The notes under the pieces are model-generated. The model was given only the letters and a program-made list of their open reading frames with translations, was not told the DNA's origin and did no database searches. The position numbers and the translations under genes are program-made. Below, in pieces: positions 1 to 64,000 of a DNA stretch of 64,000 nt (its first letter is position 1; each line of letters begins with the position of its first letter). Source of the DNA: Geobacter sp. (GTDB taxonomy: Bacteria > Desulfobacterota > Desulfuromonadia > Geobacterales > Geobacteraceae); contig PJFC01000001.1 in the NCBI GenBank assembly GCA_003574885.1, positions 868,001 to 932,000 on the forward strand, written 5' to 3'.

Positions 1-297
1 GTACTTCTCTATCTTTGTCATCAGGGGGACAAAGGCCGGCTGATCCTCCACTCCACTGAGAAAGGCGGCGATGGTGATAGCTTCGGGGAGGAGAACCGCC
101 ACGTTGAGGTTGCAGCAGGCGGAGCAACCGGCGTGGCAGGCGATGAGCGCCGCCTGCTTCCGGCTGCTCCCGTTGTCGAGTGCCTGTTCGGTGAGATGGA
201 CAGCAGTGTCGAGCATGGTACGCAAACCGGCGGCATCCCCGGCAGCCTCAAGTGCCTGCTCTACCGCTCCTGAAAATGCCGCGTAATTGATATTCAT
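1..297 (-). CDS. YkgJ-type CxxCxxCC metal-chelating protein (C-terminus off window)
   Basis: The reading frame is open from an ATG at 297 to the window edge (99 codons), so the C-terminal part is missing. The first 60 residues look helical. They are followed by the signature HAGCSACC around residues 55-61, typical of the YkgJ/UPF0153 zinc- or iron-chelating family, where cysteine clusters bind a metal or an Fe-S centre. No signal peptide is visible, so the protein is probably cytoplasmic. The substrate and role are unknown. The upstream 130 bp hold a palindromic element rather than another gene. Confidence 0.7.
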   Translation of the reverse strand, partial: MNINYAAFSGAVEQALEAAGDAAGLRTMLDTAVHLTEQALDNGSSRKQAALIACHAGCSACCNLNVAVLLPEAITIAAFLSGVEDQPAFVPLMTKIEKY

Positions 298-307
298 AAT
301 GGCGAAC

Positions 308-417
308 CTGGTTATCTACTTTGCTCAAGTTAATCCCCCCTCCCCTGGTGGGTGGGGGTGAGGGGGAGGGGATATCTTAGAAATGAAGCACCTTGCTGGA
401 GAGTAGTAGATAACCAG
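308..417. repeat. palindromic intergenic element with 13-bp arms and G-rich core
   Basis: Perfect 13-bp inverted arms (CTGGTTATCTACT at 308-320, AGTAGATAACCAG at 405-417) enclose a C-rich/G-rich stem (CCCCTCCCC 337-345 with GGGGAGGGG 363-371). The minus-strand cytidylate-kinase-like gene ends at 427, just beside it. It may act as a transcript end or be a mobile miniature repeat; it has no clear U-run. Confidence 0.6.
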
Positions 418-426
418 AATGGCGAA

Positions 427-1131
427 TTACCGCTTGAGGCGCATCGACACGTAGTAGGCAATAGTCTCCGCTATGGTGTTTGCCGGGTTCTTGGCGTTGT
501 TGAAGACAAGGTGGTAGAGGGTCGGGTCCGCTACGTCCCGGTTGAGGAAATCCTTGATGAACTCTTCTCTTTGCCGTTGTTTTTTCTTGATGAGCTTTTC
601 CGCTTCGTCTTCGTCGATGCCGAGTCGCTTTGTGATCGACTTCAGCTTGAATTCCTGGGGTGCGATCATGCGGAAGTGGTAACAGTGGGGTTTGTCCTGG
701 GTGAGGATCGAGGCGCCACGGCCGATGATGATGACGTTCCCCTTCTCGCTCAGGGCAACGATCTGCTTGCAGAGAAGCCGGTAGTAGTCCTTGTCGCTTT
801 TCCAGCGGGATGAGAAGGTGGAGACCATGTCGTCAATGAAGCGGTTTTTTTCACCCAGGTTGTGCAGGAGTTCTTCCGAGAGGTTGTGGTGTTTTGCCAC
901 TTCTTCCAGCAGGGCTTTGTCCATGATAGTCCAGCTGTCACCGGTCTGTTTCTCGATGAGTTCCTGGAGTTTCTCGGTCATGGGGAAGCCTTCGCAGCCG
1001 AACTCGCGGGAGATGGTGATGGTCGGCCGGATCTTGTCCCCAAGCCAGGGCCCCTTCAAATTTCTGCGGCTGACCTCCAGCAGGCTTGCCAGACGTTTCT
1101 CGATGGATGGAACAAGCAGTTTTTCGGACAT
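427..1131 (-). CDS. cytidylate kinase-like family protein
   Basis: This 234-residue soluble protein resembles the cytidylate-kinase-like family (PF13189 type). That family shares the nucleoside-kinase P-loop fold, but its substrates are mostly unproven. Recognisable pieces are ITISREFGCEG near residue 39, a phosphate-binding-like start, then a long helical lid region and the strand GNVIIIGRGAS near 131-141, followed by HFRMIAP as in CMP-kinase-like proteins. The ATG at 1131 is preceded by AAAGGAGG at good spacing. It is not the housekeeping Cmk, which is of similar length but has a canonical GPAGSGK loop. It is transcribed alone, with a weak TTGACT-type promoter about 90 bp upstream. Confidence 0.8.
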   Translation of the reverse strand: MSEKLLVPSIEKRLASLLEVSRRNLKGPWLGDKIRPTITISREFGCEGFPMTEKLQELIEKQTGDSWTIMDKALLEEVAKHHNLSEELLHNLGEKNRFIDDMVSTFSSRWKSDKDYYRLLCKQIVALSEKGNVIIIGRGASILTQDKPHCYHFRMIAPQEFKLKSITKRLGIDEDEAEKLIKKKQRQREEFIKDFLNRDVADPTLYHLVFNNAKNPANTIAETIAYYVSMRLKR

Positions 1132-1284
1132 TGTCAGCCTCCTTTGACGTCGACGCGGAATTGCCGCGTGTTGCCGGCAGCGACGAACTCTTATTACTAA
1201 GTAGGCCGCGGTTTGGGCGGTTAGTCAAGGGAGGAATGAAAAAATTGTGATCATGTCAGGCCGATTTGCATGCCCGGCTGCATG

Positions 1285-1560
1285 TCAATCAGCCGATACG
1301 ACCATGACCATTCCGAGCGCGCCGATGGAAACCAAGTGCGGTTGTCCGACTTTAGCGACGGTGACGGAACAGATCAGGTAGTTCCGGTAACGGAGGAAGC
1401 CGAGTTCGTTTCTCAGAGCGCCGACGGCGGCAGAGATGATGCCGCTTTCTTCCCGGGCCTGTTTGGCGATCTTTTCCTTGTGACGGTCGAAGCTCGGGTT
1501 GGTAACGGCGAGAAGAGCCAGCGCGGCAAGAAGTATCAAGGGTGTGCGGTAACGTTTCAT
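1285..1560 (-). CDS. small membrane-anchored protein, DUF4359-like
   Basis: This is a 91-residue protein with one N-terminal hydrophobic segment (roughly residues 6-20) ending in the NPS motif seen in DUF4359 proteins, then a charged helix and a hydrophobic C-terminal half with two small-residue strands. I chose ATG 1560 because GGAG lies 5 nt upstream. An alternative ATG at 1575 overlaps the stop of the upstream hydrolase gene as ATGA and would add five residues. Either way the two genes are translationally linked. The DUF4359 assignment rests on length and the NPS-after-TM pattern only. Function is unknown. Confidence 0.6.
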   Translation of the reverse strand: MKRYRTPLILLAALALLAVTNPSFDRHKEKIAKQAREESGIISAAVGALRNELGFLRYRNYLICSVTVAKVGQPHLVSIGALGMVMVVSAD

Positions 1561-1571
1561 GTAAGCTCCGA

Positions 1572-2129
1572 TCATGTTGTCCAGCCGATGGCCTGTAGCC
1601 AGTCAGCGGTGGTTAATACTTTGCTGAAGCGCATCTGCTGGGTCACCAGGATTGCACGGTGGAGTTCCTCTGCCGTCACCGCTCCGGCGGCGTTGCTGAT
1701 GGCGAGGGTGCCGGTGGCATCGGACAGGAACTCCACGCCGAAACCGAGGTGGTACGCCTGGCGGGCGGTGGTGTCGCAGCACATCTGAGTCATGTAGCCA
1801 GCTATGGCCAAAGTGTCGATTCGCCGCTTGCGCAGCCATGTCTCCAGGGATGTGCCGGTAAAGCTTCCCGGCAACTCCTTGCCGATGAGGAGATCGTGGT
1901 GGCGCTCCGAAACGTCGGGATGGAGTTCCCATGCGGGAGTTCCCTTCCTGAATACCATCGCATCGGTCTGGGGAGAGGCATGCTGGATCACTACTACCGG
2001 AATGTTACGGCTGGTGGCGGCATCCATCGCCTGCAGGATGTTGGGCAAGCTCCCGGCGGGGTGGGTGACCGGCAGTTTGCCGGTGAAATACTCATTCTGT
2101 ACATCGATGATCAGCAATGCCCGCTGCAT
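1572..2129 (-). CDS. isochorismatase-family cysteine hydrolase
   Basis: This 185-residue alpha/beta hydrolase belongs to the isochorismatase-like (nicotinamidase/YcaC) superfamily. The first strand [11 protein letters not shown] carries the catalytic Asp, and the nucleophile region is [15 protein letters not shown], where the conserved Cys follows the cis-peptide segment. A Lys or Thr in the middle completes the usual Asp-Lys-Cys triad but cannot be pinned down by eye. The ATG at 2129 has GGGAGGTGACC in front and is preferred over longer in-frame starts that lack a ribosome site. The substrate cannot be predicted. The downstream small membrane gene overlaps its stop. Confidence 0.85.
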
Positions 2130-2241
2130 GGTCACCTCCCTGGCATTACAGAGTACTGTCGTCGTTATAGAGAAAACGGAGGGCGATGTCAAACTGAAAG
2201 GGCTCTGGTCGGTAAGGTGACGGTATCGACCGACCCATGCG

Positions 2242-2273
2242 CAAAAAAAAGCCCCGGCAATCTGCCGGGGCTT
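2242..2273 (-). terminator. Rho-independent terminator of the cytochrome gene
   Basis: On the minus strand AGCCCCGGCA-loop-TGCCGGGGCT is followed by eight T residues, a strong intrinsic terminator 27 bp after the cytochrome stop codon. Confidence 0.9.
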
Positions 2274-2299
2274 TCGTGAACGGCATGTAGCGAGTGGCA

Positions 2300-3763
2300 C
2301 TACTGCGAAGTGTCAAAATTAGCCTGCTTGACCACCATGTCCACCACCGGCAGAGTCGGCACCTTTTCCAGACCGTAAATTGCCTTCAGGTCGATGTCCT
2401 TCGGTACGGCTCCCAGGAGTGCCTCGGCCACCTTCTGGTCTGCCTGGCGGAATCGGAGCTTCGCCTCGACCGTGACGGTCTTCGCGCCATTGGCGGGGAA
2501 GCCGTAATGGACATCCTTGAACCCCCGGGGTGGAATGGTTTCGTGGCGGGAGAATGCGGTAACTTTCCAGGGATCGATGGCAAAATGAAAATCGTTCCCC
2601 ATCCCGTCGGAGTGGAAGTTGCGGGCGTCCTCGGGGAGTGCGCCCTCGGGGGTAAGGGAGCCGCTTGTCATGACGACCTTACCCGTTTCGTCCTTCGCCG
2701 TTATCTCAAGCCACATCTGTCGGACGTTGGTGAGGGAGGTGGGGAGGTTGTGGCCGGCCCGGATGTTCTTCACGCGTACCTTTACCTCCGCAAGCCTGCC
2801 GTCGCGGTAGATAGGGGATATTTCCAGATCGGCCGCAGACTTCAGGCGCTCAACCGCCATGTCATACTGCTGCATGAGGCTCTTGGCCAGCTTCTCGTCT
2901 CCTCCTTTTTTTGCCGCTCCGGCTGCCAGGTAGGAGAGGAGGAAGTTGGCGCCGTTGAAGTAGTGCCGGTATTCCCCGCGCTCCGGCTTCCTGAATTCAT
3001 CCGCTGATTTCCTGAAGGTCTCCGTCTCCACCATATGGCAGTCTTGGCAGAGGATCTCCTTCTGGGCATAGGGGCCGTGCTTCCACTCCAGATAGGTGGC
3101 CTCGATGGGGAAATGGTTGTCATAGTGATATACCTGGTGGCAGCCGGCGCAGAGGTCTGCCTGGAGATGGAGTGATGACTCTTCGCACTTGTGGAATCCT
3201 GCGCCGCAGTTATCGGATGGCTTGAAGGGCCCACGTTTGATCAGGGTCTGCCCCTCCGTCGTCTCTACCCCGGGGGTCAGGATGAAAGAGCCGTTCTCCG
3301 GTTCGTGGGAAGGTGTCTGCCAGTGGGTTGTGCCGCTGATTGAGTGGCAGATGTCGCAGGACACCCCGGCCAGGGCCATGTCGGAAAGACCCCCATTGCC
3401 TGGACCCTTGATTTCACCGGTAACTACGCCGGCCGGGGAGTGACACCCCTCGCACTGGCGGGCAATGTCATGTCCCACCGCCTTGACCCCCTTGTTAAGT
3501 TCTCCCTGGTAGATCGGGTCCTTGAAGGCGAGGCTGTGGACCGAGCCATTCCACTCCTTGTACTGCTTGGAGTGGCACCCGCCACACTTCTTCGGCTCAT
3601 TGAAGGGGACGGAGGACTTGTTCCATTTGATGAGGGACGGGTAGTAGGGATAGAACTCCCGGTCCACGTCGAATACCCTGGATGCGGCAAGCGCTGATCC
3701 GGCACACAGTACCAGAATAAGGGCTGTGCAGGCCAGAGTGCGTAACGGGTGCAAGCTGTTCAT
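2300..3763 (-). CDS. periplasmic five-haem c-type cytochrome
   Basis: This 487-residue secreted protein has a Sec signal peptide (hydrophobic core 9-24, cleavage after ALA) and five CxxCH haem c sites at about residues 60, 104, 136, 205 and 239. An extra CGAGFHKC segment near 186 has no haem motif. The haem region (60-245) resembles the cytochrome c554/multihaem family used in periplasmic electron transfer. Residues 300-487 contain no haems and read as a beta-rich C-terminal domain with HNLPTS and WKVTAFSRH segments, possibly metal- or substrate-binding. It is a single gene with its own promoter and terminator. The electron acceptor is not evident. Confidence 0.9.
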
Positions 3764-3806
3764 TGATTCCTCCAGATGATGTGATTAGCTCGAATTAGTA
3801 TTCGTA

Positions 3807-3835
3807 AATGTATCGAACGGTGTGGGGTGCGTCAA
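3807..3835 (-). promoter_or_regulatory. sigma-70-like promoter of the cytochrome gene
   Basis: Minus-strand TTGACG (3835-3830) and TACATT (3812-3807) are separated by exactly 17 bp. A start site near 3800 would give a roughly 37-nt leader with GGAGG before the ATG. Confidence 0.6.
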
Positions 3836-3884
3836 CCTTCCGACGGTAAAATTCTCATCAATTGTCTCGACCTTGATGCTTGAT

Positions 3885-5510
3885 TCACAGACCGCTGACG
3901 ATGGTCCCTTCCGGGTACTCCACCGTGAAGCTGAGGAGAATTTCCTTCTTTTCCCTCGGCTGCAGGGTGAGCTGCCAGGTGAGAAGCCCCTGTTCGTCAC
4001 GCTTTGCAGGGGGGGGCGAAATCTCCACGTCCTTCACTTCCACCTGGTTGTTCTGGCTGACCGGCAGCTGGTCGCGCAGTTCAAGGTCAACCGGCACATG
4101 CTTCAGGTTCTGGACGGTGGTACGATAGGAGAGTCTGAGGCGCAGGGTTTTGTCGAACAGGCCGGGAGCGCTTTTTTCACGCTTCAGCTGTTCGTGCTTA
4201 ACCACGATCTGCCGGTCCTCCCCGAAGCCGAGTCTGACTTCTTCACCCATGGGAACGTGTGGAACCCTGCCAGAACCGACGAATTCGGGGCCGATGAACA
4301 GGCTGGCGCTGCCGGGGAGAAGGGGATAGGGGAGGGAATTGGTAAGTGTGGCGTGGAGGAAAGCGCTTTCCCGTAGTTTCGGCACCGCAAGGTAGCTGAA
4401 CCGGGCCGTTATTCGCTGGTGGTCGAGAGAGAAGCGGTGCGCAACGCCGTCGCTCGGGATGGTTACGGGGCGCTGCAGGGCGAAACTCACCTGGAGTCCG
4501 CTGTCGACAATCCCCGCTGTTGCCTGTTCAGCTTCCCTGTCTTCCGCCATTTCAGCCTTACGGGGTGCTGCCGCCACTGCTGTTTCCATGGGGGCTTCCC
4601 GCAATGCCTTGAAACGGGGGCGAGGCTCGTAGATATCGAGCCACCAGGGACGGAGTTCCGGGGGTGCGGTGCCGGCTGCCGGTGAGGCGGTGGAGAGGCG
4701 TGCCGCAATGTTCGACCAGTTCTCGCCGCTCTGCTGGCGTATGTCCGCTGCCAGGTCGAACTCAGCCTCCCCCGATTCGGGGAGGGCCCGAATGGTGTAG
4801 AGGGGAGTCCACGTCGTCTGCATGACGGTGTATCCGAGTTCCAGTCCGAATTCACCACCCTTGACCACGTCGAGCAGTACGCTGGCCCGCTTTCCCTCCA
4901 GCGGCTTCAGCTGCTGCATGGCTTCCAATCGCTTGCGAAGCGTTTCCAGCCGATCCTCCTGCGCCTTTTTTCGTTTCTGCTGCTCCAGCCGCTTTGCCTT
5001 GACCTCCGTCAGTCGGGTGCCGACAAAGTTCAGCGTCCGTTCCCATGCGGCGACGTCCGGCTTGCCGGCAGCAACTTCCCGTGATGCCGATCCCGCCGAT
5101 GACGACTCGATGGAGGAGAGGAACTTCTCCTGACTGGCCAGCACCTCCATCCTGTCGCCGGTCTGACGCAGTTCCCACTGCTGGGTGTCGATTGCCGCCT
5201 GGAGTTCGTTCATTTCGGGCAGGGCCGAGGTTTCGCTGAACCGGTCCGCCAGTTCAACTCCGAGAATCCTGACCGTTGCTGCGCCCTTGCCACTTACCCT
5301 GAGAGAAGTAGGGGTAAGGGTGGCCGGGAGCGGGTCGAACACCACCGTCTGGGGGCCGGCCGGGAGGGTGAGCTGAGCGGTGCGGGTGACTGCGGTCCGG
5401 TCAGGGTAGACAGTTACGGCGGTAATGGTGCTCGGCGGCGCGAGGTCAGCTGCTCCGGCAACGTCAGCGCAAATCAGGATGGACAGCAGCAGTATGAACG
5501 GTCGTGGCAT
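3885..5510 (-). CDS. mucoidy inhibitor MuiA family protein (DUF4140/DUF4139)
   Basis: This 541-residue secreted protein begins with a signal peptide ending near ADVAGA. An N-terminal DUF4140-like beta domain follows (about 22-110; STITAVTVYPDRTAVTRTA is the family opening). A long coiled coil occupies about 110-220, and a C-terminal DUF4139 beta domain starts with GYTVMQTTWTPLYTIRAL and runs to LSFTVEYPEG. ATG 5510 is chosen because GGAG lies 9 nt upstream and the signal peptide starts there. MuiA was named in Enterobacteriaceae for an effect on capsule; the biochemical role is unknown. It stands alone between the cytochrome and the ferritin-like gene. Confidence 0.85.
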   Translation of the reverse strand: MPRPFILLLSILICADVAGAADLAPPSTITAVTVYPDRTAVTRTAQLTLPAGPQTVVFDPLPATLTPTSLRVSGKGAATVRILGVELADRFSETSALPEMNELQAAIDTQQWELRQTGDRMEVLASQEKFLSSIESSSAGSASREVAAGKPDVAAWERTLNFVGTRLTEVKAKRLEQQKRKKAQEDRLETLRKRLEAMQQLKPLEGKRASVLLDVVKGGEFGLELGYTVMQTTWTPLYTIRALPESGEAEFDLAADIRQQSGENWSNIAARLSTASPAAGTAPPELRPWWLDIYEPRPRFKALREAPMETAVAAAPRKAEMAEDREAEQATAGIVDSGLQVSFALQRPVTIPSDGVAHRFSLDHQRITARFSYLAVPKLRESAFLHATLTNSLPYPLLPGSASLFIGPEFVGSGRVPHVPMGEEVRLGFGEDRQIVVKHEQLKREKSAPGLFDKTLRLRLSYRTTVQNLKHVPVDLELRDQLPVSQNNQVEVKDVEISPPPAKRDEQGLLTWQLTLQPREKKEILLSFTVEYPEGTIVSGL

Positions 5511-5631
5511 GAATAATTTCTCCTCGGAATGAGATGAACCCAACTGCGGTGGGATAGCAAGGGATAGTGTACACCTTCCCGTGGCGCCGGCAAGTCAGAG
5601 GTGTTGCAGTGATTCCCGTGGAGAGAATTGG

Positions 5632-5640
5632 TGGTATAAT
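5632..5640 (+). promoter_or_regulatory. extended -10 promoter of the mini-ORF/ferritin transcript
   Basis: TGGTATAAT is a perfect extended -10 element without a good -35. A start 6-7 nt downstream coincides with the ATG at 5647, implying a leaderless message. Confidence 0.55.
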
Positions 5641-5646
5641 GTAATC

Positions 5647-5733
5647 ATGAAGCAGAGAATAAAAAAACAGATAGTTGAAAATGCCGGCGAGGTGCTTTGG
5701 GGTGTCGGCGTTGAAAGGTGGTGGCAAGAATGA
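5647..5733 (+). CDS. candidate 28-residue leaderless peptide coupled to the ferritin-like gene
   Basis: This is an open frame of 28 codons, rich in Lys at the N-terminus and ending in a Trp-rich stretch (LWGVGVERWWQE). Its TGA overlaps the ATG of the ferritin-like gene as ATGA, the classic arrangement for translational coupling. The ATG sits where transcription from the extended -10 box should begin, so it would be read without a ribosome site. It could be a real peptide or only a device to load ribosomes onto the next gene. No homologue is known to me. Confidence 0.4.
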   Translation: MKQRIKKQIVENAGEVLWGVGVERWWQE

Positions 5734-6215
5734 ACGTGTTTGATTTCGCAATGGAAAAAGAAGAGGAAAGCAGGGTATTCTATGAAAAACTTGCAGCAGC
5801 GGCAGGCACCGGAGAACTGAAGTCCGTCTTCAGCCTGCTGGCAGAGTCCGAGCGGGAGCACCACAAGCACCTGGCGGCTCTGAAAGCCGGTACCGACCCC
5901 GCGATGGCAGAGTCGGTCGTGCTTAACGAGGCAAAGAAACAGATAGGGAAGATCGTCGGTGATGCTGCTCCTGAAACGGTCCTGGCGGAAGACAAAGATG
6001 GATACGGCCAAGCCATAAAGGCGGAGGAGGAGAGCATCCGGCTCTATGAAGAACTGGCTGGGAAAGAGCAGAACGCGGCCGCAGCCAGGATTCTGAAACG
6101 GCTCGCCGAGGAAGAGAGACACCATCTGGAAGTCATGGAAAATATCTACGAATTCGTCGAATCTCCCCGCACGTACCTGGCTTGGGGCGAGTTCGGCAAT
6201 CTCAAGGAATACTGA
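5730..6215 (+). CDS. ferritin-like diiron protein, rubrerythrin family
   Basis: This 161-residue all-helical protein contains the two ExxH-type iron motifs of the ferritin/rubrerythrin superfamily. In the first half they are EEESRVFYEKL with ESEREHHKHL, and in the second half EEESIRLYEELAG with EEERHHLEVME, giving the repeated four-helix-bundle pattern that holds a di-iron site. It lacks the C-terminal rubredoxin domain of full rubrerythrins. Such proteins deal with peroxide or store iron in anaerobes. AGGTGG lies 8 nt before ATG 5730. A strong terminator follows, so with its mini-ORF it forms its own unit. Confidence 0.88.
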   Translation: MNVFDFAMEKEEESRVFYEKLAAAAGTGELKSVFSLLAESEREHHKHLAALKAGTDPAMAESVVLNEAKKQIGKIVGDAAPETVLAEDKDGYGQAIKAEEESIRLYEELAGKEQNAAAARILKRLAEEERHHLEVMENIYEFVESPRTYLAWGEFGNLKEY

Positions 6216-6260
6216 CCGGCATTGCATTGATACGAGAAACGCGTAAAGGTGCATGTGCAG

Positions 6261-6288
6261 AAGCCCGCATGAAGCGGGCTTTTATTTA
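6261..6288 (+). terminator. terminator of the ferritin-like gene
   Basis: A perfect 8-bp stem AAGCCCGC/GCGGGCTT with a 5-nt loop is followed by TTATTTAT. Confidence 0.8.
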
Positions 6289-6320
6289 TCATAATTTGTT
6301 ATGTAACTTCTGTCTGATGC

Positions 6321-6569
6321 TCACGATGCTTTACCTTCAGACTCCTGCTTCTTTCGAAGGCATGCTATGACCTTTTCTACTTCCTCAACATCCAATGGAT
6401 CAAGACCAGGCGGAATGTTCACGCCATCGAACTCCTTATAAATTCTGAATCTGATGCAGGATGCAAAGTCAGCGAAACAGAGCTTCTCCTTTATGTACTC
6501 TGCAGTCTTGGGCAAGTTTTTCATGTTGTCGTTAAAGAACTGGCAACATGCCAATAATTCACAGGCCAT
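6321..6569 (-). CDS. small cysteine-containing conserved hypothetical protein
   Basis: This 82-residue protein has no signal peptide and is dominated by short helices. Five cysteines stand out, including CELLACC at the very N-terminus, KLCFADFASC in the middle and ACLRKK near the end, plus a conserved-looking FRIYKEF stretch. ATG 6569 has GGGGAGG seven bases upstream; a longer start lacks a ribosome site. I recognise the pattern as a recurrent Geobacter-type hypothetical but know no function. It is the last gene of a three-gene minus-strand group with the CGGC-like gene. Cysteine spacing suggests metal or Fe-S binding. Confidence 0.7.
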   Translation of the reverse strand: MACELLACCQFFNDNMKNLPKTAEYIKEKLCFADFASCIRFRIYKEFDGVNIPPGLDPLDVEEVEKVIACLRKKQESEGKAS

Positions 6570-6598
6570 TTCTGCACCTCCCCACAACAGTTATGTCG

Positions 6599-6847
6599 TC
6601 AGGCTACCAGTTGGCGAATTGTTGAACGAATCGTTTCAGCTCCAACGGAGGTGTCAAAGCACCCTGCTCCGGCATATGGATCGTAATTGCTGATCTGGGT
6701 GATAAGCTCCGCAACTACATGCGCCTTGTCTGCATATCTTTCAGGATCATCAGCAATTGCCATAACCTCAGTCAGGAGCCATGAAGGAAATTCTCCCGAC
6801 ATGTTTTGCTGGAGCGCGGTAGATCTGAGCTTACCAAAGAGGTCCAT
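6599..6847 (-). CDS. hypothetical 82-residue protein
   Basis: This small soluble protein of 82 residues has a single cysteine and a central region reading YADKAHVVAELITQISNYDPYAGAG. The ATG at 6847 follows GGGAGGAAACAGCGC, an acceptable ribosome site. It lies 28 bp after the CGGC-like gene and 29 bp before the cysteine-containing gene, so the three are likely co-transcribed. No family is recognised and no signal peptide or membrane segment is visible. Confidence 0.6.
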   Translation of the reverse strand: MDLFGKLRSTALQQNMSGEFPSWLLTEVMAIADDPERYADKAHVVAELITQISNYDPYAGAGCFDTSVGAETIRSTIRQLVA

Positions 6848-6875
6848 GCGCTGTTTCCTCCCATGCCGTGTTTTC

Positions 6876-7058
6876 TCAATCGTACGACTCCATTACATCG
6901 CGATGCTCAGTCATAAGTGAACCCGCAAGCTCTTTCATGTCCGCTTCATCCCAGAAGGAGAGTTTGTCAAGGGTTTTCAGGTATTTTAGCGGGATGGGGT
7001 GGGTGCCGCCACCGCAATCCTGGTAACGGGCACAGATAATGATTCCTATTTTTTTCAT
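6876..7058 (-). CDS. short CGGC-domain-like protein
   Basis: This 60-residue protein begins MKKIGIIICARYQDCGGGTHP, which resembles the first strand and cysteine loop of CGGC-domain proteins (PF08821). That domain is usually 100-130 residues with several cysteines thought to bind metal. Here only the N-terminal half is present, followed by an acidic helical tail and a stop. It may be a genuine short variant or a decayed gene; no in-frame continuation is seen beyond the stop. A perfect 16-bp hairpin sits directly upstream. Confidence 0.55.
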   Translation of the reverse strand: MKKIGIIICARYQDCGGGTHPIPLKYLKTLDKLSFWDEADMKELAGSLMTEHRDVMESYD

Positions 7059-7074
7059 TGTTCGCCTTTTTAAA

Positions 7075-7109
7075 TAGTGTCACATCCGGAAACTCCGGAT
7101 GTGACACTA
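7075..7109. repeat. perfect 16-bp inverted repeat between two minus-strand genes
   Basis: The arms (AGTGTCACATCCGGA plus one flanking pair) are perfectly complementary around a 3-nt AAC loop. It lies after the IscU-like gene and only 17 bp before the CGGC-like ATG. Lacking a long U-run, it could be an attenuator, a processing site or an operator rather than a plain terminator. Confidence 0.75.
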
Positions 7110-7134
7110 AATAGTTGTGGGCAAAAGCTGCTCG

Positions 7135-7533
7135 TCAAACAATGGGTTGAGCATCACCAGCAACAGTCGATTGGTACTGTGCCACGGCTGCATGAAGGGC
7201 GGAAGCTGCCATGTTCGAGCAGTGCATCTTTTCTTCCGGCAGTCCGTCCAGGGCAGCGGCAATTACCTGGTCGTTGAGAGCAAGAACTTCGTCAAGGGGC
7301 ATCCCCATAACCAGTTCTGTTGCCACAGATGACGTTGCTATGGCCGCGCCGCATCCCTTGATGAGAAATTTGATGTCATGGATGATGTCATTCTCGATCT
7401 TGATAAAAAAGACGAGGGCATCGCCACAGCCTGGGTCGCCCGCCTGCACCACCACGTTGGCGTCGTCAAGGGATCCGACATTGCGCGGATTGTGGACATG
7501 ATCCAGAACTTTTGCAGAATACAACCCACTCAT
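7135..7533 (-). CDS. IscU/NifU-like iron-sulfur scaffold protein
   Basis: This 132-residue protein matches the IscU/NifU N-terminal domain on which Fe-S clusters are assembled. It opens YSAKVLDHVHNPRNVG, as IscU proteins do. The three ligand cysteines are C36 (in GDPGCGD, with D38), C61 (in KGCGAAI) and C105 (in MHCSN). The C-terminal NifU domain is absent, and the usual LPPVK chaperone motif of IscU is not seen. ATG 7533 overlaps the upstream DUF134 stop as ATGA. Being next to DUF134 and a NifX-like gene rather than iscS suggests a specialised Fe-S or FeMo-type role. Confidence 0.88.
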   Translation of the reverse strand: MSGLYSAKVLDHVHNPRNVGSLDDANVVVQAGDPGCGDALVFFIKIENDIIHDIKFLIKGCGAAIATSSVATELVMGMPLDEVLALNDQVIAAALDGLPEEKMHCSNMAASALHAAVAQYQSTVAGDAQPIV

Positions 7534-7889
7534 GGGGAGATTCCTTTCGTACAAACAGGCAGATCATCTGCAGCGCTTTTTTCTGAGGCGATGTTTCCCG
7601 TCATGGCGCCGGAAATCGCCAACGCCTTCTGCCCCACAAGGGCTTGGGCCACTTTGCACCGGGCGCTGGACAGAAGACGCTGGACCGTGCCGCGCGAAAC
7701 TCCCATGCAGGCACCAGCTTCTTCCTGGGTTTTCCCCTCTCCATCACACAGATGCAGGGCCTCCAGTTCATCGTGGGCAAGGTGAATGATCTCCATCTCC
7801 ACGAGCGGGGTCCCGGCCGGCTTGAAGACCGCTTCATAGCCGGCCCGATGGGGACAGGTGCAGTTTCTCGGTTTACGTGGACGCGGCAT
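7530..7889 (-). CDS. DUF134 (UPF0251) helix-turn-helix protein
   Basis: This 119-residue protein has the DUF134 opening PRPRKPRNC followed by a C-P-H cysteine/histidine segment. It also has a sigma-70-region-4-like helix-turn-helix (TQEEAGACMGVSRGTVQRLLSSARCKVAQAL split around residue 65-90). DUF134 proteins are commonly encoded beside NifX/NifB-type proteins and orange-protein complexes in anaerobes and are presumed regulators. Start 7889 is two bases after the NifX-like stop, and its own stop overlaps the IscU-like start, so the three genes are one operon. It is a candidate reader of the motif at 8292-8307. Confidence 0.88.
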   Translation of the reverse strand: MPRPRKPRNCTCPHRAGYEAVFKPAGTPLVEMEIIHLAHDELEALHLCDGEGKTQEEAGACMGVSRGTVQRLLSSARCKVAQALVGQKALAISGAMTGNIASEKSAADDLPVCTKGISP

Positions 7890-7891
7890 GG

Positions 7892-8272
7892 CTAGTGGGA
7901 GCAACCATGGCTGTGACCGTGGCCGCCGCAGGTATGGCCCGGCATGTATTCCGGCAGACCATTTGTCTTGAAGAGCGCAATGTTGTCAGCAATGGTCCCT
8001 TCCTGTGCCTGAAATACCCGCATTCCGGCAGCGTTCAGCTTGTGAAGCGCGCCGCCGCCAATGCCGCCGACCACGATTGCATCCACCTGCTGGCCGTCGA
8101 GACCTGCCACCGGATTGCAGGCTCCGTGCTGATGAATCCGGTCGCTGTTGTTTATCGCTGTTACCTCGCTGGTGGTAATGTCCACCACGACAAACCCTGG
8201 CGCAGAGCCAAAATGCCCATATACCTGGCTCTCCAACCCTTGATTCTCCAGAACCGGAAAACAGACTTTCAT
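7892..8272 (-). CDS. NifX/NifB-family iron-molybdenum cluster-binding protein
   Basis: This 126-residue protein has the dinitrogenase iron-molybdenum cofactor-binding fold. It begins MKVCFPVLENQGLESQVYGHFGSAP, shows the DAIVVGGIGGGAL glycine turn near residues 70-82 and has a long histidine- and cysteine-rich tail (GHTCGGHGHSHGCSH). Free-standing members of this family bind Fe-S or Mo/Cu clusters (for example the orange protein). ATG 8272 is preceded by GGAGG. There are no nif structural genes in the window, so a nitrogenase role is not implied. It heads the operon with DUF134 and the IscU-like scaffold. Confidence 0.88.
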   Translation of the reverse strand: MKVCFPVLENQGLESQVYGHFGSAPGFVVVDITTSEVTAINNSDRIHQHGACNPVAGLDGQQVDAIVVGGIGGGALHKLNAAGMRVFQAQEGTIADNIALFKTNGLPEYMPGHTCGGHGHSHGCSH

Positions 8273-8291
8273 TGTGTACCTCCATTTGTAA

Positions 8292-8307
8292 TGTGTATAT
8301 GCACAAT
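8292..8307 (-). promoter_or_regulatory. putative operator upstream of the NifX operon
   Basis: Minus-strand ATTGTGCATATACACA contains a TGTG-N6-CACA dyad and lies 20 bp before the NifX-like ATG. A 13/16 match (ATTGTGCGTATGTACA) lies upstream of the TlpA/NosL gene group at 17913-17928. Confidence 0.5.
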
Positions 8308-8494
8308 ATGGCATTCAAAAGCATGGCTGTCAATAGATGTGTTGTACCTTTGCCTAAAATTATTTCCTCTGGCTCCTGAAGTAGCTTGTCAGCCAAAAAG
8401 TGGTTGCACACACGGTAATGCCGCATGTTAATCGAGGTCCCGAACTTTGTGATACACTATAAAAAAAGGATTTTTCACACTGAGAGGCAAAGCC

Positions 8495-8950
8495 ATGACA
8501 AGACAGTTGGCGGTAATCTTACTGCTGCTCCTTTCCTGTGCCGGTTGTGCTATACCCCACAAGGAAATCGACAACAACCCTCCTTTCTCTGCTCATTATT
8601 TTCGCTACCACGATCTTGACATTAAATGGCAGGCTGAACGAAACGCTGGTGGCATAAGCATAAACGGGACGGTCCACAATGTTCGCTCTTATTACCTTCA
8701 GGACCTGGAGTTAACCGGCAGGCTCCTGAACGACCAAGGCAGGGTTGTCGTCAGGGAAACATATGCCGACTTCCCCGACTATCTACCCCCGGACACATCA
8801 GTACCGTTCCACCTTGAGTTCCGTCTTTCCCCTGGCACAAGGGCGGAACGGATTCATTTCAGTTATGTTTACTTGCTGGCTGAACCTGTTCCACCTTTCC
8901 GGGTGGACGAGGATGTTCCCCATTTCGGCACCTTTGTTTCACCTTTATAA
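8495..8950 (+). CDS. lipoprotein of unknown function (FxLYD-like)
   Basis: The 151-residue product has a lipoprotein signal peptide (LLLLLSCAGC, lipid-modified Cys at residue 18). The mature part is one beta-sandwich-like domain, with INGTVHNVRSYYLQDLELTGRLLN resembling the FxLYD/DUF3426 family that decorates envelope proteins in this group. A GAGAGG ribosome site precedes the ATG. It is transcribed away from the NifX operon and sits 66 bp before the rhomboid gene, so the two may be co-expressed. Function is not known. Confidence 0.75.
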   Translation: MTRQLAVILLLLLSCAGCAIPHKEIDNNPPFSAHYFRYHDLDIKWQAERNAGGISINGTVHNVRSYYLQDLELTGRLLNDQGRVVVRETYADFPDYLPPDTSVPFHLEFRLSPGTRAERIHFSYVYLLAEPVPPFRVDEDVPHFGTFVSPL

Positions 8951-8963
8951 CAATTAAGAATCC

Positions 8964-8980
8964 TCCCGCGTCACGCGGGA
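8964..8980 (+). repeat. small perfect hairpin between lipoprotein and rhomboid genes
   Basis: TCCCGCG-TCA-CGCGGGA forms a 7-bp stem without an adjacent U-run; a T-rich stretch begins 10 nt later. It may be a partial terminator that lowers expression of the rhomboid gene. Confidence 0.5.
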
Positions 8981-9016
8981 TCACCGATCCTATTTTACAG
9001 AGAAAGGGTAATATCA

Positions 9017-9853
9017 ATGGCAAGTAGAGCCCTGCTCTGCCCACGCTGCGGGCGGCTTATCGGCAGCGACGAGACCGTCTGTTCATGGTGCGGGACCTCC
9101 CGCACCAACCCCTGGTGGAAGGCAATGGGCTGGAGCCGTGGTTCGTTGCGCGATGACTGGCTGGTGCATTCGATCATCACCGTCAACATAATCTTCTATG
9201 TGATGTCACTTGTCCTGACGAGAAATCATTCCTTCAGCCTCAATCCGCTCGGCTTTCTTGCCCCTGGACAGACCAGCCTGCTTCTGCTTGGAGCATCAGG
9301 AACCATACCTGTCGACGAGTATGGCCGATACTGGTCATTACTCAGTGCGAACTACCTGCACGGCGGAATTTTGCACATCTTCTTCAACCTCATGGCCTTT
9401 CGCCAGATTGCGCCGTGGGTTAGCCGGGAATACGGCGACAGCAGGGCGTTCACCATTTATACAATCGGCGGCGTAGGAGGATATGTCCTCTCCTACCTGG
9501 CAGGCATACCTTTTACAATTGGCGCCTCCGCGGCTGTATGCGCCTTGATCGGTTCTCTTCTTTACTATGGCAAGAGCAGGGGGGGGACATACGGTGCCAT
9601 GGTCTTTCGCGAGGTTTGGGGATGGGTCATAAGCCTCTTCCTGTTCGGCTTCATTGTGCCGGGAATCAACAATTGGGCTCATGGAGGCGGAATAATCAGC
9701 GGGATATTGCTTGGGATGCTGCTGGGATACAGTGAGAAGAGGCAAGTGACACCGCTTCACCATCTGATTGCCATAGTCTGCGGTATAGCCACAATCGCAT
9801 GCCTCACATGGGCTGCGGTCGGCGCAGTAGCGTTCCGGCTTGTCGGGAGATAG
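9017..9853 (+). CDS. rhomboid family intramembrane serine protease with zinc ribbon
   Basis: This 278-residue polytopic protein starts with a zinc ribbon (CPRC at 8-11, CSWC at 22-25), then six to seven membrane segments. The rhomboid landmarks are all present: HGGILHIFFNLMAF in TM2 (HxxxN), the nucleophile Ser171 in GASAAV, and the catalytic His222 in NWAHGGG. It should cleave membrane proteins within the bilayer, with the ribbon in the cytoplasm. The rest of the loop 1 region (WSLLSANYLH) also fits the family. Its substrate is unknown. The neighbouring lipoprotein gene is on the same strand. Confidence 0.92.
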   Translation: MASRALLCPRCGRLIGSDETVCSWCGTSRTNPWWKAMGWSRGSLRDDWLVHSIITVNIIFYVMSLVLTRNHSFSLNPLGFLAPGQTSLLLLGASGTIPVDEYGRYWSLLSANYLHGGILHIFFNLMAFRQIAPWVSREYGDSRAFTIYTIGGVGGYVLSYLAGIPFTIGASAAVCALIGSLLYYGKSRGGTYGAMVFREVWGWVISLFLFGFIVPGINNWAHGGGIISGILLGMLLGYSEKRQVTPLHHLIAIVCGIATIACLTWAAVGAVAFRLVGR

Positions 9854-9928
9854 AAGACAGCACGACTAACAATGTCCTTCCCTTTTCTCCGCTAATTGTC
9901 TACAGGTAGCGAAGGCAACAAACTCCCC

Positions 9929-10678
9929 TCACTCCGGAGCGAACAATTCCGAAGAAATCTTCCGGTTAATCGTGATTTCGCCCAGAACGATTTCCGATAG
10001 TTTCATATCGCCGGCAAAATTGATCAGTCGGTAGGGGAAGAGAACCCCATCGATTGCATGGAAATCGCTGTATTCGGTGGACAGTTCACCAGCCCCCATC
10101 ATTCCCATGGCAAAGTTGGCAGAAACTCTTACAATCAGACGTGTTTTCATGTCAATAAGGAGACTCAACCGGGGCGCATTTTTCAGTTCAATCAGCAGCA
10201 GATACGTATCGCGCCCGTTGTGCCTCTGTTTCCCGCCATATTTCACCTTGAACGATCCGTCCACGAGCCCCATCGGCAGGTCAAGATAACTATACTGGTA
10301 GATCATGGACTGGAGCACAAGGGGGGAGACCGGGGTTAATCCTTCGCTCCCCACATGCCAACCATGATTTCCATTGAGAATCCGTATTTCGCCCCCCTGC
10401 TCCGGCATTACTTCGATGCGCAGTTTGCCGGACCGTTCAAAGTAGCGGGTATAGTTACCCTCTTTCCCATTGAGGAATTCCGTTATTTGACCCTTGGCCG
10501 TGACCGATATGATTTTTCTGACAGCCTCTGCGCCTCCGTAAGCCTTGAGCACGGAAGCAACGAGCTCACCACCAGACGGGTCAATTTGTCGTTCCGCCCC
10601 ACAACACCTTCCGGGGAGAAACAGCAGGGACAGCCCTACAGTTGTGGCAGCGATGTAGAGATATCGTCGCGATGACAT
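9929..10678 (-). CDS. secreted LolA/LppX-like beta protein
   Basis: This 249-residue exported protein has a signal peptide (core 8-18, C-rich end GRCCGA). The body has the alternating-strand look of outer-membrane lipoprotein-sorting (LolA/LppX/DUF4292-type) proteins, with a helix GGELVASVLKAYGGAEAVRKI at the start followed by strands such as LRIEVMPEQGGEIRILNG. GAGG lies before ATG 10678, and longer in-frame starts overlap the upstream gene. It is the last gene of a minus-strand run. A role in lipid or lipoprotein transfer across the periplasm is an inference from fold only. Confidence 0.6.
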   Translation of the reverse strand: MSSRRYLYIAATTVGLSLLFLPGRCCGAERQIDPSGGELVASVLKAYGGAEAVRKIISVTAKGQITEFLNGKEGNYTRYFERSGKLRIEVMPEQGGEIRILNGNHGWHVGSEGLTPVSPLVLQSMIYQYSYLDLPMGLVDGSFKVKYGGKQRHNGRDTYLLLIELKNAPRLSLLIDMKTRLIVRVSANFAMGMMGAGELSTEYSDFHAIDGVLFPYRLINFAGDMKLSEIVLGEITINRKISSELFAPE

Positions 10679-10739
10679 GGTCGCCTCGTCACCAGTGTAC
10701 TGGAGCAGACTGTCCCTTGTTACGGTTGTTTTACTTCCC

Positions 10740-11861
10740 TCAGAAGGGAGCCAGCCAGATTTTAAAGAGTTTATAAGGGAGAATCCGTTCATCTCTCCCA
10801 TAATTGAACCGGGGCATCCGATGTATCTGGGAAGCGGTAAAGTAGAGGTAATCATCCGGTGAAATGCCCATGCTGTCTGGCCATTGGATATGGTCACTCT
10901 GGACGATCGTGTCCAGTGTGCCGCTATCTGGCCGATAGCGTTTGATGGCGTTTTCTTCCAAAGCAGTGAGATAGAGGTTGCCGTCGGCGTCCATCAGCAT
11001 GCCGTCTACCGCCCCCGTTTCTGCCACCCTTTCCACATGCACAGCCAGTTGCTTCTCAGAGAGATTGGGGTCCTTCAGTGCGGAAGTTTTGATGCGATAG
11101 AGGGTTCGGCCGGTCAAAGCGTGGTAATAGAGGTACTCTCCCGCCGCGTCGATCGCAATGCCGTCGGCGTGGATCTGCGGCACCCGGCCTTTCTCATCGC
11201 GCAGCTCCTTGCCACCGATTACCGGAACATAGCCTGGCTCGGCTTTGGTGGATGGATGGACAGCAAGCAGCCTCCGGCTCTTGCCAGTCGCCAGATCGAC
11301 CACGACGATGGCGCCTGCGCCTGAATCGGTGATGTAGGCAAGATCTGCTGACGGATCGAAGCGGACGTCATTAAGGTAACTGTTACGGGGGGCAATACTA
11401 TCATCAAATGGAATGACTCTCTCAACAATGCCGGTAGCCAGATTGATCTTGACCAGTTTCGCTCCACCCGGCACCACCCCCTTGAACTCTGGCGATGCGG
11501 GATCGAGAACCCAGAGGAAATCGTTGTCATCAACCACTACGCTCTGCACACAGATAAAGTGGGCTTCGGGATGGTTTGCCTCGTCCCGCCCCCACCGGTT
11601 CCAATCATTGTCGGGGTAGGGGCGCAGAGAACCGTCCGTCAGCACCTCAGTCACAGAGTTGAGCGGGTCTTTGTCCCAACGGGGAAAATTGACAAAGACC
11701 CTTCCCTCCTGCGAGACGGTTACCCCCGTGACCTGGTCATTGAAATAGGGGTACTCGAACAAGGCACCCCGGGCAACAGGTTCGGCGGCGTCATGGCTGA
11801 TCGGGTAGATCGCGCACCCTCCAAGAAATAAAAGTGGCACGAGACACCGGACGAGTCGCAT
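10740..11861 (-). CDS. beta-propeller lipoprotein, major royal jelly/SMP-30-like
   Basis: This 373-residue lipoprotein has lipobox LFLGGC with Cys at about residue 16. Its repeats, with the six-bladed propeller pattern, match the yellow/major-royal-jelly family: VTVSQEGRVFVNFPRW at the start, DPASPEFKG, YLNDVRFDPSADLAYITDSGAGAIVVVDL and ADGIAIDAAGEYLYYHALTGRTLYRI. Bacterial members are often annotated as gluconolactonase-like, but no catalytic activity is established. ATG 11861 follows GGGGACTTGCC. It sits between YfdX and the LolA-like gene with short gaps, suggesting one transcript. Confidence 0.8.
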   Translation of the reverse strand: MRLVRCLVPLLFLGGCAIYPISHDAAEPVARGALFEYPYFNDQVTGVTVSQEGRVFVNFPRWDKDPLNSVTEVLTDGSLRPYPDNDWNRWGRDEANHPEAHFICVQSVVVDDNDFLWVLDPASPEFKGVVPGGAKLVKINLATGIVERVIPFDDSIAPRNSYLNDVRFDPSADLAYITDSGAGAIVVVDLATGKSRRLLAVHPSTKAEPGYVPVIGGKELRDEKGRVPQIHADGIAIDAAGEYLYYHALTGRTLYRIKTSALKDPNLSEKQLAVHVERVAETGAVDGMLMDADGNLYLTALEENAIKRYRPDSGTLDTIVQSDHIQWPDSMGISPDDYLYFTASQIHRMPRFNYGRDERILPYKLFKIWLAPF

Positions 11862-11901
11862 GGCAAGTCCCCTTGGTGTGCTTTCCATATGAATCTCCGC
11901 G

Positions 11902-13167
11902 TTACAACTCCTGGATCAAGGTGCTTAACACATCTTTAAGGGACTCATACCGTTCCTGAACGGCACTATCATTTTTTTCAGGGCTAGACTTGAGCGCCTG
12001 GATAGCCCTTTCAGCCGCATCCATTTTCTCGAGCGATTTTTTGACTGCCATCTTGTTCTGCTTTGCCTTCTTCAGGTAGGCTGCGGCTATGTCAAGTTCT
12101 TTGACGGCCTTAGCCGGCTCCGCAGTCGTGACCTGGTATGTTTCGGCATATTCTACGTGCAGCTTAGCCTCGATAAGGTTGTTTTCACCTTTAAGCGTGG
12201 TTTCCTCTTCCGGTATAACGGCAGCAAGGTAAGCCGCAGACCGCTCGGAAAGAGCCTTGCTCTTTTCCCAGACTGACTTCAGCTCCGATTCTGCAACCTT
12301 TCCTTCGCCGGCCAGTTTTTTCTCCAGTTCTGCAACTTCCTGCGAAAGTTTACCGACCTCTTCTTTCACCTTCGCGCTCCCACCGGATTCCGCCTTCCCC
12401 AAATACCCCCTGGCCTGTTTAAGGTATCTCCCCGTATCGGTCCGTCCCTCAGTGGAATAATTGCGGAAAGCCAGCCAACTATTCCTGTTTGCCTGAAAAA
12501 GGGGTGAGTACAAGCCGGTGTAGAGAGACAGAGCCCTATGCTCGGCGACTTGCAGGGCTTCATCAGCCTTTCTGGCCTCCTTCGCGCTTAGATATTTCTG
12601 CGCCTTGGTCACGTCCTGCTGCAACCTGAGCAACGGCAGTTCCACTTCGATTATGATCAGTGATCTATCTGCCAGAGCTAACTCCCTATCGGCTTCCCGT
12701 TTATCGTCTTTTTCAAGATAGGCTTTTGCCCGGTCGATATGCATCTTTGCCTTATCGGTCGGGAGATAGATGGATATCATATCCAGGGAGGAATATATCG
12801 GGGGAAGGTCCTGCAATATCCGCTGTGCTGGTTCAAATTCAAGATGCTTACGGGCAATGTCGATGTGATTCTTGACAGTTGACGTGGAAAGATCATCCCT
12901 GATACTCTCCAGCAGCCTTGCGGACTCAGCCACATCACGCCTGGCACTTGCCCATGCCTCGCGATGAATATCGGCTCGTGCCTGGGAGATGTGTCGCAAG
13001 GCGATGACTGCAGTCCTTTCTATGGTAGATTCCACATCCGGCATGATGCTCCTGTACGGTATGGAACTGTCATCGCCCTGTGCCAACTGGGCACAGGCAG
13101 AAGAGGCTATAATCATGGTGAAGACAAGGGCTATGGCAGTTGAATAAAATTGGCGCTTTCGTCTCAT
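11902..13167 (-). CDS. YfdX family periplasmic protein
   Basis: This 421-residue secreted, almost entirely helical protein has a signal peptide ending at SSACA. Residues about 40-185 match the YfdX domain (ALRHISQARADIHREAW, then IDIARKHLEFEPAQRIL and ISIYLPTDKAKMHIDRAKAYLEK). The C-terminal half is additional coiled-coil-like helices rich in Lys and Glu, about twice the length of enterobacterial YfdX. YfdX proteins have been linked to acid and virulence responses, with no fixed activity. AAAGGAG precedes ATG 13167. Confidence 0.8.
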   Translation of the reverse strand: MRRKRQFYSTAIALVFTMIIASSACAQLAQGDDSSIPYRSIMPDVESTIERTAVIALRHISQARADIHREAWASARRDVAESARLLESIRDDLSTSTVKNHIDIARKHLEFEPAQRILQDLPPIYSSLDMISIYLPTDKAKMHIDRAKAYLEKDDKREADRELALADRSLIIIEVELPLLRLQQDVTKAQKYLSAKEARKADEALQVAEHRALSLYTGLYSPLFQANRNSWLAFRNYSTEGRTDTGRYLKQARGYLGKAESGGSAKVKEEVGKLSQEVAELEKKLAGEGKVAESELKSVWEKSKALSERSAAYLAAVIPEEETTLKGENNLIEAKLHVEYAETYQVTTAEPAKAVKELDIAAAYLKKAKQNKMAVKKSLEKMDAAERAIQALKSSPEKNDSAVQERYESLKDVLSTLIQEL

Positions 13168-13210
13168 GTTATTTCTCCTTTCCAGTAAAGTGAGAGGTCA
13201 TTATGTATGC

Positions 13211-13309
13211 TCAATAATTCTCGCAGCATCTCTGCGAAACGATTGCAAATAGCATCAAAATTGAAAACAATCCCCCTATGCCAAACTTTGTCAGCATCCC
13301 CTTATCCAT
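13211..13309 (-). CDS. candidate 32-residue single-pass membrane peptide
   Basis: GGAGGGCACC immediately precedes an ATG at 13309 that opens a 32-codon frame. The peptide is MDKGMLTKF, then a hydrophobic stretch of about 15 residues (IGGLFSILMLFAIV), then a tail with two adjacent cysteines (QRCCENY). The stop lies 43 bp before the YfdX ATG, so it would share the transcript. Small size, an excellent ribosome site and a clear membrane segment support translation. It is too small for standard gene finders. Confidence 0.55.
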   Translation of the reverse strand: MDKGMLTKFGIGGLFSILMLFAIVSQRCCENY

Positions 13310-13506
13310 GGTGCCCTCCTTCAAGCGAAAAAAAGCCACGCAAAATCAGCGTTAAGTATACCTAAATTCAAAGCCTATTCAACTGAGCAAGGGTGCATTT
13401 CAACGCCGCCGCACCCGGCTGGGGAATGGCGGTGTTCAGCTGTATCTCCTACAGTTAACCTGGTAGCCATAGCTACTACTTTCAGGTGCATGGGGAGTTG
13501 GAAGAG
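13310..13506. other. intergenic, no supported gene
   Basis: About 200 bp between the polytopic protein and the mini-ORF. It contains a possible 38-codon frame (13375-13491, minus) with no ribosome site, which I do not accept, and no clear terminator. A promoter for the YfdX part of the run could lie here. Confidence 0.5.
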
Positions 13507-14508
13507 CTAATACCCTTCCAGTTTGAAGTTGGAAAAAAGAATCTGGCAGGTAACAATCACCGTGAAAAGGAAGAATGCGGTAAGCGATACGGCAGCAAGC
13601 TTCCGTTGTAGTGCAGGTATGGTCTCCGCAAGGCTTTTCTCCTTGCTGAACTGTTGTAACAGTCCGACCCCAAGTCCGGTGACCGTGCCCGAAAGCATGA
13701 GAATGTACAGTGGGTATCCTGCATAACCATACTCTTTCTGCAGAATGCAGAACGGGCAGTGATGGGAGGGCATTTCGTAGAAGTAGAGGGATATGAAAGA
13801 GATAACAGAGACGATCGATGTGAGAAATGCGATTCCGCTCATGCTGGCGAAGAAATAACCACCCTTCCCCTGCACGAAAAGTCTTGCTCCTGCTGCAAAA
13901 GTAATGAACATGCTGGAGTAGAAGACGATTTCCATCGGGGCACTTGGTGCCGCAAGGATTTCTGAGGTAATTTTGTGTGAGTTTTGGCTGAAAAGGCTGC
14001 CACAGCACGAAGTAATTATGTCCGGCCTGAGACCAAGAAAGTAAGCGCCCTGCACCACTGTTTCAGCCAGGATAAAGGGGGCCATGATCAGCAGCAGCAG
14101 GTACTTGGCCTTGATAAGCGGATAATCGTACCCCTGGTTGTCGGCGTGATTGAGTATCAGCCACAGGCCGGCCAGGATGAAGGTGACTATCTTGAGCAGC
14201 AGTGTCGGATAGCCGAAACTGCTGACCGTCAGGGTTCCGACGGCGCACATGGCCCCCACGAACAGGTGGGAGATGCTGTCGGCGGTCTGGATGAAGAGAA
14301 ACAGCGAGACCAGTTGGAAGGCCAGGAAATAGCTGACGATGGTGGAAATCAGGTAGGTCCGGCGCTCCAGTGCCAGCTGAAGTTCGCTGCCGCTGGCGAG
14401 GTCCCACCGGCGCAAAATCCGGATGCTCCAGCCGGAGGCGTAGAGGGACATCAGGCTGATCAGCAGGGATGAGACGAGCAGCGCCAGGATGCCCGGGTCG
14501 AGGATCAT
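13507..14508 (-). CDS. polytopic membrane protein with CC and CPFC motifs, ABC-exporter partner
   Basis: This 333-residue integral membrane protein has about eight membrane segments. Two cysteine features face loops: SCCGS at 167-171 and HHCPFC at 249-254, followed by ILQKEYGYAGYP. The CPFC pair in a loop recalls the redox site of VKOR/DsbB-type proteins, but the rest does not match them. ATG 14508 overlaps the ATPase stop as ATGA, so it is translated with the ABC exporter. I do not recognise a named family. A thiol-redox or metal-relay role is inference from the cysteines and from NosL and the TlpA-like lipoprotein upstream. Confidence 0.75.
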   Translation of the reverse strand: MILDPGILALLVSSLLISLMSLYASGWSIRILRRWDLASGSELQLALERRTYLISTIVSYFLAFQLVSLFLFIQTADSISHLFVGAMCAVGTLTVSSFGYPTLLLKIVTFILAGLWLILNHADNQGYDYPLIKAKYLLLLIMAPFILAETVVQGAYFLGLRPDIITSCCGSLFSQNSHKITSEILAAPSAPMEIVFYSSMFITFAAGARLFVQGKGGYFFASMSGIAFLTSIVSVISFISLYFYEMPSHHCPFCILQKEYGYAGYPLYILMLSGTVTGLGVGLLQQFSKEKSLAETIPALQRKLAAVSLTAFFLFTVIVTCQILFSNFKLEGY

Positions 14509-15191
14509 AGTGCTGATTCCCCATCGACGACCTGACCGTCGCGCATCTCCACCACCCGGTCAACCAGGTCAGAGCCGTAGACGAGCGGATCGTGGCTGGC
14601 CAGGATAATGGTTGTCCCCCTTGCCTTGAGATCGCCCATGATGTCCATGAATTCGTGTGATAGCCTGGTGTCGAGGTGGGTGGTCGGTTCATCGGCGATG
14701 ATGATGGCGGGATTGTGTATCAGCGCCCGGGCAATGGCCACCCGCTGGGCCTCGCCGCCTGACAGCCATTCAATCCTGGCGTCGGCCCGTTTACCGAGAT
14801 CGAACATCTCCAGGGTCTCCATCGCCCGCCTCCGCAGCAGGGAAAACTTTTCCCCGGTGGGGTAGGCTGGAGCCATGACATTTTCCAGGGCAGAAATCCC
14901 CTTGATCAGGTTGAACTGCTGGAAGATGAACCCGAAGGTGGAGCGCCGTACTTCGGTCAGGAAGCGCTCCGGCAGGCTGGTGATCTCCCGCTCGTTGAGG
15001 AAAATACGGCCGGTGGTGGGGCGGGCCATGCACCCTATCAGGCTGAGCAGCGTGGTTTTGCCCGACCCGCTCGGACCCTTGAGGACAGTCGTTTCATGCA
15101 GCTGCACATCCAGGGACACCCCGTGCAGGGCGGTGAACTCGTTCGGACGGCCGGCATTGAACACCTTGCTGATGTTGCGTGCTGATATCAT
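14505..15191 (-). CDS. ABC transporter ATP-binding protein, LolD/MacB type
   Basis: This 228-residue ATPase has Walker A GPSGSGKT near residue 39, Q-loop FIFQQFN, signature LSGGEAQRVAIARAL, Walker B IIIADEPT followed by THLDT, and H-switch ASHDP. The pattern is that of the LolD/MacB/FtsE group, which power permeases that act in the periplasm rather than moving small molecules. The usual D-loop ALD reads HLD here. It lies between its FtsX-type permease and the polytopic protein, overlapping the latter. Confidence 0.93.
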   Translation of the reverse strand: MISARNISKVFNAGRPNEFTALHGVSLDVQLHETTVLKGPSGSGKTTLLSLIGCMARPTTGRIFLNEREITSLPERFLTEVRRSTFGFIFQQFNLIKGISALENVMAPAYPTGEKFSLLRRRAMETLEMFDLGKRADARIEWLSGGEAQRVAIARALIHNPAIIIADEPTTHLDTRLSHEFMDIMGDLKARGTTIILASHDPLVYGSDLVDRVVEMRDGQVVDGESAL

Positions 15192-15201
15192 AAGGGCTTT
15201 C

Positions 15202-16335
15202 TCAACGCATGACCGTATCGGGGTCGATGGTAGCCGCCCGCCACGAGGGGATAATGGTGGTGACGGTGTAGGGAACGACGGTCAGGAAGAAAAGCGTTGC
15301 CACCTGGCCGAAGTCGATAAACGGGGTCAGGCGGAAGGTGGGATAGAGAGTCGACCATCCTTTGATTACCGGCGCGAACAGGGCGGCCGAGGTGAAAAAA
15401 ACATGGGCGTAGGCAAGAATGGTCCCCAGCAGGAAAGCGGTCAGCGAGATGATGCTCCCCTCCCAGAATTTCATCAGCATGATATCGGAGGTTTCCCAGC
15501 CGACAGCCTTGAGGATACCGATTTCCTTCTGTTCTTCGGCTGAAAGGCCGGTGGCCTTGTCCCAGGCAAAAATGACAAAGGCCAGGGCCACTGCAGCGAA
15601 GATGACGATCATCAGCCCGGAGCGCCAGCCGAAGAGCGCGTCATAGGTGCGCTGGATCTCGGTACGCACGATGGGGCGGCTGTCAGGATACATCCGGCTG
15701 ATCTTTTCGGCAATGGTGGCATACTCCCGTGGATTGCGCACCTGCAGAGCCAGATCGGTGGACTGGTCTTCCGGTATGCCGGAGAAGTCGCGGTAATCCT
15801 TTTCCGAGAGCAGTATCAGGTCGCTTGTCACCAGCTGCGATTCGCTGTCAAAGATGTTTCTGATGGTAAAACTGCGGGGTTGGCCGTCGTGCCCGGCAAA
15901 AGCAATGATGTCGCCTCGATTGGCGCCGCGCATCCTGGATATGCCGCTGCCGATGTCGATGCTGCCAGGTTCGGGCGGGTTCCCGGCCGGTACCATCATG
16001 GTGTAATTAGCCAGAAAATCCTTGTCGTACTTATAGCCCCATAAGCGTGGGTGTACCGAGATGACGCCGTTGATCTGACGAATCCTGTCGCTCCAGGCTA
16101 CGGGAATGGTTTGGTAGCGGCCGGTCATGGTGCGCTGGACGATGATTTCCGGTGCCTCGTTGAGCACCAGGGCCGCCTCATGCTTGAGGGCGTGGGTGAA
16201 AAAGAGTATGGATGCCAAGATAAAGACGAGCAGGGTGTAGACCGAGAGCAGTGCGCCGTTTTTTCCTTTGCGTCGCAAAAGCGCCGCGAGGGTGAAATCC
16301 ATGATATGCCGTTGTCGTTCAATCATCCTGGTCAT
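15202..16335 (-). CDS. FtsX/MacB-type ABC transporter permease
   Basis: This 377-residue permease has the MacB arrangement: one membrane segment near residues 25-45, a large periplasmic domain (about 46-240), then three segments in the C-terminal third ending in the family-typical PSWRAATIDPDTVMR. ATG 16335 overlaps the preceding stop as ATGA; later ATGs at 16326 and 16302 also lack ribosome sites, so coupling decides the start. Together with the next ATPase it forms a type VII ABC machine that could move lipoproteins or signal across the membrane. Its substrate is unknown; NosL upstream suggests metal. Confidence 0.88.
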   Translation of the reverse strand: MTRMIERQRHIMDFTLAALLRRKGKNGALLSVYTLLVFILASILFFTHALKHEAALVLNEAPEIIVQRTMTGRYQTIPVAWSDRIRQINGVISVHPRLWGYKYDKDFLANYTMMVPAGNPPEPGSIDIGSGISRMRGANRGDIIAFAGHDGQPRSFTIRNIFDSESQLVTSDLILLSEKDYRDFSGIPEDQSTDLALQVRNPREYATIAEKISRMYPDSRPIVRTEIQRTYDALFGWRSGLMIVIFAAVALAFVIFAWDKATGLSAEEQKEIGILKAVGWETSDIMLMKFWEGSIISLTAFLLGTILAYAHVFFTSAALFAPVIKGWSTLYPTFRLTPFIDFGQVATLFFLTVVPYTVTTIIPSWRAATIDPDTVMR

Positions 16336-16634
16336 GGTTTTTGTGCCAAGTGGGGTGGTGGCCCGACCAGCCCGCCGCTGGGGAAATGCTCCAGCGACAG
16401 GGGGGCATCCTGGAACGGGGTGGAGAGATCGGTCATGCTCAGGTGTCGGGTATAGGTGGCCTCGGTAAACAGGCAGAGGTCGGTCAGTTCCAGCTGTCTC
16501 ACGACTGCTGTCTTACGGGCAAACAGCGGCGCGGATGCCCGCACCTTGGCTTTTGCGTGCAACATCAGCCCTGTCAAAGACAGAACCAGTATGGCAGTCG
16601 TTCCCATATATATCGTTGAACGGCGGAACTCCAT
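16332..16634 (-). CDS. small exported or membrane-anchored protein of the NosL operon
   Basis: This 100-residue protein has an N-terminal hydrophobic segment (about 10-26) and no cysteine-based lipobox. Its mature region LCLFTEATYTRHLSMTDLSTPF is followed by a Pro-rich tail. Its ATG shares bases with the NosL stop (TGATG) and its own stop overlaps the permease start, so it is tightly built into the operon. No family is recognised. It may be the periplasmic partner of the exporter. Confidence 0.7.
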   Translation of the reverse strand: MEFRRSTIYMGTTAILVLSLTGLMLHAKAKVRASAPLFARKTAVVRQLELTDLCLFTEATYTRHLSMTDLSTPFQDAPLSLEHFPSGGLVGPPPHLAQKP

Positions 16635-17119
16635 CAATCAAGCGGTTTCAGGATTGCCGGGGTGACATCTCGAAAACGGATCCTTGATGTGCCATGGTGG
16701 TCTTTCATAAAATCACGCGCCTCCGTTTCTCTGACAAAGGGGATCAGTTCGCGTCCCATCGGGCCGTACACATCGCTGCCGATCACATAATAGGCTGTCA
16801 GCCCATTCACCAGGGAGAGATCGTAGTAATTGGTGACGAATACAGCAGCGACATCAGTCGTCTTCTTACCTGGTGCATAGCGGGACAGATTCAGGTAGAA
16901 CCTGAACATGTCCTTGGCTCCATCAAAATGAAAGGTAGCGCCGTCCCTGAACGTGATCTGTGCGGCAAAATCCGGATATTTTGCTACAAACATGCCGCAG
17001 ACCGGGCACTTGTCTTTTGGACCTGCCTTATGAGGTTTCAGGTCAGCTGCCAGGGCCAGGGAAAAACCAAAGAACAGAACAGTAAACATGATGCATATGT
17101 TGCGAAAAATTGCCTTCAT
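16634..17119 (-). CDS. nosL: NosL family copper-binding periplasmic protein
   Basis: This 161-residue exported protein has a signal peptide ending ALA and the NosL metal motif KCPVCGMFVAKYPDFAAQI at about 37-55. In NosL the CxxCGM cluster binds Cu(I). Downstream landmarks FHFDGAKDMFRFYL and YVIGSDVYGPMG also fit. Unlike nitrous oxide-reductase NosL it has no lipobox, and no nosZ/nosD is nearby, so it belongs to the NosL-with-ABC type rather than denitrification. The symbol marks family membership only. Confidence 0.85.
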   Translation of the reverse strand: MKAIFRNICIMFTVLFFGFSLALAADLKPHKAGPKDKCPVCGMFVAKYPDFAAQITFRDGATFHFDGAKDMFRFYLNLSRYAPGKKTTDVAAVFVTNYYDLSLVNGLTAYYVIGSDVYGPMGRELIPFVRETEARDFMKDHHGTSRIRFRDVTPAILKPLD

Positions 17120-17283
17120 TTGCGTTATCCATTCTGTTTGAGTGCTTTTTTCATCTTTCGGCGCTCACGAATCTGTTTCGTATCCCGGTACATGTCGTCG
17201 TAGCCGCCTTGATGGCGGTTTCGAATGATGCCGGCTAGCCGCCATTCTCCTAAACAATCCCGGCAAAAGCAAAAAGAAACATG
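17120..17283. other. short gap between TlpA-like gene and NosL
   Basis: A 22-codon minus-strand frame (17125-17193, starting MYRDTKQIRERR) lies just before NosL. Its only ribosome-site candidate, AAGG, is 13 nt from the ATG, so I list it as possible rather than supported. No terminator is seen, which is consistent with read-through from the TlpA-like gene into nosL. Confidence 0.4.
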
Positions 17284-17850
17284 CTAACGAGGATGATTTT
17301 TTTCATAGGATGCCTCCACCTGTTTCTGAATGTCAAATTGACGCTGTATCAGTTTTTCAAGCTTATCTTCCGGGATGTTCCCCAGAATTTTCTCCCGAAT
17401 GACCCCATTCCTGTCGAGAATAAAAATGGTCGGAAACCCAAATACACCATAGTGACCCGAGATCATTTTGTGTTCATCGGTCTGAAACGAAAAGGTCAAT
17501 GTATTGTTTTTTACGTACGACTCGACGGTCTCTTTAGTGTCTCCCACGTTTATCGCCAGAACAGCCAGACCTCTCTGCTTGTTCTCGCGGTAGAAAGGTT
17601 CGAGCAGTTTCAATCGGTCCCCGCAGCACGAATTGGTCCAGAAGTAGAGGACGACAACTTTACCCTTAAACTGGCTGAGGCTGACGAACTCGCCGGTTAT
17701 GTCCGTACCGGAGAATCCCGGTGGAGTATCGCCGATCTTTACCCCTTGCTTCGTGTCGCAGCCGACAGCAACAGACAGGGTTACGAGCACTAATATTACC
17801 CTTAAATAGATCATACGGAAAATCTTTGGACCTTTGAAAGGTAGTTTCAT
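17284..17850 (-). CDS. TlpA-like thioredoxin-fold lipoprotein with atypical CCGD site
   Basis: This 188-residue lipoprotein has lipobox SVAVGC with Cys at 31 and a TlpA/AhpC-like thioredoxin fold (GFSGTDITGEFVSLSQFKGKVVVLYFW, later cis-Pro GFPTIFILDRNG). Where TlpA proteins carry WCxxC, it reads WTNSCCGDRL: Cys75 aligns with the attacking cysteine, the resolving position is Asp78, and Cys76 adds a vicinal pair. A normal dithiol oxidoreductase cycle is therefore doubtful; metal binding or a monothiol role is possible. The ATG at 17850 has AGGA upstream. It is the likely first gene of the NosL group. Confidence 0.82.
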   Translation of the reverse strand: MKLPFKGPKIFRMIYLRVILVLVTLSVAVGCDTKQGVKIGDTPPGFSGTDITGEFVSLSQFKGKVVVLYFWTNSCCGDRLKLLEPFYRENKQRGLAVLAINVGDTKETVESYVKNNTLTFSFQTDEHKMISGHYGVFGFPTIFILDRNGVIREKILGNIPEDKLEKLIQRQFDIQKQVEASYEKNHPR

Positions 17851-17912
17851 TCACGTTCCTAACCAGATGCAATGCGCGTTGTGTTATGTCTGCCGGATTG
17901 TCAATGATGCAT

Positions 17913-17928
17913 TGTACATACGCACAAT
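17913..17928 (-). promoter_or_regulatory. putative operator upstream of the TlpA/NosL operon
   Basis: Minus-strand ATTGTGCGTATGTACA lies about 63 bp before the TlpA-like ATG and matches the NifX-operon motif at 8292-8307 in 13 of 16 positions. Its ends (TTGT...ACAA) form a dyad. Confidence 0.5.
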
Positions 17929-17944
17929 AGCCAGTGTGGAAATT

Positions 17945-18649
17945 TTATTCCTCACCCAGGTTATTTGTTTCGTCTGCGATCCGGCCATCACTGACGTGGA
18001 AAATCCGGTCGAATCCTTCCACCATGCGATGATCGTGGGTGACGACCAGGATGGCCGAGTTGTTCCCCACCGCCAACTTCTTTAAAAGGGCCATGACGTT
18101 TTTCCCATTAACGGTGTCCAAAGCGGCGGTCGGTTCATCGGCCAGGATCACCTTCGGCTTATTGGCCAAAGCCCGCGCAATGGCTACCCGCTGGGCTTCA
18201 CCTCCGGAAAGGGCCATGGGGTAGTTTGTTAGTCGATGGCCAAGATTAAGCGCGGCAAGGAGTTCCGTCGCCCGGTTTTTGGCTTCGTTCTTCGGCAGGT
18301 TGTTGATCTCCAGCGCAACCATGACGTTTTCCAGGGCTGTCAGAAAAGGGATCAGATTGTGGTGCTGGAAAATGAAGCCGAGCTTTTCCCGGCGAAGCCG
18401 TTTCAGATCAATACCAGGCAGCCATCCTTCATCGGCGACTGTCGTGCCGTCGATGACCACCTTGCCGTGGGTAGGCTCGTTAATCAGGCCGATAGAGGTA
18501 AGAAGGGTGGTCTTGCCTGACCCTGAAGGGCCGAGAATGGCGACGAGTTCGCCCGGCTTGACCTGAAAGGTGGCATCAGCGATGGCGGTTACCGCCGTCT
18601 CCCCCTTGCCATAAATTTTCGTCAGGTTTTCCACTTCGATCGCATGCAT
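17945..18649 (-). CDS. ABC exporter ATP-binding protein, DevA/MacB type
   Basis: This 234-residue ATPase has Walker A GPSGSGKTT, Q-loop FIFQHHN, signature LSGGEAQRVAIARAL, Walker B VILADEPTAALD and H-loop VVTHDHR. It belongs with the DevC-like permease and HlyD-type adaptor encoded upstream. Such DevBCA/MacAB systems export via TolC using a periplasmic adaptor. ATG 18649 lies four bases after the permease stop, with GGTGG before it; a GTG at 18661 is the alternative. It is the last gene of its operon. Confidence 0.92.
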   Translation of the reverse strand: MHAIEVENLTKIYGKGETAVTAIADATFQVKPGELVAILGPSGSGKTTLLTSIGLINEPTHGKVVIDGTTVADEGWLPGIDLKRLRREKLGFIFQHHNLIPFLTALENVMVALEINNLPKNEAKNRATELLAALNLGHRLTNYPMALSGGEAQRVAIARALANKPKVILADEPTAALDTVNGKNVMALLKKLAVGNNSAILVVTHDHRMVEGFDRIFHVSDGRIADETNNLGEE

Positions 18650-18653
18650 GGTT

Positions 18654-19856
18654 TTATCCACCCAGAGCCTCCGCCGGCTCGACCTTGAGCGCCTTTCTTA
18701 TCCCCACGAAGCTTGAGATCGTGCAGATGGCGATGACGATGACGAACAGCGCCTGCAGGTCGAAGGCTTCAAGAACGATCCGGCGTGGGAATTTATCGTA
18801 GGTGAGCTTGATGAGCAGATAGCCGATGCCGTAGGCGATGATTCCCATCAGGAGCGACTGCTGGAGGATCATGCCGATGATCACCCGGTTCTGCGAGCCG
18901 ATCAGCTTCAGGGTGGCGATCACCTTGATCTTGTCGATGGTCGAGGTGTAGATGATGAGCGAAATGATGACTGCCGAGATCACCAGGAGAATGATCCGGA
19001 AGAGCCCCAGTTGCATCCGCGCCTTTTCGATCATCCCTTTGGTGAGGATCTTCGTCTGCTCTTCCACCGAGAGTGGTCGGAAATGGTTCCAGCGGCTGAT
19101 CCGTTCCTGCACCTCATGGAGGTTCGCTCCCGGCGCCAGCCGTGCTACAACGGTGTTCACCGTGTGGGTCGATTCCGTGATGCCGGTGATGTTCTGTTGC
19201 AGGAATTTAGTCTGGGCCGGCGACAGGGTCTGAATGCCGGCCAGATTCGCACCGATCCGCTCCCGGTCGTTCCGGATGGCGTCGTTGTCTTTCTTGAACT
19301 GAATGTCCTGGGCATCGGCAAGGCTCACATAGGCAGCCGGGTCGCCGCCTGACGAGACCACCTTGCCGGTGATCCCCACCACTGTGTAGTCGTGAAGTCC
19401 CAGGTGGATCTTCTCGCCGACCTCCATCTTCATCGCCTTTGCGACTACCATTTCATAGTGTTTCTGGCGGATGTCCCGTCCGGCAATGATACCGGGCGGG
19501 CCGCCGAAACCGTTCAGATCATAACCGATAAGGAAAAAGCGGAAAGGCTTCCCCAGCCGCTCTATCTGGATGGTCTGGAAGGACAGGGGGGATGCCTCCT
19601 CCACGCCGGGTACCGCCCTGATACGGTATTTGATGTCCTCCGGGATGCGTGAGTTCTCGGCAAAGGGGCCGTTGGTATCCTGCTGAACCACCCAAATGTC
19701 GGCCTTGGTGAAGTTGAGCACCGCCAGGGCATCGGCAAAGAGCCCCCGGTAGATGCCACCCATGCTTATCACGACTCCGAGCAGGAGCCCCAGCCCGATG
19801 GAGGTCAGGATGAACCTGCCCCGGTTATAGCGTATGTCCCGAATGGCGAGATTCAT
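18654..19856 (-). CDS. ABC exporter permease, DevC/FtsX type
   Basis: This 400-residue permease has a membrane segment at about 15-38, a large periplasmic domain, and three C-terminal segments with VIATLKLIGSQNRVIIGMI, typical of MacB/DevC permeases. It ends IRKALKVEPAEALGG, the family C-terminal box. ATG 19856 overlaps the adaptor stop (ATGA). It works with the ATPase downstream, the adaptor and the TolC protein upstream as a tripartite exporter. The exported compound is unknown; the surrounding arsenic and thiol genes suggest, but do not prove, a metal or stress link. Confidence 0.9.
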   Translation of the reverse strand: MNLAIRDIRYNRGRFILTSIGLGLLLGVVISMGGIYRGLFADALAVLNFTKADIWVVQQDTNGPFAENSRIPEDIKYRIRAVPGVEEASPLSFQTIQIERLGKPFRFFLIGYDLNGFGGPPGIIAGRDIRQKHYEMVVAKAMKMEVGEKIHLGLHDYTVVGITGKVVSSGGDPAAYVSLADAQDIQFKKDNDAIRNDRERIGANLAGIQTLSPAQTKFLQQNITGITESTHTVNTVVARLAPGANLHEVQERISRWNHFRPLSVEEQTKILTKGMIEKARMQLGLFRIILLVISAVIISLIIYTSTIDKIKVIATLKLIGSQNRVIIGMILQQSLLMGIIAYGIGYLLIKLTYDKFPRRIVLEAFDLQALFVIVIAICTISSFVGIRKALKVEPAEALGG

Positions 19857-21025
19857 TTTGCGGTCCGCACCTTCATGCCGTCTTTGAATTTTGCCATCTC
19901 AAGTGGTGGCGCCAGCGCAATCCGTTCCCGCCCGTCAAGGCCGCTAACGATTTCCGTGAGGTTGCGGCGATCCACGATGCCAACAGTTACCGGCTTGAAA
20001 GCAAGCTTACCATCTGCCACGACCCATACGCCGCTCTTTTTCTCCTTCGGGACAATGGCGGCAGAGGGTAGTGCCAGGGCATCCTTCTTCATCTCGGTAA
20101 CGATGTAGACATCGGACTGCTCCCCCAGACGGAAATTCTTGAGTAGGGGGGTAAAGGCCACGTCCACCTCAAGCTCTTCGGTGACCCGGTCACTCTCACG
20201 GCCCAGGCGGGCCACCTGGCCAGGGAACGATTCAGTGGGTGCCGAACGAAGGGCGATCAGGGCCTTCTTGCCGATTGCTACCCCTTTCATCAGGGATTCG
20301 TCCACATTGGCCTTGACCCAGACGGTCCGTGGATCCGCCATGGTGAAGATCGATACCCCCGGCGTAACCGTGGCTCCCTTTTCCAGGTCCCGCGTGATGA
20401 TTATCCCCTCTTGAGGGGCATAGATGAGCGTATCCGCGACCTTGCTCCGGGCAAAACCGAGGCCGGCACGATTGGCCCGTTGTTCCATTCGCACAGCGTC
20501 AATCTCCGCCTGACAGCGTGCAACCTCTTCCCTTGCAACCTGGCAGGTGGTGTCATACTGTTCGGCCTCCAGTTTGGAGACAAAGTTTTTAGCGGCAAGG
20601 GCCTTGAAACGCTGGACATTATTTTCGGCCAGAGCCAGGTTCGCCTTGGCTTTCTGGAGATTGGCCTGTTCAACACTCAAGTTGGCCGCGGATCGTCTCA
20701 GTCCCGCTTCGGACTGTCGTTCCTGCTGGAGAAAGTCGTCGTTTTCCAGCCTGGCAAGGAGTTGCCCCCGTTTCACATGGTCTCCCTGGTCTACAAACAG
20801 TTCCACGATCCTGCCGGTGATCTTGCTGGAGACACCGACCACAACCTTGGCCTCAACCGTACCGTTGCCGTACACCTGGGAGGTCAGGTCGTGCTTCTCA
20901 ACTTTTACGATCTTGACCGTTGGCGGCGCGAAGAGCGTCATCTTGAGTACGACGCCACTGGCCACGAGAACCAAAGACCAGATCAGATACTTTTTCTTTC
21001 TTGCCAATGTTTTCAGCAAATCCAT
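19853..21025 (-). CDS. HlyD/DevB-type periplasmic adaptor
   Basis: This 390-residue membrane-fusion protein has an N-terminal anchor at about 13-32, then a lipoyl half (YGNGTVEAKVVVGVSSKITGRI with LFVDQGDHVKRGQLLARLE), a long coiled-coil hairpin at about 95-190, the second lipoyl half (YAPQEGIIITRDLEKGATV) and a beta-barrel region. AAGGAG precedes the ATG. It bridges the DevC-like permease to TolC across the periplasm. The group of four genes is contiguous and co-oriented. Confidence 0.9.
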   Translation of the reverse strand: MDLLKTLARKKKYLIWSLVLVASGVVLKMTLFAPPTVKIVKVEKHDLTSQVYGNGTVEAKVVVGVSSKITGRIVELFVDQGDHVKRGQLLARLENDDFLQQERQSEAGLRRSAANLSVEQANLQKAKANLALAENNVQRFKALAAKNFVSKLEAEQYDTTCQVAREEVARCQAEIDAVRMEQRANRAGLGFARSKVADTLIYAPQEGIIITRDLEKGATVTPGVSIFTMADPRTVWVKANVDESLMKGVAIGKKALIALRSAPTESFPGQVARLGRESDRVTEELEVDVAFTPLLKNFRLGEQSDVYIVTEMKKDALALPSAAIVPKEKKSGVWVVADGKLAFKPVTVGIVDRRNLTEIVSGLDGRERIALAPPLEMAKFKDGMKVRTAK

Positions 21026-21052
21026 TAATGGCTCCTTCGCGGTTGCTTCTCA

Positions 21053-22378
21053 CTATTTCCCAACTGCCCGGTCAAGCCGGGCAAGGGCCGTGTAATAATC
21101 GTACATGGCCTGTATTTGCGCCGTTTGCGCATCAAGGGCCTGGGATTGGGCATCGGTCACTTCAATGATGCTGCCGACCCCTTCGTGATAACGACCTTCC
21201 GCCAGCGCCCGGCTTTCATTGGATGCCGCAACTTCTTTCTCGGTTGATACCATGCGGGCTGATGCCTCGTTTCCACCAAGCCAGGCGGATTCGACCTCTT
21301 TGATGATCTGCAGTTTGAGATTATTGTTTCGCGCCTCAATGGCGCTGATGTTTGCGTTTGCTTCGCGTACCTGCTCAACCGAGGAAAATCCGGAAAAAAG
21401 CGGAATCGTTAGATCGAGGCCCACTCCCCAGACATTACCAGTGGGAGGGAAGTCCCGATCGGCATAGCCGATGCTTGCCGTACCCGAAAGTATGGGCAGA
21501 TAGCTGCTCCTGGCAGATTTCAGGTTGGCATTCGCGGCCATTTTGAGGGCTGCCAATTGCTGCAACTCGGCACGGTAGCGCACGGCATCCTGTTGAGCCT
21601 GGCTCCGTGACGGCAACGGCGGCAAACTTGGAGACGGGTCAGTCAGGGAGCGCTCTCCCAGGGAAGCTATGCCCATGGAACTGGCAAGCTCGACCCGTGC
21701 GATCTCCCGGTTGTTTTCCGCCCGGATCAGGGCGGTCTTGGCCGCAAACAGGTTCGCTTCGGCCCTGGCCACGTCCACCTTCGCCCGGATCCCCTGATTG
21801 AAGAACTCACGCGCCTGCAAGAATACCCCTTCCCGTGCCGTGACGGTTTCCCTGACGGCAATAACCTGTTTTTCAGCTGCCAGCAGGAGATAGAAGGCGC
21901 TTTTGACACGCAGCGTCAAATCCTGCCGCGTTATGGTGAGAACCTGGTCTGCGGCATCACGATTGCTGCGGGCGGCATCGACTGCCCCGGCGGTGCGGCC
22001 GAAATCGTAGATGGTTTGCTTCAGGTACAGGGCATCAGTATTCACTTCTGTCGTTTTGATGTTCTCCAGCGGCGTGAGAAAAGAGCGTCCCTTGCTCCAG
22101 TCGGCGGCAATGCTGATCTGGGGATAGTAGTTTGTCAACGCCTGGCCGGTTCTCGCTTCAGCGCCGTGCAGGTTTTCCTTGGCCTCGACCAACTGGGGAT
22201 GGCTCTTCAGGGCTGTTGTCAGCGCCTCATCAAGGCTAAGCGGTTCTGCGGCGTATGCTCTGCCGGTCAAAAGGCTCGTAACCAATAGCAGTACCGTTAT
22301 GGCTTCGGCACTACGCCGATTTCCGTTTTTGCTCGATTGCGTGCGACACGCTACCGATTCTGCATTACCGATGGGCAT
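21053..22378 (-). CDS. TolC family outer membrane channel protein
   Basis: This 441-residue exported protein has the TolC repeat: LSLDEALTTALKSHPQLVEAKENL starts repeat 1, and a second similar helical-hairpin half begins near AVRYRAELQQLAALK. Signal peptide core is at about 26-42. A trimer would form a beta barrel in the outer membrane with a periplasmic helical tunnel. It lies 27 bp before the adaptor gene and is the dedicated exit duct of that exporter. Start at 22378 (AAAGGAA upstream) gives a rather long n-region; a shorter start is possible. Confidence 0.9.
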   Translation of the reverse strand: MPIGNAESVACRTQSSKNGNRRSAEAITVLLLVTSLLTGRAYAAEPLSLDEALTTALKSHPQLVEAKENLHGAEARTGQALTNYYPQISIAADWSKGRSFLTPLENIKTTEVNTDALYLKQTIYDFGRTAGAVDAARSNRDAADQVLTITRQDLTLRVKSAFYLLLAAEKQVIAVRETVTAREGVFLQAREFFNQGIRAKVDVARAEANLFAAKTALIRAENNREIARVELASSMGIASLGERSLTDPSPSLPPLPSRSQAQQDAVRYRAELQQLAALKMAANANLKSARSSYLPILSGTASIGYADRDFPPTGNVWGVGLDLTIPLFSGFSSVEQVREANANISAIEARNNNLKLQIIKEVESAWLGGNEASARMVSTEKEVAASNESRALAEGRYHEGVGSIIEVTDAQSQALDAQTAQIQAMYDYYTALARLDRAVGK

Positions 22379-22501
22379 CCGGGCTGTATTCCTTTCGACA
22401 TGGCGTTCTCAATGTTTCCGGTGTTGGGGTAGAGTGTAAACCCTGTCCTGGTAGTCCAGTACGAGGGCTGAAAATGAAGAAAGCATCTTGAGCATGGCGA
22501 T

Positions 22502-23185
22502 TTAAGCCATCCATAAGAGATACGCCCCCACAAGAGCGACGACCAGTCCGCCGATCCGTTTCGTCCAGGCGGAGAAGTTGACGATCCCTCTGGCCTTGAC
22601 GAACGACTCGATGAAACCGGTGAAGGTGCCGGCCGCCAGCATCAGCAGGCAGTGGCCGATGGCGTAGGTGAACAGCAGGGCCGTACCGTAGAGCACCTCC
22701 CCTCTGGTCGCCACGTAGGTGAGGATTACCACCAGAACCGGCGTGGCGCAGGGAGAGGAGACAATGCCGAAAAACAGGCCGAGGATGAACGAGCCGACTA
22801 TCCCTCCCTGTTTCGGCTTGAAATCACGCTTTATCGGCAGGCGGATCTCGTAGAGCCCCATCATCTGCCCACCCATTACCAGCGCCACAATGCCGGCCGC
22901 TACGTACCACCAGCCACCGACGGTGCCAAACATGGTCCCCATCAACCCCGCCGCAGTGCCGAAGGCGGTGAAGGTAAGGGAGAGACCGAGGATAAAGGCC
23001 AGGGAGTAGCGAAACGCCTTCCAGCGGTCTCCTTCGGCATAGCCGCCGACAAAGCCGACCACCAGCGGGATGGTGGCAAGCACGCAGGGGGAAGCAGAGG
23101 AGACAACGCCGGCCAGGAAGACCGCGCCGAACGCCAGGACCGGGTAGGCGGCGACGATCTGCTCGATGTTGTCGAGGAACGTCAC
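22502..23185 (-). CDS. CcdA/DsbD-type thiol-electron membrane transporter
   Basis: This 227-residue protein has six membrane segments and the two CcdA cysteines: SSASPCVLATIPL near residue 33 and VSSPCATPVLVVIL near 145. These carry electrons from cytoplasmic thioredoxin to periplasmic partners. The start is GTG at 23185, overlapping the stop of the thioredoxin gene as GTGA. The next gene upstream encodes an exported thioredoxin, its obvious partner. Together they could keep a periplasmic metal-binding or cytochrome protein reduced. Confidence 0.9.
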   Translation of the reverse strand: MTFLDNIEQIVAAYPVLAFGAVFLAGVVSSASPCVLATIPLVVGFVGGYAEGDRWKAFRYSLAFILGLSLTFTAFGTAAGLMGTMFGTVGGWWYVAAGIVALVMGGQMMGLYEIRLPIKRDFKPKQGGIVGSFILGLFFGIVSSPCATPVLVVILTYVATRGEVLYGTALLFTYAIGHCLLMLAAGTFTGFIESFVKARGIVNFSAWTKRIGGLVVALVGAYLLWMA

Positions 23186-23565
23186 TTAATCCCCAGTGTC
23201 TTCAGTTCCCTGACGATTTCAGACTTCTCCGCGAAGCCGATGTGGCGCTTGACCTCTTTCCCCCTGGCGTCGAAGAATATCTGGGTCGGGATCATCTGGA
23301 CCCGGAACTTTTCCGCTGCTGCCCGATTTTCATGGACGTCGATGAACAGCACGCTGGCTTTGCCGCGATACTCGCCGGACAGAGATTCCAGGATCGGCGC
23401 CATCTTCTTGCAGGGGATGCAGGTGCGCGCCCCCAGATCGATAACGGTCGGCTTGCCGGAAGAGAGGGCCTGTTTGACAATCGCATCGGTGGCGGACGGA
23501 AGTTCGGCGCATGCTACCCCGGCAAGCATAAGGAGAAGGGAAAGAACTGCTATGCAGCGTTTCAT
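23182..23565 (-). CDS. exported thioredoxin-fold protein
   Basis: This 127-residue protein has a signal peptide (about 1-20, ending ACA) and one thioredoxin domain with active site ARTCIPCKKMAP and cis-proline motif MIPTQIFFDARG. The CIPC pair is redox-competent in principle. GAAAGGAA precedes ATG 23565. It overlaps ccdA-like translation start, making a two-component periplasmic reductant system in the style of DsbD split into domains. Confidence 0.9.
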   Translation of the reverse strand: MKRCIAVLSLLLMLAGVACAELPSATDAIVKQALSSGKPTVIDLGARTCIPCKKMAPILESLSGEYRGKASVLFIDVHENRAAAEKFRVQMIPTQIFFDARGKEVKRHIGFAEKSEIVRELKTLGIK

Positions 23566-23610
23566 GGATGTTCCTTTCGTCGGCTTAGAGTGGATTGTGC
23601 CGGTGCAGCT

Positions 23611-23838
23611 CTACAGCATCCCCATGATTTCTCCGACCGATGCGACCTTGCCGGAAAACTTTACCTGCCCGTCGATGACCAGTGCCGGCGTGCTCATGAC
23701 GCCGTATCTCATGATGGTAGGGATGTCCTCCACCTTCACCACTTCGCCGGTCTTGCCGCTCTCTTCCAGGGCCTTCTTTGTGTTCTCATAGAGTGTCTTG
23801 CATTTGGCACAGCCGGTGCCGAGAATTTCGATTTTCAT
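23611..23838 (-). CDS. small cytoplasmic thioredoxin (TM0996/MTH895 type)
   Basis: This 75-residue protein has the opening MKIEILGTGCAKCKTLYENTKKAL, i.e. a CxxC at 10-13, and the later MSTPALVIDGQVKFSGKV. It is the compact thioredoxin family often annotated redox-active disulfide protein 2. These are usually encoded beside ArsP/UPF0718 permeases, as here. ATG 23838 has GGAG upstream; longer frames lack a site. It may deliver electrons or bind the metal handled by the permease. Confidence 0.9.
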   Translation of the reverse strand: MKIEILGTGCAKCKTLYENTKKALEESGKTGEVVKVEDIPTIMRYGVMSTPALVIDGQVKFSGKVASVGEIMGML

Positions 23839-23915
23839 TGATACTCGCTCCTGTTCGTAGGTTGTGGTGATGGCCCCGCCCCGGCTCGCCGGCGGGACCG
23901 CCCAGTGTCCAGTTC

Positions 23916-24377
23916 TTACCGTCTCCACCCGGCCCATGCAGGGTAGCCGTTTTCGTCTCTCAGCTTCAGCACGGCATCCCCCTTTTTTACCTCGTCCGCT
24001 ATAATGGCCGGTTTGCCGTTGTAGGTGATCCGTGATCCCTTAACCATTACGGTATCTCCCTTGTTGATCTTCGTGTCGAGCCGCTCGACGTACCAGGCCG
24101 GACCCAGATGGACCGGAATCGTTTCCTTGTCGGTCTTGAGCATAACGTGAATGCCATAGCTCATCCCCTTCGTCGGCGTGATCCTGTCGATGCTTACCAC
24201 CTCACCGGAGATGGTCTCAACCGTTGCCGCATTGTACATCCGCTGGTAGGCGCCACCTGTACCCCAACCGCCACTGCCGCGCCACCCTCGCCACGGACCG
24301 GCAAACGCAGTTGCCGCGAGAGCTGCCACCAGAAAAATCGCCAGGAATGCTGTAAAACTTCTCGTACGTGGTTTCAT
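23916..24377 (-). CDS. exported OB-fold-like protein with GPxWY motif
   Basis: This 153-residue protein has a signal peptide (core 10-25, cleavage after AFA) and a Gly/Trp-rich linker. A small beta domain follows: VETISGEVVSIDRITP, then IPVHLGPAWYVERLD and INKGDTVMVKGSRITYNGKPAI, ending in PAWAGWRR. The pattern is that of periplasmic OB-like domains (MamS/MamX-related) found with metal-resistance and haem genes; the common database label DNA-binding protein would be misleading for a secreted protein. GGAGG precedes the ATG. Confidence 0.65.
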   Translation of the reverse strand: MKPRTRSFTAFLAIFLVAALAATAFAGPWRGWRGSGGWGTGGAYQRMYNAATVETISGEVVSIDRITPTKGMSYGIHVMLKTDKETIPVHLGPAWYVERLDTKINKGDTVMVKGSRITYNGKPAIIADEVKKGDAVLKLRDENGYPAWAGWRR

Positions 24378-24441
24378 GACTGCCTCCTTTTTGGGTTATG
24401 AGCCGGTAATAGCAACAAACTGTGTCACGTGCAGCAGACCT

Positions 24442-25389
24442 TTACAGAATCGCATTAAACAGATAGCCGACGATGATAATTGCGCCGGCCACCGTACCGA
24501 AAAAGACCGCCAGCAGACGGTTCTTCAGCACATTTTTGAGGATGATCGCCTCGGGCAACGACAGGGCGGTAACCGCCATCATGAAGGCCAGGGTGGTGCC
24601 GATGGGGAGCCCCTTCTCCATCAGGGCGTGGACGATGGGAATCACGCCGGCAGCGTTGGAGTAGAGCGGCACCCCGATGAGGACCGCCAGCGGCACGGCG
24701 AAGGGATTGTCCCTCCCGGCATACCTGACCAGGAAGTCCTGCGGTGCATAGCCGTGGATAAAACCGCCGATGCCAACCCCGACCACCACGTAGGGCCAGA
24801 TCTTCTTCAGCAGCCCGGTCGTATACTCACGGGCGTAGTCGAGTTTCTGACGGAAGCTCATCACCGGGATCTCGCCATTTCCAACCTGCATCTCCCAGAC
24901 GTAGTCCTGGACGTATTTCTCCATCTTCAGCCTGCCGATGACGATACCCGCGACAATGGCCACCAGCAGTCCCGTGGCGATGTAGATAAGGGCTATCCGC
25001 CAGCCGAAGAGCCCCCAAAGCATGATCAGCGCTACTTCGTTGACCATGGGGGAGGAGACGAGAAATGAGAAGGTGACCCCGAGCGGTACCCCCGACTCCA
25101 CAAAACCGATAAACAGCGGCACTGCCGAGCAGGAGCAAAAGGGGGTAACGATGCCGAGCAGCGCTGCCAGGACGTTCCCCACGTAAAGCCGCTTGTGGGA
25201 GAGGATGCGCTTGGTCTTCTCGGGTGGGAAAGAGGAGCGGATGACCGCCACCACAAAGATGATGACGGTGAGGAGGAAGAATATCTTGATGGTGTCGTAG
25301 ATGAAGAAATTAAGAGCTTCGCCCAAATGGGTTCCGGGGGTGAGGCCCATGAGGGTGAACACGATGTAGTCGGCGAGGCTTTTCAGCAT
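24442..25389 (-). CDS. ArsP/UPF0718 family permease
   Basis: This 315-residue polytopic permease has the family motif TPFCSCSAVPLFIGFVESGVP at about 85-105, followed by SSPMVNEVAL in a second conserved turn. ArsP members export trivalent organoarsenicals; related SO0444-type members export copper or zinc. The CSCS cysteines are the expected metal ligands. ATG 25389 has GGAG six bases upstream and is preferred over the ATG at 25401. It is flanked by ArsR and a small thioredoxin, the standard context. The symbol arsP is plausible but substrate is not shown. Confidence 0.85.
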   Translation of the reverse strand: MLKSLADYIVFTLMGLTPGTHLGEALNFFIYDTIKIFFLLTVIIFVVAVIRSSFPPEKTKRILSHKRLYVGNVLAALLGIVTPFCSCSAVPLFIGFVESGVPLGVTFSFLVSSPMVNEVALIMLWGLFGWRIALIYIATGLLVAIVAGIVIGRLKMEKYVQDYVWEMQVGNGEIPVMSFRQKLDYAREYTTGLLKKIWPYVVVGVGIGGFIHGYAPQDFLVRYAGRDNPFAVPLAVLIGVPLYSNAAGVIPIVHALMEKGLPIGTTLAFMMAVTALSLPEAIILKNVLKNRLLAVFFGTVAGAIIIVGYLFNAIL

Positions 25390-25440
25390 GGAATGCTCCA
25401 TGAGCGTCTGATTGATTACTCACTTAATGAGACAAAAAAA

Positions 25441-25551
25441 TTATTCTTCGTAAAGCTCGATCGCTTTGCAGGCGGCTTTGCGGATAAGCTCTTCGGGGAG
25501 TTTTGTTTCGGTGAAAGCGACGGTAACCCCTTTATCAGCCAGATTTTTCAT
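25441..25551 (-). CDS. candidate 36-residue protein between ArsR and ArsP-type genes
   Basis: AAGGAGACGAAAC precedes an ATG at 25551 opening a 36-codon frame. The peptide begins MKNLADKGVTVAFTETK and ends RKAACKAIELYEE, with one cysteine and strand-helix character. It lies 24 bp after ArsR and 51 bp before the permease, in the same operon. The sequence reads like a fragment or a compact version of a larger soluble protein, but the ribosome site is excellent, so I expect it to be translated. Confidence 0.6.
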   Translation of the reverse strand: MKNLADKGVTVAFTETKLPEELIRKAACKAIELYEE

Positions 25552-25575
25552 GTTTCGTCTCCTTCAACTTTCGCG

Positions 25576-25890
25576 TTACACAGCCTTCATCAGTTCGTGC
25601 CGTTCGGAAATTTCCTGTTTCACAATCAAGGTAACAATGTCCACAATTTTCAGGACTTCAGGATGTTTAATGGCGTAAAAGATTTTAAGACCTTCCTTGC
25701 GGCGTGAAAGAACACCGGATGCCAGCATCATGTTCAGGTGGCGGGAGGTGTTGGACTGCTCTTCGTCAATGGCGGGAAATATCTCGCAGACGCATCGCTC
25801 CCCATCACGAAGAAAATCAATGATCTTCAGGCGGGTTGGCTGGGCCAGGGCCTTCAAAATATCGGCACGGAAATCAATCAAGCTTTTCAT
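25576..25890 (-). CDS. ArsR/SmtB family metalloregulator (permease operon)
   Basis: This 104-residue winged-helix repressor has the metal-sensing motif GERCVCEIFPA in the alpha-3 region, equivalent to ELCVCDL of ArsR, and recognition helix QSNTSRHLNMMLASGVLS. In ArsR proteins the CxC pair binds As(III) or Sb(III) and releases DNA. The gene heads the operon with the 36-residue protein, the permease and the thiol genes, and an inverted repeat overlaps its promoter, implying autoregulation. Confidence 0.92.
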   Translation of the reverse strand: MKSLIDFRADILKALAQPTRLKIIDFLRDGERCVCEIFPAIDEEQSNTSRHLNMMLASGVLSRRKEGLKIFYAIKHPEVLKIVDIVTLIVKQEISERHELMKAV

Positions 25891-25907
25891 AAGTGTCCCC
25901 CCAACTG

Positions 25908-25950
25908 CATGACTATATAATCATGTAGTTGATACTCCATGGTTTGTCAA
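25908..25950 (-). promoter_or_regulatory. arsR promoter overlapped by an inverted-repeat operator
   Basis: Minus-strand TTGACA (25950-25945) and TACATG (25927-25922) are 17 bp apart. A dyad CATGA-N8-TCATG (25908-25925) covers the -10 and start region, well placed for repression by ArsR. Confidence 0.6.
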
Positions 25951-26021
25951 ACAATTTCTATTCGAGCATTTTGCCGTCTGAGCGGGCGGGCTTGGCGCCT
26001 TTTCGCAAGCAGGCACTTCCC

Positions 26022-27302
26022 TTACTTATCGCTGATGCCAGGTTGTCGTCGCTCAACCTTTCTCATCACCACCGCCATCACTGCCGCAATGACAACGATC
26101 CCCCCCAGCAGTCCGGCAGAGATGAGCGGGTTGTTGAGCAGTGATGGATTGACCAGAAGCACCAGGCCGAGACCGAGCATCATCAGTCCCGACACCAGTT
26201 TCAATATCCGCCCCTGCCATTCGGTGAGTTTTCTGCTGCCGAGGGTCACGGTGAATACCCCGACGATGACCGCCAGTGGAATGATGTAAACTCCATTGTA
26301 GAAGGCCAGGTAGAGGTAGTACATCGAGGTGGAAAGATGCTGCAGGGTCAGCATTCTCGTGAAGACCATGGGGAAACCAGCGGTGCAGAGAAGCTCGTAG
26401 CTGTTGGCTGCCAGAGCCAGAACCGCCGTGCCAGTCACCATCGCGAAGAGCGAGTCGGCCCTGAGGAGATTTCTCATGCGGGCAAAGAGCTTCGGCTTTT
26501 GTCCTTCAGGGATCACCAGTGAGATCCCCTGCTCGAAATAGAAAAAATCCTTGATGTTGATACCCGCAACCACGAGGGCGATGATTCCCGCCGCCATGGT
26601 GACCGCCGGCAGCGTGCCGGTGAGCAGGAACAGGTTCAGCCAGGCTGCCATGAAAACGAAGTAGACAACTCCCGAGAAAATAACGAATACGCCGCCGATG
26701 AGGAGCATGCGGGAGCGCGAATGGGCATGAATGAGGAGACTCAGGAGGAAGAAAAGAACGAAGAAGGCGCAGGGATTGAAGCTGTCCAGGCCGGCGATGA
26801 CCAGGGTGAAAACCGGCAGGGAAACGCTGGAGGTATCAACCCTCCCGATGAGTGGGATCGTAAGGGTATCTGCGTCGGCACGTGGGTGACCGGGAGGGGT
26901 GGCGGCAACCCCTTCCAGGGCGGATTTGACGTGCTGTTCGAGCTCGACGGCGATCTCCGGCGAAAAGCCGCTCATCATCCGGTTTCCAATGATGAAGGTC
27001 GGAACGCCGGTTGCCTCCTGGTTGCAGGTCTTTGCCATCGCCATGAGGCGGGAGATGTTCTCCTGGTGTTTCAGCACCTCGTATGATTCTATCCTCAGTG
27101 CCGGGTATTTTCGCTGCAGCTCTTCAAGGAACGGCTTTGCGCGCGCGCAGTGTGGACACCCTTCGCCCCAGAAGAAGTACAGGGTTATCCCCGGGGAGTT
27201 GCCCGCTTTGCCCGCAACCGCTCCTGGCCCGGCAAGAAGAACCAGGGAGATGAAGAGTGAGGTCAGTACCCTGCAAATAGCGTGCTTCATGCGGGCCACC
27301 AT
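26022..27302 (-). CDS. thioredoxin-CcdA fusion, exported thiol reductase
   Basis: This 426-residue protein joins an exported thioredoxin/glutaredoxin-like domain (YFFWGEGCPHCARAKPFLEEL near 45-62, GVPTFIIGNRMMSG) to a C-terminal CcdA-like membrane domain. The membrane half has about seven segments with NPCAFFVLFFLLSLLIH near 180 and a second Cys in SYELLCTAGFP. The build is that of a compact DsbD able to move electrons from cytoplasm to its own periplasmic CPHC site. The start is 27302 (GAGG 8 nt upstream) or 27290. It lies between two arsenic gene groups, so a link to metalloid thiol chemistry is likely. Confidence 0.85.
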   Translation of the reverse strand: MVARMKHAICRVLTSLFISLVLLAGPGAVAGKAGNSPGITLYFFWGEGCPHCARAKPFLEELQRKYPALRIESYEVLKHQENISRLMAMAKTCNQEATGVPTFIIGNRMMSGFSPEIAVELEQHVKSALEGVAATPPGHPRADADTLTIPLIGRVDTSSVSLPVFTLVIAGLDSFNPCAFFVLFFLLSLLIHAHSRSRMLLIGGVFVIFSGVVYFVFMAAWLNLFLLTGTLPAVTMAAGIIALVVAGINIKDFFYFEQGISLVIPEGQKPKLFARMRNLLRADSLFAMVTGTAVLALAANSYELLCTAGFPMVFTRMLTLQHLSTSMYYLYLAFYNGVYIIPLAVIVGVFTVTLGSRKLTEWQGRILKLVSGLMMLGLGLVLLVNPSLLNNPLISAGLLGGIVVIAAVMAVVMRKVERRQPGISDK

Positions 27303-27414
27303 GCATCCAGCCTCGGGGGTGCTTCACTGGTACCGTCGTTACTTCGATTCGCGCTGTCTTCCGGCCAGCTTCTCCTTGATATGGGCGATGAACGCCTCCT
27401 CATCGGGAATGTTA

Positions 27415-27438
27415 GAATGAATATATCGCTATTCACTC
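27415..27438. promoter_or_regulatory. putative ArsR-type operator downstream of acr3
   Basis: GAATGAATA-TATCGC-TATTCACTC is a 9-bp inverted repeat with one mismatch, in the 170-bp gap before the thioredoxin-CcdA fusion, and of the AT-rich SmtB/ArsR style. Confidence 0.5.
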
Positions 27439-27473
27439 ATATTGCCAGCATGATAATTGCTCAGCACCTATCA

Positions 27474-28535
27474 TCAGCTTGTCCCTCCGACCGGTGCGAA
27501 GTGTTTGCGCTGAAACCATAAGGCCACGTTCACCAGTCCGATCATCACCGGCACTTCCACCAGAGGCCCGATGACAGCGGCAAAAGCCGCTCCCGAGTTC
27601 AGACCGAACACCGCCACCGCCACGGCGATTGCCAATTCAAAATTATTGCTGGCCGCAGTGAATGCCAGAGTCGTGGTCTTGGAGTAGTCGGTCCCCAGTT
27701 TCTTCCCCATCCAAAAGGATACCAGGAACATGACGATGAAGTAGATCAGCATCGGGATGGCGATCCGCACCACGTCCATTGGTAACTGGACAATTAACTG
27801 TCCCTTCAGGCTGAACATGACCACGATGGTAAACAGCAGGGCTATCAGCGTGATAGGCGCGATCTTCGGCACAAACTCCCGGTGGTACCGTTCCTTGCCC
27901 ATGACCTTCACGCCAATCAGCCGGGTCAAAGCCCCGGCGATACAGGGGATTCCCAGATAGATAAAGACGCTCTCGGCGATCTGTTTGATGCTGACGTCGA
28001 CCACGACCCCTTTCAGCCCGATCAGCGGCGGCAGCACGGTGATGAAGAACCAGGCGTAGACGCTGTAGAAAAGAACCTGGAAGATACTGTTGAAAGCCAC
28101 CAACCCAGCAGCGTACTCTGTACTTCCTTTGGCCAGTTCATTCCAGACCATGACCATGGCGATGCAGCGGGCCAGCCCGATCATGATCAGGCCGACCATG
28201 TACTCCGGCTTTTCAGGCAGGAACACCACGGCCAGGAAGAACATCAGCACCGGCCCGATCAGCCAGTTCTGAGCCAGTGACAGACCGAGCACCTTCTTGT
28301 TGTGGAAGACCTCCGGCATCTCTTCGTATTTCACTTTGGCAAATGGCGGGTACATCATCAAAATCAGGCCGACGGCGATGGGGACGTTGGTGGTCCCGAC
28401 CTGGAAGCTGTTGACGAAGGATTTCACTCCGGGGACAAAATAGCCGAGTCCCACGCCAAGAGCCATCGCGGCAAAGATCCAGAGGGTCAGCCAGCGGTCG
28501 AGAAAGGACAGCTTGCGTGAGACATGCTCGCTCAT
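27474..28535 (-). CDS. acr3: Acr3 family arsenite efflux transporter
   Basis: This 353-residue permease has ten membrane segments and the Acr3 signature [20 protein letters not shown] near residue 120, whose cysteine is essential in characterised Acr3 proteins, and a second conserved segment [23 protein letters not shown]. It expels As(III) using the proton gradient. ATG 28535 overlaps the arsC stop as ATGA, following GGAGGGG. ArsC and Acr3 thus form a reduce-and-export pair. Confidence 0.95.
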
Positions 28536-28954
28536 GGTTCCACCCCTCCTATCAAATAGTCAGTCAGTATTCGGCGGATCTCATCCCTTACCCTTCTGAA
28601 CTCGGGCAAAACCTCTTCAGGGGAGCCAAGAAGCTGGGACGGGTCGTCGAAGCCGATATGCACACGCTGTACTCCTCCGAAGAAGATCGGGCACTGTTCA
28701 TTGGCCGATCCGCAGAGGGTTATGACGTAATCAAACCGTTGGTCCGCAAACTGGTCGAAGGTCTTGGAATGGTGGTGGGAGATATCGATTCCCAGTTCTG
28801 CCAGCACGCGAATTGCCAGCGGATTGACCCGGGTGGCTTCGGTGCCGGCGGAAAAGGCCGCAAATCTATCCCCCAAGTCGTGGTTGACCAGCCCTTCTGC
28901 CATCTGGGACCGGCAGGAGTTGTGGGTGCAAAGGAAAAGAACTTTTTTCTTCAT
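28532..28954 (-). CDS. arsC: arsenate reductase, thioredoxin-coupled LMW-phosphatase type
   Basis: This 140-residue protein has the P-loop [14 protein letters not shown], giving Cys9-x5-Arg15, and two further cysteines in [11 protein letters not shown] that complete the disulfide relay of Staphylococcus-type ArsC. It also has the late [10 protein letters not shown] acid loop. It reduces arsenate to arsenite using thioredoxin, several of which are encoded nearby. It lies 71 bp after arsR with a perfect dyad in between and overlaps acr3. Confidence 0.95.
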
Positions 28955-28967
28955 ATCAATTCTTTCT

Positions 28968-28989
28968 TTAATCCGGATTTATGGATTAA
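28968..28989. promoter_or_regulatory. putative second ArsR operator before arsC
   Basis: TTAATCC-N8-GGATTAA is a perfect 7-bp inverted repeat in the arsR-arsC gap. It shares the ATCC/GGAT half-site with the arsR promoter site at 29379-29394. Confidence 0.55.
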
Positions 28990-29024
28990 TTCGCATAAAA
29001 ATTTTTGCCCTCACCTCACCTCCA

Positions 29025-29366
29025 TTATGCACAGACATTCCCGCGACTCAATCCGCGGAGCCGCTCGATGTCGGACTTTGTCACCGCTGCATCCCGAAGG
29101 AAATGGCGCAGGATGGGGAGAAGCGACTGCTGGAGCGGGCCAGGCTGTTTGACAATGGAGTAATAGATCCATACCCCTTCCCGGCGGACACGGAGCCATC
29201 CCGCATTTCTGAGATGGGAAAGGTGCCGCGAAACGGTGGACTGGGGGAGCTGCAGGGCAGCCATCAGGTCGCAGACACAGAGCTCCTCTTCTTCCAGAAG
29301 CAGTGCCAGCACGCGGAGACGGGTTTCGTCTTCGAGGGATTGAAATGTTGAAGCGATAGTTTCCAT
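29025..29366 (-). CDS. arsR: ArsR family arsenical repressor
   Basis: This 113-residue winged-helix protein has the exact ArsR sensing motif EEELCVCDLMAAL and recognition helix PQSTVSRHLSHLRNAGWL. It should repress the arsC-acr3 unit and itself and release DNA on As(III). ATG 29366 lies 7 bp after a -10 box, with no ribosome site, so the message is probably leaderless; a longer ATG at 29417 would start upstream of the promoter. The C-terminus (LRGLSRGNVCA) carries an extra cysteine. Confidence 0.93.
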   Translation of the reverse strand: METIASTFQSLEDETRLRVLALLLEEEELCVCDLMAALQLPQSTVSRHLSHLRNAGWLRVRREGVWIYYSIVKQPGPLQQSLLPILRHFLRDAAVTKSDIERLRGLSRGNVCA

Positions 29367-29373
29367 GTTTTTG

Positions 29374-29402
29374 AATATATCCGTTAATGCGGATTGAGTA
29401 AA
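29374..29402 (-). promoter_or_regulatory. arsR-arsC-acr3 promoter with internal operator
   Basis: Minus-strand TTTACT (29402-29397) and TATATT (29379-29374) are 17 bp apart. The dyad ATCCG-N6-CGGAT (29379-29394) fills the spacer. Confidence 0.65.
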
Positions 29403-29546
29403 GAGGTTTTTGTGCATTTAGGGCTTTTGTCAATTCTGTCAGCAGAATGCAAAAGTAAGCCTGCTGAATTCAGTGGTATTGGTGTGGACGGTGGCGCCTG
29501 GCTGGTGTAGAATTGCCGCTGCTATCACGACTCTGTTGAGAGGTGC

Positions 29547-30617
29547 ATGAATATGACGCAATTCGTTAAGGGGCGCGGCGCCAAGAGTGGCCTGCCGCCC
29601 GGGACCCTGGTACATATCGGTGAGACGACTGACAGACCGGTAACTATTCACGTTATGGACTATGACGGGGAAGGGTGCCGGGAGAGCCAGCTGCAGTCAG
29701 TTTCCCAGTGTATTCCCTACCGGGATGCGCGGACGGTGACCTGGATAAACGTGGACAGCGTCCAGCAAGCAGATATTATCCAGCAACTGGGAGAGTGTTT
29801 CGGTCTCCACCCCCTGGTGATGGAGGATATCCTCAATACTACCCAGCGGCCGAAGCTTGAAGTGTACGGCGACTATCTCTTCGTCGTCATGAAGATGTTG
29901 CACAACAACGGGCACTCCGAGGTCCGCGCGGAGCAGGTCTGCTTCATTCTCGGTCCCAATCATGTGCTGTCGTTCCAGGAAGGAATAGCGGGGGACGTGT
30001 TCGATCCTGTCCGGATAAGACTCCGGGGGGGGAAGGGGCGCATCAGGGCCGCCGGCGCCGATTACCTGCTTTATGCCCTAATCGACGCCATCGTCGACAA
30101 CTATTTCGTGGTGCTGGAGCAACTTGGGGAAGAGATCGAAGCACTTGAGGACGAGGTAGTCTCCCGGCCGACCCCCCATACTGTCCGTCGCATCCATGGC
30201 ATGAAGCGGCGGATGATCTTTCTGCGTAGGGTGGTCTGGCCCCTGCGAGAAGTGATCGCCTCCCTGCAGCGGGGGGAATCGGATCTGATTCAGGACGCAA
30301 CGCAAGTCTACCTGCGCGACGTCTACGACCATACCATCCAGGCGATGGACTCCATCGACACCTTCCGGGACATGCTCTCCGGCATTCTGGACGTCTACCT
30401 GTCGAGCCTCTCCAACCGGATGAACGAGATCATGAAGTTTCTCACTATCATCGGCACCATCTTCATCCCTCTCACCTTCATCGTCGGGGTGTACGGCATG
30501 AATTTCCAGAACATACCGGAACTGAAGTGGCAATGGGGCTACTATGCTGTCATTGGACTCATGGCGGTCATCGCGGGGGGGATGCTTGTCTATTTCAAGC
30601 GGAAGCGGTGGTTGTGA
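29547..30617 (+). CDS. corA: CorA family magnesium/cobalt channel
   Basis: This 356-residue protein has a large cytoplasmic N-domain with the family stretches WINVDSVQQADIIQQL and FGLHPLVMEDILNTTQRPK. A long stalk helix follows, with two C-terminal membrane segments separated by the selectivity motif YGMNF near residue 320. The motif is followed by NIPELKWQWGY, the usual periplasmic loop. It forms pentameric Mg2+ channels. AGGTGC before the ATG is a modest ribosome site. It has its own shared terminator with the convergent porin gene. Confidence 0.95.
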   Translation: MNMTQFVKGRGAKSGLPPGTLVHIGETTDRPVTIHVMDYDGEGCRESQLQSVSQCIPYRDARTVTWINVDSVQQADIIQQLGECFGLHPLVMEDILNTTQRPKLEVYGDYLFVVMKMLHNNGHSEVRAEQVCFILGPNHVLSFQEGIAGDVFDPVRIRLRGGKGRIRAAGADYLLYALIDAIVDNYFVVLEQLGEEIEALEDEVVSRPTPHTVRRIHGMKRRMIFLRRVVWPLREVIASLQRGESDLIQDATQVYLRDVYDHTIQAMDSIDTFRDMLSGILDVYLSSLSNRMNEIMKFLTIIGTIFIPLTFIVGVYGMNFQNIPELKWQWGYYAVIGLMAVIAGGMLVYFKRKRWL

Positions 30618-30653
30618 TATTTTCCTGCCGAGCGGGGCGAAGTTCTGAACGAA

Positions 30654-30685
30654 AAAAAGGGGACCTCGTTGGTCCCCTTTTCGCA
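30654..30685. terminator. bidirectional terminator between corA and the OmpW-like gene
   Basis: AAAAGGGGACC-loop-GGTCCCCTTTT, with an A-run and T-run on the two sides, serves both convergent genes. Confidence 0.88.
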
Positions 30686-30707
30686 TTCAGCCAAGTCTAT
30701 TCCTTTG

Positions 30708-31307
30708 CTACCAGTTTTTGGGCAGGAACAGCCGCACTCCGAACGTTCCGATAAAACTCATCGGATCGTATCTCCCTATGGTTGTGTTGTTCAACATGAT
30801 GTCGCTCTTGCTGCCCGCCACAAACCTGAAGTCGGCGGTCGCTACGATGCTTTTGGTGATGAAGTAGTCAAGCCCGGCACTGGCGTGTCCGCCGTAGGCC
30901 CAATCTATGGTGGAATTTGTTATGTCACCTTTGATGAAGTCGGCGCCGGCACCAATATAGGGGACAAGCCGCTTCTCGGGCATGATCCGGTGCTGGAGGC
31001 CAAGCGAGATGTTGGTGGTCTGCTGTTCCGCAACTTTTGCACCTCCTACCTTTATGTCGGTGGCAGGAGCGTGAGTAACATCCAGTTCGAGGGCGAAATT
31101 ATCGCCCAGACCGTAGATCAGTCCACCACCCCCCACAAAGCCGGTGTTGTGTTCACCGATTTCCGCCCCTCCGATTTCCAAATCTTTGAGCGGCACGGTA
31201 AATCCGAGCTTGCCTGTCAGTCCCAGCCTGCCGTTGATGCTTTCGGCCATGGCGTTGCCGGTGACAAGTGAAAAGGCAACAACAGCTAATATAGTAATTC
31301 TACGCAT
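30708..31307 (-). CDS. outer membrane beta-barrel protein, OmpW-like
   Basis: This 199-residue exported protein has a signal peptide ending AMA and eight amphipathic strands alternating with Gly-rich turns: GRLGLTGKLGFTVPL, GFVGGGGLIYGLGDNFALELDVTHAP and LVPYIGAGADFIKG. It ends in a terminal strand GTFGVRLFLPKNW with the C-terminal aromatic residue used by the BAM complex. This fits the OmpW/OmpX small-barrel group. GGAGGG precedes ATG 31307. Its ligand, if any, is unknown. Confidence 0.82.
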   Translation of the reverse strand: MRRITILAVVAFSLVTGNAMAESINGRLGLTGKLGFTVPLKDLEIGGAEIGEHNTGFVGGGGLIYGLGDNFALELDVTHAPATDIKVGGAKVAEQQTTNISLGLQHRIMPEKRLVPYIGAGADFIKGDITNSTIDWAYGGHASAGLDYFITKSIVATADFRFVAGSKSDIMLNNTTIGRYDPMSFIGTFGVRLFLPKNW

Positions 31308-31384
31308 ATTCCCTCCTGTATTGTTATCGATAAAAAAATAATCAAATTTAGAAAACATTTAGCTCTCATAAAGGGAAAGCCAAA

Positions 31385-32518
31385 TCATCTGGTAAGAGTT
31401 GCAGATGTACTATTACTCGCTGAATCCTTTACTGAAATAGTTACCCAATTTGTCCATGCAGTCGTATCAACCAAGTGTGCTGTTATGGTGCTTCCTAAAA
31501 TCGTTGCTGTCACAAGTGAAGTATTAGAAGATGTGACGGTGTAGGGTGGTGTACCACCAGCAACGGTGAGCGTTATATCAGTTGAAGTCCCGAATGAAGC
31601 AAAGGATGGGCTTAGCGTGAGTACAGAGTTTGAAGCTAATGAGTAGGTGCCACCGATATAGGCGATTACAGGAAGTGCATCGTTGGTCACAGCTTGGTAA
31701 ACTACAGATGCCGCAGTTACTAATCCGGGAAGTGGCGTGTCAATGGTTACTGAAACATTGAATATGCCTTGACCGGCAGAATCTGTTACGACTGTAGTCG
31801 GTGAGCTTATTATTACCGATGTTGCACCGGTGGAGTTGTACGTAGACAGGGAAACCGGAACACCGACCCGTGGATTGCCATTGGAGTCGGTTACCTTAAA
31901 GGGCAGTTGTTGTAAGAAGGTAAATGAAGATACAGTGCCAAAAACGAGATTTTCTGAAGCTGGTGGTAACTGATTTATCTGTGCACCAGGGTTAAGTCCA
32001 GCGCTTTCAGTAAACATTATAACGCCACCACCCCTCACAATCTGGAAAGTGGTGGTAGCGGTAGCAGTCTGTCCGCTGATTGTCCCGGTGCCCTGTACGA
32101 TTACGTTTGCGGTTTCAAGAATGTTGCCGGTTGTTATGCGTGTTACCGCAATGCCATTTGAGTCGGTAGTTACCGTGGCCAGGCCTGGATCGATGGTTGC
32201 GGGGCCATTGACGGGTTCAATGATGCTGAATGTGACTGGAACGCCGGAAACGGCTGTACCATTCTGTACAAGCTTTGCCGTCACAAGCACATGACCGTTA
32301 TTGACGTCAATAGTTGTACGGTCTGACGCCAACGTAATACCTGTCTTACCGGTGGCAGTTGAAATGTTCCCAAATATGGGGCTCGCTCCACCGGTGGTGG
32401 AATTGGCATCATTGTTTGAGAAAGGGCTAGCAGTGCCGTTCGAACTGCTTCCGCAACCACATAATGTTAACAACATGAAGGAAAACAGGAAGGGCACAAT
32501 CATTTTCAGGCAGCGCAT
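31385..32518 (-). CDS. Ig-like domain lipoprotein
   Basis: This 377-residue lipoprotein has lipobox LTLCGC followed by a Ser/Asn-rich linker. It carries two to three bacterial Ig-like (Big-1 type) domains: VTAKLVQNGTAVSGVPVTFSI with TVTTDSNGIAVTRIT, then PFKVTDSNGNPRVGVPVSLS with VTDSAGQGIFNVSV, and a last domain near GGTPPYTVTSSN. Such proteins act at the cell surface in adhesion or matrix. Base composition is clearly more AT-rich than its neighbours and codon choice is looser, which hints at transfer or relaxed selection. GGAGGAG precedes ATG 32518. Confidence 0.82.
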   Translation of the reverse strand: MRCLKMIVPFLFSFMLLTLCGCGSSSNGTASPFSNNDANSTTGGASPIFGNISTATGKTGITLASDRTTIDVNNGHVLVTAKLVQNGTAVSGVPVTFSIIEPVNGPATIDPGLATVTTDSNGIAVTRITTGNILETANVIVQGTGTISGQTATATTTFQIVRGGGVIMFTESAGLNPGAQINQLPPASENLVFGTVSSFTFLQQLPFKVTDSNGNPRVGVPVSLSTYNSTGATSVIISSPTTVVTDSAGQGIFNVSVTIDTPLPGLVTAASVVYQAVTNDALPVIAYIGGTYSLASNSVLTLSPSFASFGTSTDITLTVAGGTPPYTVTSSNTSLVTATILGSTITAHLVDTTAWTNWVTISVKDSASNSTSATLTR

Positions 32519-32950
32519 AACTCCTCCTTTATAATCGCATACGGGTGCTTGTTCCGATAACATGACTGTCTTCATTGTCAGGCTGATGCACGCTATAGAC
32601 ATCAATATGCGGCGGGAAGCCCTGTGTTGCGTTAGAATCGGATTATAAATTTACATTAACTAGCACGAAAGTCAAGGCTGAAGCTTAAAAAAACTTCACC
32701 AGGACAAGGGGTTTCAGGGTCTTTGAAGTTTAGAGTGGCGTGGAATTGGCGTTTGCGCAGGTGGATGAGGAGACAATCATGAATTCCGGGGTGTTGCCGC
32801 CAGATGCCTGATCTCATCAGAGGACGGGTGGCGGCCCGTATAGTTCGTTATAAAGAGGACTTCCTCGTTTTGCGTTCCATCTGCTTGAATATTCTCCTGA
32901 AGATTGTATGCTGTATGTTGATTATGCTTAATAATTCAGGGAGGTGGACC
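32519..32950. other. long divergent intergenic region with a hairpin leader
   Basis: About 430 bp between two divergent lipoprotein genes. It holds AT-rich promoter DNA and a two-tier hairpin at 32796-32835 (outer GCCGCCA/TGGCGGC, inner CTGAT/ATCAG) in the leader of the plus-strand gene. No gene is supported. Confidence 0.5.
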
Positions 32951-33319
32951 ATGAAGGGATTGGGAGTGATGATGTGTGTGGCGATGCTCTTTACTGCGGG
33001 GTGTGCCACGGAAAGTTTCGTCAAGGAGCAGACGGACCCGATCAGCAGCCGGATTGACAAGCTCGATTCGCGGCTGTCGGGGATTGAGTCGAAGCTCAAT
33101 GACCTGGAGTCGAAGGCGGCGAAGCCCGCGGCAGATCTCGACGCGGTGAAGAATGCGGTTTCTGCTGATGCCCAGAAGGCTGAAGCGGCAGCCAACAAGG
33201 CTGAAGCTGCAGCCAACAAGGCTGAAGCGGCGGCAACCAAGGCGGAAGATGCGGCCAATCGGGCAGATGCTTCAGCCGAGAAGGCGGCAAAGGCATTTGA
33301 GATGCAGCAGAAGAAGTGA
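32951..33319 (+). CDS. Lpp-like lipoprotein with alanine-rich coiled-coil repeats
   Basis: This 122-residue lipoprotein has lipobox LFTAGC with Cys at about 18. A coiled coil follows (ISSRIDKLDSRLSGIESKLNDLESK) and then tandem heptads AEAAANK/AEAAATK encoded by a 21-bp DNA repeat at about 33177-33260. It resembles Lpp/OprI-type murein lipoproteins, trimers that link or space outer membrane and peptidoglycan, and it ends in Lys (QQKK), which could be joined to peptidoglycan. GGGAGGTGGACC precedes the ATG. Confidence 0.82.
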   Translation: MKGLGVMMCVAMLFTAGCATESFVKEQTDPISSRIDKLDSRLSGIESKLNDLESKAAKPAADLDAVKNAVSADAQKAEAAANKAEAAANKAEAAATKAEDAANRADASAEKAAKAFEMQQKK

Positions 33320-33341
33320 CGTCGGAAAGATAACAGCAGAA

Positions 33342-33376
33342 GGGGCCGCGGTGACAGAATGCCGCGGCCTTTTTTT
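33342..33376 (+). terminator. terminator of the Lpp-like gene
   Basis: GGCCGCGG-loop-CCGCGGCC followed by seven T residues. Confidence 0.9.
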
Positions 33377-33434
33377 GTCAAGAAAATGCAAGTGAACGCG
33401 GAGTGACGCTGATAACGTCGGGTAAAACTGAATC

Positions 33435-33537
33435 CTGATTAGCATCGCCTCTTCAGCTAGTCCCTTCTCCCCTTCCCCCTCACCCTAGCCCTCTCCCTCA
33501 AGGGAGAGGGGATGTTTTAGCGTCAGTTGAAAATCAG
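33435..33537. repeat. CCCTCTCCCT-type intergenic palindrome
   Basis: A perfect 10-bp stem CCCTCTCCCT/AGGGAGAGGG (33489-33510) with a 2-nt loop sits inside weaker CTGATT/AATCAG arms. It has the style of the C-rich/G-rich element at 308-417. Confidence 0.6.
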
Positions 33538-33612
33538 CCCTGTTTATTAGAAGACAATTTTTTGGGGGAAATTGCGTAAATCTGCTGTAATTGATGTTGT
33601 CAGCGCTAAAAT

Positions 33613-34491
33613 TCAGCGTGTTATGTCCACAGGTATGCCGCTCTTTTCACGGATCACCTCGCTGACAAGGTTTGTGTTGACCCGTTCCAGAAGCCCCCGC
33701 CGGATCAGAAGCCGTGCCGCAGCTTCCAGATAGTCGATATCTCCCCCACCATCGTTGTGCACTTCCAGGTAAACCCGCCCCCCTTGCTCACCGACCTTGA
33801 CCGGTTCCCGGACGATGGTGACTTGTGTGCCGACCTGCACCAGCCGGAAAAGGCGTGGGATGTCCTCAGGGTAGAGGCGGATGCAGCCGTGGCTTACTTC
33901 CCGTCCCGTCCCCCAGGGGCGGTTGGTGCCGTGAATCAGTATGTCACCCGCGGAAAGACGCAGGGCATGGCTGCCGAGGGGGTTGTCGGGGCCGGGAGGA
34001 ATGACGGCGGGGAGTTCCGGCTTCTCAGTCCTGATGGAGGGGGGAACGTTCCAGGGGGGATTAACAATCTTCTCTATGATGCTGAAGGTGCCGGTGGGGG
34101 TTGCGTGCCCTTCGCTGCCGATGCCGATGGGAAAGGTAGTCACGAGGCTGTTTCCGGCAGCGCGGAAGTGGAGGTAGAGCCGCAGTTCCGACAGGTTGAT
34201 CACGATTCCATCCGTGTCGGCTGCGGCGGGTAAGAGCCAGGCAGTGGGGAGGCTCACTTCTTTGCCGGTGCCGGGTACAAAGGGGTCAAGCCCGGGATTG
34301 GCGGCAACGATTTCGTTGTACCCCAGGTCGTACCGCCGGGCGACTTCCATGAGCGATTCATTTGGTTCCGTCGCATGATGGGTAGGAGTGCCGATAAGCG
34401 CCTGGTCGCCGGGGTAGGCGGCACCGGAGGCAGAGGAGTGGAAAGCAAGAAGGAGAAGTGTCAGCAGTATCAGGCTGATGAAGTCGCGCAT
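33613..34491 (-). CDS. L,D-transpeptidase with LysM-like N-terminus
   Basis: This 292-residue exported protein has a signal peptide ending ASGA. A LysM-like segment (ESLMEVARRYDLGYNEIVAANPGLDPFVPGTGKEV, about 44-78) precedes a YkuD domain from about 95 to 240 with catalytic HGTNRPWGTGREVSHGCIRL, where Cys in SHGCIR is the nucleophile. These enzymes cross-link peptidoglycan or attach lipoproteins such as Lpp to it. An Lpp-like gene lies just upstream on the other strand, a plausible partner. The last 50 residues form a helical tail. Confidence 0.93.
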   Translation of the reverse strand: MRDFISLILLTLLLLAFHSSASGAAYPGDQALIGTPTHHATEPNESLMEVARRYDLGYNEIVAANPGLDPFVPGTGKEVSLPTAWLLPAAADTDGIVINLSELRLYLHFRAAGNSLVTTFPIGIGSEGHATPTGTFSIIEKIVNPPWNVPPSIRTEKPELPAVIPPGPDNPLGSHALRLSAGDILIHGTNRPWGTGREVSHGCIRLYPEDIPRLFRLVQVGTQVTIVREPVKVGEQGGRVYLEVHNDGGGDIDYLEAAARLLIRRGLLERVNTNLVSEVIREKSGIPVDITR

Positions 34492-34544
34492 GGGGGACCC
34501 GTTTTGACAGTTGTTGGACGGATGGCTCGGTTAAATCTGCGAGG

Positions 34545-34685
34545 GGGTGAGCGTCCCGTTCCTCTCAGAGTACCCTCGTTCCGCCGCTGTACGGCTCATT
34601 TCGCGCCGGCCAATTGGCCGGCTTTGCTCCATTTCGTCTACAGCGACTGGCACTCGGGCACATTCGATTCACGGGACACTCACCC
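34545..34685. repeat. 141-bp imperfect palindrome, family A
   Basis: The outer arms GGGTGAGCGTCCCGT (34545-34559) and ACGGGACACTCACCC (34671-34685) pair in 14 of 15 positions. Inner arms CGCTGTA/TACAGCG and a perfect 18-bp centre GCCGGCCAATTGGCCGGC (34605-34622) complete it. It fills the gap after polA. A related element lies at 47653-47822. Confidence 0.7.
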
Positions 34686-34712
34686 GCTCCCGGATGAAAT
34701 TACCCTGTAAAA

Positions 34713-37388
34713 TCAGTGGGCTTCGCTCCAGTTCAAGCCGTAGTTGATATCCACCTTGAGGGGAACCCGGAGCGGGACGGCGTGTTCCATCTCGTGGCGC
34801 ACCAGTTGCTCCATCACCACCTTTTCCGCTTCCGGCACCTCGAACACCAGTTCATCGTGGACCTGCATGATGAGCCGGCTTGCAAGCCCCTCCTTACGCA
34901 TCCGGTTGAACACGTTCACCATCGCCTGCTTGATGATGTCGGCGGCTGAACCCTGGATCGGGTAGTTGATGGCATTTCGCTGGGCGAAGGAGCGGATGTT
35001 GCCGTTGGAACTGGTGATGTCGGGGATCGGGAGACGGCGGCCGAGAAGGGTGGTGACGTATCCCTGTCCTTCCGCCTTTCGCACGCAGGAATCCAGGTAG
35101 GCCATGGCCCCCGCATGCCGCTCTTTGTAGTGGGCGATGAATTCGTCAGCGACCTTGCGCGCCACGCCGAGCTGTTTGGCGAGGCTGAACGCACCTTGGC
35201 CGTAGATGACGCCGAAGTTGATGGTCTTGGCCTGGCGGCGCATCTCGGGAGTGACCATTTCAGGAAAGAGGTCGAATACCTCGCTGGCGGTGCGGGTGTG
35301 GATATCCTCGTCCCGGGCGAAGGCGTCGCAGAAGACCCGGTCCTCCGAGAGGTGGGCCAGGACGCGGAGTTCGATCTGGGAATAGTCGGCGGAGAGGAGG
35401 ACGTGTCCCTCTTCCGCGATGAAGGCGTGACGGATCTGGCGACCCTCCTCGCTCCGGACCGGGATGTTCTGCAGGTTCGGGTCGGAGGAGGAGAGCCGGC
35501 CGGTGTTGGTGACCGCCTGGTTGTAGGAGGTGTGTACCCTGCCGGTGGCGGGATCCACCAGCTTGGGGAGGGCGTCGGTGTAGGTGGACTTCAGCTTGGA
35601 GAGGCTGCGCCAGGTGAGGATCAGCCGGGCGATCTCGTGCTCCTCAGCCAGCCGCTCCAGTTCCTCCACGTTGGTGGACCAGCCGGTTTTGGTCTTGGTT
35701 TTCTTCCCGGTGGGGAGCTTCAACTGCTCGAACAGCATCTCCCCCAGCTGTTTGGGGGAATTGATGTTGAAGGGGCCCGGTGCCAGGGCATGGATGCGCC
35801 CTTCCAGTTCCGCCATCTGCGTCCCGAAACCGGCGGAAAGCCGGGCGAGGAGCGGCAGGTCGAGCTTCACTCCGGCCAGTTCCATCTCAGCCAGGATCTT
35901 CACCAGCGGCATCTCCAGGTCGAAGAAGAGCCGCTCCAGTCCCGCCTCCTTCAGCCGTGGCAGGAAGAGGCGATGAAGGAGGAATGTGGCGTCAGAGTCT
36001 TCGCAGGAGTAGGTAGTTGCCTTCTCCACCGGCACCTGGGCAAAGTTGAGCTGCTCCTTTCCCTTTCCTGTTACCTCCGTATAGGAGATCATCTTGTGGT
36101 CGAGATGCTCCACCGACAGGGAGTCGAGCCCCTGACTGGTACGGGCAGGATTGAGGAGGTAGGCGGCGAGCATAGTGTCGCACCAGATACCCTCCATCTC
36201 CACGCCGTTCACCCGGAGCACTTGGTAGTCGTACTTCAGATTCTGGCCGATCTTGGGGTGGGCCGGGTCGGTGAGAAGGGGTGCTAATTGCTTAAGTACC
36301 TCCGCCCGGTCGAGTTGGTCCGGTGCGCCGGGGTAACGGTGAGCTACCGGGATGTAGGCCGCCTCATGCTCCTTGCAGCTCACCGAAATGCCGACAATTT
36401 CCGCTTCCAGGGGGTTGAGGCTCGTGGTCTCCAGGTCGACGGCGAAGGCGGGGGCTTCCGTCAACTCCGCCATGAGCCGGTCGAACGAAGTCTGGTCGAG
36501 AATGGCCCGGTACTGCTCGGTGGAAAGGGTGGCGGTGCTGGTCAGTTCCTTCATGAGGGTGGTGAAGCCGTACTCTTTGAACAGCTCGGCAAGCCGCTTG
36601 TTGTCGGGCGGAGAAAGGGTGAAGTCCTCCAACCGGTAGTGGATGGGAACCTGGCAGTCGATGGTGGCGAGCCGGCGCGACAGCCGGGCCTGCTCGGCGA
36701 ACTCCCGCAGTTTCTCCCCCATCTTCCCTTTTACCTCGCCTGCCCTTGCCAGAACCTCGTCCAGAGTGCCGAACTCCTGGATCAGCTTGATGGCGGTCTT
36801 CTCGCCGATGCCGGGGACGCCGGGAATGTTGTCCGACGTGTCGCCAGCCAGCCCCAGGATGTCGATCACCCGGTCCGGCCCGACGCCGAAGCGCTCCTCC
36901 ACGTCCCTGATTCCTGAGGACTTCTCCTTCATGGTGTCGAGAAGGGTAACCCGGTCACTCACGATCTGCATCAGGTCCTTGTCCCCCGTCACCACGACGG
37001 TGGCAAGCCCTTCCCGTTCGCAGTGGCGGGCGATGGTGCCGATGATGTCGTCCGCCTCGAAGCCGGCCAGTTCCAGCGCCGGGATGTTGAAGGCACGGAC
37101 CATCTCCTTGATGGGGGCTATCTGGGGAATCAGGTCATCGGGCATGGCTGACCGGTTGGCCTTGTACTCCGGGTAGATCTCGGTCCGGAAGGTGACCCGC
37201 CCCACGTCGAACACCACTGCCACATGCTCCGGCTTCCGGTCCTTCAGCACCTTCAGCAGCATCTGGGTGAAGCCGTAGAGGGCGTTGGTCGGGAATCCGG
37301 TCGGGGAGGAAAGGTGGCGGATGGCGTAGTAGGCGCGGTAGATGTAGGAGGAGCCGTCGATGAGGTAGAGGGTGGGTTGTTCAGCCAT
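34713..37388 (-). CDS. polA: DNA polymerase I
   Basis: This 891-residue enzyme has all three domains. The 5'-3' exonuclease (about 1-290) has LIDGSSYIYRAYYA, VVTGDKDLMQIV and the helix-hairpin-helix GVPGIGEKTA. The 3'-5' proofreading domain (about 300-490) has AFAVDLETTSLN, so the metal-binding DxE is intact. The polymerase (about 500-891) has the DYSQIELRVLAHLS metal site, the O-helix RRQAKTINFGVIYGQG and QVHDELVFEV. It removes RNA primers and fills repair gaps. GAGGGG precedes the ATG, 3 bp after a DUF4177 gene. Confidence 0.98.
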   Translation of the reverse strand: MAEQPTLYLIDGSSYIYRAYYAIRHLSSPTGFPTNALYGFTQMLLKVLKDRKPEHVAVVFDVGRVTFRTEIYPEYKANRSAMPDDLIPQIAPIKEMVRAFNIPALELAGFEADDIIGTIARHCEREGLATVVVTGDKDLMQIVSDRVTLLDTMKEKSSGIRDVEERFGVGPDRVIDILGLAGDTSDNIPGVPGIGEKTAIKLIQEFGTLDEVLARAGEVKGKMGEKLREFAEQARLSRRLATIDCQVPIHYRLEDFTLSPPDNKRLAELFKEYGFTTLMKELTSTATLSTEQYRAILDQTSFDRLMAELTEAPAFAVDLETTSLNPLEAEIVGISVSCKEHEAAYIPVAHRYPGAPDQLDRAEVLKQLAPLLTDPAHPKIGQNLKYDYQVLRVNGVEMEGIWCDTMLAAYLLNPARTSQGLDSLSVEHLDHKMISYTEVTGKGKEQLNFAQVPVEKATTYSCEDSDATFLLHRLFLPRLKEAGLERLFFDLEMPLVKILAEMELAGVKLDLPLLARLSAGFGTQMAELEGRIHALAPGPFNINSPKQLGEMLFEQLKLPTGKKTKTKTGWSTNVEELERLAEEHEIARLILTWRSLSKLKSTYTDALPKLVDPATGRVHTSYNQAVTNTGRLSSSDPNLQNIPVRSEEGRQIRHAFIAEEGHVLLSADYSQIELRVLAHLSEDRVFCDAFARDEDIHTRTASEVFDLFPEMVTPEMRRQAKTINFGVIYGQGAFSLAKQLGVARKVADEFIAHYKERHAGAMAYLDSCVRKAEGQGYVTTLLGRRLPIPDITSSNGNIRSFAQRNAINYPIQGSAADIIKQAMVNVFNRMRKEGLASRLIMQVHDELVFEVPEAEKVVMEQLVRHEMEHAVPLRVPLKVDINYGLNWSEAH

Positions 37389-37391
37389 GTC

Positions 37392-37565
37392 TTACCCCTC
37401 TTCCCGGGTGAAGATGACGAAGGCCATGGAGGGGCGTTTGCTGGACTCGCGCATGGCGAAGTGGAGGCCGTCGAAGCGCCATCCCTCGTTGGTCAGTTCG
37501 TTGAGTGCTGTCTCGATAGTATCTTCAGTAACGGAATTGATTTCAACGACCTTGTATTTCAGCAC
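37392..37565 (-). CDS. small DUF4177-like protein upstream of polA
   Basis: This 57-codon frame starts with GTG at 37565 after AGGTGTGCC. The product (LKYKVVEINSVTEDTIETALNELTNEGWRFDGL split as strand-helix-strand) matches the small DUF4177 fold, in which the NEGWR turn is diagnostic. It ends FVIFTREEG, the expected last strand. Function is unknown. The stop lies three bases before the polA ATG, so the two are co-translated. Confidence 0.75.
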   Translation of the reverse strand: MLKYKVVEINSVTEDTIETALNELTNEGWRFDGLHFAMRESSKRPSMAFVIFTREEG

Positions 37566-37668
37566 GGCACACCTCTTGGCTGGATTTATCCGGCATATTA
37601 GCCCATCTCCGGCCGCTCTTCAAGGGGAATAACCGCCGATCTACGGCCTGCGGGCCACGCAGAAAAAT

Positions 37669-37720
37669 TTAACCATTTTAATGGGTTAACGGTTGCAACG
37701 GGGGGTGAGTCTGCTAGACT
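37669..37720 (+). promoter_or_regulatory. promoter with flanking inverted repeat
   Basis: TTGCAA (37693-37698) and TAGACT (37715-37720) are 16 bp apart. TTAACC-N9-GGTTAA (37669-37689) abuts the -35 and may bind a regulator. Confidence 0.5.
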
Positions 37721-37806
37721 TGGGACAAAAGAAAGGAGGTTCATCAGACAATCGTGCAACCGGCCGGGATCATCCATGTCTCAACCTTAACCAAAGGGGT
37801 GTCCGT

Positions 37807-37980
37807 ATGATGAAGAACGAAGCTGAAGTGATCGAAAGCCTGGCAAACGAGATGGAAGTGGTATTGGAAAACGACTATGAGAAGAAGGATATGAAGGAGA
37901 AGCGGGCCGTGACGAAATCGGCACTGTACGACGGCTCCAAAAAACTGAAACACAGCATTCCCAAAGGAAAACGGGTCTAA
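37807..37980 (+). CDS. small charged hypothetical protein
   Basis: This 57-residue soluble protein begins MMKNEAEVIESLANEMEVVLENDYEKKD, an acidic helix, and ends with a basic tail KKLKHSIPKGKRV. ATG 37807 follows AAAGGGGTGTCCGT. It has a clear promoter and a strong terminator, so it is expressed as a single unit. The mixed acidic/basic layout suggests a nucleic-acid or partner-binding peptide, but I recognise no family. Confidence 0.6.
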   Translation: MMKNEAEVIESLANEMEVVLENDYEKKDMKEKRAVTKSALYDGSKKLKHSIPKGKRV

Positions 37981-38021
37981 CGAAGCCGGATCGACTTTCC
38001 GAGGGGACAAAGAAACGCATA

Positions 38022-38064
38022 AAAGGGGGGGAGAAACCGGGTTTCTCTCCCCCCTTGATTTTTT
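38022..38064 (+). terminator. terminator of the small charged protein gene
   Basis: AAGGGGGGGAGAAAC pairs with GTTTCTCTCCCCCCTT, followed by GATTTTTT. The stem also precedes the hsp20 gene. Confidence 0.88.
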
Positions 38065-38123
38065 GCCGCGAGTTCTTATCTTGGTATCGAAGATGAAACT
38101 ATTTTCCCAGGAGGTAACAAACC

Positions 38124-38567
38124 ATGGCAATCGTCAAGTACAATCCGTTTCGTGATCTGAGGACCATGCAGGATCAGATGAGCCGTCTGCTCGACCAGGC
38201 CTGGAGCCGGGAGAGCGGCGAGGAACTGCGGGAAGGGCTCTGGCAGCCGGCAGTGGATATCTACGAGGATGAGACGTCGGTGGTCATCAAGGCCGAGGTG
38301 CCGGGGATCGACCAGAACGACATTGAGGTGCGGATCGAGGACAACACCCTTACCCTCAGGGGTGAGCGGAAGCATGACACGACCGTCCAGAAGGAGAATT
38401 ACCACCGGGTGGAACGGTACTACGGCTCGTTCCAGCGCAGCTTCGCCCTCCCTCACACCATTGACCAGGGAAATGTCCAGGCCACTTGCGAGAAGGGGAT
38501 ACTGACCGTGACGCTGCCGAAGAGGGAGGAGACGAAGCCGAAGCAGATCAAGGTCGAAGTGAAATAA
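38124..38567 (+). CDS. small heat shock protein, Hsp20/alpha-crystallin family
   Basis: This 147-residue chaperone opens IVKYNPFRDLRTMQDQMSRLL and has the alpha-crystallin domain from about 45 to 135 (VDIYEDETSVVIKAEVPGI, DIEVRIEDNTLTLRGERK, YGSFQRSFALPHTID). The C-terminal strand CEKGILTVTLPKRE gives the conserved GxLTVxxPK. It lacks an obvious IxI tail. It holds unfolded proteins without ATP. GGAGG precedes the ATG. A class-A2 palindrome begins right after the stop. Confidence 0.95.
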   Translation: MAIVKYNPFRDLRTMQDQMSRLLDQAWSRESGEELREGLWQPAVDIYEDETSVVIKAEVPGIDQNDIEVRIEDNTLTLRGERKHDTTVQKENYHRVERYYGSFQRSFALPHTIDQGNVQATCEKGILTVTLPKREETKPKQIKVEVK

Positions 38568-38934
38568 CGCAACGCCACATTTGAGCGCTACCGGCGTTGG
38601 CGCGTCGTCAGTTCCTCGACGTACCATCAGTACGCCTCGTCGCTTCCTCCTTGCCGCCTTGGTATCATCTCAAATCTGTCATTGAGTGCAGAAACGGGGC
38701 GTGGGAGAGAATTCTAGCTGATGCCAGGAGAAAAAAAGGGGACGGATTTGTTGATCCGCCTCCTTCTTTGTTTAGCAGGTAAAGATTTTACGGGAAACGA
38801 GGGATTTTGTGGCCTGGCAAGGAAAGCGAGGACCGGCGCGGAGGCGTAGTACCCACAAACCGGGCATAAACAGCGCTACGTCGAGGAGCCGCCGCCGCGC
38901 CAACGCCGCAGATGGGCGTTTTTCAATGCGAACA
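38568..38934. other. gap between hsp20 and larE, repeats only
   Basis: About 370 bp without a gene. It holds the palindrome at 38578-38675, a weak terminator-like stem at 38732-38768 and GC-rich repeat words up to 38930. Confidence 0.6.
38578..38675. repeat. 98-bp imperfect palindrome downstream of hsp20
   Basis: Outer ATTTGAG/CTCAAAT arms, inner TACCGGCG and CGCCTTGGTA segments, and a tip of GTAC-CATCA-GTAC form a long stem. A second GC-rich stretch with similar GGCGTAG and CGCTACG words lies at about 38835-38910. Confidence 0.55.
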
Positions 38935-39735
38935 CTACTCGTTCATGCTGCCGGTCCGGTATCCTTGCAAATCCACCGCCACATAGGTGAATCCTGCCTC
39001 CTTGACGGCCGCCACTACCTCCCGGCGCAGGGCAGGGTCGAGCAGTCGCTCGATCTCTTCTTCTCCCAGCTCGATCCGGGCAGTCTCTCCGTGGAACCGG
39101 ACCCGGTAGGTCCGGAATCCTTTTTCCTTGAGGAATTCCTCGCAGGCTTCCACCATCCGGAGCCGTTCCGGCGTGATCTCTACCCCGAAAGGGAAGCGGC
39201 TGGCGAGGCAGGCGTAGGGTTGCTTGTCCCAGGTGGGGAGCCCCAGTTCACGGGAGAGCTGGCGGATCTCCTCTTTGGAAAGCCCCGCCTCAAGGAGCGG
39301 GCTCCGGACGTTCAGCTCCGCCAGTGCCCGGCGCCCCGGCCGGTAGTCCCCCAGGTCGTCGGTGTTGCTCCCATCCGCGATGACGGCGAAGCCGAGTTCT
39401 TTTGCCCGGTCAATGCAGAGGTGGAACAGCTCCTTCTTGCAGTGGTAGCAGCGGTCCCTGGGGTTACCGGCAAAACCGGGAATCTCCAGTTCATTGGACT
39501 CCACCACGATCTGCCGGGAGCCGATCTCTCTGGCAAGGGTCACTGCTGCCTGGAATTCGGACTCCGGATAGGTGGGTGAGGTGGCGGTGATGGCACCGGC
39601 TTGCTCCCCCAGGAGGTCATGGGCCACCCGCAGGAGAAAGGTGGAATCCACCCCGCCAGAAAAAGCGACCAGCACCGATCCCATCTCCGTAAGGATTTCC
39701 TTCAGCCGTTCATATTTTTCGTGTAGCTCGTCCAT
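38935..39735 (-). CDS. larE: LarE-type ATP-dependent sacrificial sulfur transferase
   Basis: This 266-residue PP-loop enzyme has SGGVDST at 26-32 and the segment RDRCYHCKKELF at 94-105. Cys176 is in PYACLASRF, the position of the sulfur-donor cysteine in Lactiplantibacillus LarE. LarE converts a pyridinium dicarboxylate to the thiocarboxylate of the nickel-pincer cofactor of lactate racemase. larA, larB and larC are not in the window, so the cofactor use is open. The extra cysteines near 96-99 might hold an Fe-S cluster as in non-sacrificial LarE forms. GAGG lies 10 nt before the ATG. Confidence 0.9.
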   Translation of the reverse strand: MDELHEKYERLKEILTEMGSVLVAFSGGVDSTFLLRVAHDLLGEQAGAITATSPTYPESEFQAAVTLAREIGSRQIVVESNELEIPGFAGNPRDRCYHCKKELFHLCIDRAKELGFAVIADGSNTDDLGDYRPGRRALAELNVRSPLLEAGLSKEEIRQLSRELGLPTWDKQPYACLASRFPFGVEITPERLRMVEACEEFLKEKGFRTYRVRFHGETARIELGEEEIERLLDPALRREVVAAVKEAGFTYVAVDLQGYRTGSMNE

Positions 39736-39788
39736 TAATTAAAGACCTCGACGCAGAGACTTCAAGACGCAAAGAAAAAAGAAAAAAG

Positions 39789-39833
39789 AAAAAACCCGTG
39801 GGAATATCAGGTGTCAGATGTTCTGGGTTTTTT
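39789..39833 (-). terminator. terminator of cysK
   Basis: AAAAAACCC and GGGTTTTTT pair over a 27-nt loop. On the minus strand the stem ends in six T residues. The DNA lies within a longer inverted repeat of GACGCAAAG/GCGTCTTTG words. Confidence 0.6.
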
Positions 39834-39869
39834 CGCGTCTTTGCGCCTTTGCGTCGCTAAGATTCTGGA

Positions 39870-40793
39870 TTAGTCGAAAACGCCGGTTGAGAGGTATCTC
39901 TCCCCCGTATCGCAGAGAATCGTCACGACATTCTTCCCCGGCCCGAGCCGTCTGGCCAGCTGGAGGGCGGCGAAGACGTTGGCGCCTGACGATATTCCCG
40001 CCAGAAGCCCTTCCTGCCGTGCAATGTGGCTGGTGGTGGTGTAGGCGTCCGCGTCGCTTACCCGGATCACCTCGCTGTAGATAGTGCGGTTCAGGACATC
40101 GGGGACGAAGCCGGCGCCGATCCCCTGGATCTTGTGGCTGCCCGGCGCTCCGCCGGAGAGGACGGGCGAACTTGCCGGTTCAACGGCGGCGATGATGATC
40201 GCCGGGTTATGCTGCTTCAACACCTCTCCGACGCCGGTTATGGTGCCGCCGGTGCCGATCCCCGTGACGAATCCGTCGATTGTCCGGATGCCGAGTGCGG
40301 AGACGATCTCCGGGCCGGTGGTTCGCCGGTGTACCTCGGGATTGGCAGGGTTCGTGAACTGCTGCATCATCAGGTAGCCGTGGGTGGTTACCAGCTCTTC
40401 CGCCTTCTTGACGGCGCCGTGCATACCCTGGACGCCGGGAGTAAGGATCAGTTCGGCGCCATAGGCTGCAAGAAGCCGACGTCGCTCGACGGTCATGGTG
40501 TCGGGCATGGTGAGGACCAGCTTGTACCCCTTGATTGCGCAGATCATGGAGAGGCCGATGCCGGTGTTGCCGCTGGTCGGTTCCACCACCGTTGCTCCCG
40601 GCCTGAGTCGGCCGTCCTTTTCCGCTGCCTCTATCATGGCGAGGCATATCCGGTCTTTGATGCTGCCACCGGGGTTGAAAAATTCTGCTTTGGCGTAAAT
40701 GGCCGCCGATTCGGGCCCTTCCAGATGGGCCAGGCGCAAAAGGGGAGTGTTGCCGATTTGCTCAGTGGTGGTTTGGCTGGCAAAAAAGGGCAT
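39870..40793 (-). CDS. cysK: cysteine synthase A (O-acetylserine sulfhydrylase)
   Basis: This 307-residue PLP enzyme has Lys46 in NPGGSIKDR, which binds the cofactor, the substrate loop EPTSGNTGIGLS, the phosphate cup GIGTGGTITGVGE, and the late GISSGANVFAAL. It makes cysteine from O-acetylserine and sulfide. AAGGA eight bases upstream supports ATG 40793; an earlier ATG at 40811 overlaps the Rrf2 stop. The Rrf2 gene immediately upstream is the likely regulator. Confidence 0.95.
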   Translation of the reverse strand: MPFFASQTTTEQIGNTPLLRLAHLEGPESAAIYAKAEFFNPGGSIKDRICLAMIEAAEKDGRLRPGATVVEPTSGNTGIGLSMICAIKGYKLVLTMPDTMTVERRRLLAAYGAELILTPGVQGMHGAVKKAEELVTTHGYLMMQQFTNPANPEVHRRTTGPEIVSALGIRTIDGFVTGIGTGGTITGVGEVLKQHNPAIIIAAVEPASSPVLSGGAPGSHKIQGIGAGFVPDVLNRTIYSEVIRVSDADAYTTTSHIARQEGLLAGISSGANVFAALQLARRLGPGKNVVTILCDTGERYLSTGVFD

Positions 40794-40807
40794 GTGAGTT
40801 CCTTGCG

Positions 40808-41275
40808 TCATATGTAGTAGACGAAGCGGTGGTCCTGCTCCTTCTTTACTCCCATGGACTGCCCCCGTTCACAGAGGTCCTTCAGGGTCAGTTTTCCCAG
40901 GTAGTCGTTGAGCAGCGTGCCAGCCTCATTCCATATGATCTGGGTTACGCAGTGGCCGCTGAAGGTGCAGCTCTCTTTCTTTTTCCTCTTGTTTGCCGCG
41001 CATTCCACCAGCATCACGTCACCTTCGGTCGCCTGGATAATCTCCTGGACCGTTATCAGTTCCGGACTGCGGGAAAGGTAGTACCCCCCCTGTGGGCCCC
41101 GTTTGCTTTTCAGAATGCCACTTTTCTTCAGATTCTGGAATATCTGTTCCAGATAGCGGGGGGATATCTCCTGGCGGCGGGAAATGTCCTGGATCTGGGT
41201 AGGTGACATGCCGGAATTGTAGGCAATGTCAAAGAGGGCACGCAGCCCGTACCTGCTTTTGGTTGATAGTCGCAT
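40808..41275 (-). CDS. Rrf2 family transcription regulator (IscR/CymR-like)
   Basis: This 155-residue winged-helix regulator opens MRLSTKSRYGLRALFDIAYN, with the wing/recognition portion SPRYLEQIFQNLKKSGILKSKRGPQGGYYL. Three cysteines (ECAANK, ESC and GHC, spaced 10 and 5 residues apart) lie in the position of the IscR [2Fe-2S] ligands, so cluster sensing is possible, although spacing differs from IscR. The neighbouring cysK, overlapping in frame, suggests control of cysteine synthesis as with CymR. GAGGTGCACCC precedes ATG 41275. Confidence 0.92.
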   Translation of the reverse strand: MRLSTKSRYGLRALFDIAYNSGMSPTQIQDISRRQEISPRYLEQIFQNLKKSGILKSKRGPQGGYYLSRSPELITVQEIIQATEGDVMLVECAANKRKKKESCTFSGHCVTQIIWNEAGTLLNDYLGKLTLKDLCERGQSMGVKKEQDHRFVYYI

Positions 41276-41626
41276 GGGTGCACCTCGCATGGGAGTTGCC
41301 TACAATTTACAATACTTTATTTTTATTATCAACAAAATGGCGCCCGCTCTCCGGCTGTTTACCACAACTTTACTGCCCTATCCGTTTTTGCGCTGCAACA
41401 TTTCTTGTGATAGTATTTAGTTTGCCCGCAATTCGCTGGGCAATTTTTTCGGGATTCCCCGTTATTTGACGGGACAGGATGCTGTTTGTCCCTGGCAAAA
41501 TCCTCGATGCATACGCATAAACGTTCTTATTCTCAGCGGTTGCGGTTCCCCCATCCGTCTGGCGCGGTTATTGAATATTGCATATTAATAAATTGCTGCA
41601 ATGCAAGCTGGTTAACGAGGAGAGTC
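41276..41626. other. divergent intergenic region
   Basis: 350 bp between the Rrf2 gene and the TPR gene. It has an AT-rich stretch at 41300-41340 likely to hold the Rrf2 promoter and operator. No gene, hairpin or repeat is evident in it. Confidence 0.5.
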
Positions 41627-42070
41627 ATGCCTGCCGAGGAAGCAACAGAACTTTATGCAAAAGGGCTGGAAGCAATGGAGCACGGCCATTACTACCTGGC
41701 CCGTACCTGCTTTGGGCGGGCGTACGAACTGGAACCGTCTCCCCGCACCAGCTCCTATTTCGGCCTTGCCCTGGCAAAGTCCACCGGCGGCTTTCCCGAG
41801 GCCATTGCTCTTGCCCGCGATGCCACTTCAAAAGACCCAGAAAACCCGGTCTACTATATCAATCTCGGCCAGATTTACCTGTTGGCCGAGCAGCGCCACG
41901 AAGCCCTGATAATGTTCAGGCTGGCGCTTCATCATGGGGCGGACTCATCGATCGTCCGCGAGCTTGAGGAGCTGGGGGAGAGGAAGCCCCCGCTTTTCAG
42001 GAATCTGCCGCGGAGCCATCCGCTTAACAGGTATATCGGCCTGCTGCTGAGCAGGCTGGGGCTCAGGTGA
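41627..42070 (+). CDS. tetratricopeptide repeat protein
   Basis: This 147-residue helical protein has three to four TPR units: ATELYAKGLEAMEHGHYYLARTCFGRAYELEP, SSYFGLALAKSTGGFPEAIALARDATSKDP and VYYINLGQIYLLAEQRHEALIMFRLALHHG (given here as separate repeats). A basic tail follows. There is no signal peptide. It is a protein-interaction scaffold with unknown partner. GAGGAGAGTC precedes ATG 41627. A heptanucleotide array starts five bases after its stop. Confidence 0.88.
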   Translation: MPAEEATELYAKGLEAMEHGHYYLARTCFGRAYELEPSPRTSSYFGLALAKSTGGFPEAIALARDATSKDPENPVYYINLGQIYLLAEQRHEALIMFRLALHHGADSSIVRELEELGERKPPLFRNLPRSHPLNRYIGLLLSRLGLR

Positions 42071-42074
42071 AAGA

Positions 42075-42137
42075 GTTAAAAGTTAAAAGTTGAAAGTTGA
42101 AAGTTGAAAGTTAAAAGTTAAAAGTTAAAAGTTAAAA
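42075..42137. repeat. nine-unit GTTRAAA heptamer tandem array
   Basis: Nine uninterrupted 7-bp units (GTTAAAA or GTTGAAA) lie between the TPR gene and recO. A related three-unit GTGAAAA array is at 44428-44448. Confidence 0.92.
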
Positions 42138-42239
42138 GTGGGGGCGTCGCGGGACCGGACGCCCTCTGCTTTTTATGAGGGGTTGGTTCCGTGTGGGCAA
42201 GTGATTGACTGCCGTCTGTACCGGTGGTACCTTTGCCCC

Positions 42240-43004
42240 ATGCGGACAACGGAGTGCGAATCGATTATCCTCGGCGTCATGGACTACCGGGAAGCGGACC
42301 GCCTTGTCACCTTTTTCTGCCATGAACATGGCAAGCTGCGGGGGGTGGCGAGGGGGGCGAAACGGAGCAGGCAGCGATTCGGCGGGGCACTGGAACCGTT
42401 TGCCCGCCTTTGCCTCCAGGTCGTCCTGAAAGAGGGTCTGACGCAGATGCAGGGTGCGGACATTATCACCATCTATCCCGGAATCCGTACCGACCTGGCC
42501 CGGATCGGCTGCGCTGGTTATGCCTGTGAACTGGCGGACCGGCTGCTCCCCGAGGGGGTTGCCAATCCTCGGCTGTTCCGGCTCCTGGCCGCATTTCTCG
42601 AATTCCTCGACCACTCCCCCTGTGCCGAATCGGAGCGACGTTTTTTCGAGATCAACTTTCTTAACGTCCTTGGCTACCGGCCGGCGCTTGACTATTGCGC
42701 AGGATGCGGTGCGGAACTTGCCGGTATGGAACGATACGGTTTCAGCGCCGCTGCCGGCGGGCTTCTCTGCCCTCATTGCGGAACCGGAGCCAACCCGGTT
42801 TCTGCCGCTACGGTTGACCTGCTGCAGCGCTGCCTCAAAACCGGCCGTTTCGGCGCCATGGATTTTCCTCCAGAGGTGCTGGCCGAAGCCGGTACTATCC
42901 TCGATGCGAGCATTGCCATCCTTCTCAGCCGACCTCTCAATTCCCTCGCTTTTCTCAGTGAACTCAAAGGACAGATGCCGGATAGTTCCGTCCAAAATGG
43001 TTGA
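42240..43004 (+). CDS. recO: DNA repair protein RecO
   Basis: This 254-residue protein has the N-terminal OB domain (SIILGVMDYREADRLVTFFCHEHGKL, GVARGAKRSRQRFGGALEPF) and a helical C-domain with a zinc site: CAGCGAEL and LCPHCG give four cysteines. RecO loads RecA onto SSB-coated DNA in the RecFOR pathway. ATG 42240 begins where family similarity begins; a ribosome site is poor (GGTGG 15 nt away). The dnaB gene follows after 69 bp. Confidence 0.95.
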   Translation: MRTTECESIILGVMDYREADRLVTFFCHEHGKLRGVARGAKRSRQRFGGALEPFARLCLQVVLKEGLTQMQGADIITIYPGIRTDLARIGCAGYACELADRLLPEGVANPRLFRLLAAFLEFLDHSPCAESERRFFEINFLNVLGYRPALDYCAGCGAELAGMERYGFSAAAGGLLCPHCGTGANPVSAATVDLLQRCLKTGRFGAMDFPPEVLAEAGTILDASIAILLSRPLNSLAFLSELKGQMPDSSVQNG

Positions 43005-43073
43005 CCGGCGCGGTGAGCCGGGGTATAGTACACCCTCGTTTTTCCTCAACCTGAAGGGTCACGGATAGAGATT

Positions 43074-44423
43074 ATGGCAGCAGTAGACCTGAGAAAACTC
43101 CCCCCCCAGAGTATCGAAGCTGAAATGTCGCTCCTCGGCGGCATACTCATCGACAACGATGCCATCAATCGGGTAGTCGAGATCCTTGAAGTGGACGATC
43201 TCTATCGGGAATCCCACCGCAAGCTCCTGCGGGCGATGATCGACCTTAACGAGCGCGGGGAGCCATGCGACTTCATTACCCTCTCCGATATTCTGAAAAA
43301 GAAGGGGGAACTGGAAGAGGTCGGTGGCGGCGCGTACCTGGCCACCCTTGTCGAATATGTGCCGACTGCCGCCAACATTGCCTACTACAGCAAAATCATC
43401 AAGGAGAAGGCGGTGGTGCGCAAGCTGATTTCCGCTGCCACCGAGATCGTTACCCAGGGGTATGATGAGCAGGTGGAGGTGGAGAAGCTTCTGGACGGCG
43501 CCCAGAAGGTGATCTTCGAGATCTCCGAGAACAAGCTCCGCCCCGCTTTCGTTCAGGTCGGTGCAGTTCTCAAGGATACCATCAAGAACATTGAGAAGCT
43601 CTACGAGAAGAAGGAGCACATCACAGGGGTGCCGACCGGCTTCGTCGACCTTGATGAGAAGACTGCCGGTTTCCAGCGGGGGGATCTGATCATCATCGCC
43701 GGCCGTCCTTCCATGGGAAAGACCGCCTTCGCCCTCAATATCGCCCAGTATGCGGCTATTCACGCTGATCCGCAACAGCCGGTTGCCGTTTTCTCCCTGG
43801 AGATGAGCAAGGAGCAGCTGGTTACCCGTCTTCTCTGCTCCGAGGCCCGTATCGATGCCAGCCGTCTCCGTACCGGTCACCTTATTGATTCCGACTGGGA
43901 CCGGCTTGCCCGGGGTGCCGGGAACCTGCACGAGGCGAAGATATTCATCGACGACACCCCGGCCATCTCCGTGCTGGAGATGCGGGCCAAGTGCCGCCGC
44001 CTCAAGGCGGAGCAAGGCATCTCCATGATCGTGGTCGACTACCTCCAGCTGATGCGGGGGGGATCCAATCCCGAGTCCCGCCAGCAGGAAATTTCCGAGA
44101 TTTCCCGCTCCCTCAAGGCCCTGGCCAAGGAGCTTGACGTACCGGTGGTTGCCCTTTCCCAGCTGAACCGTGGATTGGAAAGCCGTACCGACAAGCGGCC
44201 CATGATGAGCGACCTCCGGGAATCGGGTGCCATCGAGCAGGATGCCGACGTGATCATGTTCGTCTATCGCGAAGAAGTCTACGACAAGGAGAACGAGGAA
44301 CTGAAGGGGAAGGCAGAGATCATCATAGGCAAGCAGCGTAACGGACCGATCGGGATAGTCGACCTGGCCTTCCGCGGAGAATACACCCGCTTCGAGAACC
44401 TGAGCAGGCGGGACGAATATTAA
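43074..44423 (+). CDS. dnaB: replicative DNA helicase DnaB
   Basis: This 449-residue protein has the N-terminal DnaB domain (PPQSIEAEMSLLGGILIDNDAI) and a RecA-like motor from about 180: Walker A IIAGRPSMGKTAFALN, Walker B MIVVDYLQLM, the arginine region LSQLNRGLESRTDKRPMMSDLRESG (arginine finger area) and EQDADVIMFVYRE. It unwinds the fork as a hexamer. No intein or insertion is seen. Length is normal. Confidence 0.98.
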   Translation: MAAVDLRKLPPQSIEAEMSLLGGILIDNDAINRVVEILEVDDLYRESHRKLLRAMIDLNERGEPCDFITLSDILKKKGELEEVGGGAYLATLVEYVPTAANIAYYSKIIKEKAVVRKLISAATEIVTQGYDEQVEVEKLLDGAQKVIFEISENKLRPAFVQVGAVLKDTIKNIEKLYEKKEHITGVPTGFVDLDEKTAGFQRGDLIIIAGRPSMGKTAFALNIAQYAAIHADPQQPVAVFSLEMSKEQLVTRLLCSEARIDASRLRTGHLIDSDWDRLARGAGNLHEAKIFIDDTPAISVLEMRAKCRRLKAEQGISMIVVDYLQLMRGGSNPESRQQEISEISRSLKALAKELDVPVVALSQLNRGLESRTDKRPMMSDLRESGAIEQDADVIMFVYREEVYDKENEELKGKAEIIIGKQRNGPIGIVDLAFRGEYTRFENLSRRDEY

Positions 44424-44427
44424 TACG

Positions 44428-44500
44428 GTGAAAAGTGAAAAGTGAAAAGCTCCCAGGGTTTTTGCCCTAATCTGTTCACCTTTCACTTTTTACCTTTCAC
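44428..44500. repeat. GTGAAAA array and inverted partner between dnaB and lpxA-like gene
   Basis: Three GTGAAAA units (44428-44448) pair loosely with TTTCAC-rich DNA at 44476-44500 to form a long AT-rich stem. Confidence 0.6.
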
Positions 44501-44519
44501 AAATGAGAGAGGTATACAC

Positions 44520-45314
44520 ATGATAGATCCTTCAGCACGTATCAGCGCGACTGCGATCATCGCACTGGATGCGGAGATAGGACCCAACGTCATCGTCGGC
44601 GACCACTCGTCGGTGGGAAGCGGCACCCAGGTCATGGCCAATGCGATCATTGGCCCCTGGACAACGGTCGGCAGCAACAACACCATCCACTACGGGGCCA
44701 TCGTCGGCCATGATCCCCAGGATTTCGGCTACCACGGCGAGGAAAGCTACCTGGAGGTCGGGAACGGCAACATTATCCGGGAGTATGCCACCATTCACCG
44801 GGGAAATCGTGCCGGGACGAAAACCGTGGTCGGCAACGAGAACTTCCTCATGATCCAGTCCCACGTGGCCCACAACTGCATCCTGGGGAACAACATCATC
44901 GTCGCCGGTGGGTCGCTTCTCGCCGGGCACGTTGAGGTGGCCGACCGGGCCATCATCTCCGGCAACTGCGTAGTCCACCAGTTCTGCCGTATCGGCGGAT
45001 TTGCCATGATGCGCGGCCTCTCCCGCACTTCCCGCGACGTCCCGCCGTTCTGCATCATGGACGAGACCCACACCGTCAAGACCCTCAATTTGGTGGGACT
45101 GCGGCGCAACGGTTTCGATCATAAACGGGTCCGGGCGATTAAAAATGCCTTTTCCGTCCTGTTCCGGAGCGGTCTCAATATGCCGAACGCCGTGGCCAAG
45201 GTGGAGGCGGAGCTGGAAGTGACCGACGATGTGCGGCACCTGCTCGACTTCATCAAGTCCTCCAAGCGGGGGGTGTGTTTTGGAAAAGGGCAGGCAGTGG
45301 GCGATTTTGATTAG
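44520..45314 (+). CDS. lpxA: LpxA-type acyl-ACP UDP-N-acetylglucosamine acyltransferase
   Basis: This 264-residue left-handed beta-helix protein is built on hexapeptide repeats (ARISATAIIALDAEIG, IGPNVIVGDHSSVGSG, and so on). The catalytic His118 is in HVAHNCILGNN, equivalent to His125 of E. coli LpxA, and it has the C-terminal helical domain (VRAIKNAFSVLFRSGL). It starts lipid A synthesis at the inner membrane face. It stands alone here, apart from lpxB, lpxD and fabZ, so it may be a second, paralogous copy. GAGAGG precedes ATG 44520. Confidence 0.88.
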   Translation: MIDPSARISATAIIALDAEIGPNVIVGDHSSVGSGTQVMANAIIGPWTTVGSNNTIHYGAIVGHDPQDFGYHGEESYLEVGNGNIIREYATIHRGNRAGTKTVVGNENFLMIQSHVAHNCILGNNIIVAGGSLLAGHVEVADRAIISGNCVVHQFCRIGGFAMMRGLSRTSRDVPPFCIMDETHTVKTLNLVGLRRNGFDHKRVRAIKNAFSVLFRSGLNMPNAVAKVEAELEVTDDVRHLLDFIKSSKRGVCFGKGQAVGDFD

Positions 45315-45322
45315 GCGGAACG

Positions 45323-45428
45323 GATCTTTTTCGCCCTGACGGCGTAAGTCTTCGAAATGATTTGTGCGGCGTAGCGGCGCTACGCCTCCGCATCATTTCC
45401 TGACAGCCTTGTCAGGACAAAAAATCTC
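45323..45428. repeat. 106-bp imperfect palindrome with GCGTAGC stem
   Basis: Outer GATCTTTTTCGCCCTGAC pairs loosely with GTCAGGACAAAAAATC. The inner stem GAAATGAT...GGCGTAGC-GGC-GCTACGCC...ATCATTTC (45354-45399) is nearly perfect. It sits just after the lpxA-like gene. Confidence 0.7.
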
Positions 45429-45512
45429 TCGTTCCTCAAAGAGCAATTCAAGATGCAAGCAGCTACACAGAGCTGTCTCAGTAATGCAAAATAAATTTTG
45501 GAGTATATACCC

Positions 45513-46823
45513 ATGACAACTTACAACCCCATGCGGGAACTGCCGGCTAAAGCCGGCTACAAGGCGGGGGACGTGCTCGTCCTCTGCGGAGAGCTGTTCG
45601 GCCGTGGTTACGCCAACGGCATCATCGACGAGGCGCGCCGCGCCGGTATGACCATCATCGGCACCACCGTCGGCCGGCGTGACGCCGACGGCACACTCCG
45701 CCCCCTGAACGACGCCGAGCTGACTGAGGCGGAGGCTAACCTGGGAGGGAAACTCATCAATGTCCCGTTGGAGGCCGGTTTCGATATGGAGCCGGACGGG
45801 AGCGGCAGTACCCCCCTGGACCAGCTCAAAGGGGTGAAGACCGACGAGTGGGAGGCGGTTCGCCTGAACTGGGAGGGGATCGAGGTGTCCCGCCAGGCCG
45901 GCATCCGGCGCTTTACTGCCAACATGGCGCAGGTGGCGACGGAGCTGGAACGACTCATCCCCACCGGGGCGAACGTGCTGTTCGTCCATTCCATGGCCGG
46001 CGGCATTCCGCGGGCACGGATATTCATGCCGCTTCTGAACAAGGTGTTCAAGGGACAGGGTGAGCGCTTCATCAGCTCGGATACCTTCTGGAATTCGGAG
46101 CTGGGACGTCTCTGCCAGGTCTCCTTCGATGAGGTGACAGCCGATACATTCCGGTACCTGATCGATGCCACGGCCGCCGTCCGGTCCCGCAACACCGCTG
46201 CCGGCGCCCGGGTGAGCTACGTTGCCTACGGCTACCACGGCTGCGAAGTGCTCATCAACGGCAGCTATGTCTGGCAGACCTACACCCCCTACCTTCAAGG
46301 GTGGGCCAAGATACGCCTGGAGGATGTTGCCACTGCTGCCTGGGGTGAAGGGGTGCACGCGACGGTTTTCAACTGCCCGGAAATCCAGACCAACTCCAGT
46401 GCCCTCTTTCTGGGCGTCGAGATCTCGCTCTATCCCCTCCTGGCCGCACTGGAAAAGGAAGGTGACGGCCAGGTTGCCCGGCAGCTGCGGGAAGAGTGCC
46501 AGGCGTTGCTGAAACCCGGCGTCAGCTGTGAGGACGTTCTGGAGAAGGCCGGCGGCTATCTTGCTTCGCCTCTTCTGGCTCCCTTTGGCGACTACGCCGG
46601 GTGGCCGCTCCATAACACGCCGGAACTGGCGGAACTGATGCTCGGTTGTTCGGAAGAACTCCTGGGGATGAATGCAAATCCGAAGGAGATCGTCTGTGGC
46701 GCCCTGTCCCGGGCGGTGTTCAGCGGTGTCGGCCGGCTCATGTTCGATACGGCATGGGTACCGACAGCCCCGGTGTTCTGGCTGAACCATGATATTCTTG
46801 CCCGCTGTCTGTTGAAGGGTTGA
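45513..46823 (+). CDS. Rossmann-fold reductase, FabV/FabMG-like
   Basis: This 436-residue soluble protein has an N-terminal nucleotide site (DVLVLCGELFGRGYANGIID, 20-39, with GxxxGxG) and a Tyr257-x8-Lys266 pair in QTYTPYLQGWAK. Y-x8-K is the active-site spacing of FabV-type enoyl-ACP reductases. The rest (FVHSMAGGIPRARIFMPLLNKVF) suggests an acyl-binding region. It resembles proteins called FabMG-family reductases, but the match is by motif and length only. If right, it would reduce trans-2-enoyl-ACP and resist triclosan. GGAG lies 9 nt before the ATG. Confidence 0.5.
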   Translation: MTTYNPMRELPAKAGYKAGDVLVLCGELFGRGYANGIIDEARRAGMTIIGTTVGRRDADGTLRPLNDAELTEAEANLGGKLINVPLEAGFDMEPDGSGSTPLDQLKGVKTDEWEAVRLNWEGIEVSRQAGIRRFTANMAQVATELERLIPTGANVLFVHSMAGGIPRARIFMPLLNKVFKGQGERFISSDTFWNSELGRLCQVSFDEVTADTFRYLIDATAAVRSRNTAAGARVSYVAYGYHGCEVLINGSYVWQTYTPYLQGWAKIRLEDVATAAWGEGVHATVFNCPEIQTNSSALFLGVEISLYPLLAALEKEGDGQVARQLREECQALLKPGVSCEDVLEKAGGYLASPLLAPFGDYAGWPLHNTPELAELMLGCSEELLGMNANPKEIVCGALSRAVFSGVGRLMFDTAWVPTAPVFWLNHDILARCLLKG

Positions 46824-46870
46824 TGCCCGATCAGGGATATTGTTCATTAGAGGGAAGGTGATTTACTGCT

Positions 46871-47569
46871 ATGTCCCAGAAGGTGCTGCTGGTCGACGAC
46901 GTCAACATGTTTCTGGATCTTATGAAGGGGTTCCTTAAGCTCTCTTCCGTCCACGTCCTGACGGCGAATGACGGGGCGAAGGCGTTGGAGATCGCCCGGA
47001 AGGAAAGCCCTTCTCTTGTCTTTATGGACCTGCGTATGCCGAACATGAACGGCGATGAGTGTTGCGCTCTTTTCAAGGCCGATCCGGCCCTCAGTAACAT
47101 CCCCGTCATCATGCTGACCGCCGATGGGAAGGAGGAGGACAGGATCCTTAGCATCAAGGCAGGCTGTGACGATTGTCTGACCAAGCCGATCGACCGTAAC
47201 CTGTTCCTGGACAAGGCACGTCATTACATACCGAGCATTGACCGGCGTGACAAGAGGACGCCATGCGCCGCCAAGGTCAAATTCCGGGTCTTCGGCATTA
47301 CCCTGACAGGAGACGTGGTTAACATGAGCGAGCACGGCATTTACGTGGCAGCTACCTGCATGGTGGAAATCGGAACGACCCTGGATCTGGTCTTTGCCCT
47401 CCCGGACGGGAAGGGGTCGGTTGTTCAGACCAAGGGGCGGGTTTCTTGGGTGAACGGTGGTAATGCGCGGCAGAAAGGGAGTCTTCCCGAGGGGTTCGGG
47501 GTGGAGTTTATTGCCATGACCGAAGAGTCGGCCGTTGCCGTGCGTGCCTTCATGACGGGGGCTGGATGA
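46871..47569 (+). CDS. response regulator with C-terminal PilZ domain
   Basis: This 232-residue protein has a receiver domain (1-118): acidic DD at 9-10, phospho-acceptor Asp53 in FMDLRMPNMNG, and Lys105 in LTKPID. A PilZ domain from about 122 follows with the c-di-GMP motif DRRDKR and NMSEHGIYV (DxSxxG variant with Asn). It links a histidine-kinase input to c-di-GMP, likely tuning motility or polysaccharide. Neither kinase nor target is next to it. It has its own terminator. Confidence 0.92.
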   Translation: MSQKVLLVDDVNMFLDLMKGFLKLSSVHVLTANDGAKALEIARKESPSLVFMDLRMPNMNGDECCALFKADPALSNIPVIMLTADGKEEDRILSIKAGCDDCLTKPIDRNLFLDKARHYIPSIDRRDKRTPCAAKVKFRVFGITLTGDVVNMSEHGIYVAATCMVEIGTTLDLVFALPDGKGSVVQTKGRVSWVNGGNARQKGSLPEGFGVEFIAMTEESAVAVRAFMTGAG

Positions 47570-47600
47570 CCTTTATCGGAAAATAAGGGGATAATAGGAA

Positions 47601-47629
47601 AGGGGGACTGCGCGGTCCCCCTTTTTTTT
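47601..47629 (+). terminator. terminator of the REC-PilZ gene
   Basis: GGGGGAC-TGCGC-GTCCCCC followed by eight T residues. Confidence 0.92.
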
Positions 47630-47652
47630 GCTATCTTGAAACTGAGAATGAT

Positions 47653-47822
47653 GTGCTGGTGGAGTCTCGTTCGCTACGGTCGATCACTCCGCTGCGAACC
47701 TTGTCCGGCTTTACTCCATAACGGGCCAGGTTGCAGTTTTACGCGCATACCTTCGACGGAGCTTCCGGCGGGTGTTCGCTGCCGCTCGGTCTCTTCCTCC
47801 ACTCACGACACTCCACCAACAC
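47653..47822. repeat. 170-bp imperfect palindrome, family A
   Basis: Arms GTGCTGGTGGAGTCTCGT (47653-47670) and ACGACACTCCACCAACAC (47805-47822) pair in 16 of 18 positions, with inner GCGAAC/GTTCGC. The central word CCGGCTTTACTCCATAACG matches CCGGCTTTGCTCCATTTCG of the element at 34545-34685. Confidence 0.7.
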
Positions 47823-47961
47823 GCTCCCCATTTACCAGAAAAGAATCATGTGTCCTGTCGCATTCTGGCAGGTTTTCGCTGATTCAGGACTGTGGTTATG
47901 TGTCTTGGCGTCGTTAATCCGCTTTATCGGCATTAATCTGCGCCAATTGCCGTTATTCAGG
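47823..47961. other. remaining gap before arnD
   Basis: About 140 bp after the palindrome with no gene and no strong hairpin recognised. Confidence 0.5.
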
Positions 47962-48852
47962 TTATCCCTGAATGGCCACCGGCATGGCGCGGCCGGGAAT
48001 CTCCGCCATGGCGAGGGGGGCCGCAGGAGCAGAGGAAGCAAATTCTTCCGCAACTTCGGCGAAGGTGACGAAGCGGACTCCACGCGCGGTGAGCCTCGTC
48101 AGGAGGTCGGTGAAGACCTGCAGCATCGCCATACCTTCGTATTCGGTGTGGATGGTATGGACGTTGAGGCCCGGTGTGAGAAGGGAGAGATAGTGGTCGT
48201 TGATGGTTTCAGGGGTGATGCCGTTTGACCCGAGGAGTTCATCCATGGTGGGCCAGGTAGTGGGTATCTGGAGAGTGCGAAAGGTCCGTCCGTCCATGAC
48301 CGGGTAGAAAGGGTGGCTGCCCCGACAATCGCTGCAGTAGGAGAGTTGCATGGCGTCCTGTACCTCCAGGGAGTCGGCAGTGACGGTCCATCCCGGCGCT
48401 GCAGTGGTCAGTGCCCGGTGTCCGAGAACTTCCTGGAAGAGTGCGCTCGCCTTGCCAAGTTCCATGGCGGTCACCGGTTTCGGGAACCAGGGGAGGTAGT
48501 CGTGCCATTTCACATGGTCCCAGCAGTGAATCCCCACCTCATGGCCGGCAGCCTCGGTTTTTCTCAGGATGTCGGGGAGTTTTGCCGCGATTACCGGCGC
48601 GGGGATGAGTGTGCCGGAGAGGAGGGTCCGCAGGCCGAAGGCAGACGGCGCCCCGCTGCGGAGCTGCTTTTTCAGGAATCCGGGGCGGAAGATGCGGCGG
48701 ATCGTCTTTCCTGTATTGTCCGGCCCCATGGAAAAGTAGAAGGTAGCCTTGATGCTGAACCGCTCCAGGATAGCGAGCAGGTTCGGCACGCCGTCGCGGG
48801 TGCCGACGAAGGTGTCGATGTCTACTTTGAGGGCGATAATGGGTTGGCTCAT
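47962..48852 (-). CDS. arnD: polysaccharide deacetylase, ArnD-like deformylase
   Basis: This 296-residue NodB-fold protein has the metal/catalytic Asp in LKVDIDTFVGTRDGVPNLLAIL, the zinc His pair in EVGIHCWDHVKWHDYLP, and the motif AAPGWTVTADSLE, all as in ArnD. ArnD removes the formyl group from undecaprenyl-phosphate-Ara4FN on the way to lipid A modification and polymyxin resistance. arnA, arnB, arnC and arnT are absent here, so it may act on another substrate. Its C-terminus is hydrophobic and Ala/Pro-rich. Confidence 0.85.
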   Translation of the reverse strand: MSQPIIALKVDIDTFVGTRDGVPNLLAILERFSIKATFYFSMGPDNTGKTIRRIFRPGFLKKQLRSGAPSAFGLRTLLSGTLIPAPVIAAKLPDILRKTEAAGHEVGIHCWDHVKWHDYLPWFPKPVTAMELGKASALFQEVLGHRALTTAAPGWTVTADSLEVQDAMQLSYCSDCRGSHPFYPVMDGRTFRTLQIPTTWPTMDELLGSNGITPETINDHYLSLLTPGLNVHTIHTEYEGMAMLQVFTDLLTRLTARGVRFVTFAEVAEEFASSAPAAPLAMAEIPGRAMPVAIQG

Positions 48853-49089
48853 GACTCGTTTCTGGATATGGGCGAGGGTATGTTTGCCGGCCTTAAGCTG
48901 ATAGTGGACCTCTGCACTCTATCTCTACATGGACGGAAATACAAGATTTTTCCGGCGGTAGGTACATGAATCCAAACAACCATGGCGGTGTACATTTCGT
49001 ACCGGTAATGGTATATGGTTAGAGTAAATCTGCAAAGTTTGCATGGGGTTGTTTCCGACTCGGTGCAACTGCCCTTAAGGAGATATGAC

Positions 49090-49287
49090 ATGTTCCTGGC
49101 GCGAGACAAGGATAAGACTCTCTATCTGTTCAACAAGCTCCCCGTCCGGGGAGATAACTGCTGGTGGGCCGAGTCGGGGGTAGATGGCACCTATCTCCGA
49201 CTTGAAGCATCCCTCTACCCCGAGGTGACCTGGGAATCGGACCCGCTCCCCGTGTTTCTCTCTACTGTCCCGATCAGCGAAGCATAG
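49090..49287 (+). CDS. small hypothetical protein
   Basis: This 65-residue protein (MFLARDKDKTLYLFNKLPVRGDNCWW at the start) ends YPEVTWESDPLPVFLSTV. AAGGAGATATGAC before ATG 49090 is a strong ribosome site. The beta-strand look recalls phage-like or small sensor proteins, but I recognise no family. It lies 21 bp before the old yellow enzyme gene and is likely co-expressed. Confidence 0.65.
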   Translation: MFLARDKDKTLYLFNKLPVRGDNCWWAESGVDGTYLRLEASLYPEVTWESDPLPVFLSTVPISEA

Positions 49288-49308
49288 CATAGAGCGAAGG
49301 AGATCGTT

Positions 49309-50373
49309 ATGAGCATGTTGTTCTCACCCTTCAAGCTGCGTGAGCTTACATTCCGCAACCGCATCTTTGTTTCTCCCATGTGCCAGTATTCCAGCCGTGA
49401 CGGCATGCCGACCGACTGGCACCTGGTCCACCTGGGGAGCCGTGCCGTGGGAGGGGCGGGGTTGGTAATGGTAGAGGCGACGGCGGTCTCTCCCGAGGGG
49501 AGGATCAGCCCGGACGACAGCGGTATCTGGAGTGACGCCCATGGGGAGGCCTTTGCCCCCATTGCCCGCTTCATACGCGAACAGGGGGCCATGCCGGCTC
49601 TACAACTGGCACATGCCGGCCGCAAGTCATCCTGCAGCTCTCCCTGGCAGGGAGGCGGTCCCGTGGACGCCGGTCATCGCGGGTGGCAAACCGTTGCGCC
49701 GAGCCCCCTTCCCTTCGATGTCGGCCATTCGGTCCCCCGGGAGCTTACGTTGGAGGAGATGGAGGGCATTCGGCGGGATTTTGCCGAAGGAGCCCGGCGG
49801 GCCTTGGCGTCTGGATTTCAGGTGGTGGAGGTGCATATGGCCCACGGCTACCTGCTGAACGAGTTCCTCTCTCCCCTCACCAACCGGCGGACCGACGATT
49901 ACGGGGGGAGCCTGGAGAACCGGATGCGTTTCCCTCTGGAGGTTGCCAGGACAGTACGGGAGATCTGGCCTGCCGACCTGCCGGTGTTTGTGCGCATTTC
50001 AGCCACCGACTGGGTTGAAGGAGGTTGGAACCTGGAACAGTCACTGGCGCTCTGCCGATGTCTCAAGGAACGGGGGATCGACCTCATCGACTGCTCGACG
50101 GGGGGGCTTATGCCCCATGCAAAAGTTCCCGTGGGACCCGGCTATCAGACCCCTTTTGCCACCGCCATCAGGCGGGATGTGGAGATTGCAACCGGGGCCG
50201 TGGGAATGATCACAAGCCCGGAACAAGCCGAACAGATTGTTGCTACCGGGATTGCCGACGTGGTGCTCCTGGCACGGGAGATGCTGCGTGATCCCTACTG
50301 GCCGATTCATGCAGCCAGGGCACTGGGGGCGGACCACGTCTGGCCGGTGCAGTATGAGCGGGCGAAGGGTTAG
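49309..50373 (+). CDS. namA: old yellow enzyme family ene-reductase (YqjM/NamA type)
   Basis: This 354-residue TIM-barrel flavoprotein has the YqjM-class opening LRELTFRNRIFVSPMCQYSS, with Cys in PMCQYS replacing Thr of classical OYE. It has the substrate HxxH-like region QLAHAGRKSS, HMAHGYLLNEFLSP for catalysis, and late GMITSPEQAEQIV with FMN phosphate binding. It reduces activated C=C bonds using NAD(P)H. GAAGGAGATCGTT precedes the ATG. The symbol reflects subfamily, not a tested function. Confidence 0.88.
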   Translation: MSMLFSPFKLRELTFRNRIFVSPMCQYSSRDGMPTDWHLVHLGSRAVGGAGLVMVEATAVSPEGRISPDDSGIWSDAHGEAFAPIARFIREQGAMPALQLAHAGRKSSCSSPWQGGGPVDAGHRGWQTVAPSPLPFDVGHSVPRELTLEEMEGIRRDFAEGARRALASGFQVVEVHMAHGYLLNEFLSPLTNRRTDDYGGSLENRMRFPLEVARTVREIWPADLPVFVRISATDWVEGGWNLEQSLALCRCLKERGIDLIDCSTGGLMPHAKVPVGPGYQTPFATAIRRDVEIATGAVGMITSPEQAEQIVATGIADVVLLAREMLRDPYWPIHAARALGADHVWPVQYERAKG

Positions 50374-50382
50374 TGACCGTCC

Positions 50383-50859
50383 ATGGGTAGAAAGAAGAAA
50401 ACATACCATCCGTCGGTGGGTGGTCTTCGGGTGGTGGCGCTGTTCGAGGGGGCGAAAGGTGCTCTGGTGCTCCTGGTCGGCTTCGGCCTGCTGGCCCTCA
50501 TCCATCGTGATCTCCATGCTGCTGCAGAGCAGCTGGTCCTGCACTTTCATATCAATCCGGCTAGCCACTACCCCAGGATTTTTATCGACTTGTCCGACAG
50601 ATTGACGGACATGAAGCTCTGGGCCGTGGCACTGGGGGCGTTGTTCTATGCCGTGATCCGCTTTGCCGAGGCCTACGGACTCTGGAAACAGCGCGCCTGG
50701 GCCGAGTGGTTCGGCCTCCTGAGTGGCGGGATGTACATCCCCATAGAGCTGTACGAAGTGCTGCAGGGGCTAACCTGGCCCAAGGTGACAGTGTTGGTGG
50801 TGAATGGGGTGGTAGTGGCCTACCTGCTGGTGGTGGTGACGCGGTCCAAGGGGAAGTGA
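50383..50859 (+). CDS. DUF2127 integral membrane protein
   Basis: This 158-residue protein has four membrane segments (about 14-34, 76-94, 104-122 and 130-152). The DUF2127 features are GGLRVVALFEGAKGALVLLVG and YGLWKQRAWAEWFGLLSGGMYIPIELYEVL. Function is unknown. It lies 9 bp after the ene-reductase, probably on one transcript. Confidence 0.85.
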   Translation: MGRKKKTYHPSVGGLRVVALFEGAKGALVLLVGFGLLALIHRDLHAAAEQLVLHFHINPASHYPRIFIDLSDRLTDMKLWAVALGALFYAVIRFAEAYGLWKQRAWAEWFGLLSGGMYIPIELYEVLQGLTWPKVTVLVVNGVVVAYLLVVVTRSKGK

Positions 50860-50895
50860 GGCTTTAGCATCGAGCCGAAAGATGACAACAGGTCG

Positions 50896-51711
50896 TCACC
50901 TCTTCCTCCCCGTCGGTACAGCTGCTTCGCATGGTACACGGGTCTGGCAGAGACCACACCCGGTCTGCTGCACGCCGTAACGCTCTCCCACTTCGCGGGG
51001 AGCGTCACCGTAGACGAACTCCCGGCAGCGGGGCTTGTCGTGTCCGTCAAAGGTAATGGCGCCGACGGGGCAGCGGCCGATGCAGACGCCGCAACTTCCC
51101 TCACGGTAATAGAGACAGTTATGCAGGTGGTTGGGGGCGGTGCGGGGAGAAGGGGGCAGGGGAAGGCTCGTGATGACGCTTCCCACCCGATGGGCAATTC
51201 CCCGCTCGGTAATGAGTCCGTCGGAAAGGCTGAAGGTGCCGAGTCCCGCAGCATAGGCGGCGTGCCGTTCGGACCAGGTGGAGGCGATGCCGACCGGCGT
51301 GTCGGCGAACTCCTTCCAGGCAGGAGAGTACTGGGGGGCGACGGCTCGGTGACCGAGCCTTTCCAGGTGTGCCACCAGGTGCCGCCGAAGCTGGCCGTTC
51401 AAAGCCTCGCCGTTGCTTCGGGTAAGGGCCCACTTGCGGGAGGGCCAGTCACTTTCCAGGCGGTTGGTCATCCGTGTCGCCGCGGTGATCGGCAGCACCC
51501 AGACGATTACCGTCGCCGCACCTTCCAGGAGCTCGGACGGTGTCAGGTGGAAGGGGCCGATGATGGCTTTGTAGTCAATGAACAGCGGGTCATCGGCCGC
51601 CGCGAAGCCGACGAGGGGCCTGTCGAAATAGGGGCCGCTGTCGTCGGGAAAACGGTTTTCCGGTGACTCCCCAATAAAACGTTCGATTTCAGCACGAATT
51701 TTTTCTGCCAT
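50896..51711 (-). CDS. 4Fe-4S protein related to epoxyqueuosine reductase
   Basis: This 271-residue protein has a long N-terminal domain resembling QueG and reductive-dehalogenase-like proteins (LLEGAATVIVWVLPI, GVASTWSERHAAYAAGLGTFSLSDGLIT). Two cluster motifs follow: CGVCIGRCPVGAI and CGLCQTRVPC, the second with one cysteine spaced unusually. It lacks the tRNA-binding C-terminus of true QueG. AAAGGAGG precedes ATG 51711. As the last gene of the AcuI operon it could hand electrons to the flavin reductase partner. Confidence 0.85.
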   Translation of the reverse strand: MAEKIRAEIERFIGESPENRFPDDSGPYFDRPLVGFAAADDPLFIDYKAIIGPFHLTPSELLEGAATVIVWVLPITAATRMTNRLESDWPSRKWALTRSNGEALNGQLRRHLVAHLERLGHRAVAPQYSPAWKEFADTPVGIASTWSERHAAYAAGLGTFSLSDGLITERGIAHRVGSVITSLPLPPSPRTAPNHLHNCLYYREGSCGVCIGRCPVGAITFDGHDKPRCREFVYGDAPREVGERYGVQQTGCGLCQTRVPCEAAVPTGRKR

Positions 51712-51722
51712 CTCCGCCTCCT

Positions 51723-52925
51723 TTATGTCGCGACAGTCCCAGGGCGCCGATATATGACGACAAAGAGCAGCAACGCTGTTCCACCCACCGCACCATTCAG
51801 GAGAAAGCCTGTCCGGTAACCGGAATCTCTGATGACAGGCCCCATTCCGGCCGCGCAGAGCATCATCCCTGCATAAACACATGTGTTGTAGCACCCCATG
51901 GCGAGCCCCCGTTGCTCACGGGGGACCACGTCGGCAATCAGTGCGCAGACCGCGGTGAAGGCGATCCCCATGCTCATCCCCATCAATGCCGCAGCTACCA
52001 TGAGCTGAACCACGTTGTGGCAGAAGCCGAAGGCTGCGAGAGAGATGGCAAAGACGGCGAGCCCCGCCGTCACGAGGACGCTCCGGTCGGCCACTCGATC
52101 GCTCAGTTTCCCTGAGGGGAGGCGGGAAAGGGCGTTGGCAAAGGCCTGGGCCGCGAAGACGAATCCCACATGCCCCGAGTGCATGCCGTGGCTCTGGATG
52201 TAAAGGGGCATGAAGGTGACAAACATCCCGAACCCGAAGCAGGTTCCAAGTGTGGCGACGAGGCAGGCGATGAGCCGGCGGTTCCCCATGAGCCCCTTCA
52301 GTGCCGGCAGGATGGCGTGCCGGCCGGCGCCGCGCGTCCTGGAGGCAGGAGGTGCGGGAAGGAAGACGAGTGCAACGAAAAACATGGTTAAAATCAGCCC
52401 CCCCGCCACGAGAAACACCGTCCGGAGTCCCCATGCCGTACCGAGGAAACCTCCGACGGCCGGTCCGAGGGTCATGCCGCCGTAAACCGCCATGGTGTAC
52501 CAGCCGTAAGCCTGGCCCAGCACCTCCGGCGGGGTAACGTCGGCCACATATGACATGAGGGTCGGCGAGAAGGCCGAAAGACCGATGCCGAAAAAAAGAT
52601 AGATTACCGCCATCTGGAGTGGGCTGCTGCTCCAGAAAAGGAGAAATGACGATCCTGCCAGAAGGATCATCCCCCCCAGCAGCGGCAAGCGGCGCCCCAG
52701 CCTGTCGGAGACGAGCCCCGAGGGGATTGAGAGCGCTCCGGCCATAAGCATGAAAGCACTATTGATAAGCCCCACCTGTACTGAATCGGCCCCCAGGGAG
52801 GTCGCGAAGAGGGGGACGATCGGAATCCTCATGTAGGATCCCAGAAAGCATACAAAGCTGATGATGCAGGCGATTAGGAGGAGTTTCCCCGCCCGGTGCT
52901 CGCGCAATTCAAGGGTCTTGCTCAC
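51723..52925 (-). CDS. MFS transporter
   Basis: This 400-residue transporter has twelve membrane segments and the MFS loop 2-3 motif GLVSDRLGRRLPLL, with a repeat GKLSDRVADRSVLV in the second half. It has no recognised ligand signature. The start codon is GTG at 52925, overlapping the flavin reductase stop as GTGA. A role in exporting a compound made or altered by the AcuI and flavin reductase pair is inference from the operon. Confidence 0.92.
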   Translation of the reverse strand: MSKTLELREHRAGKLLLIACIISFVCFLGSYMRIPIVPLFATSLGADSVQVGLINSAFMLMAGALSIPSGLVSDRLGRRLPLLGGMILLAGSSFLLFWSSSPLQMAVIYLFFGIGLSAFSPTLMSYVADVTPPEVLGQAYGWYTMAVYGGMTLGPAVGGFLGTAWGLRTVFLVAGGLILTMFFVALVFLPAPPASRTRGAGRHAILPALKGLMGNRRLIACLVATLGTCFGFGMFVTFMPLYIQSHGMHSGHVGFVFAAQAFANALSRLPSGKLSDRVADRSVLVTAGLAVFAISLAAFGFCHNVVQLMVAAALMGMSMGIAFTAVCALIADVVPREQRGLAMGCYNTCVYAGMMLCAAGMGPVIRDSGYRTGFLLNGAVGGTALLLFVVIYRRPGTVAT

Positions 52926-53488
52926 CGGTCCTTGCCTACCGAAAAAGCCTGGCCGAGGAGCGGCCCGATGCCGTGGTATCCCCGATGGGAGGTGTCAAAG
53001 ATAAGTGGCTTTATTTTCAGGATGTCGGGAATGCCGTCCTCGCCAAGCACTGCGGGGTCAGCTTTCACGTCGACGATCTCGCCAACGAACTGGGTGTGGA
53101 TGCCGATCTCCAGAGTGTTGAGCAGGCGGCACTCCAGAACGATCGGGAACTCAGCCGCAAAAGGGGCGTCCACAAGATCGCTTCTTACCGGAGTGAGGCC
53201 GGTGGCGGCAAACTTGTCGATGGTGCGCCCCGAGACGATGCCGACGTAGTCGGCTTCCTTCATCCTGGCCTCCGATGGGATGCCGATGGTGAATGCCTTA
53301 CGCTCCATGATGGCGGCGTAGGTATGCCGCTCCTTGCGGATGGAAACGGCCACGCTGGGGGGCTGGGAGGAGCAGATCCCTCCCCAGGCCGCGTTCATAA
53401 GGTTCGGCTTTCCTTCGTGATCATAGGTTCCCACCAGCAGGACCGGTGTGGGAAAGAGGAGGGTCTTTGCCCCCAGGGATGTTTTCAT
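52922..53488 (-). CDS. flavin reductase family protein (flavoredoxin)
   Basis: This 188-residue FMN-binding split-barrel protein begins GAKTLLFPTPVLLVGTYDHEGKPNLMNAAWGGICSSQPPSVAV (read as successive strands) with KERHTYAAIMERKAFTIGIPS, the flavoredoxin hallmark. Such proteins shuttle electrons or reduce free flavin. AAGGAGATCAGC precedes ATG 53488. It is flanked by AcuI and MFS genes in the same operon. Confidence 0.92.
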   Translation of the reverse strand: MKTSLGAKTLLFPTPVLLVGTYDHEGKPNLMNAAWGGICSSQPPSVAVSIRKERHTYAAIMERKAFTIGIPSEARMKEADYVGIVSGRTIDKFAATGLTPVRSDLVDAPFAAEFPIVLECRLLNTLEIGIHTQFVGEIVDVKADPAVLGEDGIPDILKIKPLIFDTSHRGYHGIGPLLGQAFSVGKDR

Positions 53489-53514
53489 GCTGATCTCCTT
53501 ATGGTGTAAATTGT

Positions 53515-54513
53515 TCAGCTCTCCAACAGGTTAACCACCACTCGTCCTGTGATGCTGCCGTGGAGGATCTCCTGGATCATGACTTCGAGCCCCTGCAGGG
53601 CGCACTCGGTTATCATCTCGTCGAGTCGTGCGGGTTTCCATCCTGTGGCGAGCCGTTGCCAGACCTCTTCGCGGGTTTCACGGGGGCACTGGACCGAGTC
53701 GATCCCGATCAGGCTCACCCCCCGCAGGATGAAGGGGTAGACGTTTACCGGCAGATCCGGCGAGGCGACCAGTCCGCAGCAGGTGACGGTTCCGCCGTAC
53801 CGCGTGCTCTTGAGAACTGCAGCCAGGGTCGCGCCGCCTACCACATCCACGGCGCCGGCCCACCGCTCGGAGAGAAGCGCCTTTTTCGCACCGGCCGCCA
53901 CTTCATCCCGGCCGATCACCTGCGCGGCGCCCAGATTCTTGAGATACCCCTCGTCGGCGCCCTTCCCGGTGGCTGCCACCACCCGGTATCCCCCCCGGGC
54001 AAGGATCGAAACGGCAATGCTCCCGACCCCGCCGGTTGCACCGGTAACGAGGATGTCGCCGTCAGCCGTCTTGACACCGGCCCGCTCCAGTTTCAGCACC
54101 GACAGAGCTGCCGTGAAGCCGGCGGTGCCGAGTGCCATGCTCTCCCGTAGCGTCAGACCCTCAGGGAGTCGAACCGCCCAGGTGGACGGTATGCGAATGT
54201 ACTGGCCGAAGCCGCCGTCGGTCTCCATCCCCAGGTCGTAGCCGGTGACGAGCACCTTGTCGCCCGGCGCAAAGGCGCCGCCCTCGCACGATATCACCTC
54301 TCCCGCCGCGTCGATGCCGGGGGTGTGAGGGAACTGACGTGTCACCCCGGGATTCCCCGTGGCAGAAAGGGCGTCCTTGTAGTTGAGTGAGGAGTAGTGG
54401 ACGCGCACCACCAGGTCCCCCGGCGGCAGGTCGTCTATGCGCCGCTCACGGATTTGCCGCACAAATTGCCTGTCGACCGTCTTTTCCACCACCAGCGCCT
54501 TGAACGTTTTCAT
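53515..54513 (-). CDS. acuI: YhdH/AcuI-type acrylyl-CoA or quinone reductase
   Basis: This 332-residue MDR-family reductase has the YhdH/AcuI opening FKALVVEKTVDRQFVRQI, the substrate region VRVHYSSLNYKDALSATG, a zinc-free fold, and the NADPH site VTGATGGVGSIAVSILARGGY at about 150-170. AcuI reduces acryloyl-CoA, detoxifying acrylate. ATG 54513 overlaps the MFS stop (ATGA), with GAGGAGACGCG upstream. The substrate is inferred from family. Confidence 0.9.
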   Translation of the reverse strand: MKTFKALVVEKTVDRQFVRQIRERRIDDLPPGDLVVRVHYSSLNYKDALSATGNPGVTRQFPHTPGIDAAGEVISCEGGAFAPGDKVLVTGYDLGMETDGGFGQYIRIPSTWAVRLPEGLTLRESMALGTAGFTAALSVLKLERAGVKTADGDILVTGATGGVGSIAVSILARGGYRVVAATGKGADEGYLKNLGAAQVIGRDEVAAGAKKALLSERWAGAVDVVGGATLAAVLKSTRYGGTVTCCGLVASPDLPVNVYPFILRGVSLIGIDSVQCPRETREEVWQRLATGWKPARLDEMITECALQGLEVMIQEILHGSITGRVVVNLLES

Positions 54514-55853
54514 CGCGTCTCCTCACTTAATCCGGGATATTGTTCAGTTTCTTCAGCAGTCAGGCCAAGCTTCCACGGTTGTGATTTCGCCGGTGGGGGA
54601 GGGTAACTGGCATGTATGATCGAGGATAGGCGAATGGTAACAAAGAAACCGGCTGTCAGCAACAGGCAGATCAGGCTGACGACCCCTCCCCATCCCCACG
54701 TATTCCAGAAAAGCCCGCCGACAGTCCCTGCGACGCTGGAACCGACGTAGTAGAAGAAAAGGTAGAGCGCCGTAGCCTGTGCTCGGGCGGTGGTAGCCAT
54801 CCTGCTGACCGAGCTCGACGCGATGGCATGGGCACTGAAAAAGCCGCAGGTGAAAAGGCCGACACCGGCAACTATCAGCGGCAGGGGGGTGGCCAGGGTG
54901 AGCGTGGCACCCGCTGCCATGGCGAAGAGCGAAAACCGGATCGTGGGCACCCTGCCGAAGCGGTTGACGAGATGGCCTATCCCCGTGGCGCTCATGGAGC
55001 CGAGCAGGTAGACGAGAAAAATGAGGCTCACATGGCTCTGGCTGAGGAGATAGGGCGCAGCGAGAAGCCGGAACGTGATGTAATTGTAAAGGGTAACGAA
55101 ACTTCCCACGGCAATGAATGCAATGCCGAAGAGACAGCGGAGTTTCGGTTCTTTCAGGTGATACCCGAGCGACGTCACCAGGTACCGTGCCACGAAGGGG
55201 CGGCGTTGCAGGTGCGACGGGGGGAGGCTTTTCATGAAGACCCAGCTTGAAAGGAGGCAGATAATACCGATGGCGCCAAGGGCTGCCCGCCACGACACGA
55301 GATCGGTCATGGTTGCCGTGAAGATTCGCCCGGTCATCCCTCCTACCGCGTTGCCACTGATGTAGAGACCCATCGCCGGGCCGAGGGAAGCGGCGTCCAT
55401 TTCTTCACCCAGATAGGCCATTGCCACGGCCGGGAGTCCTGCCAGGGCGAACCCCTGCAACAGACGGACGAGCAGGAGCGAGACAAAGGTATGGCTGAAT
55501 GCGCTCAGCAGGGCAAGGAAAGAGATGACGAAGAGCGCTCCGGTCATTATCTGCTTGCGCCCCCAGGTTTCCGACAGGGTACCGGTGAACAGCATGGCGA
55601 TGGCAAGGGTGCAGGTGGAGATCGAGAGAGGGAGGCTTCCGAGTGCCGGCGCTACGCCGTACTCGCGGGAAAATACCGGAAGGAGTGGCTGCATGTCGTA
55701 GAGAGTGATGAAGGTGACGAAACCGGCGACAAAAAGGGCCAGGTTGACACGGTGATAAACGTCGGTACCGCTCTGGATGCGACCAAGTTCCCTTGTGGAG
55801 TGGGTGGAAGCGACGACGTTCATGGGGTTCATATGCCTCGCTGCTCTTTTCAT
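54510..55853 (-). CDS. MFS transporter, YnfM-like
   Basis: This 447-residue protein has twelve membrane segments after a roughly 35-residue cytoplasmic N-terminus. TGTLSETWGRKQIM is the loop 2-3 motif, and GFALAGLPAVAMAYLGEEM fits the YnfM/YybF drug-exporter branch. The first ATG (55853) has only a weak site; an internal ATG at residue 8 follows GAGGCAT. It is the first gene of the AcuI operon and is transcribed divergently from the LysR gene. Confidence 0.88.
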   Translation of the reverse strand: MKRAARHMNPMNVVASTHSTRELGRIQSGTDVYHRVNLALFVAGFVTFITLYDMQPLLPVFSREYGVAPALGSLPLSISTCTLAIAMLFTGTLSETWGRKQIMTGALFVISFLALLSAFSHTFVSLLLVRLLQGFALAGLPAVAMAYLGEEMDAASLGPAMGLYISGNAVGGMTGRIFTATMTDLVSWRAALGAIGIICLLSSWVFMKSLPPSHLQRRPFVARYLVTSLGYHLKEPKLRCLFGIAFIAVGSFVTLYNYITFRLLAAPYLLSQSHVSLIFLVYLLGSMSATGIGHLVNRFGRVPTIRFSLFAMAAGATLTLATPLPLIVAGVGLFTCGFFSAHAIASSSVSRMATTARAQATALYLFFYYVGSSVAGTVGGLFWNTWGWGGVVSLICLLLTAGFFVTIRLSSIIHASYPPPPAKSQPWKLGLTAEETEQYPGLSEETR

Positions 55854-55859
55854 TAATTC

Positions 55860-55920
55860 AACCCTACCACCTCGCTAAGAATAAATAAAATATATGTTGT
55901 TTATAGTTTGCATAAGATAT
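55860..55920. promoter_or_regulatory. divergent LysR/MFS promoter region
   Basis: The AT-rich stretch has the dyad ATAAA-N14-TTTAT and several TATATG/TATAGT -10-like boxes between the two divergent starts. Confidence 0.45.
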
Positions 55921-55941
55921 GTTTATGTTGAGGAGGTGCTC

Positions 55942-56832
55942 ATGGATATCAGGCAGGTGCGAGTCTTTGTGGAGATTGTCCGGCAGGGAAGTTTCACCAA
56001 AGCAGCAGAGCAGCTCCATGTTGCCCAGCCGGCCGTCAGCATGACTGTCAGAGGGCTGGAGGAAGAGCTGGAACTGACGCTTTTCAACCGACGGGACCGT
56101 AAGATTTCCCTTACCGCCGAAGGGGAGGTGTTTCTCCGCCATGCCGAGGGGATCCTCGCCGGTTTGAAGGCTGCCGAACTGGAAATGGCCGAGATTCGCG
56201 GTCTGATCAAGGGGGAGGTGAGGGTTGGCATCCCCCCCATGATGAGCACCTACTTTTTCCCGGACATCATCTACGAGTTTAAAAGACGGTATCCACAATT
56301 GAATCTGTCGGTGAATGGGGAAGGGGCCTGGCGTATTCAGCAGATGATCAGCCGGGGAGAGATCGACATGGGGGTCATCACCGGCAAGGAGATTCCCGAT
56401 GACCTGGAGACACGCCATTTCAGAAGGGAAGAGGTAGTGGTATGCGTTTCGCGTGAGCATCGTTTTGCGAAGCGGAAATCGGTAACACTGGAGGAATTCG
56501 CCGGGGAACCGCTGATATTTTTCAAGGAAGGATACTACCTGCGGGAGCTTATCGGCGAGGTGCTGAAGGGGACGGGACAGTCTCCCCATGTTGTCTTCGA
56601 GACAAACATGTTTTCCTTGGTGAAATCTCTGGTGCAGAGGGGTATGGGGATATCGACACTGCTCAGGATGGTCGTCGCCGGCGATGAAGCCCTGTCGGCC
56701 GTCTCACTCGACCCACCCCTTCACATCGACCTGGTGATTGCGTGGGAAAAGCATGCCTATCTGTCCCGGGCCAACCGGGCGTTCGTAGACTTTCTGCTGG
56801 AACGGACCAAAGGGTACGAGAACCGACGGTAA
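55942..56832 (+). CDS. LysR family transcription regulator
   Basis: This 296-residue regulator has an N-terminal winged helix (MDIRQVRVFVEIVRQGSFTKAAEQLHVAQPAVSMTVRGLEEEL, the family pattern) and a periplasmic-binding-like effector domain from about 92 (GEVRVGIPPMMSTYFFPDII). It probably controls the divergent AcuI operon in response to a small ligand. GAGGAGGTGCTC precedes ATG 55942. The 88-bp gap is AT-rich and contains ATAAA-N14-TTTAT. Confidence 0.93.
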   Translation: MDIRQVRVFVEIVRQGSFTKAAEQLHVAQPAVSMTVRGLEEELELTLFNRRDRKISLTAEGEVFLRHAEGILAGLKAAELEMAEIRGLIKGEVRVGIPPMMSTYFFPDIIYEFKRRYPQLNLSVNGEGAWRIQQMISRGEIDMGVITGKEIPDDLETRHFRREEVVVCVSREHRFAKRKSVTLEEFAGEPLIFFKEGYYLRELIGEVLKGTGQSPHVVFETNMFSLVKSLVQRGMGISTLLRMVVAGDEALSAVSLDPPLHIDLVIAWEKHAYLSRANRAFVDFLLERTKGYENRR

Positions 56833-56846
56833 GTGGTATCCTTCCC

Positions 56847-56999
56847 TTATTCGGTCTCTTCTTCCTCGACAGACTGCTCCGGTGTTTCATCGGTCTGCTC
56901 AAGGCCCTTTTCCCGCTTGCGTTGCAGTTTTTCCTCGTTCTTCTTCTTCCGGTCCAACTCTTTCTGCCGTTTTTGAAACTGGAAATTCGGTTTTGCCAT
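56847..56999 (-). CDS. 50-residue charged conserved protein
   Basis: The frame runs from ATG 56999 (GGAGC upstream, CCAGGAGCTACCCT) to a stop at 56847. It encodes MAKPNFQFQKRQKELDRKKK, a strongly basic helical head, followed by an acidic tail QSVEEEEETE-like segment. The opening MAKPNFQFQKRQKEL is a pattern I have seen in small conserved proteobacterial proteins of unknown role, possibly ribosome- or RNA-associated given its charge. It lies just after the LysR gene on the other strand. Confidence 0.75.
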   Translation of the reverse strand: MAKPNFQFQKRQKELDRKKKNEEKLQRKREKGLEQTDETPEQSVEEEETE

Positions 57000-57031
57000 A
57001 GGGTAGCTCCTGGATTCCTGGTGAATACGGT

Positions 57032-57065
57032 AAAAAAAAGCCCCGGATTTCTCCGGGGCTTTTCA
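57032..57065 (-). terminator. terminator of the cold shock gene
   Basis: Minus-strand AAGCCCCGG-loop-CCGGGGCTT is followed by eight T residues. Confidence 0.92.
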
Positions 57066-57085
57066 GGCTTTGACTCGGGAACTAA

Positions 57086-57286
57086 TTATACCCGTGTCAC
57101 ATTCGCAGCTTGAAGCCCTTTCGGACCCTTGGTTACTTCGAATGTCACACGATCGCCTTCGGCAAGCGATTTGAATCCGTCACCTGTGATGGCGGAAAAA
57201 TGACAAAATACATCTTCACCGTTCTCCTGCTCAAGAAAACCAAAACCCTTCGCGTCGTTAAACCATTTTACTGTTCCGTTTACCAT
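57086..57286 (-). CDS. cold shock protein, CspA family
   Basis: This 66-residue OB-fold protein has the RNA-binding motifs KGFGFLEQE (RNP1) and DVFCHFSAI (RNP2) and the opening [16 protein letters not shown]. It binds single-stranded RNA and acts as a chaperone or antiterminator. AGGAG lies 10 nt before the ATG. Its leader contains a small hairpin and a clear promoter upstream. Confidence 0.97.
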
Positions 57287-57320
57287 TGTGTTCTTTCTCC
57301 TGATACTTCTTCTTAGTTTT

Positions 57321-57340
57321 GTCCGGCTTTATTTCCGGAC
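57321..57340 (-). promoter_or_regulatory. hairpin in the cold shock gene leader
   Basis: GTCCGG-N8-CCGGAC is a perfect 6-bp stem in the leader near the expected start of the transcript. Confidence 0.55.
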
Positions 57341-57348
57341 GTATGTCA

Positions 57349-57377
57349 CCCTAACAGTTTTCAAACTGCAATGTCAA
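57349..57377 (-). promoter_or_regulatory. cold shock gene promoter
   Basis: Minus-strand TTGACA (57377-57372) and TTAGGG (57354-57349) are 17 bp apart. The -35 is perfect and the -10 is poor. Confidence 0.55.
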
Positions 57378-57408
57378 TCAATTTAATCAGCTGGCTTCAG
57401 GAAAAATA

Positions 57409-57555
57409 TCAAAATTTCTCAAGCGGTGCGTTCTGTCGTAGCAAAATACAGAAAAATGATAATGAAAACAGCGGCATACGGTAATAGTTCCCAATTTTCT
57501 GAGAACTGCCCTCCCACGTTCGATCCAGACGGTGAATCATGTTTCTATCTGACAT
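57409..57555 (-). CDS. candidate 48-residue protein upstream of the cold shock gene
   Basis: AAGGAGGGGGC precedes an ATG at 57555 that opens 48 codons. The peptide begins MSDRNMIHRLDRTWEG and has a hydrophobic C-terminal stretch (RMPLFSLSFFCILLRQ). A good ribosome site supports it, but the DNA is AT-rich and the composition is not strongly coding. It might be a membrane peptide or spurious. Confidence 0.4.
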   Translation of the reverse strand: MSDRNMIHRLDRTWEGSSQKIGNYYRMPLFSLSFFCILLRQNAPLEKF

Positions 57556-57787
57556 GCCCCCTCCTTCCTCCGCTCTCCGGGTTGATCTAAAACTACATGT
57601 GGCAAAAGCGTATGCAGCAGTAGCGTCAACGTAATATGTCTTGCTAAAAACAGTGCATTGGAGCATTCTGTAAAGATATGAGAACTCCTTATATCTAAAA
57701 GGGAAATGAAATTTAGCTACGGAGATATTGAGTATAGAGTTCAATGCAGAAACCACCACTCCTTCAGATTAGACGAGGTCGGAACCA

Positions 57788-58051
57788 ATGATTATCAAGA
57801 CAGGTAAGTTTGTAAGTCACGCGGGCGCATTGCAGTGGGGCGCCGGCAAGGTGTTGGATGTGAATGACCACAGGGCAACGATCCAGTTCAGTGACGGCAT
57901 AAGTCGGAAAATCGCCGTCTCCCATTTTGACACCCTGCAACCGGCCGAAGCTGCTTCCTATCTGCCTCCTCCGGAAGTCGTTGCCGTAGTGAAAATCCGC
58001 CCGGCACCCAGAAAGGCAAAAAAGAAAATTGTCGCTCCCGTCGAAGGTTAA
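57788..58051 (+). CDS. DUF3553-like small protein
   Basis: This 87-residue protein starts MIIKTGKFVSHAGALQWGAGKVLDVN and reads as an SH3-like or DUF3553 small beta barrel (GAGKVLDVNDHRATIQFSDGISRKI across two strands). A basic tail PRKAKKKIVAPVEG follows. The tail suggests nucleic-acid contact. DUF3553 often occurs in transcription-repair proteins, but free-standing copies have no known role. GAGG is a moderate site upstream, and a terminator follows. Confidence 0.7.
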   Translation: MIIKTGKFVSHAGALQWGAGKVLDVNDHRATIQFSDGISRKIAVSHFDTLQPAEAASYLPPPEVVAVVKIRPAPRKAKKKIVAPVEG

Positions 58052-58136
58052 TGACTGAAACACCTTAACGCTGGGTATCAGGCAGAAAACCCTGACCATA
58101 ACCTAATGATGTGACAGAGTCACATTCCACGAACAA

Positions 58137-58180
58137 CGAAAGCCCCTTTTCATCGCTGAAGGGGGCTTTCGTTTTTTTTT
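58137..58180 (+). terminator. terminator of the DUF3553-like gene
   Basis: CGAAAGCCCC-TTTTCATCGCTGAA-GGGGGCTTTCG followed by nine or more T residues. Confidence 0.92.
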
Positions 58181-58261
58181 CGCCCTGGGGAACATGCCCG
58201 ATTGATAAAAGAAACATCTCCAATGCGGACCAGTATCCACATCAGCACAGACAAAAAAGCA

Positions 58262-58308
58262 TTGACAAGGATATTGTATGGTTATAGCTTGGAATGAATG
58301 TTCATTCC
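58262..58308 (+). promoter_or_regulatory. TetR gene promoter with palindromic operator
   Basis: TTGACA at 58262-58267 and TAGCTT/TATAGC 15-17 bp later are followed by GGAATGAATGTTCATTCC (58291-58308), a perfect 8-bp inverted repeat around TG. This is the classical shape of a TetR/AcrR operator. Confidence 0.65.
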
Positions 58309-58320
58309 GGAGTGCCCCTT

Positions 58321-58896
58321 ATGGTAAAATGTGAAAAAAGAGATGAAATACTTCGCGCTGCACTGGTACTTATTGCTGAACACGGGTTCCACGGTGCCCC
58401 CATGGCGCTGATCGCCGAGCGGGCAGGGGTGGGCGCCGGGACGATCTACCGTTATTTCGAGAACAAGGATGTGCTCATAATAGAGCTGTTTCGGGAAATA
58501 GAAGGGAAAATCAAAGAGTGCATCCTGAAGGGATACTCGTCGGAGAGTCCCATCCGGGAACGATTTCTTCACCTTAACAAAAAATTATATCGCTATTTCA
58601 TCGATTTTCCTCTTCATTTCCGCTACGTGGAACAGTACCACAATTCACCCTACGGGGTGGCCTGTCGCAGGGACAAGATATTAGGCGAGGCTGACAACCA
58701 GGATGTGTTCCTGAAACTCTTCGAAGATGGACTGACCCAGCGGGTATTAAAAGACCTCCCCCTGCTCATCCTCTTTTCCTTGGCGTTCGGCCCCATGGTC
58801 TTCGCGGTCAGGGACCATATATTCGGCTTCTTCGAACTTAACGACACCCTCATCGAACAGGTCGCTGAGGCGTGCTGGGATGGGATAAAACGTTGA
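58321..58896 (+). CDS. TetR/AcrR family repressor of the RND operon
   Basis: This 191-residue regulator has the N-terminal TetR helix-turn-helix (RDEILRAALVLIAEHGFHGAPMALIAERAGVGAGTIYRYFENKD, split over helices 1-3) and a ligand-binding all-helical C-domain. ATG 58321 has GGAG 8 nt upstream; an earlier ATG at 58294 lies inside the operator and is rejected. It probably represses itself and the following efflux genes and releases DNA when a toxic ligand binds. Confidence 0.93.
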   Translation: MVKCEKRDEILRAALVLIAEHGFHGAPMALIAERAGVGAGTIYRYFENKDVLIIELFREIEGKIKECILKGYSSESPIRERFLHLNKKLYRYFIDFPLHFRYVEQYHNSPYGVACRRDKILGEADNQDVFLKLFEDGLTQRVLKDLPLLILFSLAFGPMVFAVRDHIFGFFELNDTLIEQVAEACWDGIKR

Positions 58897-58986
58897 GGAT
58901 ATGCGCATCGGATTAAGCCAGTCGGAGCTTGACATGCGGCGTCAGATGATGGCACACACTCAAACAACAGGCAGGACCTGGTCAGT

Positions 58987-59064
58987 ATGAACATTATCAT
59001 TGCCCTTACGGCTGCGGTCTGGGCACTTATCGTGATTATTGCTTTTACGAGAAAAGACAGATAG
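58987..59064 (+). CDS. candidate 25-residue membrane peptide before the RND operon
   Basis: The 25-codon frame MNIIIALTAAVWALIVIIAF ends TRKDR. It is one clean hydrophobic segment with a basic C-terminal end. The ribosome site is weak (AGGACC 9-14 nt away). It lies between the TetR gene and the adaptor gene on the same strand, in the position where small efflux-pump accessory peptides (AcrZ-like) occur. Confidence 0.45.
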   Translation: MNIIIALTAAVWALIVIIAFTRKDR

Positions 59065-59134
59065 GCGGCTGGATTCCAGTCAGGTCTCATCAGCCACATC
59101 GTGCTGGTGATTATTTTCAACAATTGAGGTGTTT

Positions 59135-60334
59135 ATGCAAACCACGAGCAGAACGAAGCTGATTGCAATTGCAGGGATTCTGATTGCCGGAGTGATGGTG
59201 ACCGGGTGCGGGAAAAAAGGCAAAGACAACCGTCCCCCGAGCGGTCCCCCCGAAGTCGGCATCGTGGTGGTCAAACCCGAGCGGGTGGCCCTGACCACCG
59301 AACTCCCCGGACGGACTTCGCCGTATATGATCGCAGAGGTTCGGCCCCAGGTGAGCGGGATCATCCAGAAGCGGGTTTTCACCGAGGGGAGCGATGTCAA
59401 GGCGGGGCAGGTGCTCTACCAGATCGATCCGGCGACCTATCAGGCTGCCTACGCCAGTGCCAAGGCGGCCGAGTCAAGGGCGGAGGCCACCCTTATCACG
59501 GTACGTCTCAAGGCGGAACGTTATCGGGACCTCGTAAAGATCAAGGCGGTCAGCCAGCAGGATAGCGACGATGCCCAAGCATCCCTCAAACAGGCCGAGG
59601 CAGATGTTGCGGCGGCCAAGGCAGCGGTGGAAACCGCCCGGATCAATCTTGCCTATACCAGGGTAACAGCTCCCATATCCGGACGGATCGGCCGATCAAC
59701 TGTTACCAATGGTGCCTTGGTAACTGCCAGCCAGCCAGCTGCACTGGCCACCATCCAGCAGCTCAGCTCAATGTATGTGGATGTGACCCAGTCCAGCTCC
59801 GACATACTGCGGCTCAAACAGAGCCTTGCCAGCGGACTACTGAAAAAAGACAATGCCGGTCAGGCGAGGGTAAAGCTGTTGTTGGAGAATGGTGCTCCTT
59901 ATCCGGTGTCAGGCACCCTCAAGTTTTCAGAAGTCACCGTTGACCAGAGTACCGGCTCAGTGACTCTGAGGGCTATTTTCCCCAACCCGAAACAGACATT
60001 GTTGCCGGGCATGTTTGTCCGCGCCATTCTTGAGGAAGGGATAAATGGACAGGCGATCCTGGTGCCCCAGCGTGGTGTTACCCGTGATCCGAAAGGTGAT
60101 GCAATGGTTTTTGTGGTGGGGGCAGAAGAAAAAGTAGAACCGCGAACCATCAAGGTCGCCCGAACTGTTGGGGACAATTGGCTGGTAAGCGACGGTCTCA
60201 AGGCGGGTGATCGTATCATTCTGGAAGGAATTCAGAAGGCACGCCCCGGGACTCCGGTCAAAGCCGTACCGTTCGGAGCCAAGACGGAGGCACCCCCCGC
60301 TGCAGCAGTACAACCGGCACCGGCCAAAAAGTAA
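59135..60334 (+). CDS. acrA: RND efflux periplasmic adaptor, AcrA/MexA family
   Basis: This 399-residue lipoprotein has lipobox VMVTGC with Cys near 25, first lipoyl half PQVSGIIQKRVFTEGSDVKAGQVLYQIDP, coiled-coil hairpin about 100-165, second lipoyl half TAPISGRIGRSTVTNGALV, and the beta-barrel and membrane-proximal domains to GDRIILEGIQKARPG. GAGG before ATG 59135 decides the start. It links the RND pump with the outer membrane channel. Confidence 0.93.
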   Translation: MQTTSRTKLIAIAGILIAGVMVTGCGKKGKDNRPPSGPPEVGIVVVKPERVALTTELPGRTSPYMIAEVRPQVSGIIQKRVFTEGSDVKAGQVLYQIDPATYQAAYASAKAAESRAEATLITVRLKAERYRDLVKIKAVSQQDSDDAQASLKQAEADVAAAKAAVETARINLAYTRVTAPISGRIGRSTVTNGALVTASQPAALATIQQLSSMYVDVTQSSSDILRLKQSLASGLLKKDNAGQARVKLLLENGAPYPVSGTLKFSEVTVDQSTGSVTLRAIFPNPKQTLLPGMFVRAILEEGINGQAILVPQRGVTRDPKGDAMVFVVGAEEKVEPRTIKVARTVGDNWLVSDGLKAGDRIILEGIQKARPGTPVKAVPFGAKTEAPPAAAVQPAPAKK

Positions 60335-60437
60335 CCCGGTTTCAATTGTCTCCTGATCACTCTCCAGACCCCCCTGTGCCACGAAGGGGCTGGGGGTGTG
60401 CAGATTTTAGTTTGAAACAAAAGTAAGGAGCTCCTTC

Positions 60438-63400
60438 ATGCCCCGTTTTTTTATCAATCGCCCGATTTTTGCCTGGGTAATCGCCATCATGGTCATGCTG
60501 GCGGGCCTGCTGGCGATCAAAACTCTTCCTGTCTCCCAGTACCCACCCATTGCGCCGCCCCAGATAACTATCAATGCCATGTACCCCGGCGCCTCGGCCC
60601 AGACCGTGCAGGATACGGTCACCCAGGTGATCGAACAGAAGCTGAACGGCATTGACAATCTGATCTACATGTCCTCCACCAGTGACTCAGCCGGTGCCGT
60701 AGCCATTAACCTGACATTCAAGGCCGGCACCGACCCGAATATTGCCCAGGTCCAGGTACAGAACAAGCTGCAGCTCGCGACGCCGCTCCTCCCCCAGATT
60801 GTCCAGCGTCAAGGGATTCAGGTCGTCAAGTCCACCAGGAACTTCCTCATGATTGTAGGTCTTGTCTCAGAAGACGGCACCATGGACCGGCCGGCCCTGA
60901 CCGACTACATGGTAGCCAATGTGCAGGACATCATCAGCCGGACGGAAGGTGTTGGCGAGGTGACGGTCTTCGGCTCTCAGAATGCCATGCGGATCTGGGT
61001 GAATCCGACCAAGTTGAATAACTACCATCTGACCACAATCGACGTTACAAACGCCCTGCAGGCACAAAACGCCCAGGTTTCCGCCGGCCAGTTCGGGGGG
61101 AATCCGGCACCGCCGGGTCAGCAGCTGAACGCCACCATCACGGCCCGCACTCTGCTGCAGACTCCGGAGCAGTTTGGAGCCATCGTCCTGCGCACCAACC
61201 TTGACGGTTCGACGGTCAAGCTCAGGGATGTGGCTGAATGTAAAATAGGCACTGAAAATTATGATATCGAGGCCCGCTACAAGGGGAAACCGCTGGGGGG
61301 GATGGCGCTCCGTCTTGCGGCCGGCGCCAACGCCCTGGACACTGCCAATAGGGTCAAGGCCAAGATGGCGGAGTTGTCGAAATTCTTCCCCCAAGGTGTA
61401 CAGGTGGTCTACCCCTACGACACCACCCCCTTTGTCAAGATCTCCATCGAAGAGGTGGTCCAGACCCTGATTGAGGCGGTCTTCCTGGTTTTTATCGTCA
61501 TGTTCCTCTTCCTGCAGAACATCCGTGCCACTCTGATCCCCACCATCGCCGTGCCGGTGGTGCTTCTCGGTACCATGGGCGTGCTGTCGGCGGCCGGTTT
61601 CTCCATCAATACCCTGACCATGTTTGCCCTGGTCATTGTCATCGGTTTGCTGGTGGATGATGCCATCGTGGTTGTAGAGAACGTCGAACGAATCATGTCC
61701 GAAGAAGGGTTGCCACCTAAAGAGGCCACTATCAAGTCCATGGGGCAGATCACCGGCGCACTCTGGGGGATCGCCACTGTCCTTACGGCGGTCTTTCTCC
61801 CCATGGCTTTCTTCGGCGGCTCAACCGGTGTCATTTACCGCCAGTTCTCCATTACCATCATTTCCGCCATGATTCTGTCGGTGTTGACAGCGATGATTCT
61901 GACCCCTGCGTTGTGCGCCACCCTGCTCAAGCCGGTGGAAAAGGGGCATGAAGCCTGCGAGAGAGGTTGGTACTGCGGTTTCTTCCGCCGGTTCAATAAA
62001 TTTTTTGATTTCTGCAGGACAAAGTATGAAGGAATCGTCGGCCGTTCATTTGGCAAACCGCTGCGCTACCTGGTAGTGTACGGCGCTATCGTGGCGGCCA
62101 TGGCGTTTTTCTTCCTGCGCCTTCCCACCGCATTCCTGCCGGATGAAGACCAGGGATTCATTATCTGTCAGGTTCAGTTACCGGCTGGTGCAACCCAGGA
62201 ACGGACCATAAAGGTGATTGAGCAGCTTGAACACCATTTTCTGGAAGATGAGAAAAAGTCAGTAGAGACAATCATCACCGTCGCCGGCTTCAGTTTTGCC
62301 GGGCGGGGCCAGAATATGGGACTTGCCTTTGTCAGGCTCAAGGATTGGAAACTGCGCCAAACACCTGATCTGAAGGCACCGGCTGTTGCCGGCCGGGCCA
62401 TGGCGGCCTTTTCCAAATACAAAGACGGTCTGGCCTTCGCCTTTTCACCCCCGGCGGTGGTGGAGCTGGGACAGGCCAATGGCTTTGATCTCCAGTTGCA
62501 GGACCGTGGTGGCCTGGGGCATGAAAAGCTGATGGAGGCGCGCAACCAGTTGCTGGGGATGGCCATGAAAAATACCAAACTGATTGCGGTCCGTCCCAAC
62601 GGTCAGGATGATTCTCCCCAGTTCAAGCTGGATATCGATGATGTGCGTGCCGGCGCCCTGGGGGTCTCCCTGGCTGATGTTAACAACGTACTGGGTACTG
62701 CCTGGGGGAGCTCCTACGTCAACGACTTCATCCAGAACGGCCGGGTAAAGAAGGTCTATCTCCAGGCCGATGCAAAATACCGGATGCTGCCAGACGATAT
62801 CAACAGCTGGTATGTAAGCAACAAAACCGGCGAGATGGTTCCGTTTTCAGCCTTTGCCACCGCCCACTGGCAGTATGGTTCACCCCGCCTGGAGCGTTAT
62901 AACGGCATCCCGTCGGTGGAGATCATGGGACAGGCGGCCCCTGGAGTGAGCACCGGCGAGGCGATGACCGAAATGGAGAAGATGGCTGCCCAACTGCCGG
63001 CCGGAATTGGTTATGAGTGGACCGGCCTCTCCTATGAGGAAAAAAATGCCGGCGCGCAGGCCCCGGCACTCTATGCCATCTCACTCCTGGTGGTTTTCCT
63101 CTCCGTAGCGGCACTGTATGAGAGCTGGACCATCCCCTTTGTCAACTTGCTGATGCTGCCTCTGGGTCTGGTGGGAGCGGTTACGGCGGTTACGCTGCGG
63201 GTTCTCCCGAACGACGTCTATCTCCAGATCGGCCTGCTCACTACCGTGGGACTTTCCACCAAGAATGCCATCCTGATCATCCAGTTCATCAAGGCCCAGT
63301 TACATGAGGGGCATGAGCTGGTCGATGCCACACTGACGGCGGTGAAGATCCGGCTTCGTCCGGTCATCATGACCTCGCTGGCCTTCTTCTTCGGCACCCT

Positions 63401-63605
63401 GCCTCTGGCCCTTACCAAAGGGGCCGGAGCTGCGGCACAGAATGCCATCGGCACCGCCGTAACCGGCGGGTTGCTCTCGGCCACCTTCATCGACCTGATC
63501 TTTATCCCGTTCTTCTTTGTGATGGTGTCGCGGATGTTCGGCCGAAAAAAATACAAGCAGCATGCCGGAGAACCTGCTGTTGCCAATGTTGGGGAGGATC
63601 AGTGA
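60438..63605 (+). CDS. acrB: RND multidrug efflux pump, AcrB/MexB (HAE1) family
   Basis: This 1055-residue inner-membrane pump has twelve membrane segments and two large periplasmic loops. The opening [27 protein letters not shown], the TM4 acid pair in [19 protein letters not shown] (Asp-Asp needed for proton relay) and TM10-12 [21 protein letters not shown] are all present; lengths match AcrB (1049). It exports hydrophobic compounds as a trimer with the adaptor upstream and the OprM-like channel downstream. Confidence 0.96.
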
Positions 63606-63606
63606 T

Positions 63607-64000
63607 ATGAAAAGGCAAATTATCAGTGCCGGGACGCAGATGTGCAAGGAGAAGCAGCGTCTCGGGCTTCGTAGTGTAATTGTTGTTAGTGCGCTGCTTG
63701 CCCTCTCCGGCTGTACCATGGCACCAACCTACAGCCGTCCGGACGCACCTGTCCCCCAGGCATGGCCAAGTGGCCCGGCCTATAAGGAATCTACCGGCGA
63801 GGCGTCAAAGCCGGTTGCCGACATACCCTGGCAGGAGTTCTTTGTCGATGGCCAGCTGCGGAAACTGATCGCCCTGGCGCTGGAGAACAACCGCGATCTG
63901 CGAGTTGCCGCCCTCAATATCGAGCGCTCCCAGGCTCAGTACCAGATCCGGCGTGCCGATCTCGTGCCGCACGTTGATGCCAATGCAGCCGGTACCTTCC
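63607..64000 (+). CDS. OprM/NodT-type outer membrane channel (C-terminus off window)
   Basis: The ATG at 63607 lies one base after the pump stop region. The visible 131 codons encode an unusually long n-region, lipobox LLALSGC, then MAPTYSRPDAPVP and WQEFFVDGQLRKLIALALENNRDLRVAALNIERS, the start of the TolC/OprM repeat. It supplies the outer membrane duct of the AcrAB-type pump. The remainder lies beyond the window. Confidence 0.9.
   Translation, partial: MKRQIISAGTQMCKEKQRLGLRSVIVVSALLALSGCTMAPTYSRPDAPVPQAWPSGPAYKESTGEASKPVADIPWQEFFVDGQLRKLIALALENNRDLRVAALNIERSQAQYQIRRADLVPHVDANAAGTF

Follow-up and report, generated by a model that had tools for sequence, protein, structure and literature searches.

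A proposed ArsR-controlled gene line in Geobacter that may lead metalloids across both membranes

Arsenic efflux in two-membrane bacteria is usually described as far as the periplasm, and exit beyond it is generally left to porins. The ArsEFG system, reportedly described by Chen, Zhang and Rosen in 2019, is represented by the models NF040494 and NF040495 of NCBIfam and by TIGR00412. A trio of redox genes adjoining arsenic genes, the same as in the locus considered here, was reported from ars operons in 2010; in the accessible part of that report the trio is proposed to act in arsenate reduction and no outer-membrane-spanning pump is described. A literature search, covering its sources in part, returned no report on point for a joint ArsP, MacB, TolC, thioredoxin and CcdA operon. 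We analysed a 64,000-nucleotide stretch of Geobacter sp. DNA (the window) and, with slightly more confidence than doubt, read part of it as a line of genes under ArsR2 control that would export a soft, thiol-binding metalloid (possibly also metal) species through both membranes.

The genes named in the initial annotation are all present and lie head to tail on the minus strand (17945–29417). They split into three modules, all on that strand: module a (arsR1-arsC-acr3), module b (arsR2-arsP-orf-trx3-trx-ccdA, with trx3 of the ArsE family) and module c (tolC and a MacAB-like ABC pump). The features of the locus and of its surroundings are as follows.

29025–29417, minus: arsR1, ArsR/SmtB repressor with a CVC motif; the start may be 29366
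28532–28954, minus: arsC, thioredoxin-type arsenate reductase, pI258-like, below the equivalog cut-off
27474–28535, minus: acr3, arsenite efflux permease (TIGR00832 match)
26022–27302, minus: glutaredoxin-like domain (CPHC) fused to a putative CcdA-like membrane part, the latter by motif reading
25909–25924, minus: predicted palindromic ArsR2 operator, ATGATTATATAGTCAT, ahead of arsR2
25576–25890, minus: arsR2, ArsR/SmtB repressor with a CVC motif, over the metalloregulator cut-off
24442–25401, minus: arsP-type permease, PF03773, TPF-CSC motif (Pfam and motif)
23916–24377, minus: small, apparently exported protein with a faint resemblance to MamS (19.9 bits, cut-off 200)
23611–23937, minus: trx3, small thioredoxin of the ArsE/MTH895 family, CAKC; the true start is probably further in
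23182–23565, minus: trx, CIPC thioredoxin, taken to be periplasmic, with a signal-like stretch at the N-terminus
22502–23185, minus: ccdA, DsbD_TM/CcdA membrane electron carrier (Pfam/NCBIfam)
22379–22501, minus: gap between ccdA and tolC
21053–22378, minus: tolC, outer-membrane efflux channel (OEP/TolC match)
19853–21025, minus: MacA/HlyD-like adaptor (HlyD match)
18654–19856, minus: MacB-like permease, MacB_PCD and FtsX (domain matches)
17945–18661, minus: ABC ATPase, LolD/DevA-like, under the cut-off of each of the 25 families listed
17284–17850, minus: TlpA/ResA-like protein whose CxxC reads SCCGD, a possible continuation of the pump unit
13507–17119, minus: NosL, a 101-aa protein, an FtsX permease, a LolD-like ATPase and an SCCG membrane protein

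Both repressors match HTH_5 and exceed the metalloregulator cut-off (Pfam/NCBIfam), and the CVC motif is present in 12/12 homologues of arsR1 and 22/22 of ArsR2. Acr3 scores 453.6 bits with TIGR00832 (cut-off 282.8) and ArsC 139.7 bits with the pI258 thioredoxin-type model (cut-off 174.3). Among the four redox proteins that had been proposed, trx3, trx and ccdA match models, whereas the protein at 26022–27302 scores 22.6 bits with the glutaredoxin model, marginally less than the cut-off of 22.9; the other half of the protein is CcdA-like on a reading of NPC/ELLC motifs, without a model match. The gene for this protein is linked to the cluster in this genome and a single congener, and in no other (2/29). 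The view of the locus as a single co-regulated 11-kb metalloid operon was rejected, as there are two ArsR genes, acr3 (at most 6.5 kb from arsP in 38/82 genomes, and often apart from it) and the glutaredoxin-CcdA gene travel separately, and a promoter-operator of its own ahead of arsR2 makes an island-wide single unit unlikely.

Besides the CVC motif of the repressor, arsR2 has a conserved palindrome in its promoter, where TTGACA (25945–25950) stands beside the predicted operator, the one clear ArsR2 operator in the Geobacter sp. genome. In 1.33 Mb, 19 sites score at least 28, and 17 of these are training sites upstream of arsR2. The remaining two are new and lie before arsP (L057) and before a detached orf214-pump operon that has its own TTGACA (L062), with none elsewhere. 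The permease scores 280 bits with PF03773 (cut-off 32) and carries the C(S/T)C motif of ArsP, its CSC being present in 26/26 homologues. Trx3 belongs to the ArsE family (TIGR00412, 105.9 bits, cut-off 62); the CxxC motif is kept in 33/33 homologues of trx3 and 28/28 of trx, as are C34 and C146 of ccdA in 27/27. In 69 of the 73 genomes holding both genes, ccdA is no more than 6.5 kb from arsP, which exceeds chance. The gene at 23916–24377, inside the cluster, was absent from the initial annotation. Methylated arsenicals had been suggested as the substrate, and this suggestion was not upheld because the Geobacter sp. genome holds no arsM match at E 1e-30 among the 18 candidates scored out of 22; among 141 genomes, a match of at least 60% identity occurs in 4 and some match in 35, mostly at 36–48% identity.

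The line of permease, redox proteins and pump could instead serve soft heavy metals (copper, cadmium, zinc, lead) and not arsenicals, an explanation that we regard as unlikely but deserving of weight. CadC has extra N-terminal cysteines, which ArsR2 lacks, its only cysteines being the two of CVC. The proximity of acr3 to arsP in 38 of the 82 genomes also argues against heavy metals, as do the apparent ArsD/ArsA, ArsF/ArsG or arsM genes of some homologous clusters. Yet the permease's only NCBIfam matches, both far below cut-off, are the SO_0444 Cu/Zn exporter (114.8 bits, cut-off 300) and SaoE (136 bits, cut-off 325). Furthermore, apparent CDF transporter genes lie within several homologous clusters (the one tested passes Pfam Cation_efflux), G121 repeats the trx-ccdA trio beside an apparent P-type ATPase, and the accessible part of a Nitratiruptor study reports Cd and Cu induction for a permease-thioredoxin-arsC set and for an SO_0444 permease with TolC (PMC10092412).

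Module c has the domain composition of MacAB-TolC, namely MacB_PCD and FtsX, an HlyD adaptor and an adjoining TolC channel. The original DevBCA label was rejected: the proteins score under every curated Dev cut-off (DevA 222/296, DevB 57/129, DevC 45/290 bits), so MacAB-like is the safer name for the pump. The gap between ccdA and tolC contains no TetR gene, TetR operator, or listed minus-strand promoter- or terminator-like site. Same-strand genes continue past the pump down to 13507, and the TlpA-NosL-101aa-FtsX series that follows the pump is also found in L053, up to its contig end. The best 21 of about 100 places were taken for the protein at 13507–14508, and its linkage figures were not used.

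Measured from start to start, pump and ccdA are at most 6.5 kb apart in 10 of the 53 genomes that have both, versus 0.17 expected under uniform placement in a 3–4 Mb genome; this and the other linkage counts rest on place lists that omit low-identity paralogues and small pieces. In 5 more genomes the pump lies within 20 kb of ccdA. All ten linked pumps are on the same strand as ccdA and downstream of it. In 43 of the 53 genomes with both genes they are unlinked within 6.5 kb, and a solitary pump under a TetR repressor is common. We termed a pump joined if, at most 5 kb upstream of its permease gene, there is a module b gene with an identity of 55% or more; L056, L058, L060 and L061, in which ccdA is further upstream, were counted as unjoined, five loci with little upstream DNA as unknown, and L055 was left out of the tree for its short permease gene. 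The state is known for 57 loci; 47 are unjoined, and TetR is present in 32 of these 47. TetR is missing in 9/10 joined loci, the window included, versus 15/47 unjoined ones (Fisher p 0.001). This comparison counts L086, where some 4.6 kb interrupt the adaptor gene and TetR lies beyond 5 kb, as having TetR; if it is taken as TetR-less, the figures are 16/47 and p 0.003.

The TetR operator model was built from sites upstream of tetR only, its seed having been chosen after sites ahead of both tetR and tolC were viewed; random 360-base stretches give a median score of −7.9, with 95% at 3.6 and 99% at 29.3. Ahead of the pump, the score is at least 13 in 30 of the 31 scored unjoined TetR loci and at most −1.4 in all nine joined TetR-less loci. 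It is at most 7.2 in the 15 unjoined TetR-less loci, i.e. operator loss is not special to joined pumps; an ArsR2 box precedes the pump in one of these 15. In a single joined locus, L032, both TetR and its operator are retained. On the pump tree, a quick tree with 10 open forks among 59 inner branches, the joined copies are dispersed, and the fewest changes, ten, equal the number of joined rows, which makes the change count soft. An independent-pairs test of linkage against TetR loss on this tree, run with L086 as TetR-less, was not significant (median p 0.5). Joined pumps display no clear pattern of cysteine gain (adaptor C161 in 7/10 joined and 19/47 unjoined).

The slot downstream of ccdA is not reserved for ABC pumps. 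Among 73 distinct ccdA loci, each examined over 3 kb downstream, an ABC pump starts within 800 bases in 7, an unrelated RND pump in 7, and neither occupies the slot in 59; as about 30 further ccdA places were left out and near-pump ones were sought, the 14/73 is an enriched figure. Three of the 14 have no arsP within 9 kb. Plasmid pSCD carries the permease and an arsenite methyltransferase with TolC-MFP-RND-thioredoxin-CcdA. In L180 (Terriglobia, Acidobacteriota) a single strand reads ArsR-Acr3-ArsC-ArsP-ArsR-...-ArsF-ArsG-adaptor-permease-ATPase.

These data also bear on an alternative that we rate slightly less likely than the heavy-metal one, namely a multidrug or lipid exporter that works on its own and happened to come to lie in a resistance hot spot. 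The predominance of unjoined pumps, many with TetR, and the scatter of joined copies would suit such an exporter, as would a distant relative of the pump at most about 20 kb from ars genes on Citrobacter and Comamonas plasmids, the Comamonas copy having its own TetR. Against it stand the uniform strand and downstream position of the ten linked pumps, the missing TetR and operator in 9/10 joined loci, the ArsR2 box before one detached pump, the RND pump in the same slot and the recurrence of the arrangement in another phylum (L180). That the redox trio feeds electrons to ArsC, as proposed in 2010, is very improbable even though this arsC is nearest the thioredoxin type: arsC is in the arsR1 unit and not the arsR2 unit, several trio loci have no arsC match, and CcdA and a signal-bearing thioredoxin should face the periplasm whereas ArsC is cytosolic, a doubt that the accessible part of the 2010 report itself voices.

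We retain the export line under ArsR2 as our reading. It is based on the gene content, the conserved module, the recurrent joining, the missing TetR and TetR operator, the ArsR2 box on a detached pump and the RND pump in the same slot. The initial proposal to group the exporter and thiol-redox genes with the permease is supported by comparison, and coupling of module b to a trans-envelope pump is well supported by the genomic comparisons. Recurrence of the arrangement in relatives suggests a working export route and not chance neighbours. From knowledge of the protein families we infer the transcript, inducer, direction of electron flow and substrate in the following model. An inducer would bind the CVC pair of ArsR2, which would then leave its single operator; this release would turn on arsP, the thioredoxins and ccdA and, by read-through, tolC and the MacAB-like pump. 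The ArsP-type permease would move the toxicant from the cytosol to the periplasm. CcdA would pass electrons from cytosolic to periplasmic thioredoxin, and the latter may keep the toxicant species or transporter thiols reduced. The MacAB-TolC pump would then expel the toxicant from the periplasm to the outside. Arsenate and arsenite would be dealt with separately, by the upstream arsR1-arsC-acr3 unit.

A more specific version, which we put forward tentatively, is a dedicated two-stage, two-membrane arsenical export under one ArsR, composed of the permease, a periplasmic thioredoxin fed by CcdA and an interchangeable MacB- or RND-type pump. The pump would have moved repeatedly from TetR to ArsR control, perhaps aided by same-frame operators (TATRTGA-N8-TCAYATA). 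With an inner-membrane permease, a reductant in the periplasm and a pump spanning the envelope, all behind a single ArsR operator, the recurrent gene line makes the step of exit from the periplasm testable and offers a role for the CcdA and thioredoxin genes reported in ars operons in 2010. The suggested repressor swap is traceable across genomes.

The locus shares features with several described systems. Its permease has the TPF-CSC motif found in cluster 2 of the PF03773 permeases in the accessible part of PMC4435449. The TolC, the HlyD/MacA-like adaptor and the MacB_PCD and FtsX permease resemble MacAB-TolC, but the ATPase is a separate protein and the scores are far below the curated equivalog cut-offs (MacA 118.7/342; ATPase to MacB 193/966). 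In the accessible part of the Nitratiruptor study, an SO_0444-type permease is co-induced with TolC and has a winged-helix regulator and a probable RND pump gene next to it; that system differs in its RND and not ABC pump, its cytochrome c gene and its induction by Cd and Cu (PMC10092412). As in ArsEFG, an ArsE-family thioredoxin is followed by an exported thioredoxin-like protein and a CcdA-like membrane protein, but here ccdA scores 38.1 bits with the ArsG equivalog (cut-off 200) and trx (23182–23565) has no ArsF match at E 0.001. In L180, true ArsF (110.3 bits, cut-off 60) and ArsG, both over cut-off, precede a pump of the kind described here.

Every gene named in the initial annotation is present on the minus strand, with identities backed by Pfam and NCBIfam, and the run of minus-strand genes extends beyond the pump as far as 13507. 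The DevBCA label given there to the exporter had to be replaced, as its proteins fall under all three Dev cut-offs and MacAB-like is the better name. The 26022-27302 protein scores marginally below the glutaredoxin cut-off, and the list of genes gains one entry:

23916-24377, minus strand, small protein gene between arsP and trx3 (a small ArsE-family thioredoxin)

A 36-residue open frame (25441-25551, minus strand) lies between arsR2 and arsP. The interval between acr3 and the Grx-CcdA-like gene (about 27340-27442) holds a 20-base element common to the related loci L064 and L067; next to it is what appears to be the relic tail of a ferredoxin-like gene, which both relatives carry before arsR2.

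The genes divide into three modules. Across 141 genomes of the order of Geobacter, to which the source genome belongs, arsP and ccdA lie within 6.5 kb of each other, start to start, in 69 of the 73 genomes that have both, and acr3 is equally close to arsP in 38/82. The acr3 of the source genome (3.47 Mb) looks exchanged, because its product matches Acr3 of three same-genus genomes at just 34-35%. A Grx-CcdA-like gene was found near arsP in 2/29, namely the source genome and its congener G009. The pump is an accessory trait, with close homologues in 64 of the 141 genomes (distant paralogues left out), and its common layout is TetR-tolC-adaptor-permease-ATPase.

Ten of the 53 genomes with both genes place the pump permease gene no more than 6.5 kb from ccdA, against about 0.17 expected, and five more do so within 20 kb; in all of the first ten, the pump is downstream of ccdA on the same strand. 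In a rapidly built tree of 62 pump sets, at least 10 changes are required to explain the joined state (an arsR2-to-ccdA module gene within 5 kb upstream of the permease gene), and repeated joining or loss of the link is therefore likely, although the forks of this tree are weak. Downstream DNA of 3 kb or more was available for 73 distinct ccdA loci, a set enriched for loci near a pump. In 14 of them, a tripartite pump begins no more than 800 bases after ccdA on the same strand: seven of the ABC type seen in the window (one with TetR between) and seven of the RND type. The RND version occurs in congener G009, and the RND permease of L061 is under the heavy-metal and multidrug cut-offs alike. 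By tblastn, a deltaproteobacterial MAG carries ArsR-ArsP-Trx3-Trx-CcdA-Acr3-TolC-pump on one strand. A Terriglobia locus (Acidobacteriota) has ArsR-Acr3-ArsC-ArsP-ArsR (tblastn and reading) followed by DGC, OsmC, ArsF, ArsG and adaptor-permease-ATPase, also all on one strand, with ArsF and ArsG above their cut-offs. Sulfuricella plasmid pSCD combines the permease, an arsenite methyltransferase and TolC-MFP-RND-thioredoxin-CcdA.

Several observations concern the surroundings of these genes. Beyond the window pump, a TlpA-like protein (17284-17850) carries SCCGD where CxxC is expected, and both SCCG and HHCPFC occur in a membrane protein (13507-14508); amid them are NosL, a 101-aa protein and an FtsX/LolD-like pair. 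SCCG-bearing TlpA homologues adjoin the pump in several genomes, and TlpA-NosL-101aa-FtsX follows it at L053. At L045 (Geotalea toluenoxydans), pump genes match in several pieces only, as if frame-shifted or misassembled; at L086 (G125), about 4.6 kb splits the adaptor gene. CcdA-Trx-Trx3 units repeat at a spacing of about 6.95 kb at L068 (G121, 1-19001), with four ccdA copies, one in two pieces, and an apparent P-type ATPase and IS200-like transposase. On Citrobacter and Comamonas plasmids, a distant pump relative (41.7% identity in the latter) is found no further than about 20 kb from ars genes, with a cytochrome c gene between the ATPase and outer-membrane genes.

TetR is absent from 9/10 joined loci versus 15/47 unjoined loci (Fisher p 0.001; 16/47 and p 0.003 if L086 is counted as TetR-less instead), and an independent-pairs test of linkage against TetR loss on the pump tree was not significant. 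A TetR operator model, built from sites ahead of tetR (consensus near TATGTGAATATATATTCACATA) and applied to the DNA ahead of the pump, scored at least 13 in 30 of the 31 scored unjoined TetR loci, the remaining one giving 7.6. The nine joined TetR-less loci scored at most −1.4 (window, −5.7), and L032, joined but retaining TetR, scored 18.4. As the 15 unjoined TetR-less loci also reached at most 7.2, operator loss accompanies TetR loss generally. No promoter- or terminator-like site was among those listed for the minus strand of the window's ccdA-tolC interval.

Upstream of arsR2, TTGACA and a spacer precede the palindrome ATGATTATATAGTCAT, a predicted ArsR2 operator present in 18/20 arsR2 upstream regions with up to 4 mismatches; it shares the frame TATRTGA-N8-TCAYATA with the TetR operator. 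In the source genome it occurs in one place at up to one mismatch and in one more at two mismatches, and a reversed control pattern also in one place. Of 19 sites scoring at least 28 in 1.33 Mb of fetched loci, 17 are the training sites ahead of arsR2 and one precedes arsP (L057). The other, with its own TTGACA, precedes a CDF-like gene and then pump genes at L062, separate from the arsR2 cluster of that genome (G091), and offers the strongest single clue that ArsR2 governs the pump.

Cysteine pairs are invariant among the loci compared in ArsR2 (22/22), ArsP (26/26), Trx3 (33/33), Trx (28/28) and CcdA (27/27). arsM had no match in the source genome (18 of 22 candidates scored) and occurs at 60% identity or more in 4/141 genomes, lying within 3 kb of ccdA in two of these four, G061 and G120. 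Methylarsenite produced by neighbours is a possible substrate. Soft metals are a serious alternative. In Nitratiruptor, Cd and Cu induce a permease-thioredoxin-arsC set and likewise the SO_0444 permease-TolC, according to PMC10092412.

Our literature search, covering sources available in part, found no earlier account of MacB-type pump coupling or of a TetR-to-ArsR change. ArsEFG is cited in PMC9144182. PMC4435449 counts 5 ABC transporters among more than 700 transporters in ars operons and describes two ArsP clusters, of which cluster 2 fits the TPF-CSC motif of the window permease.
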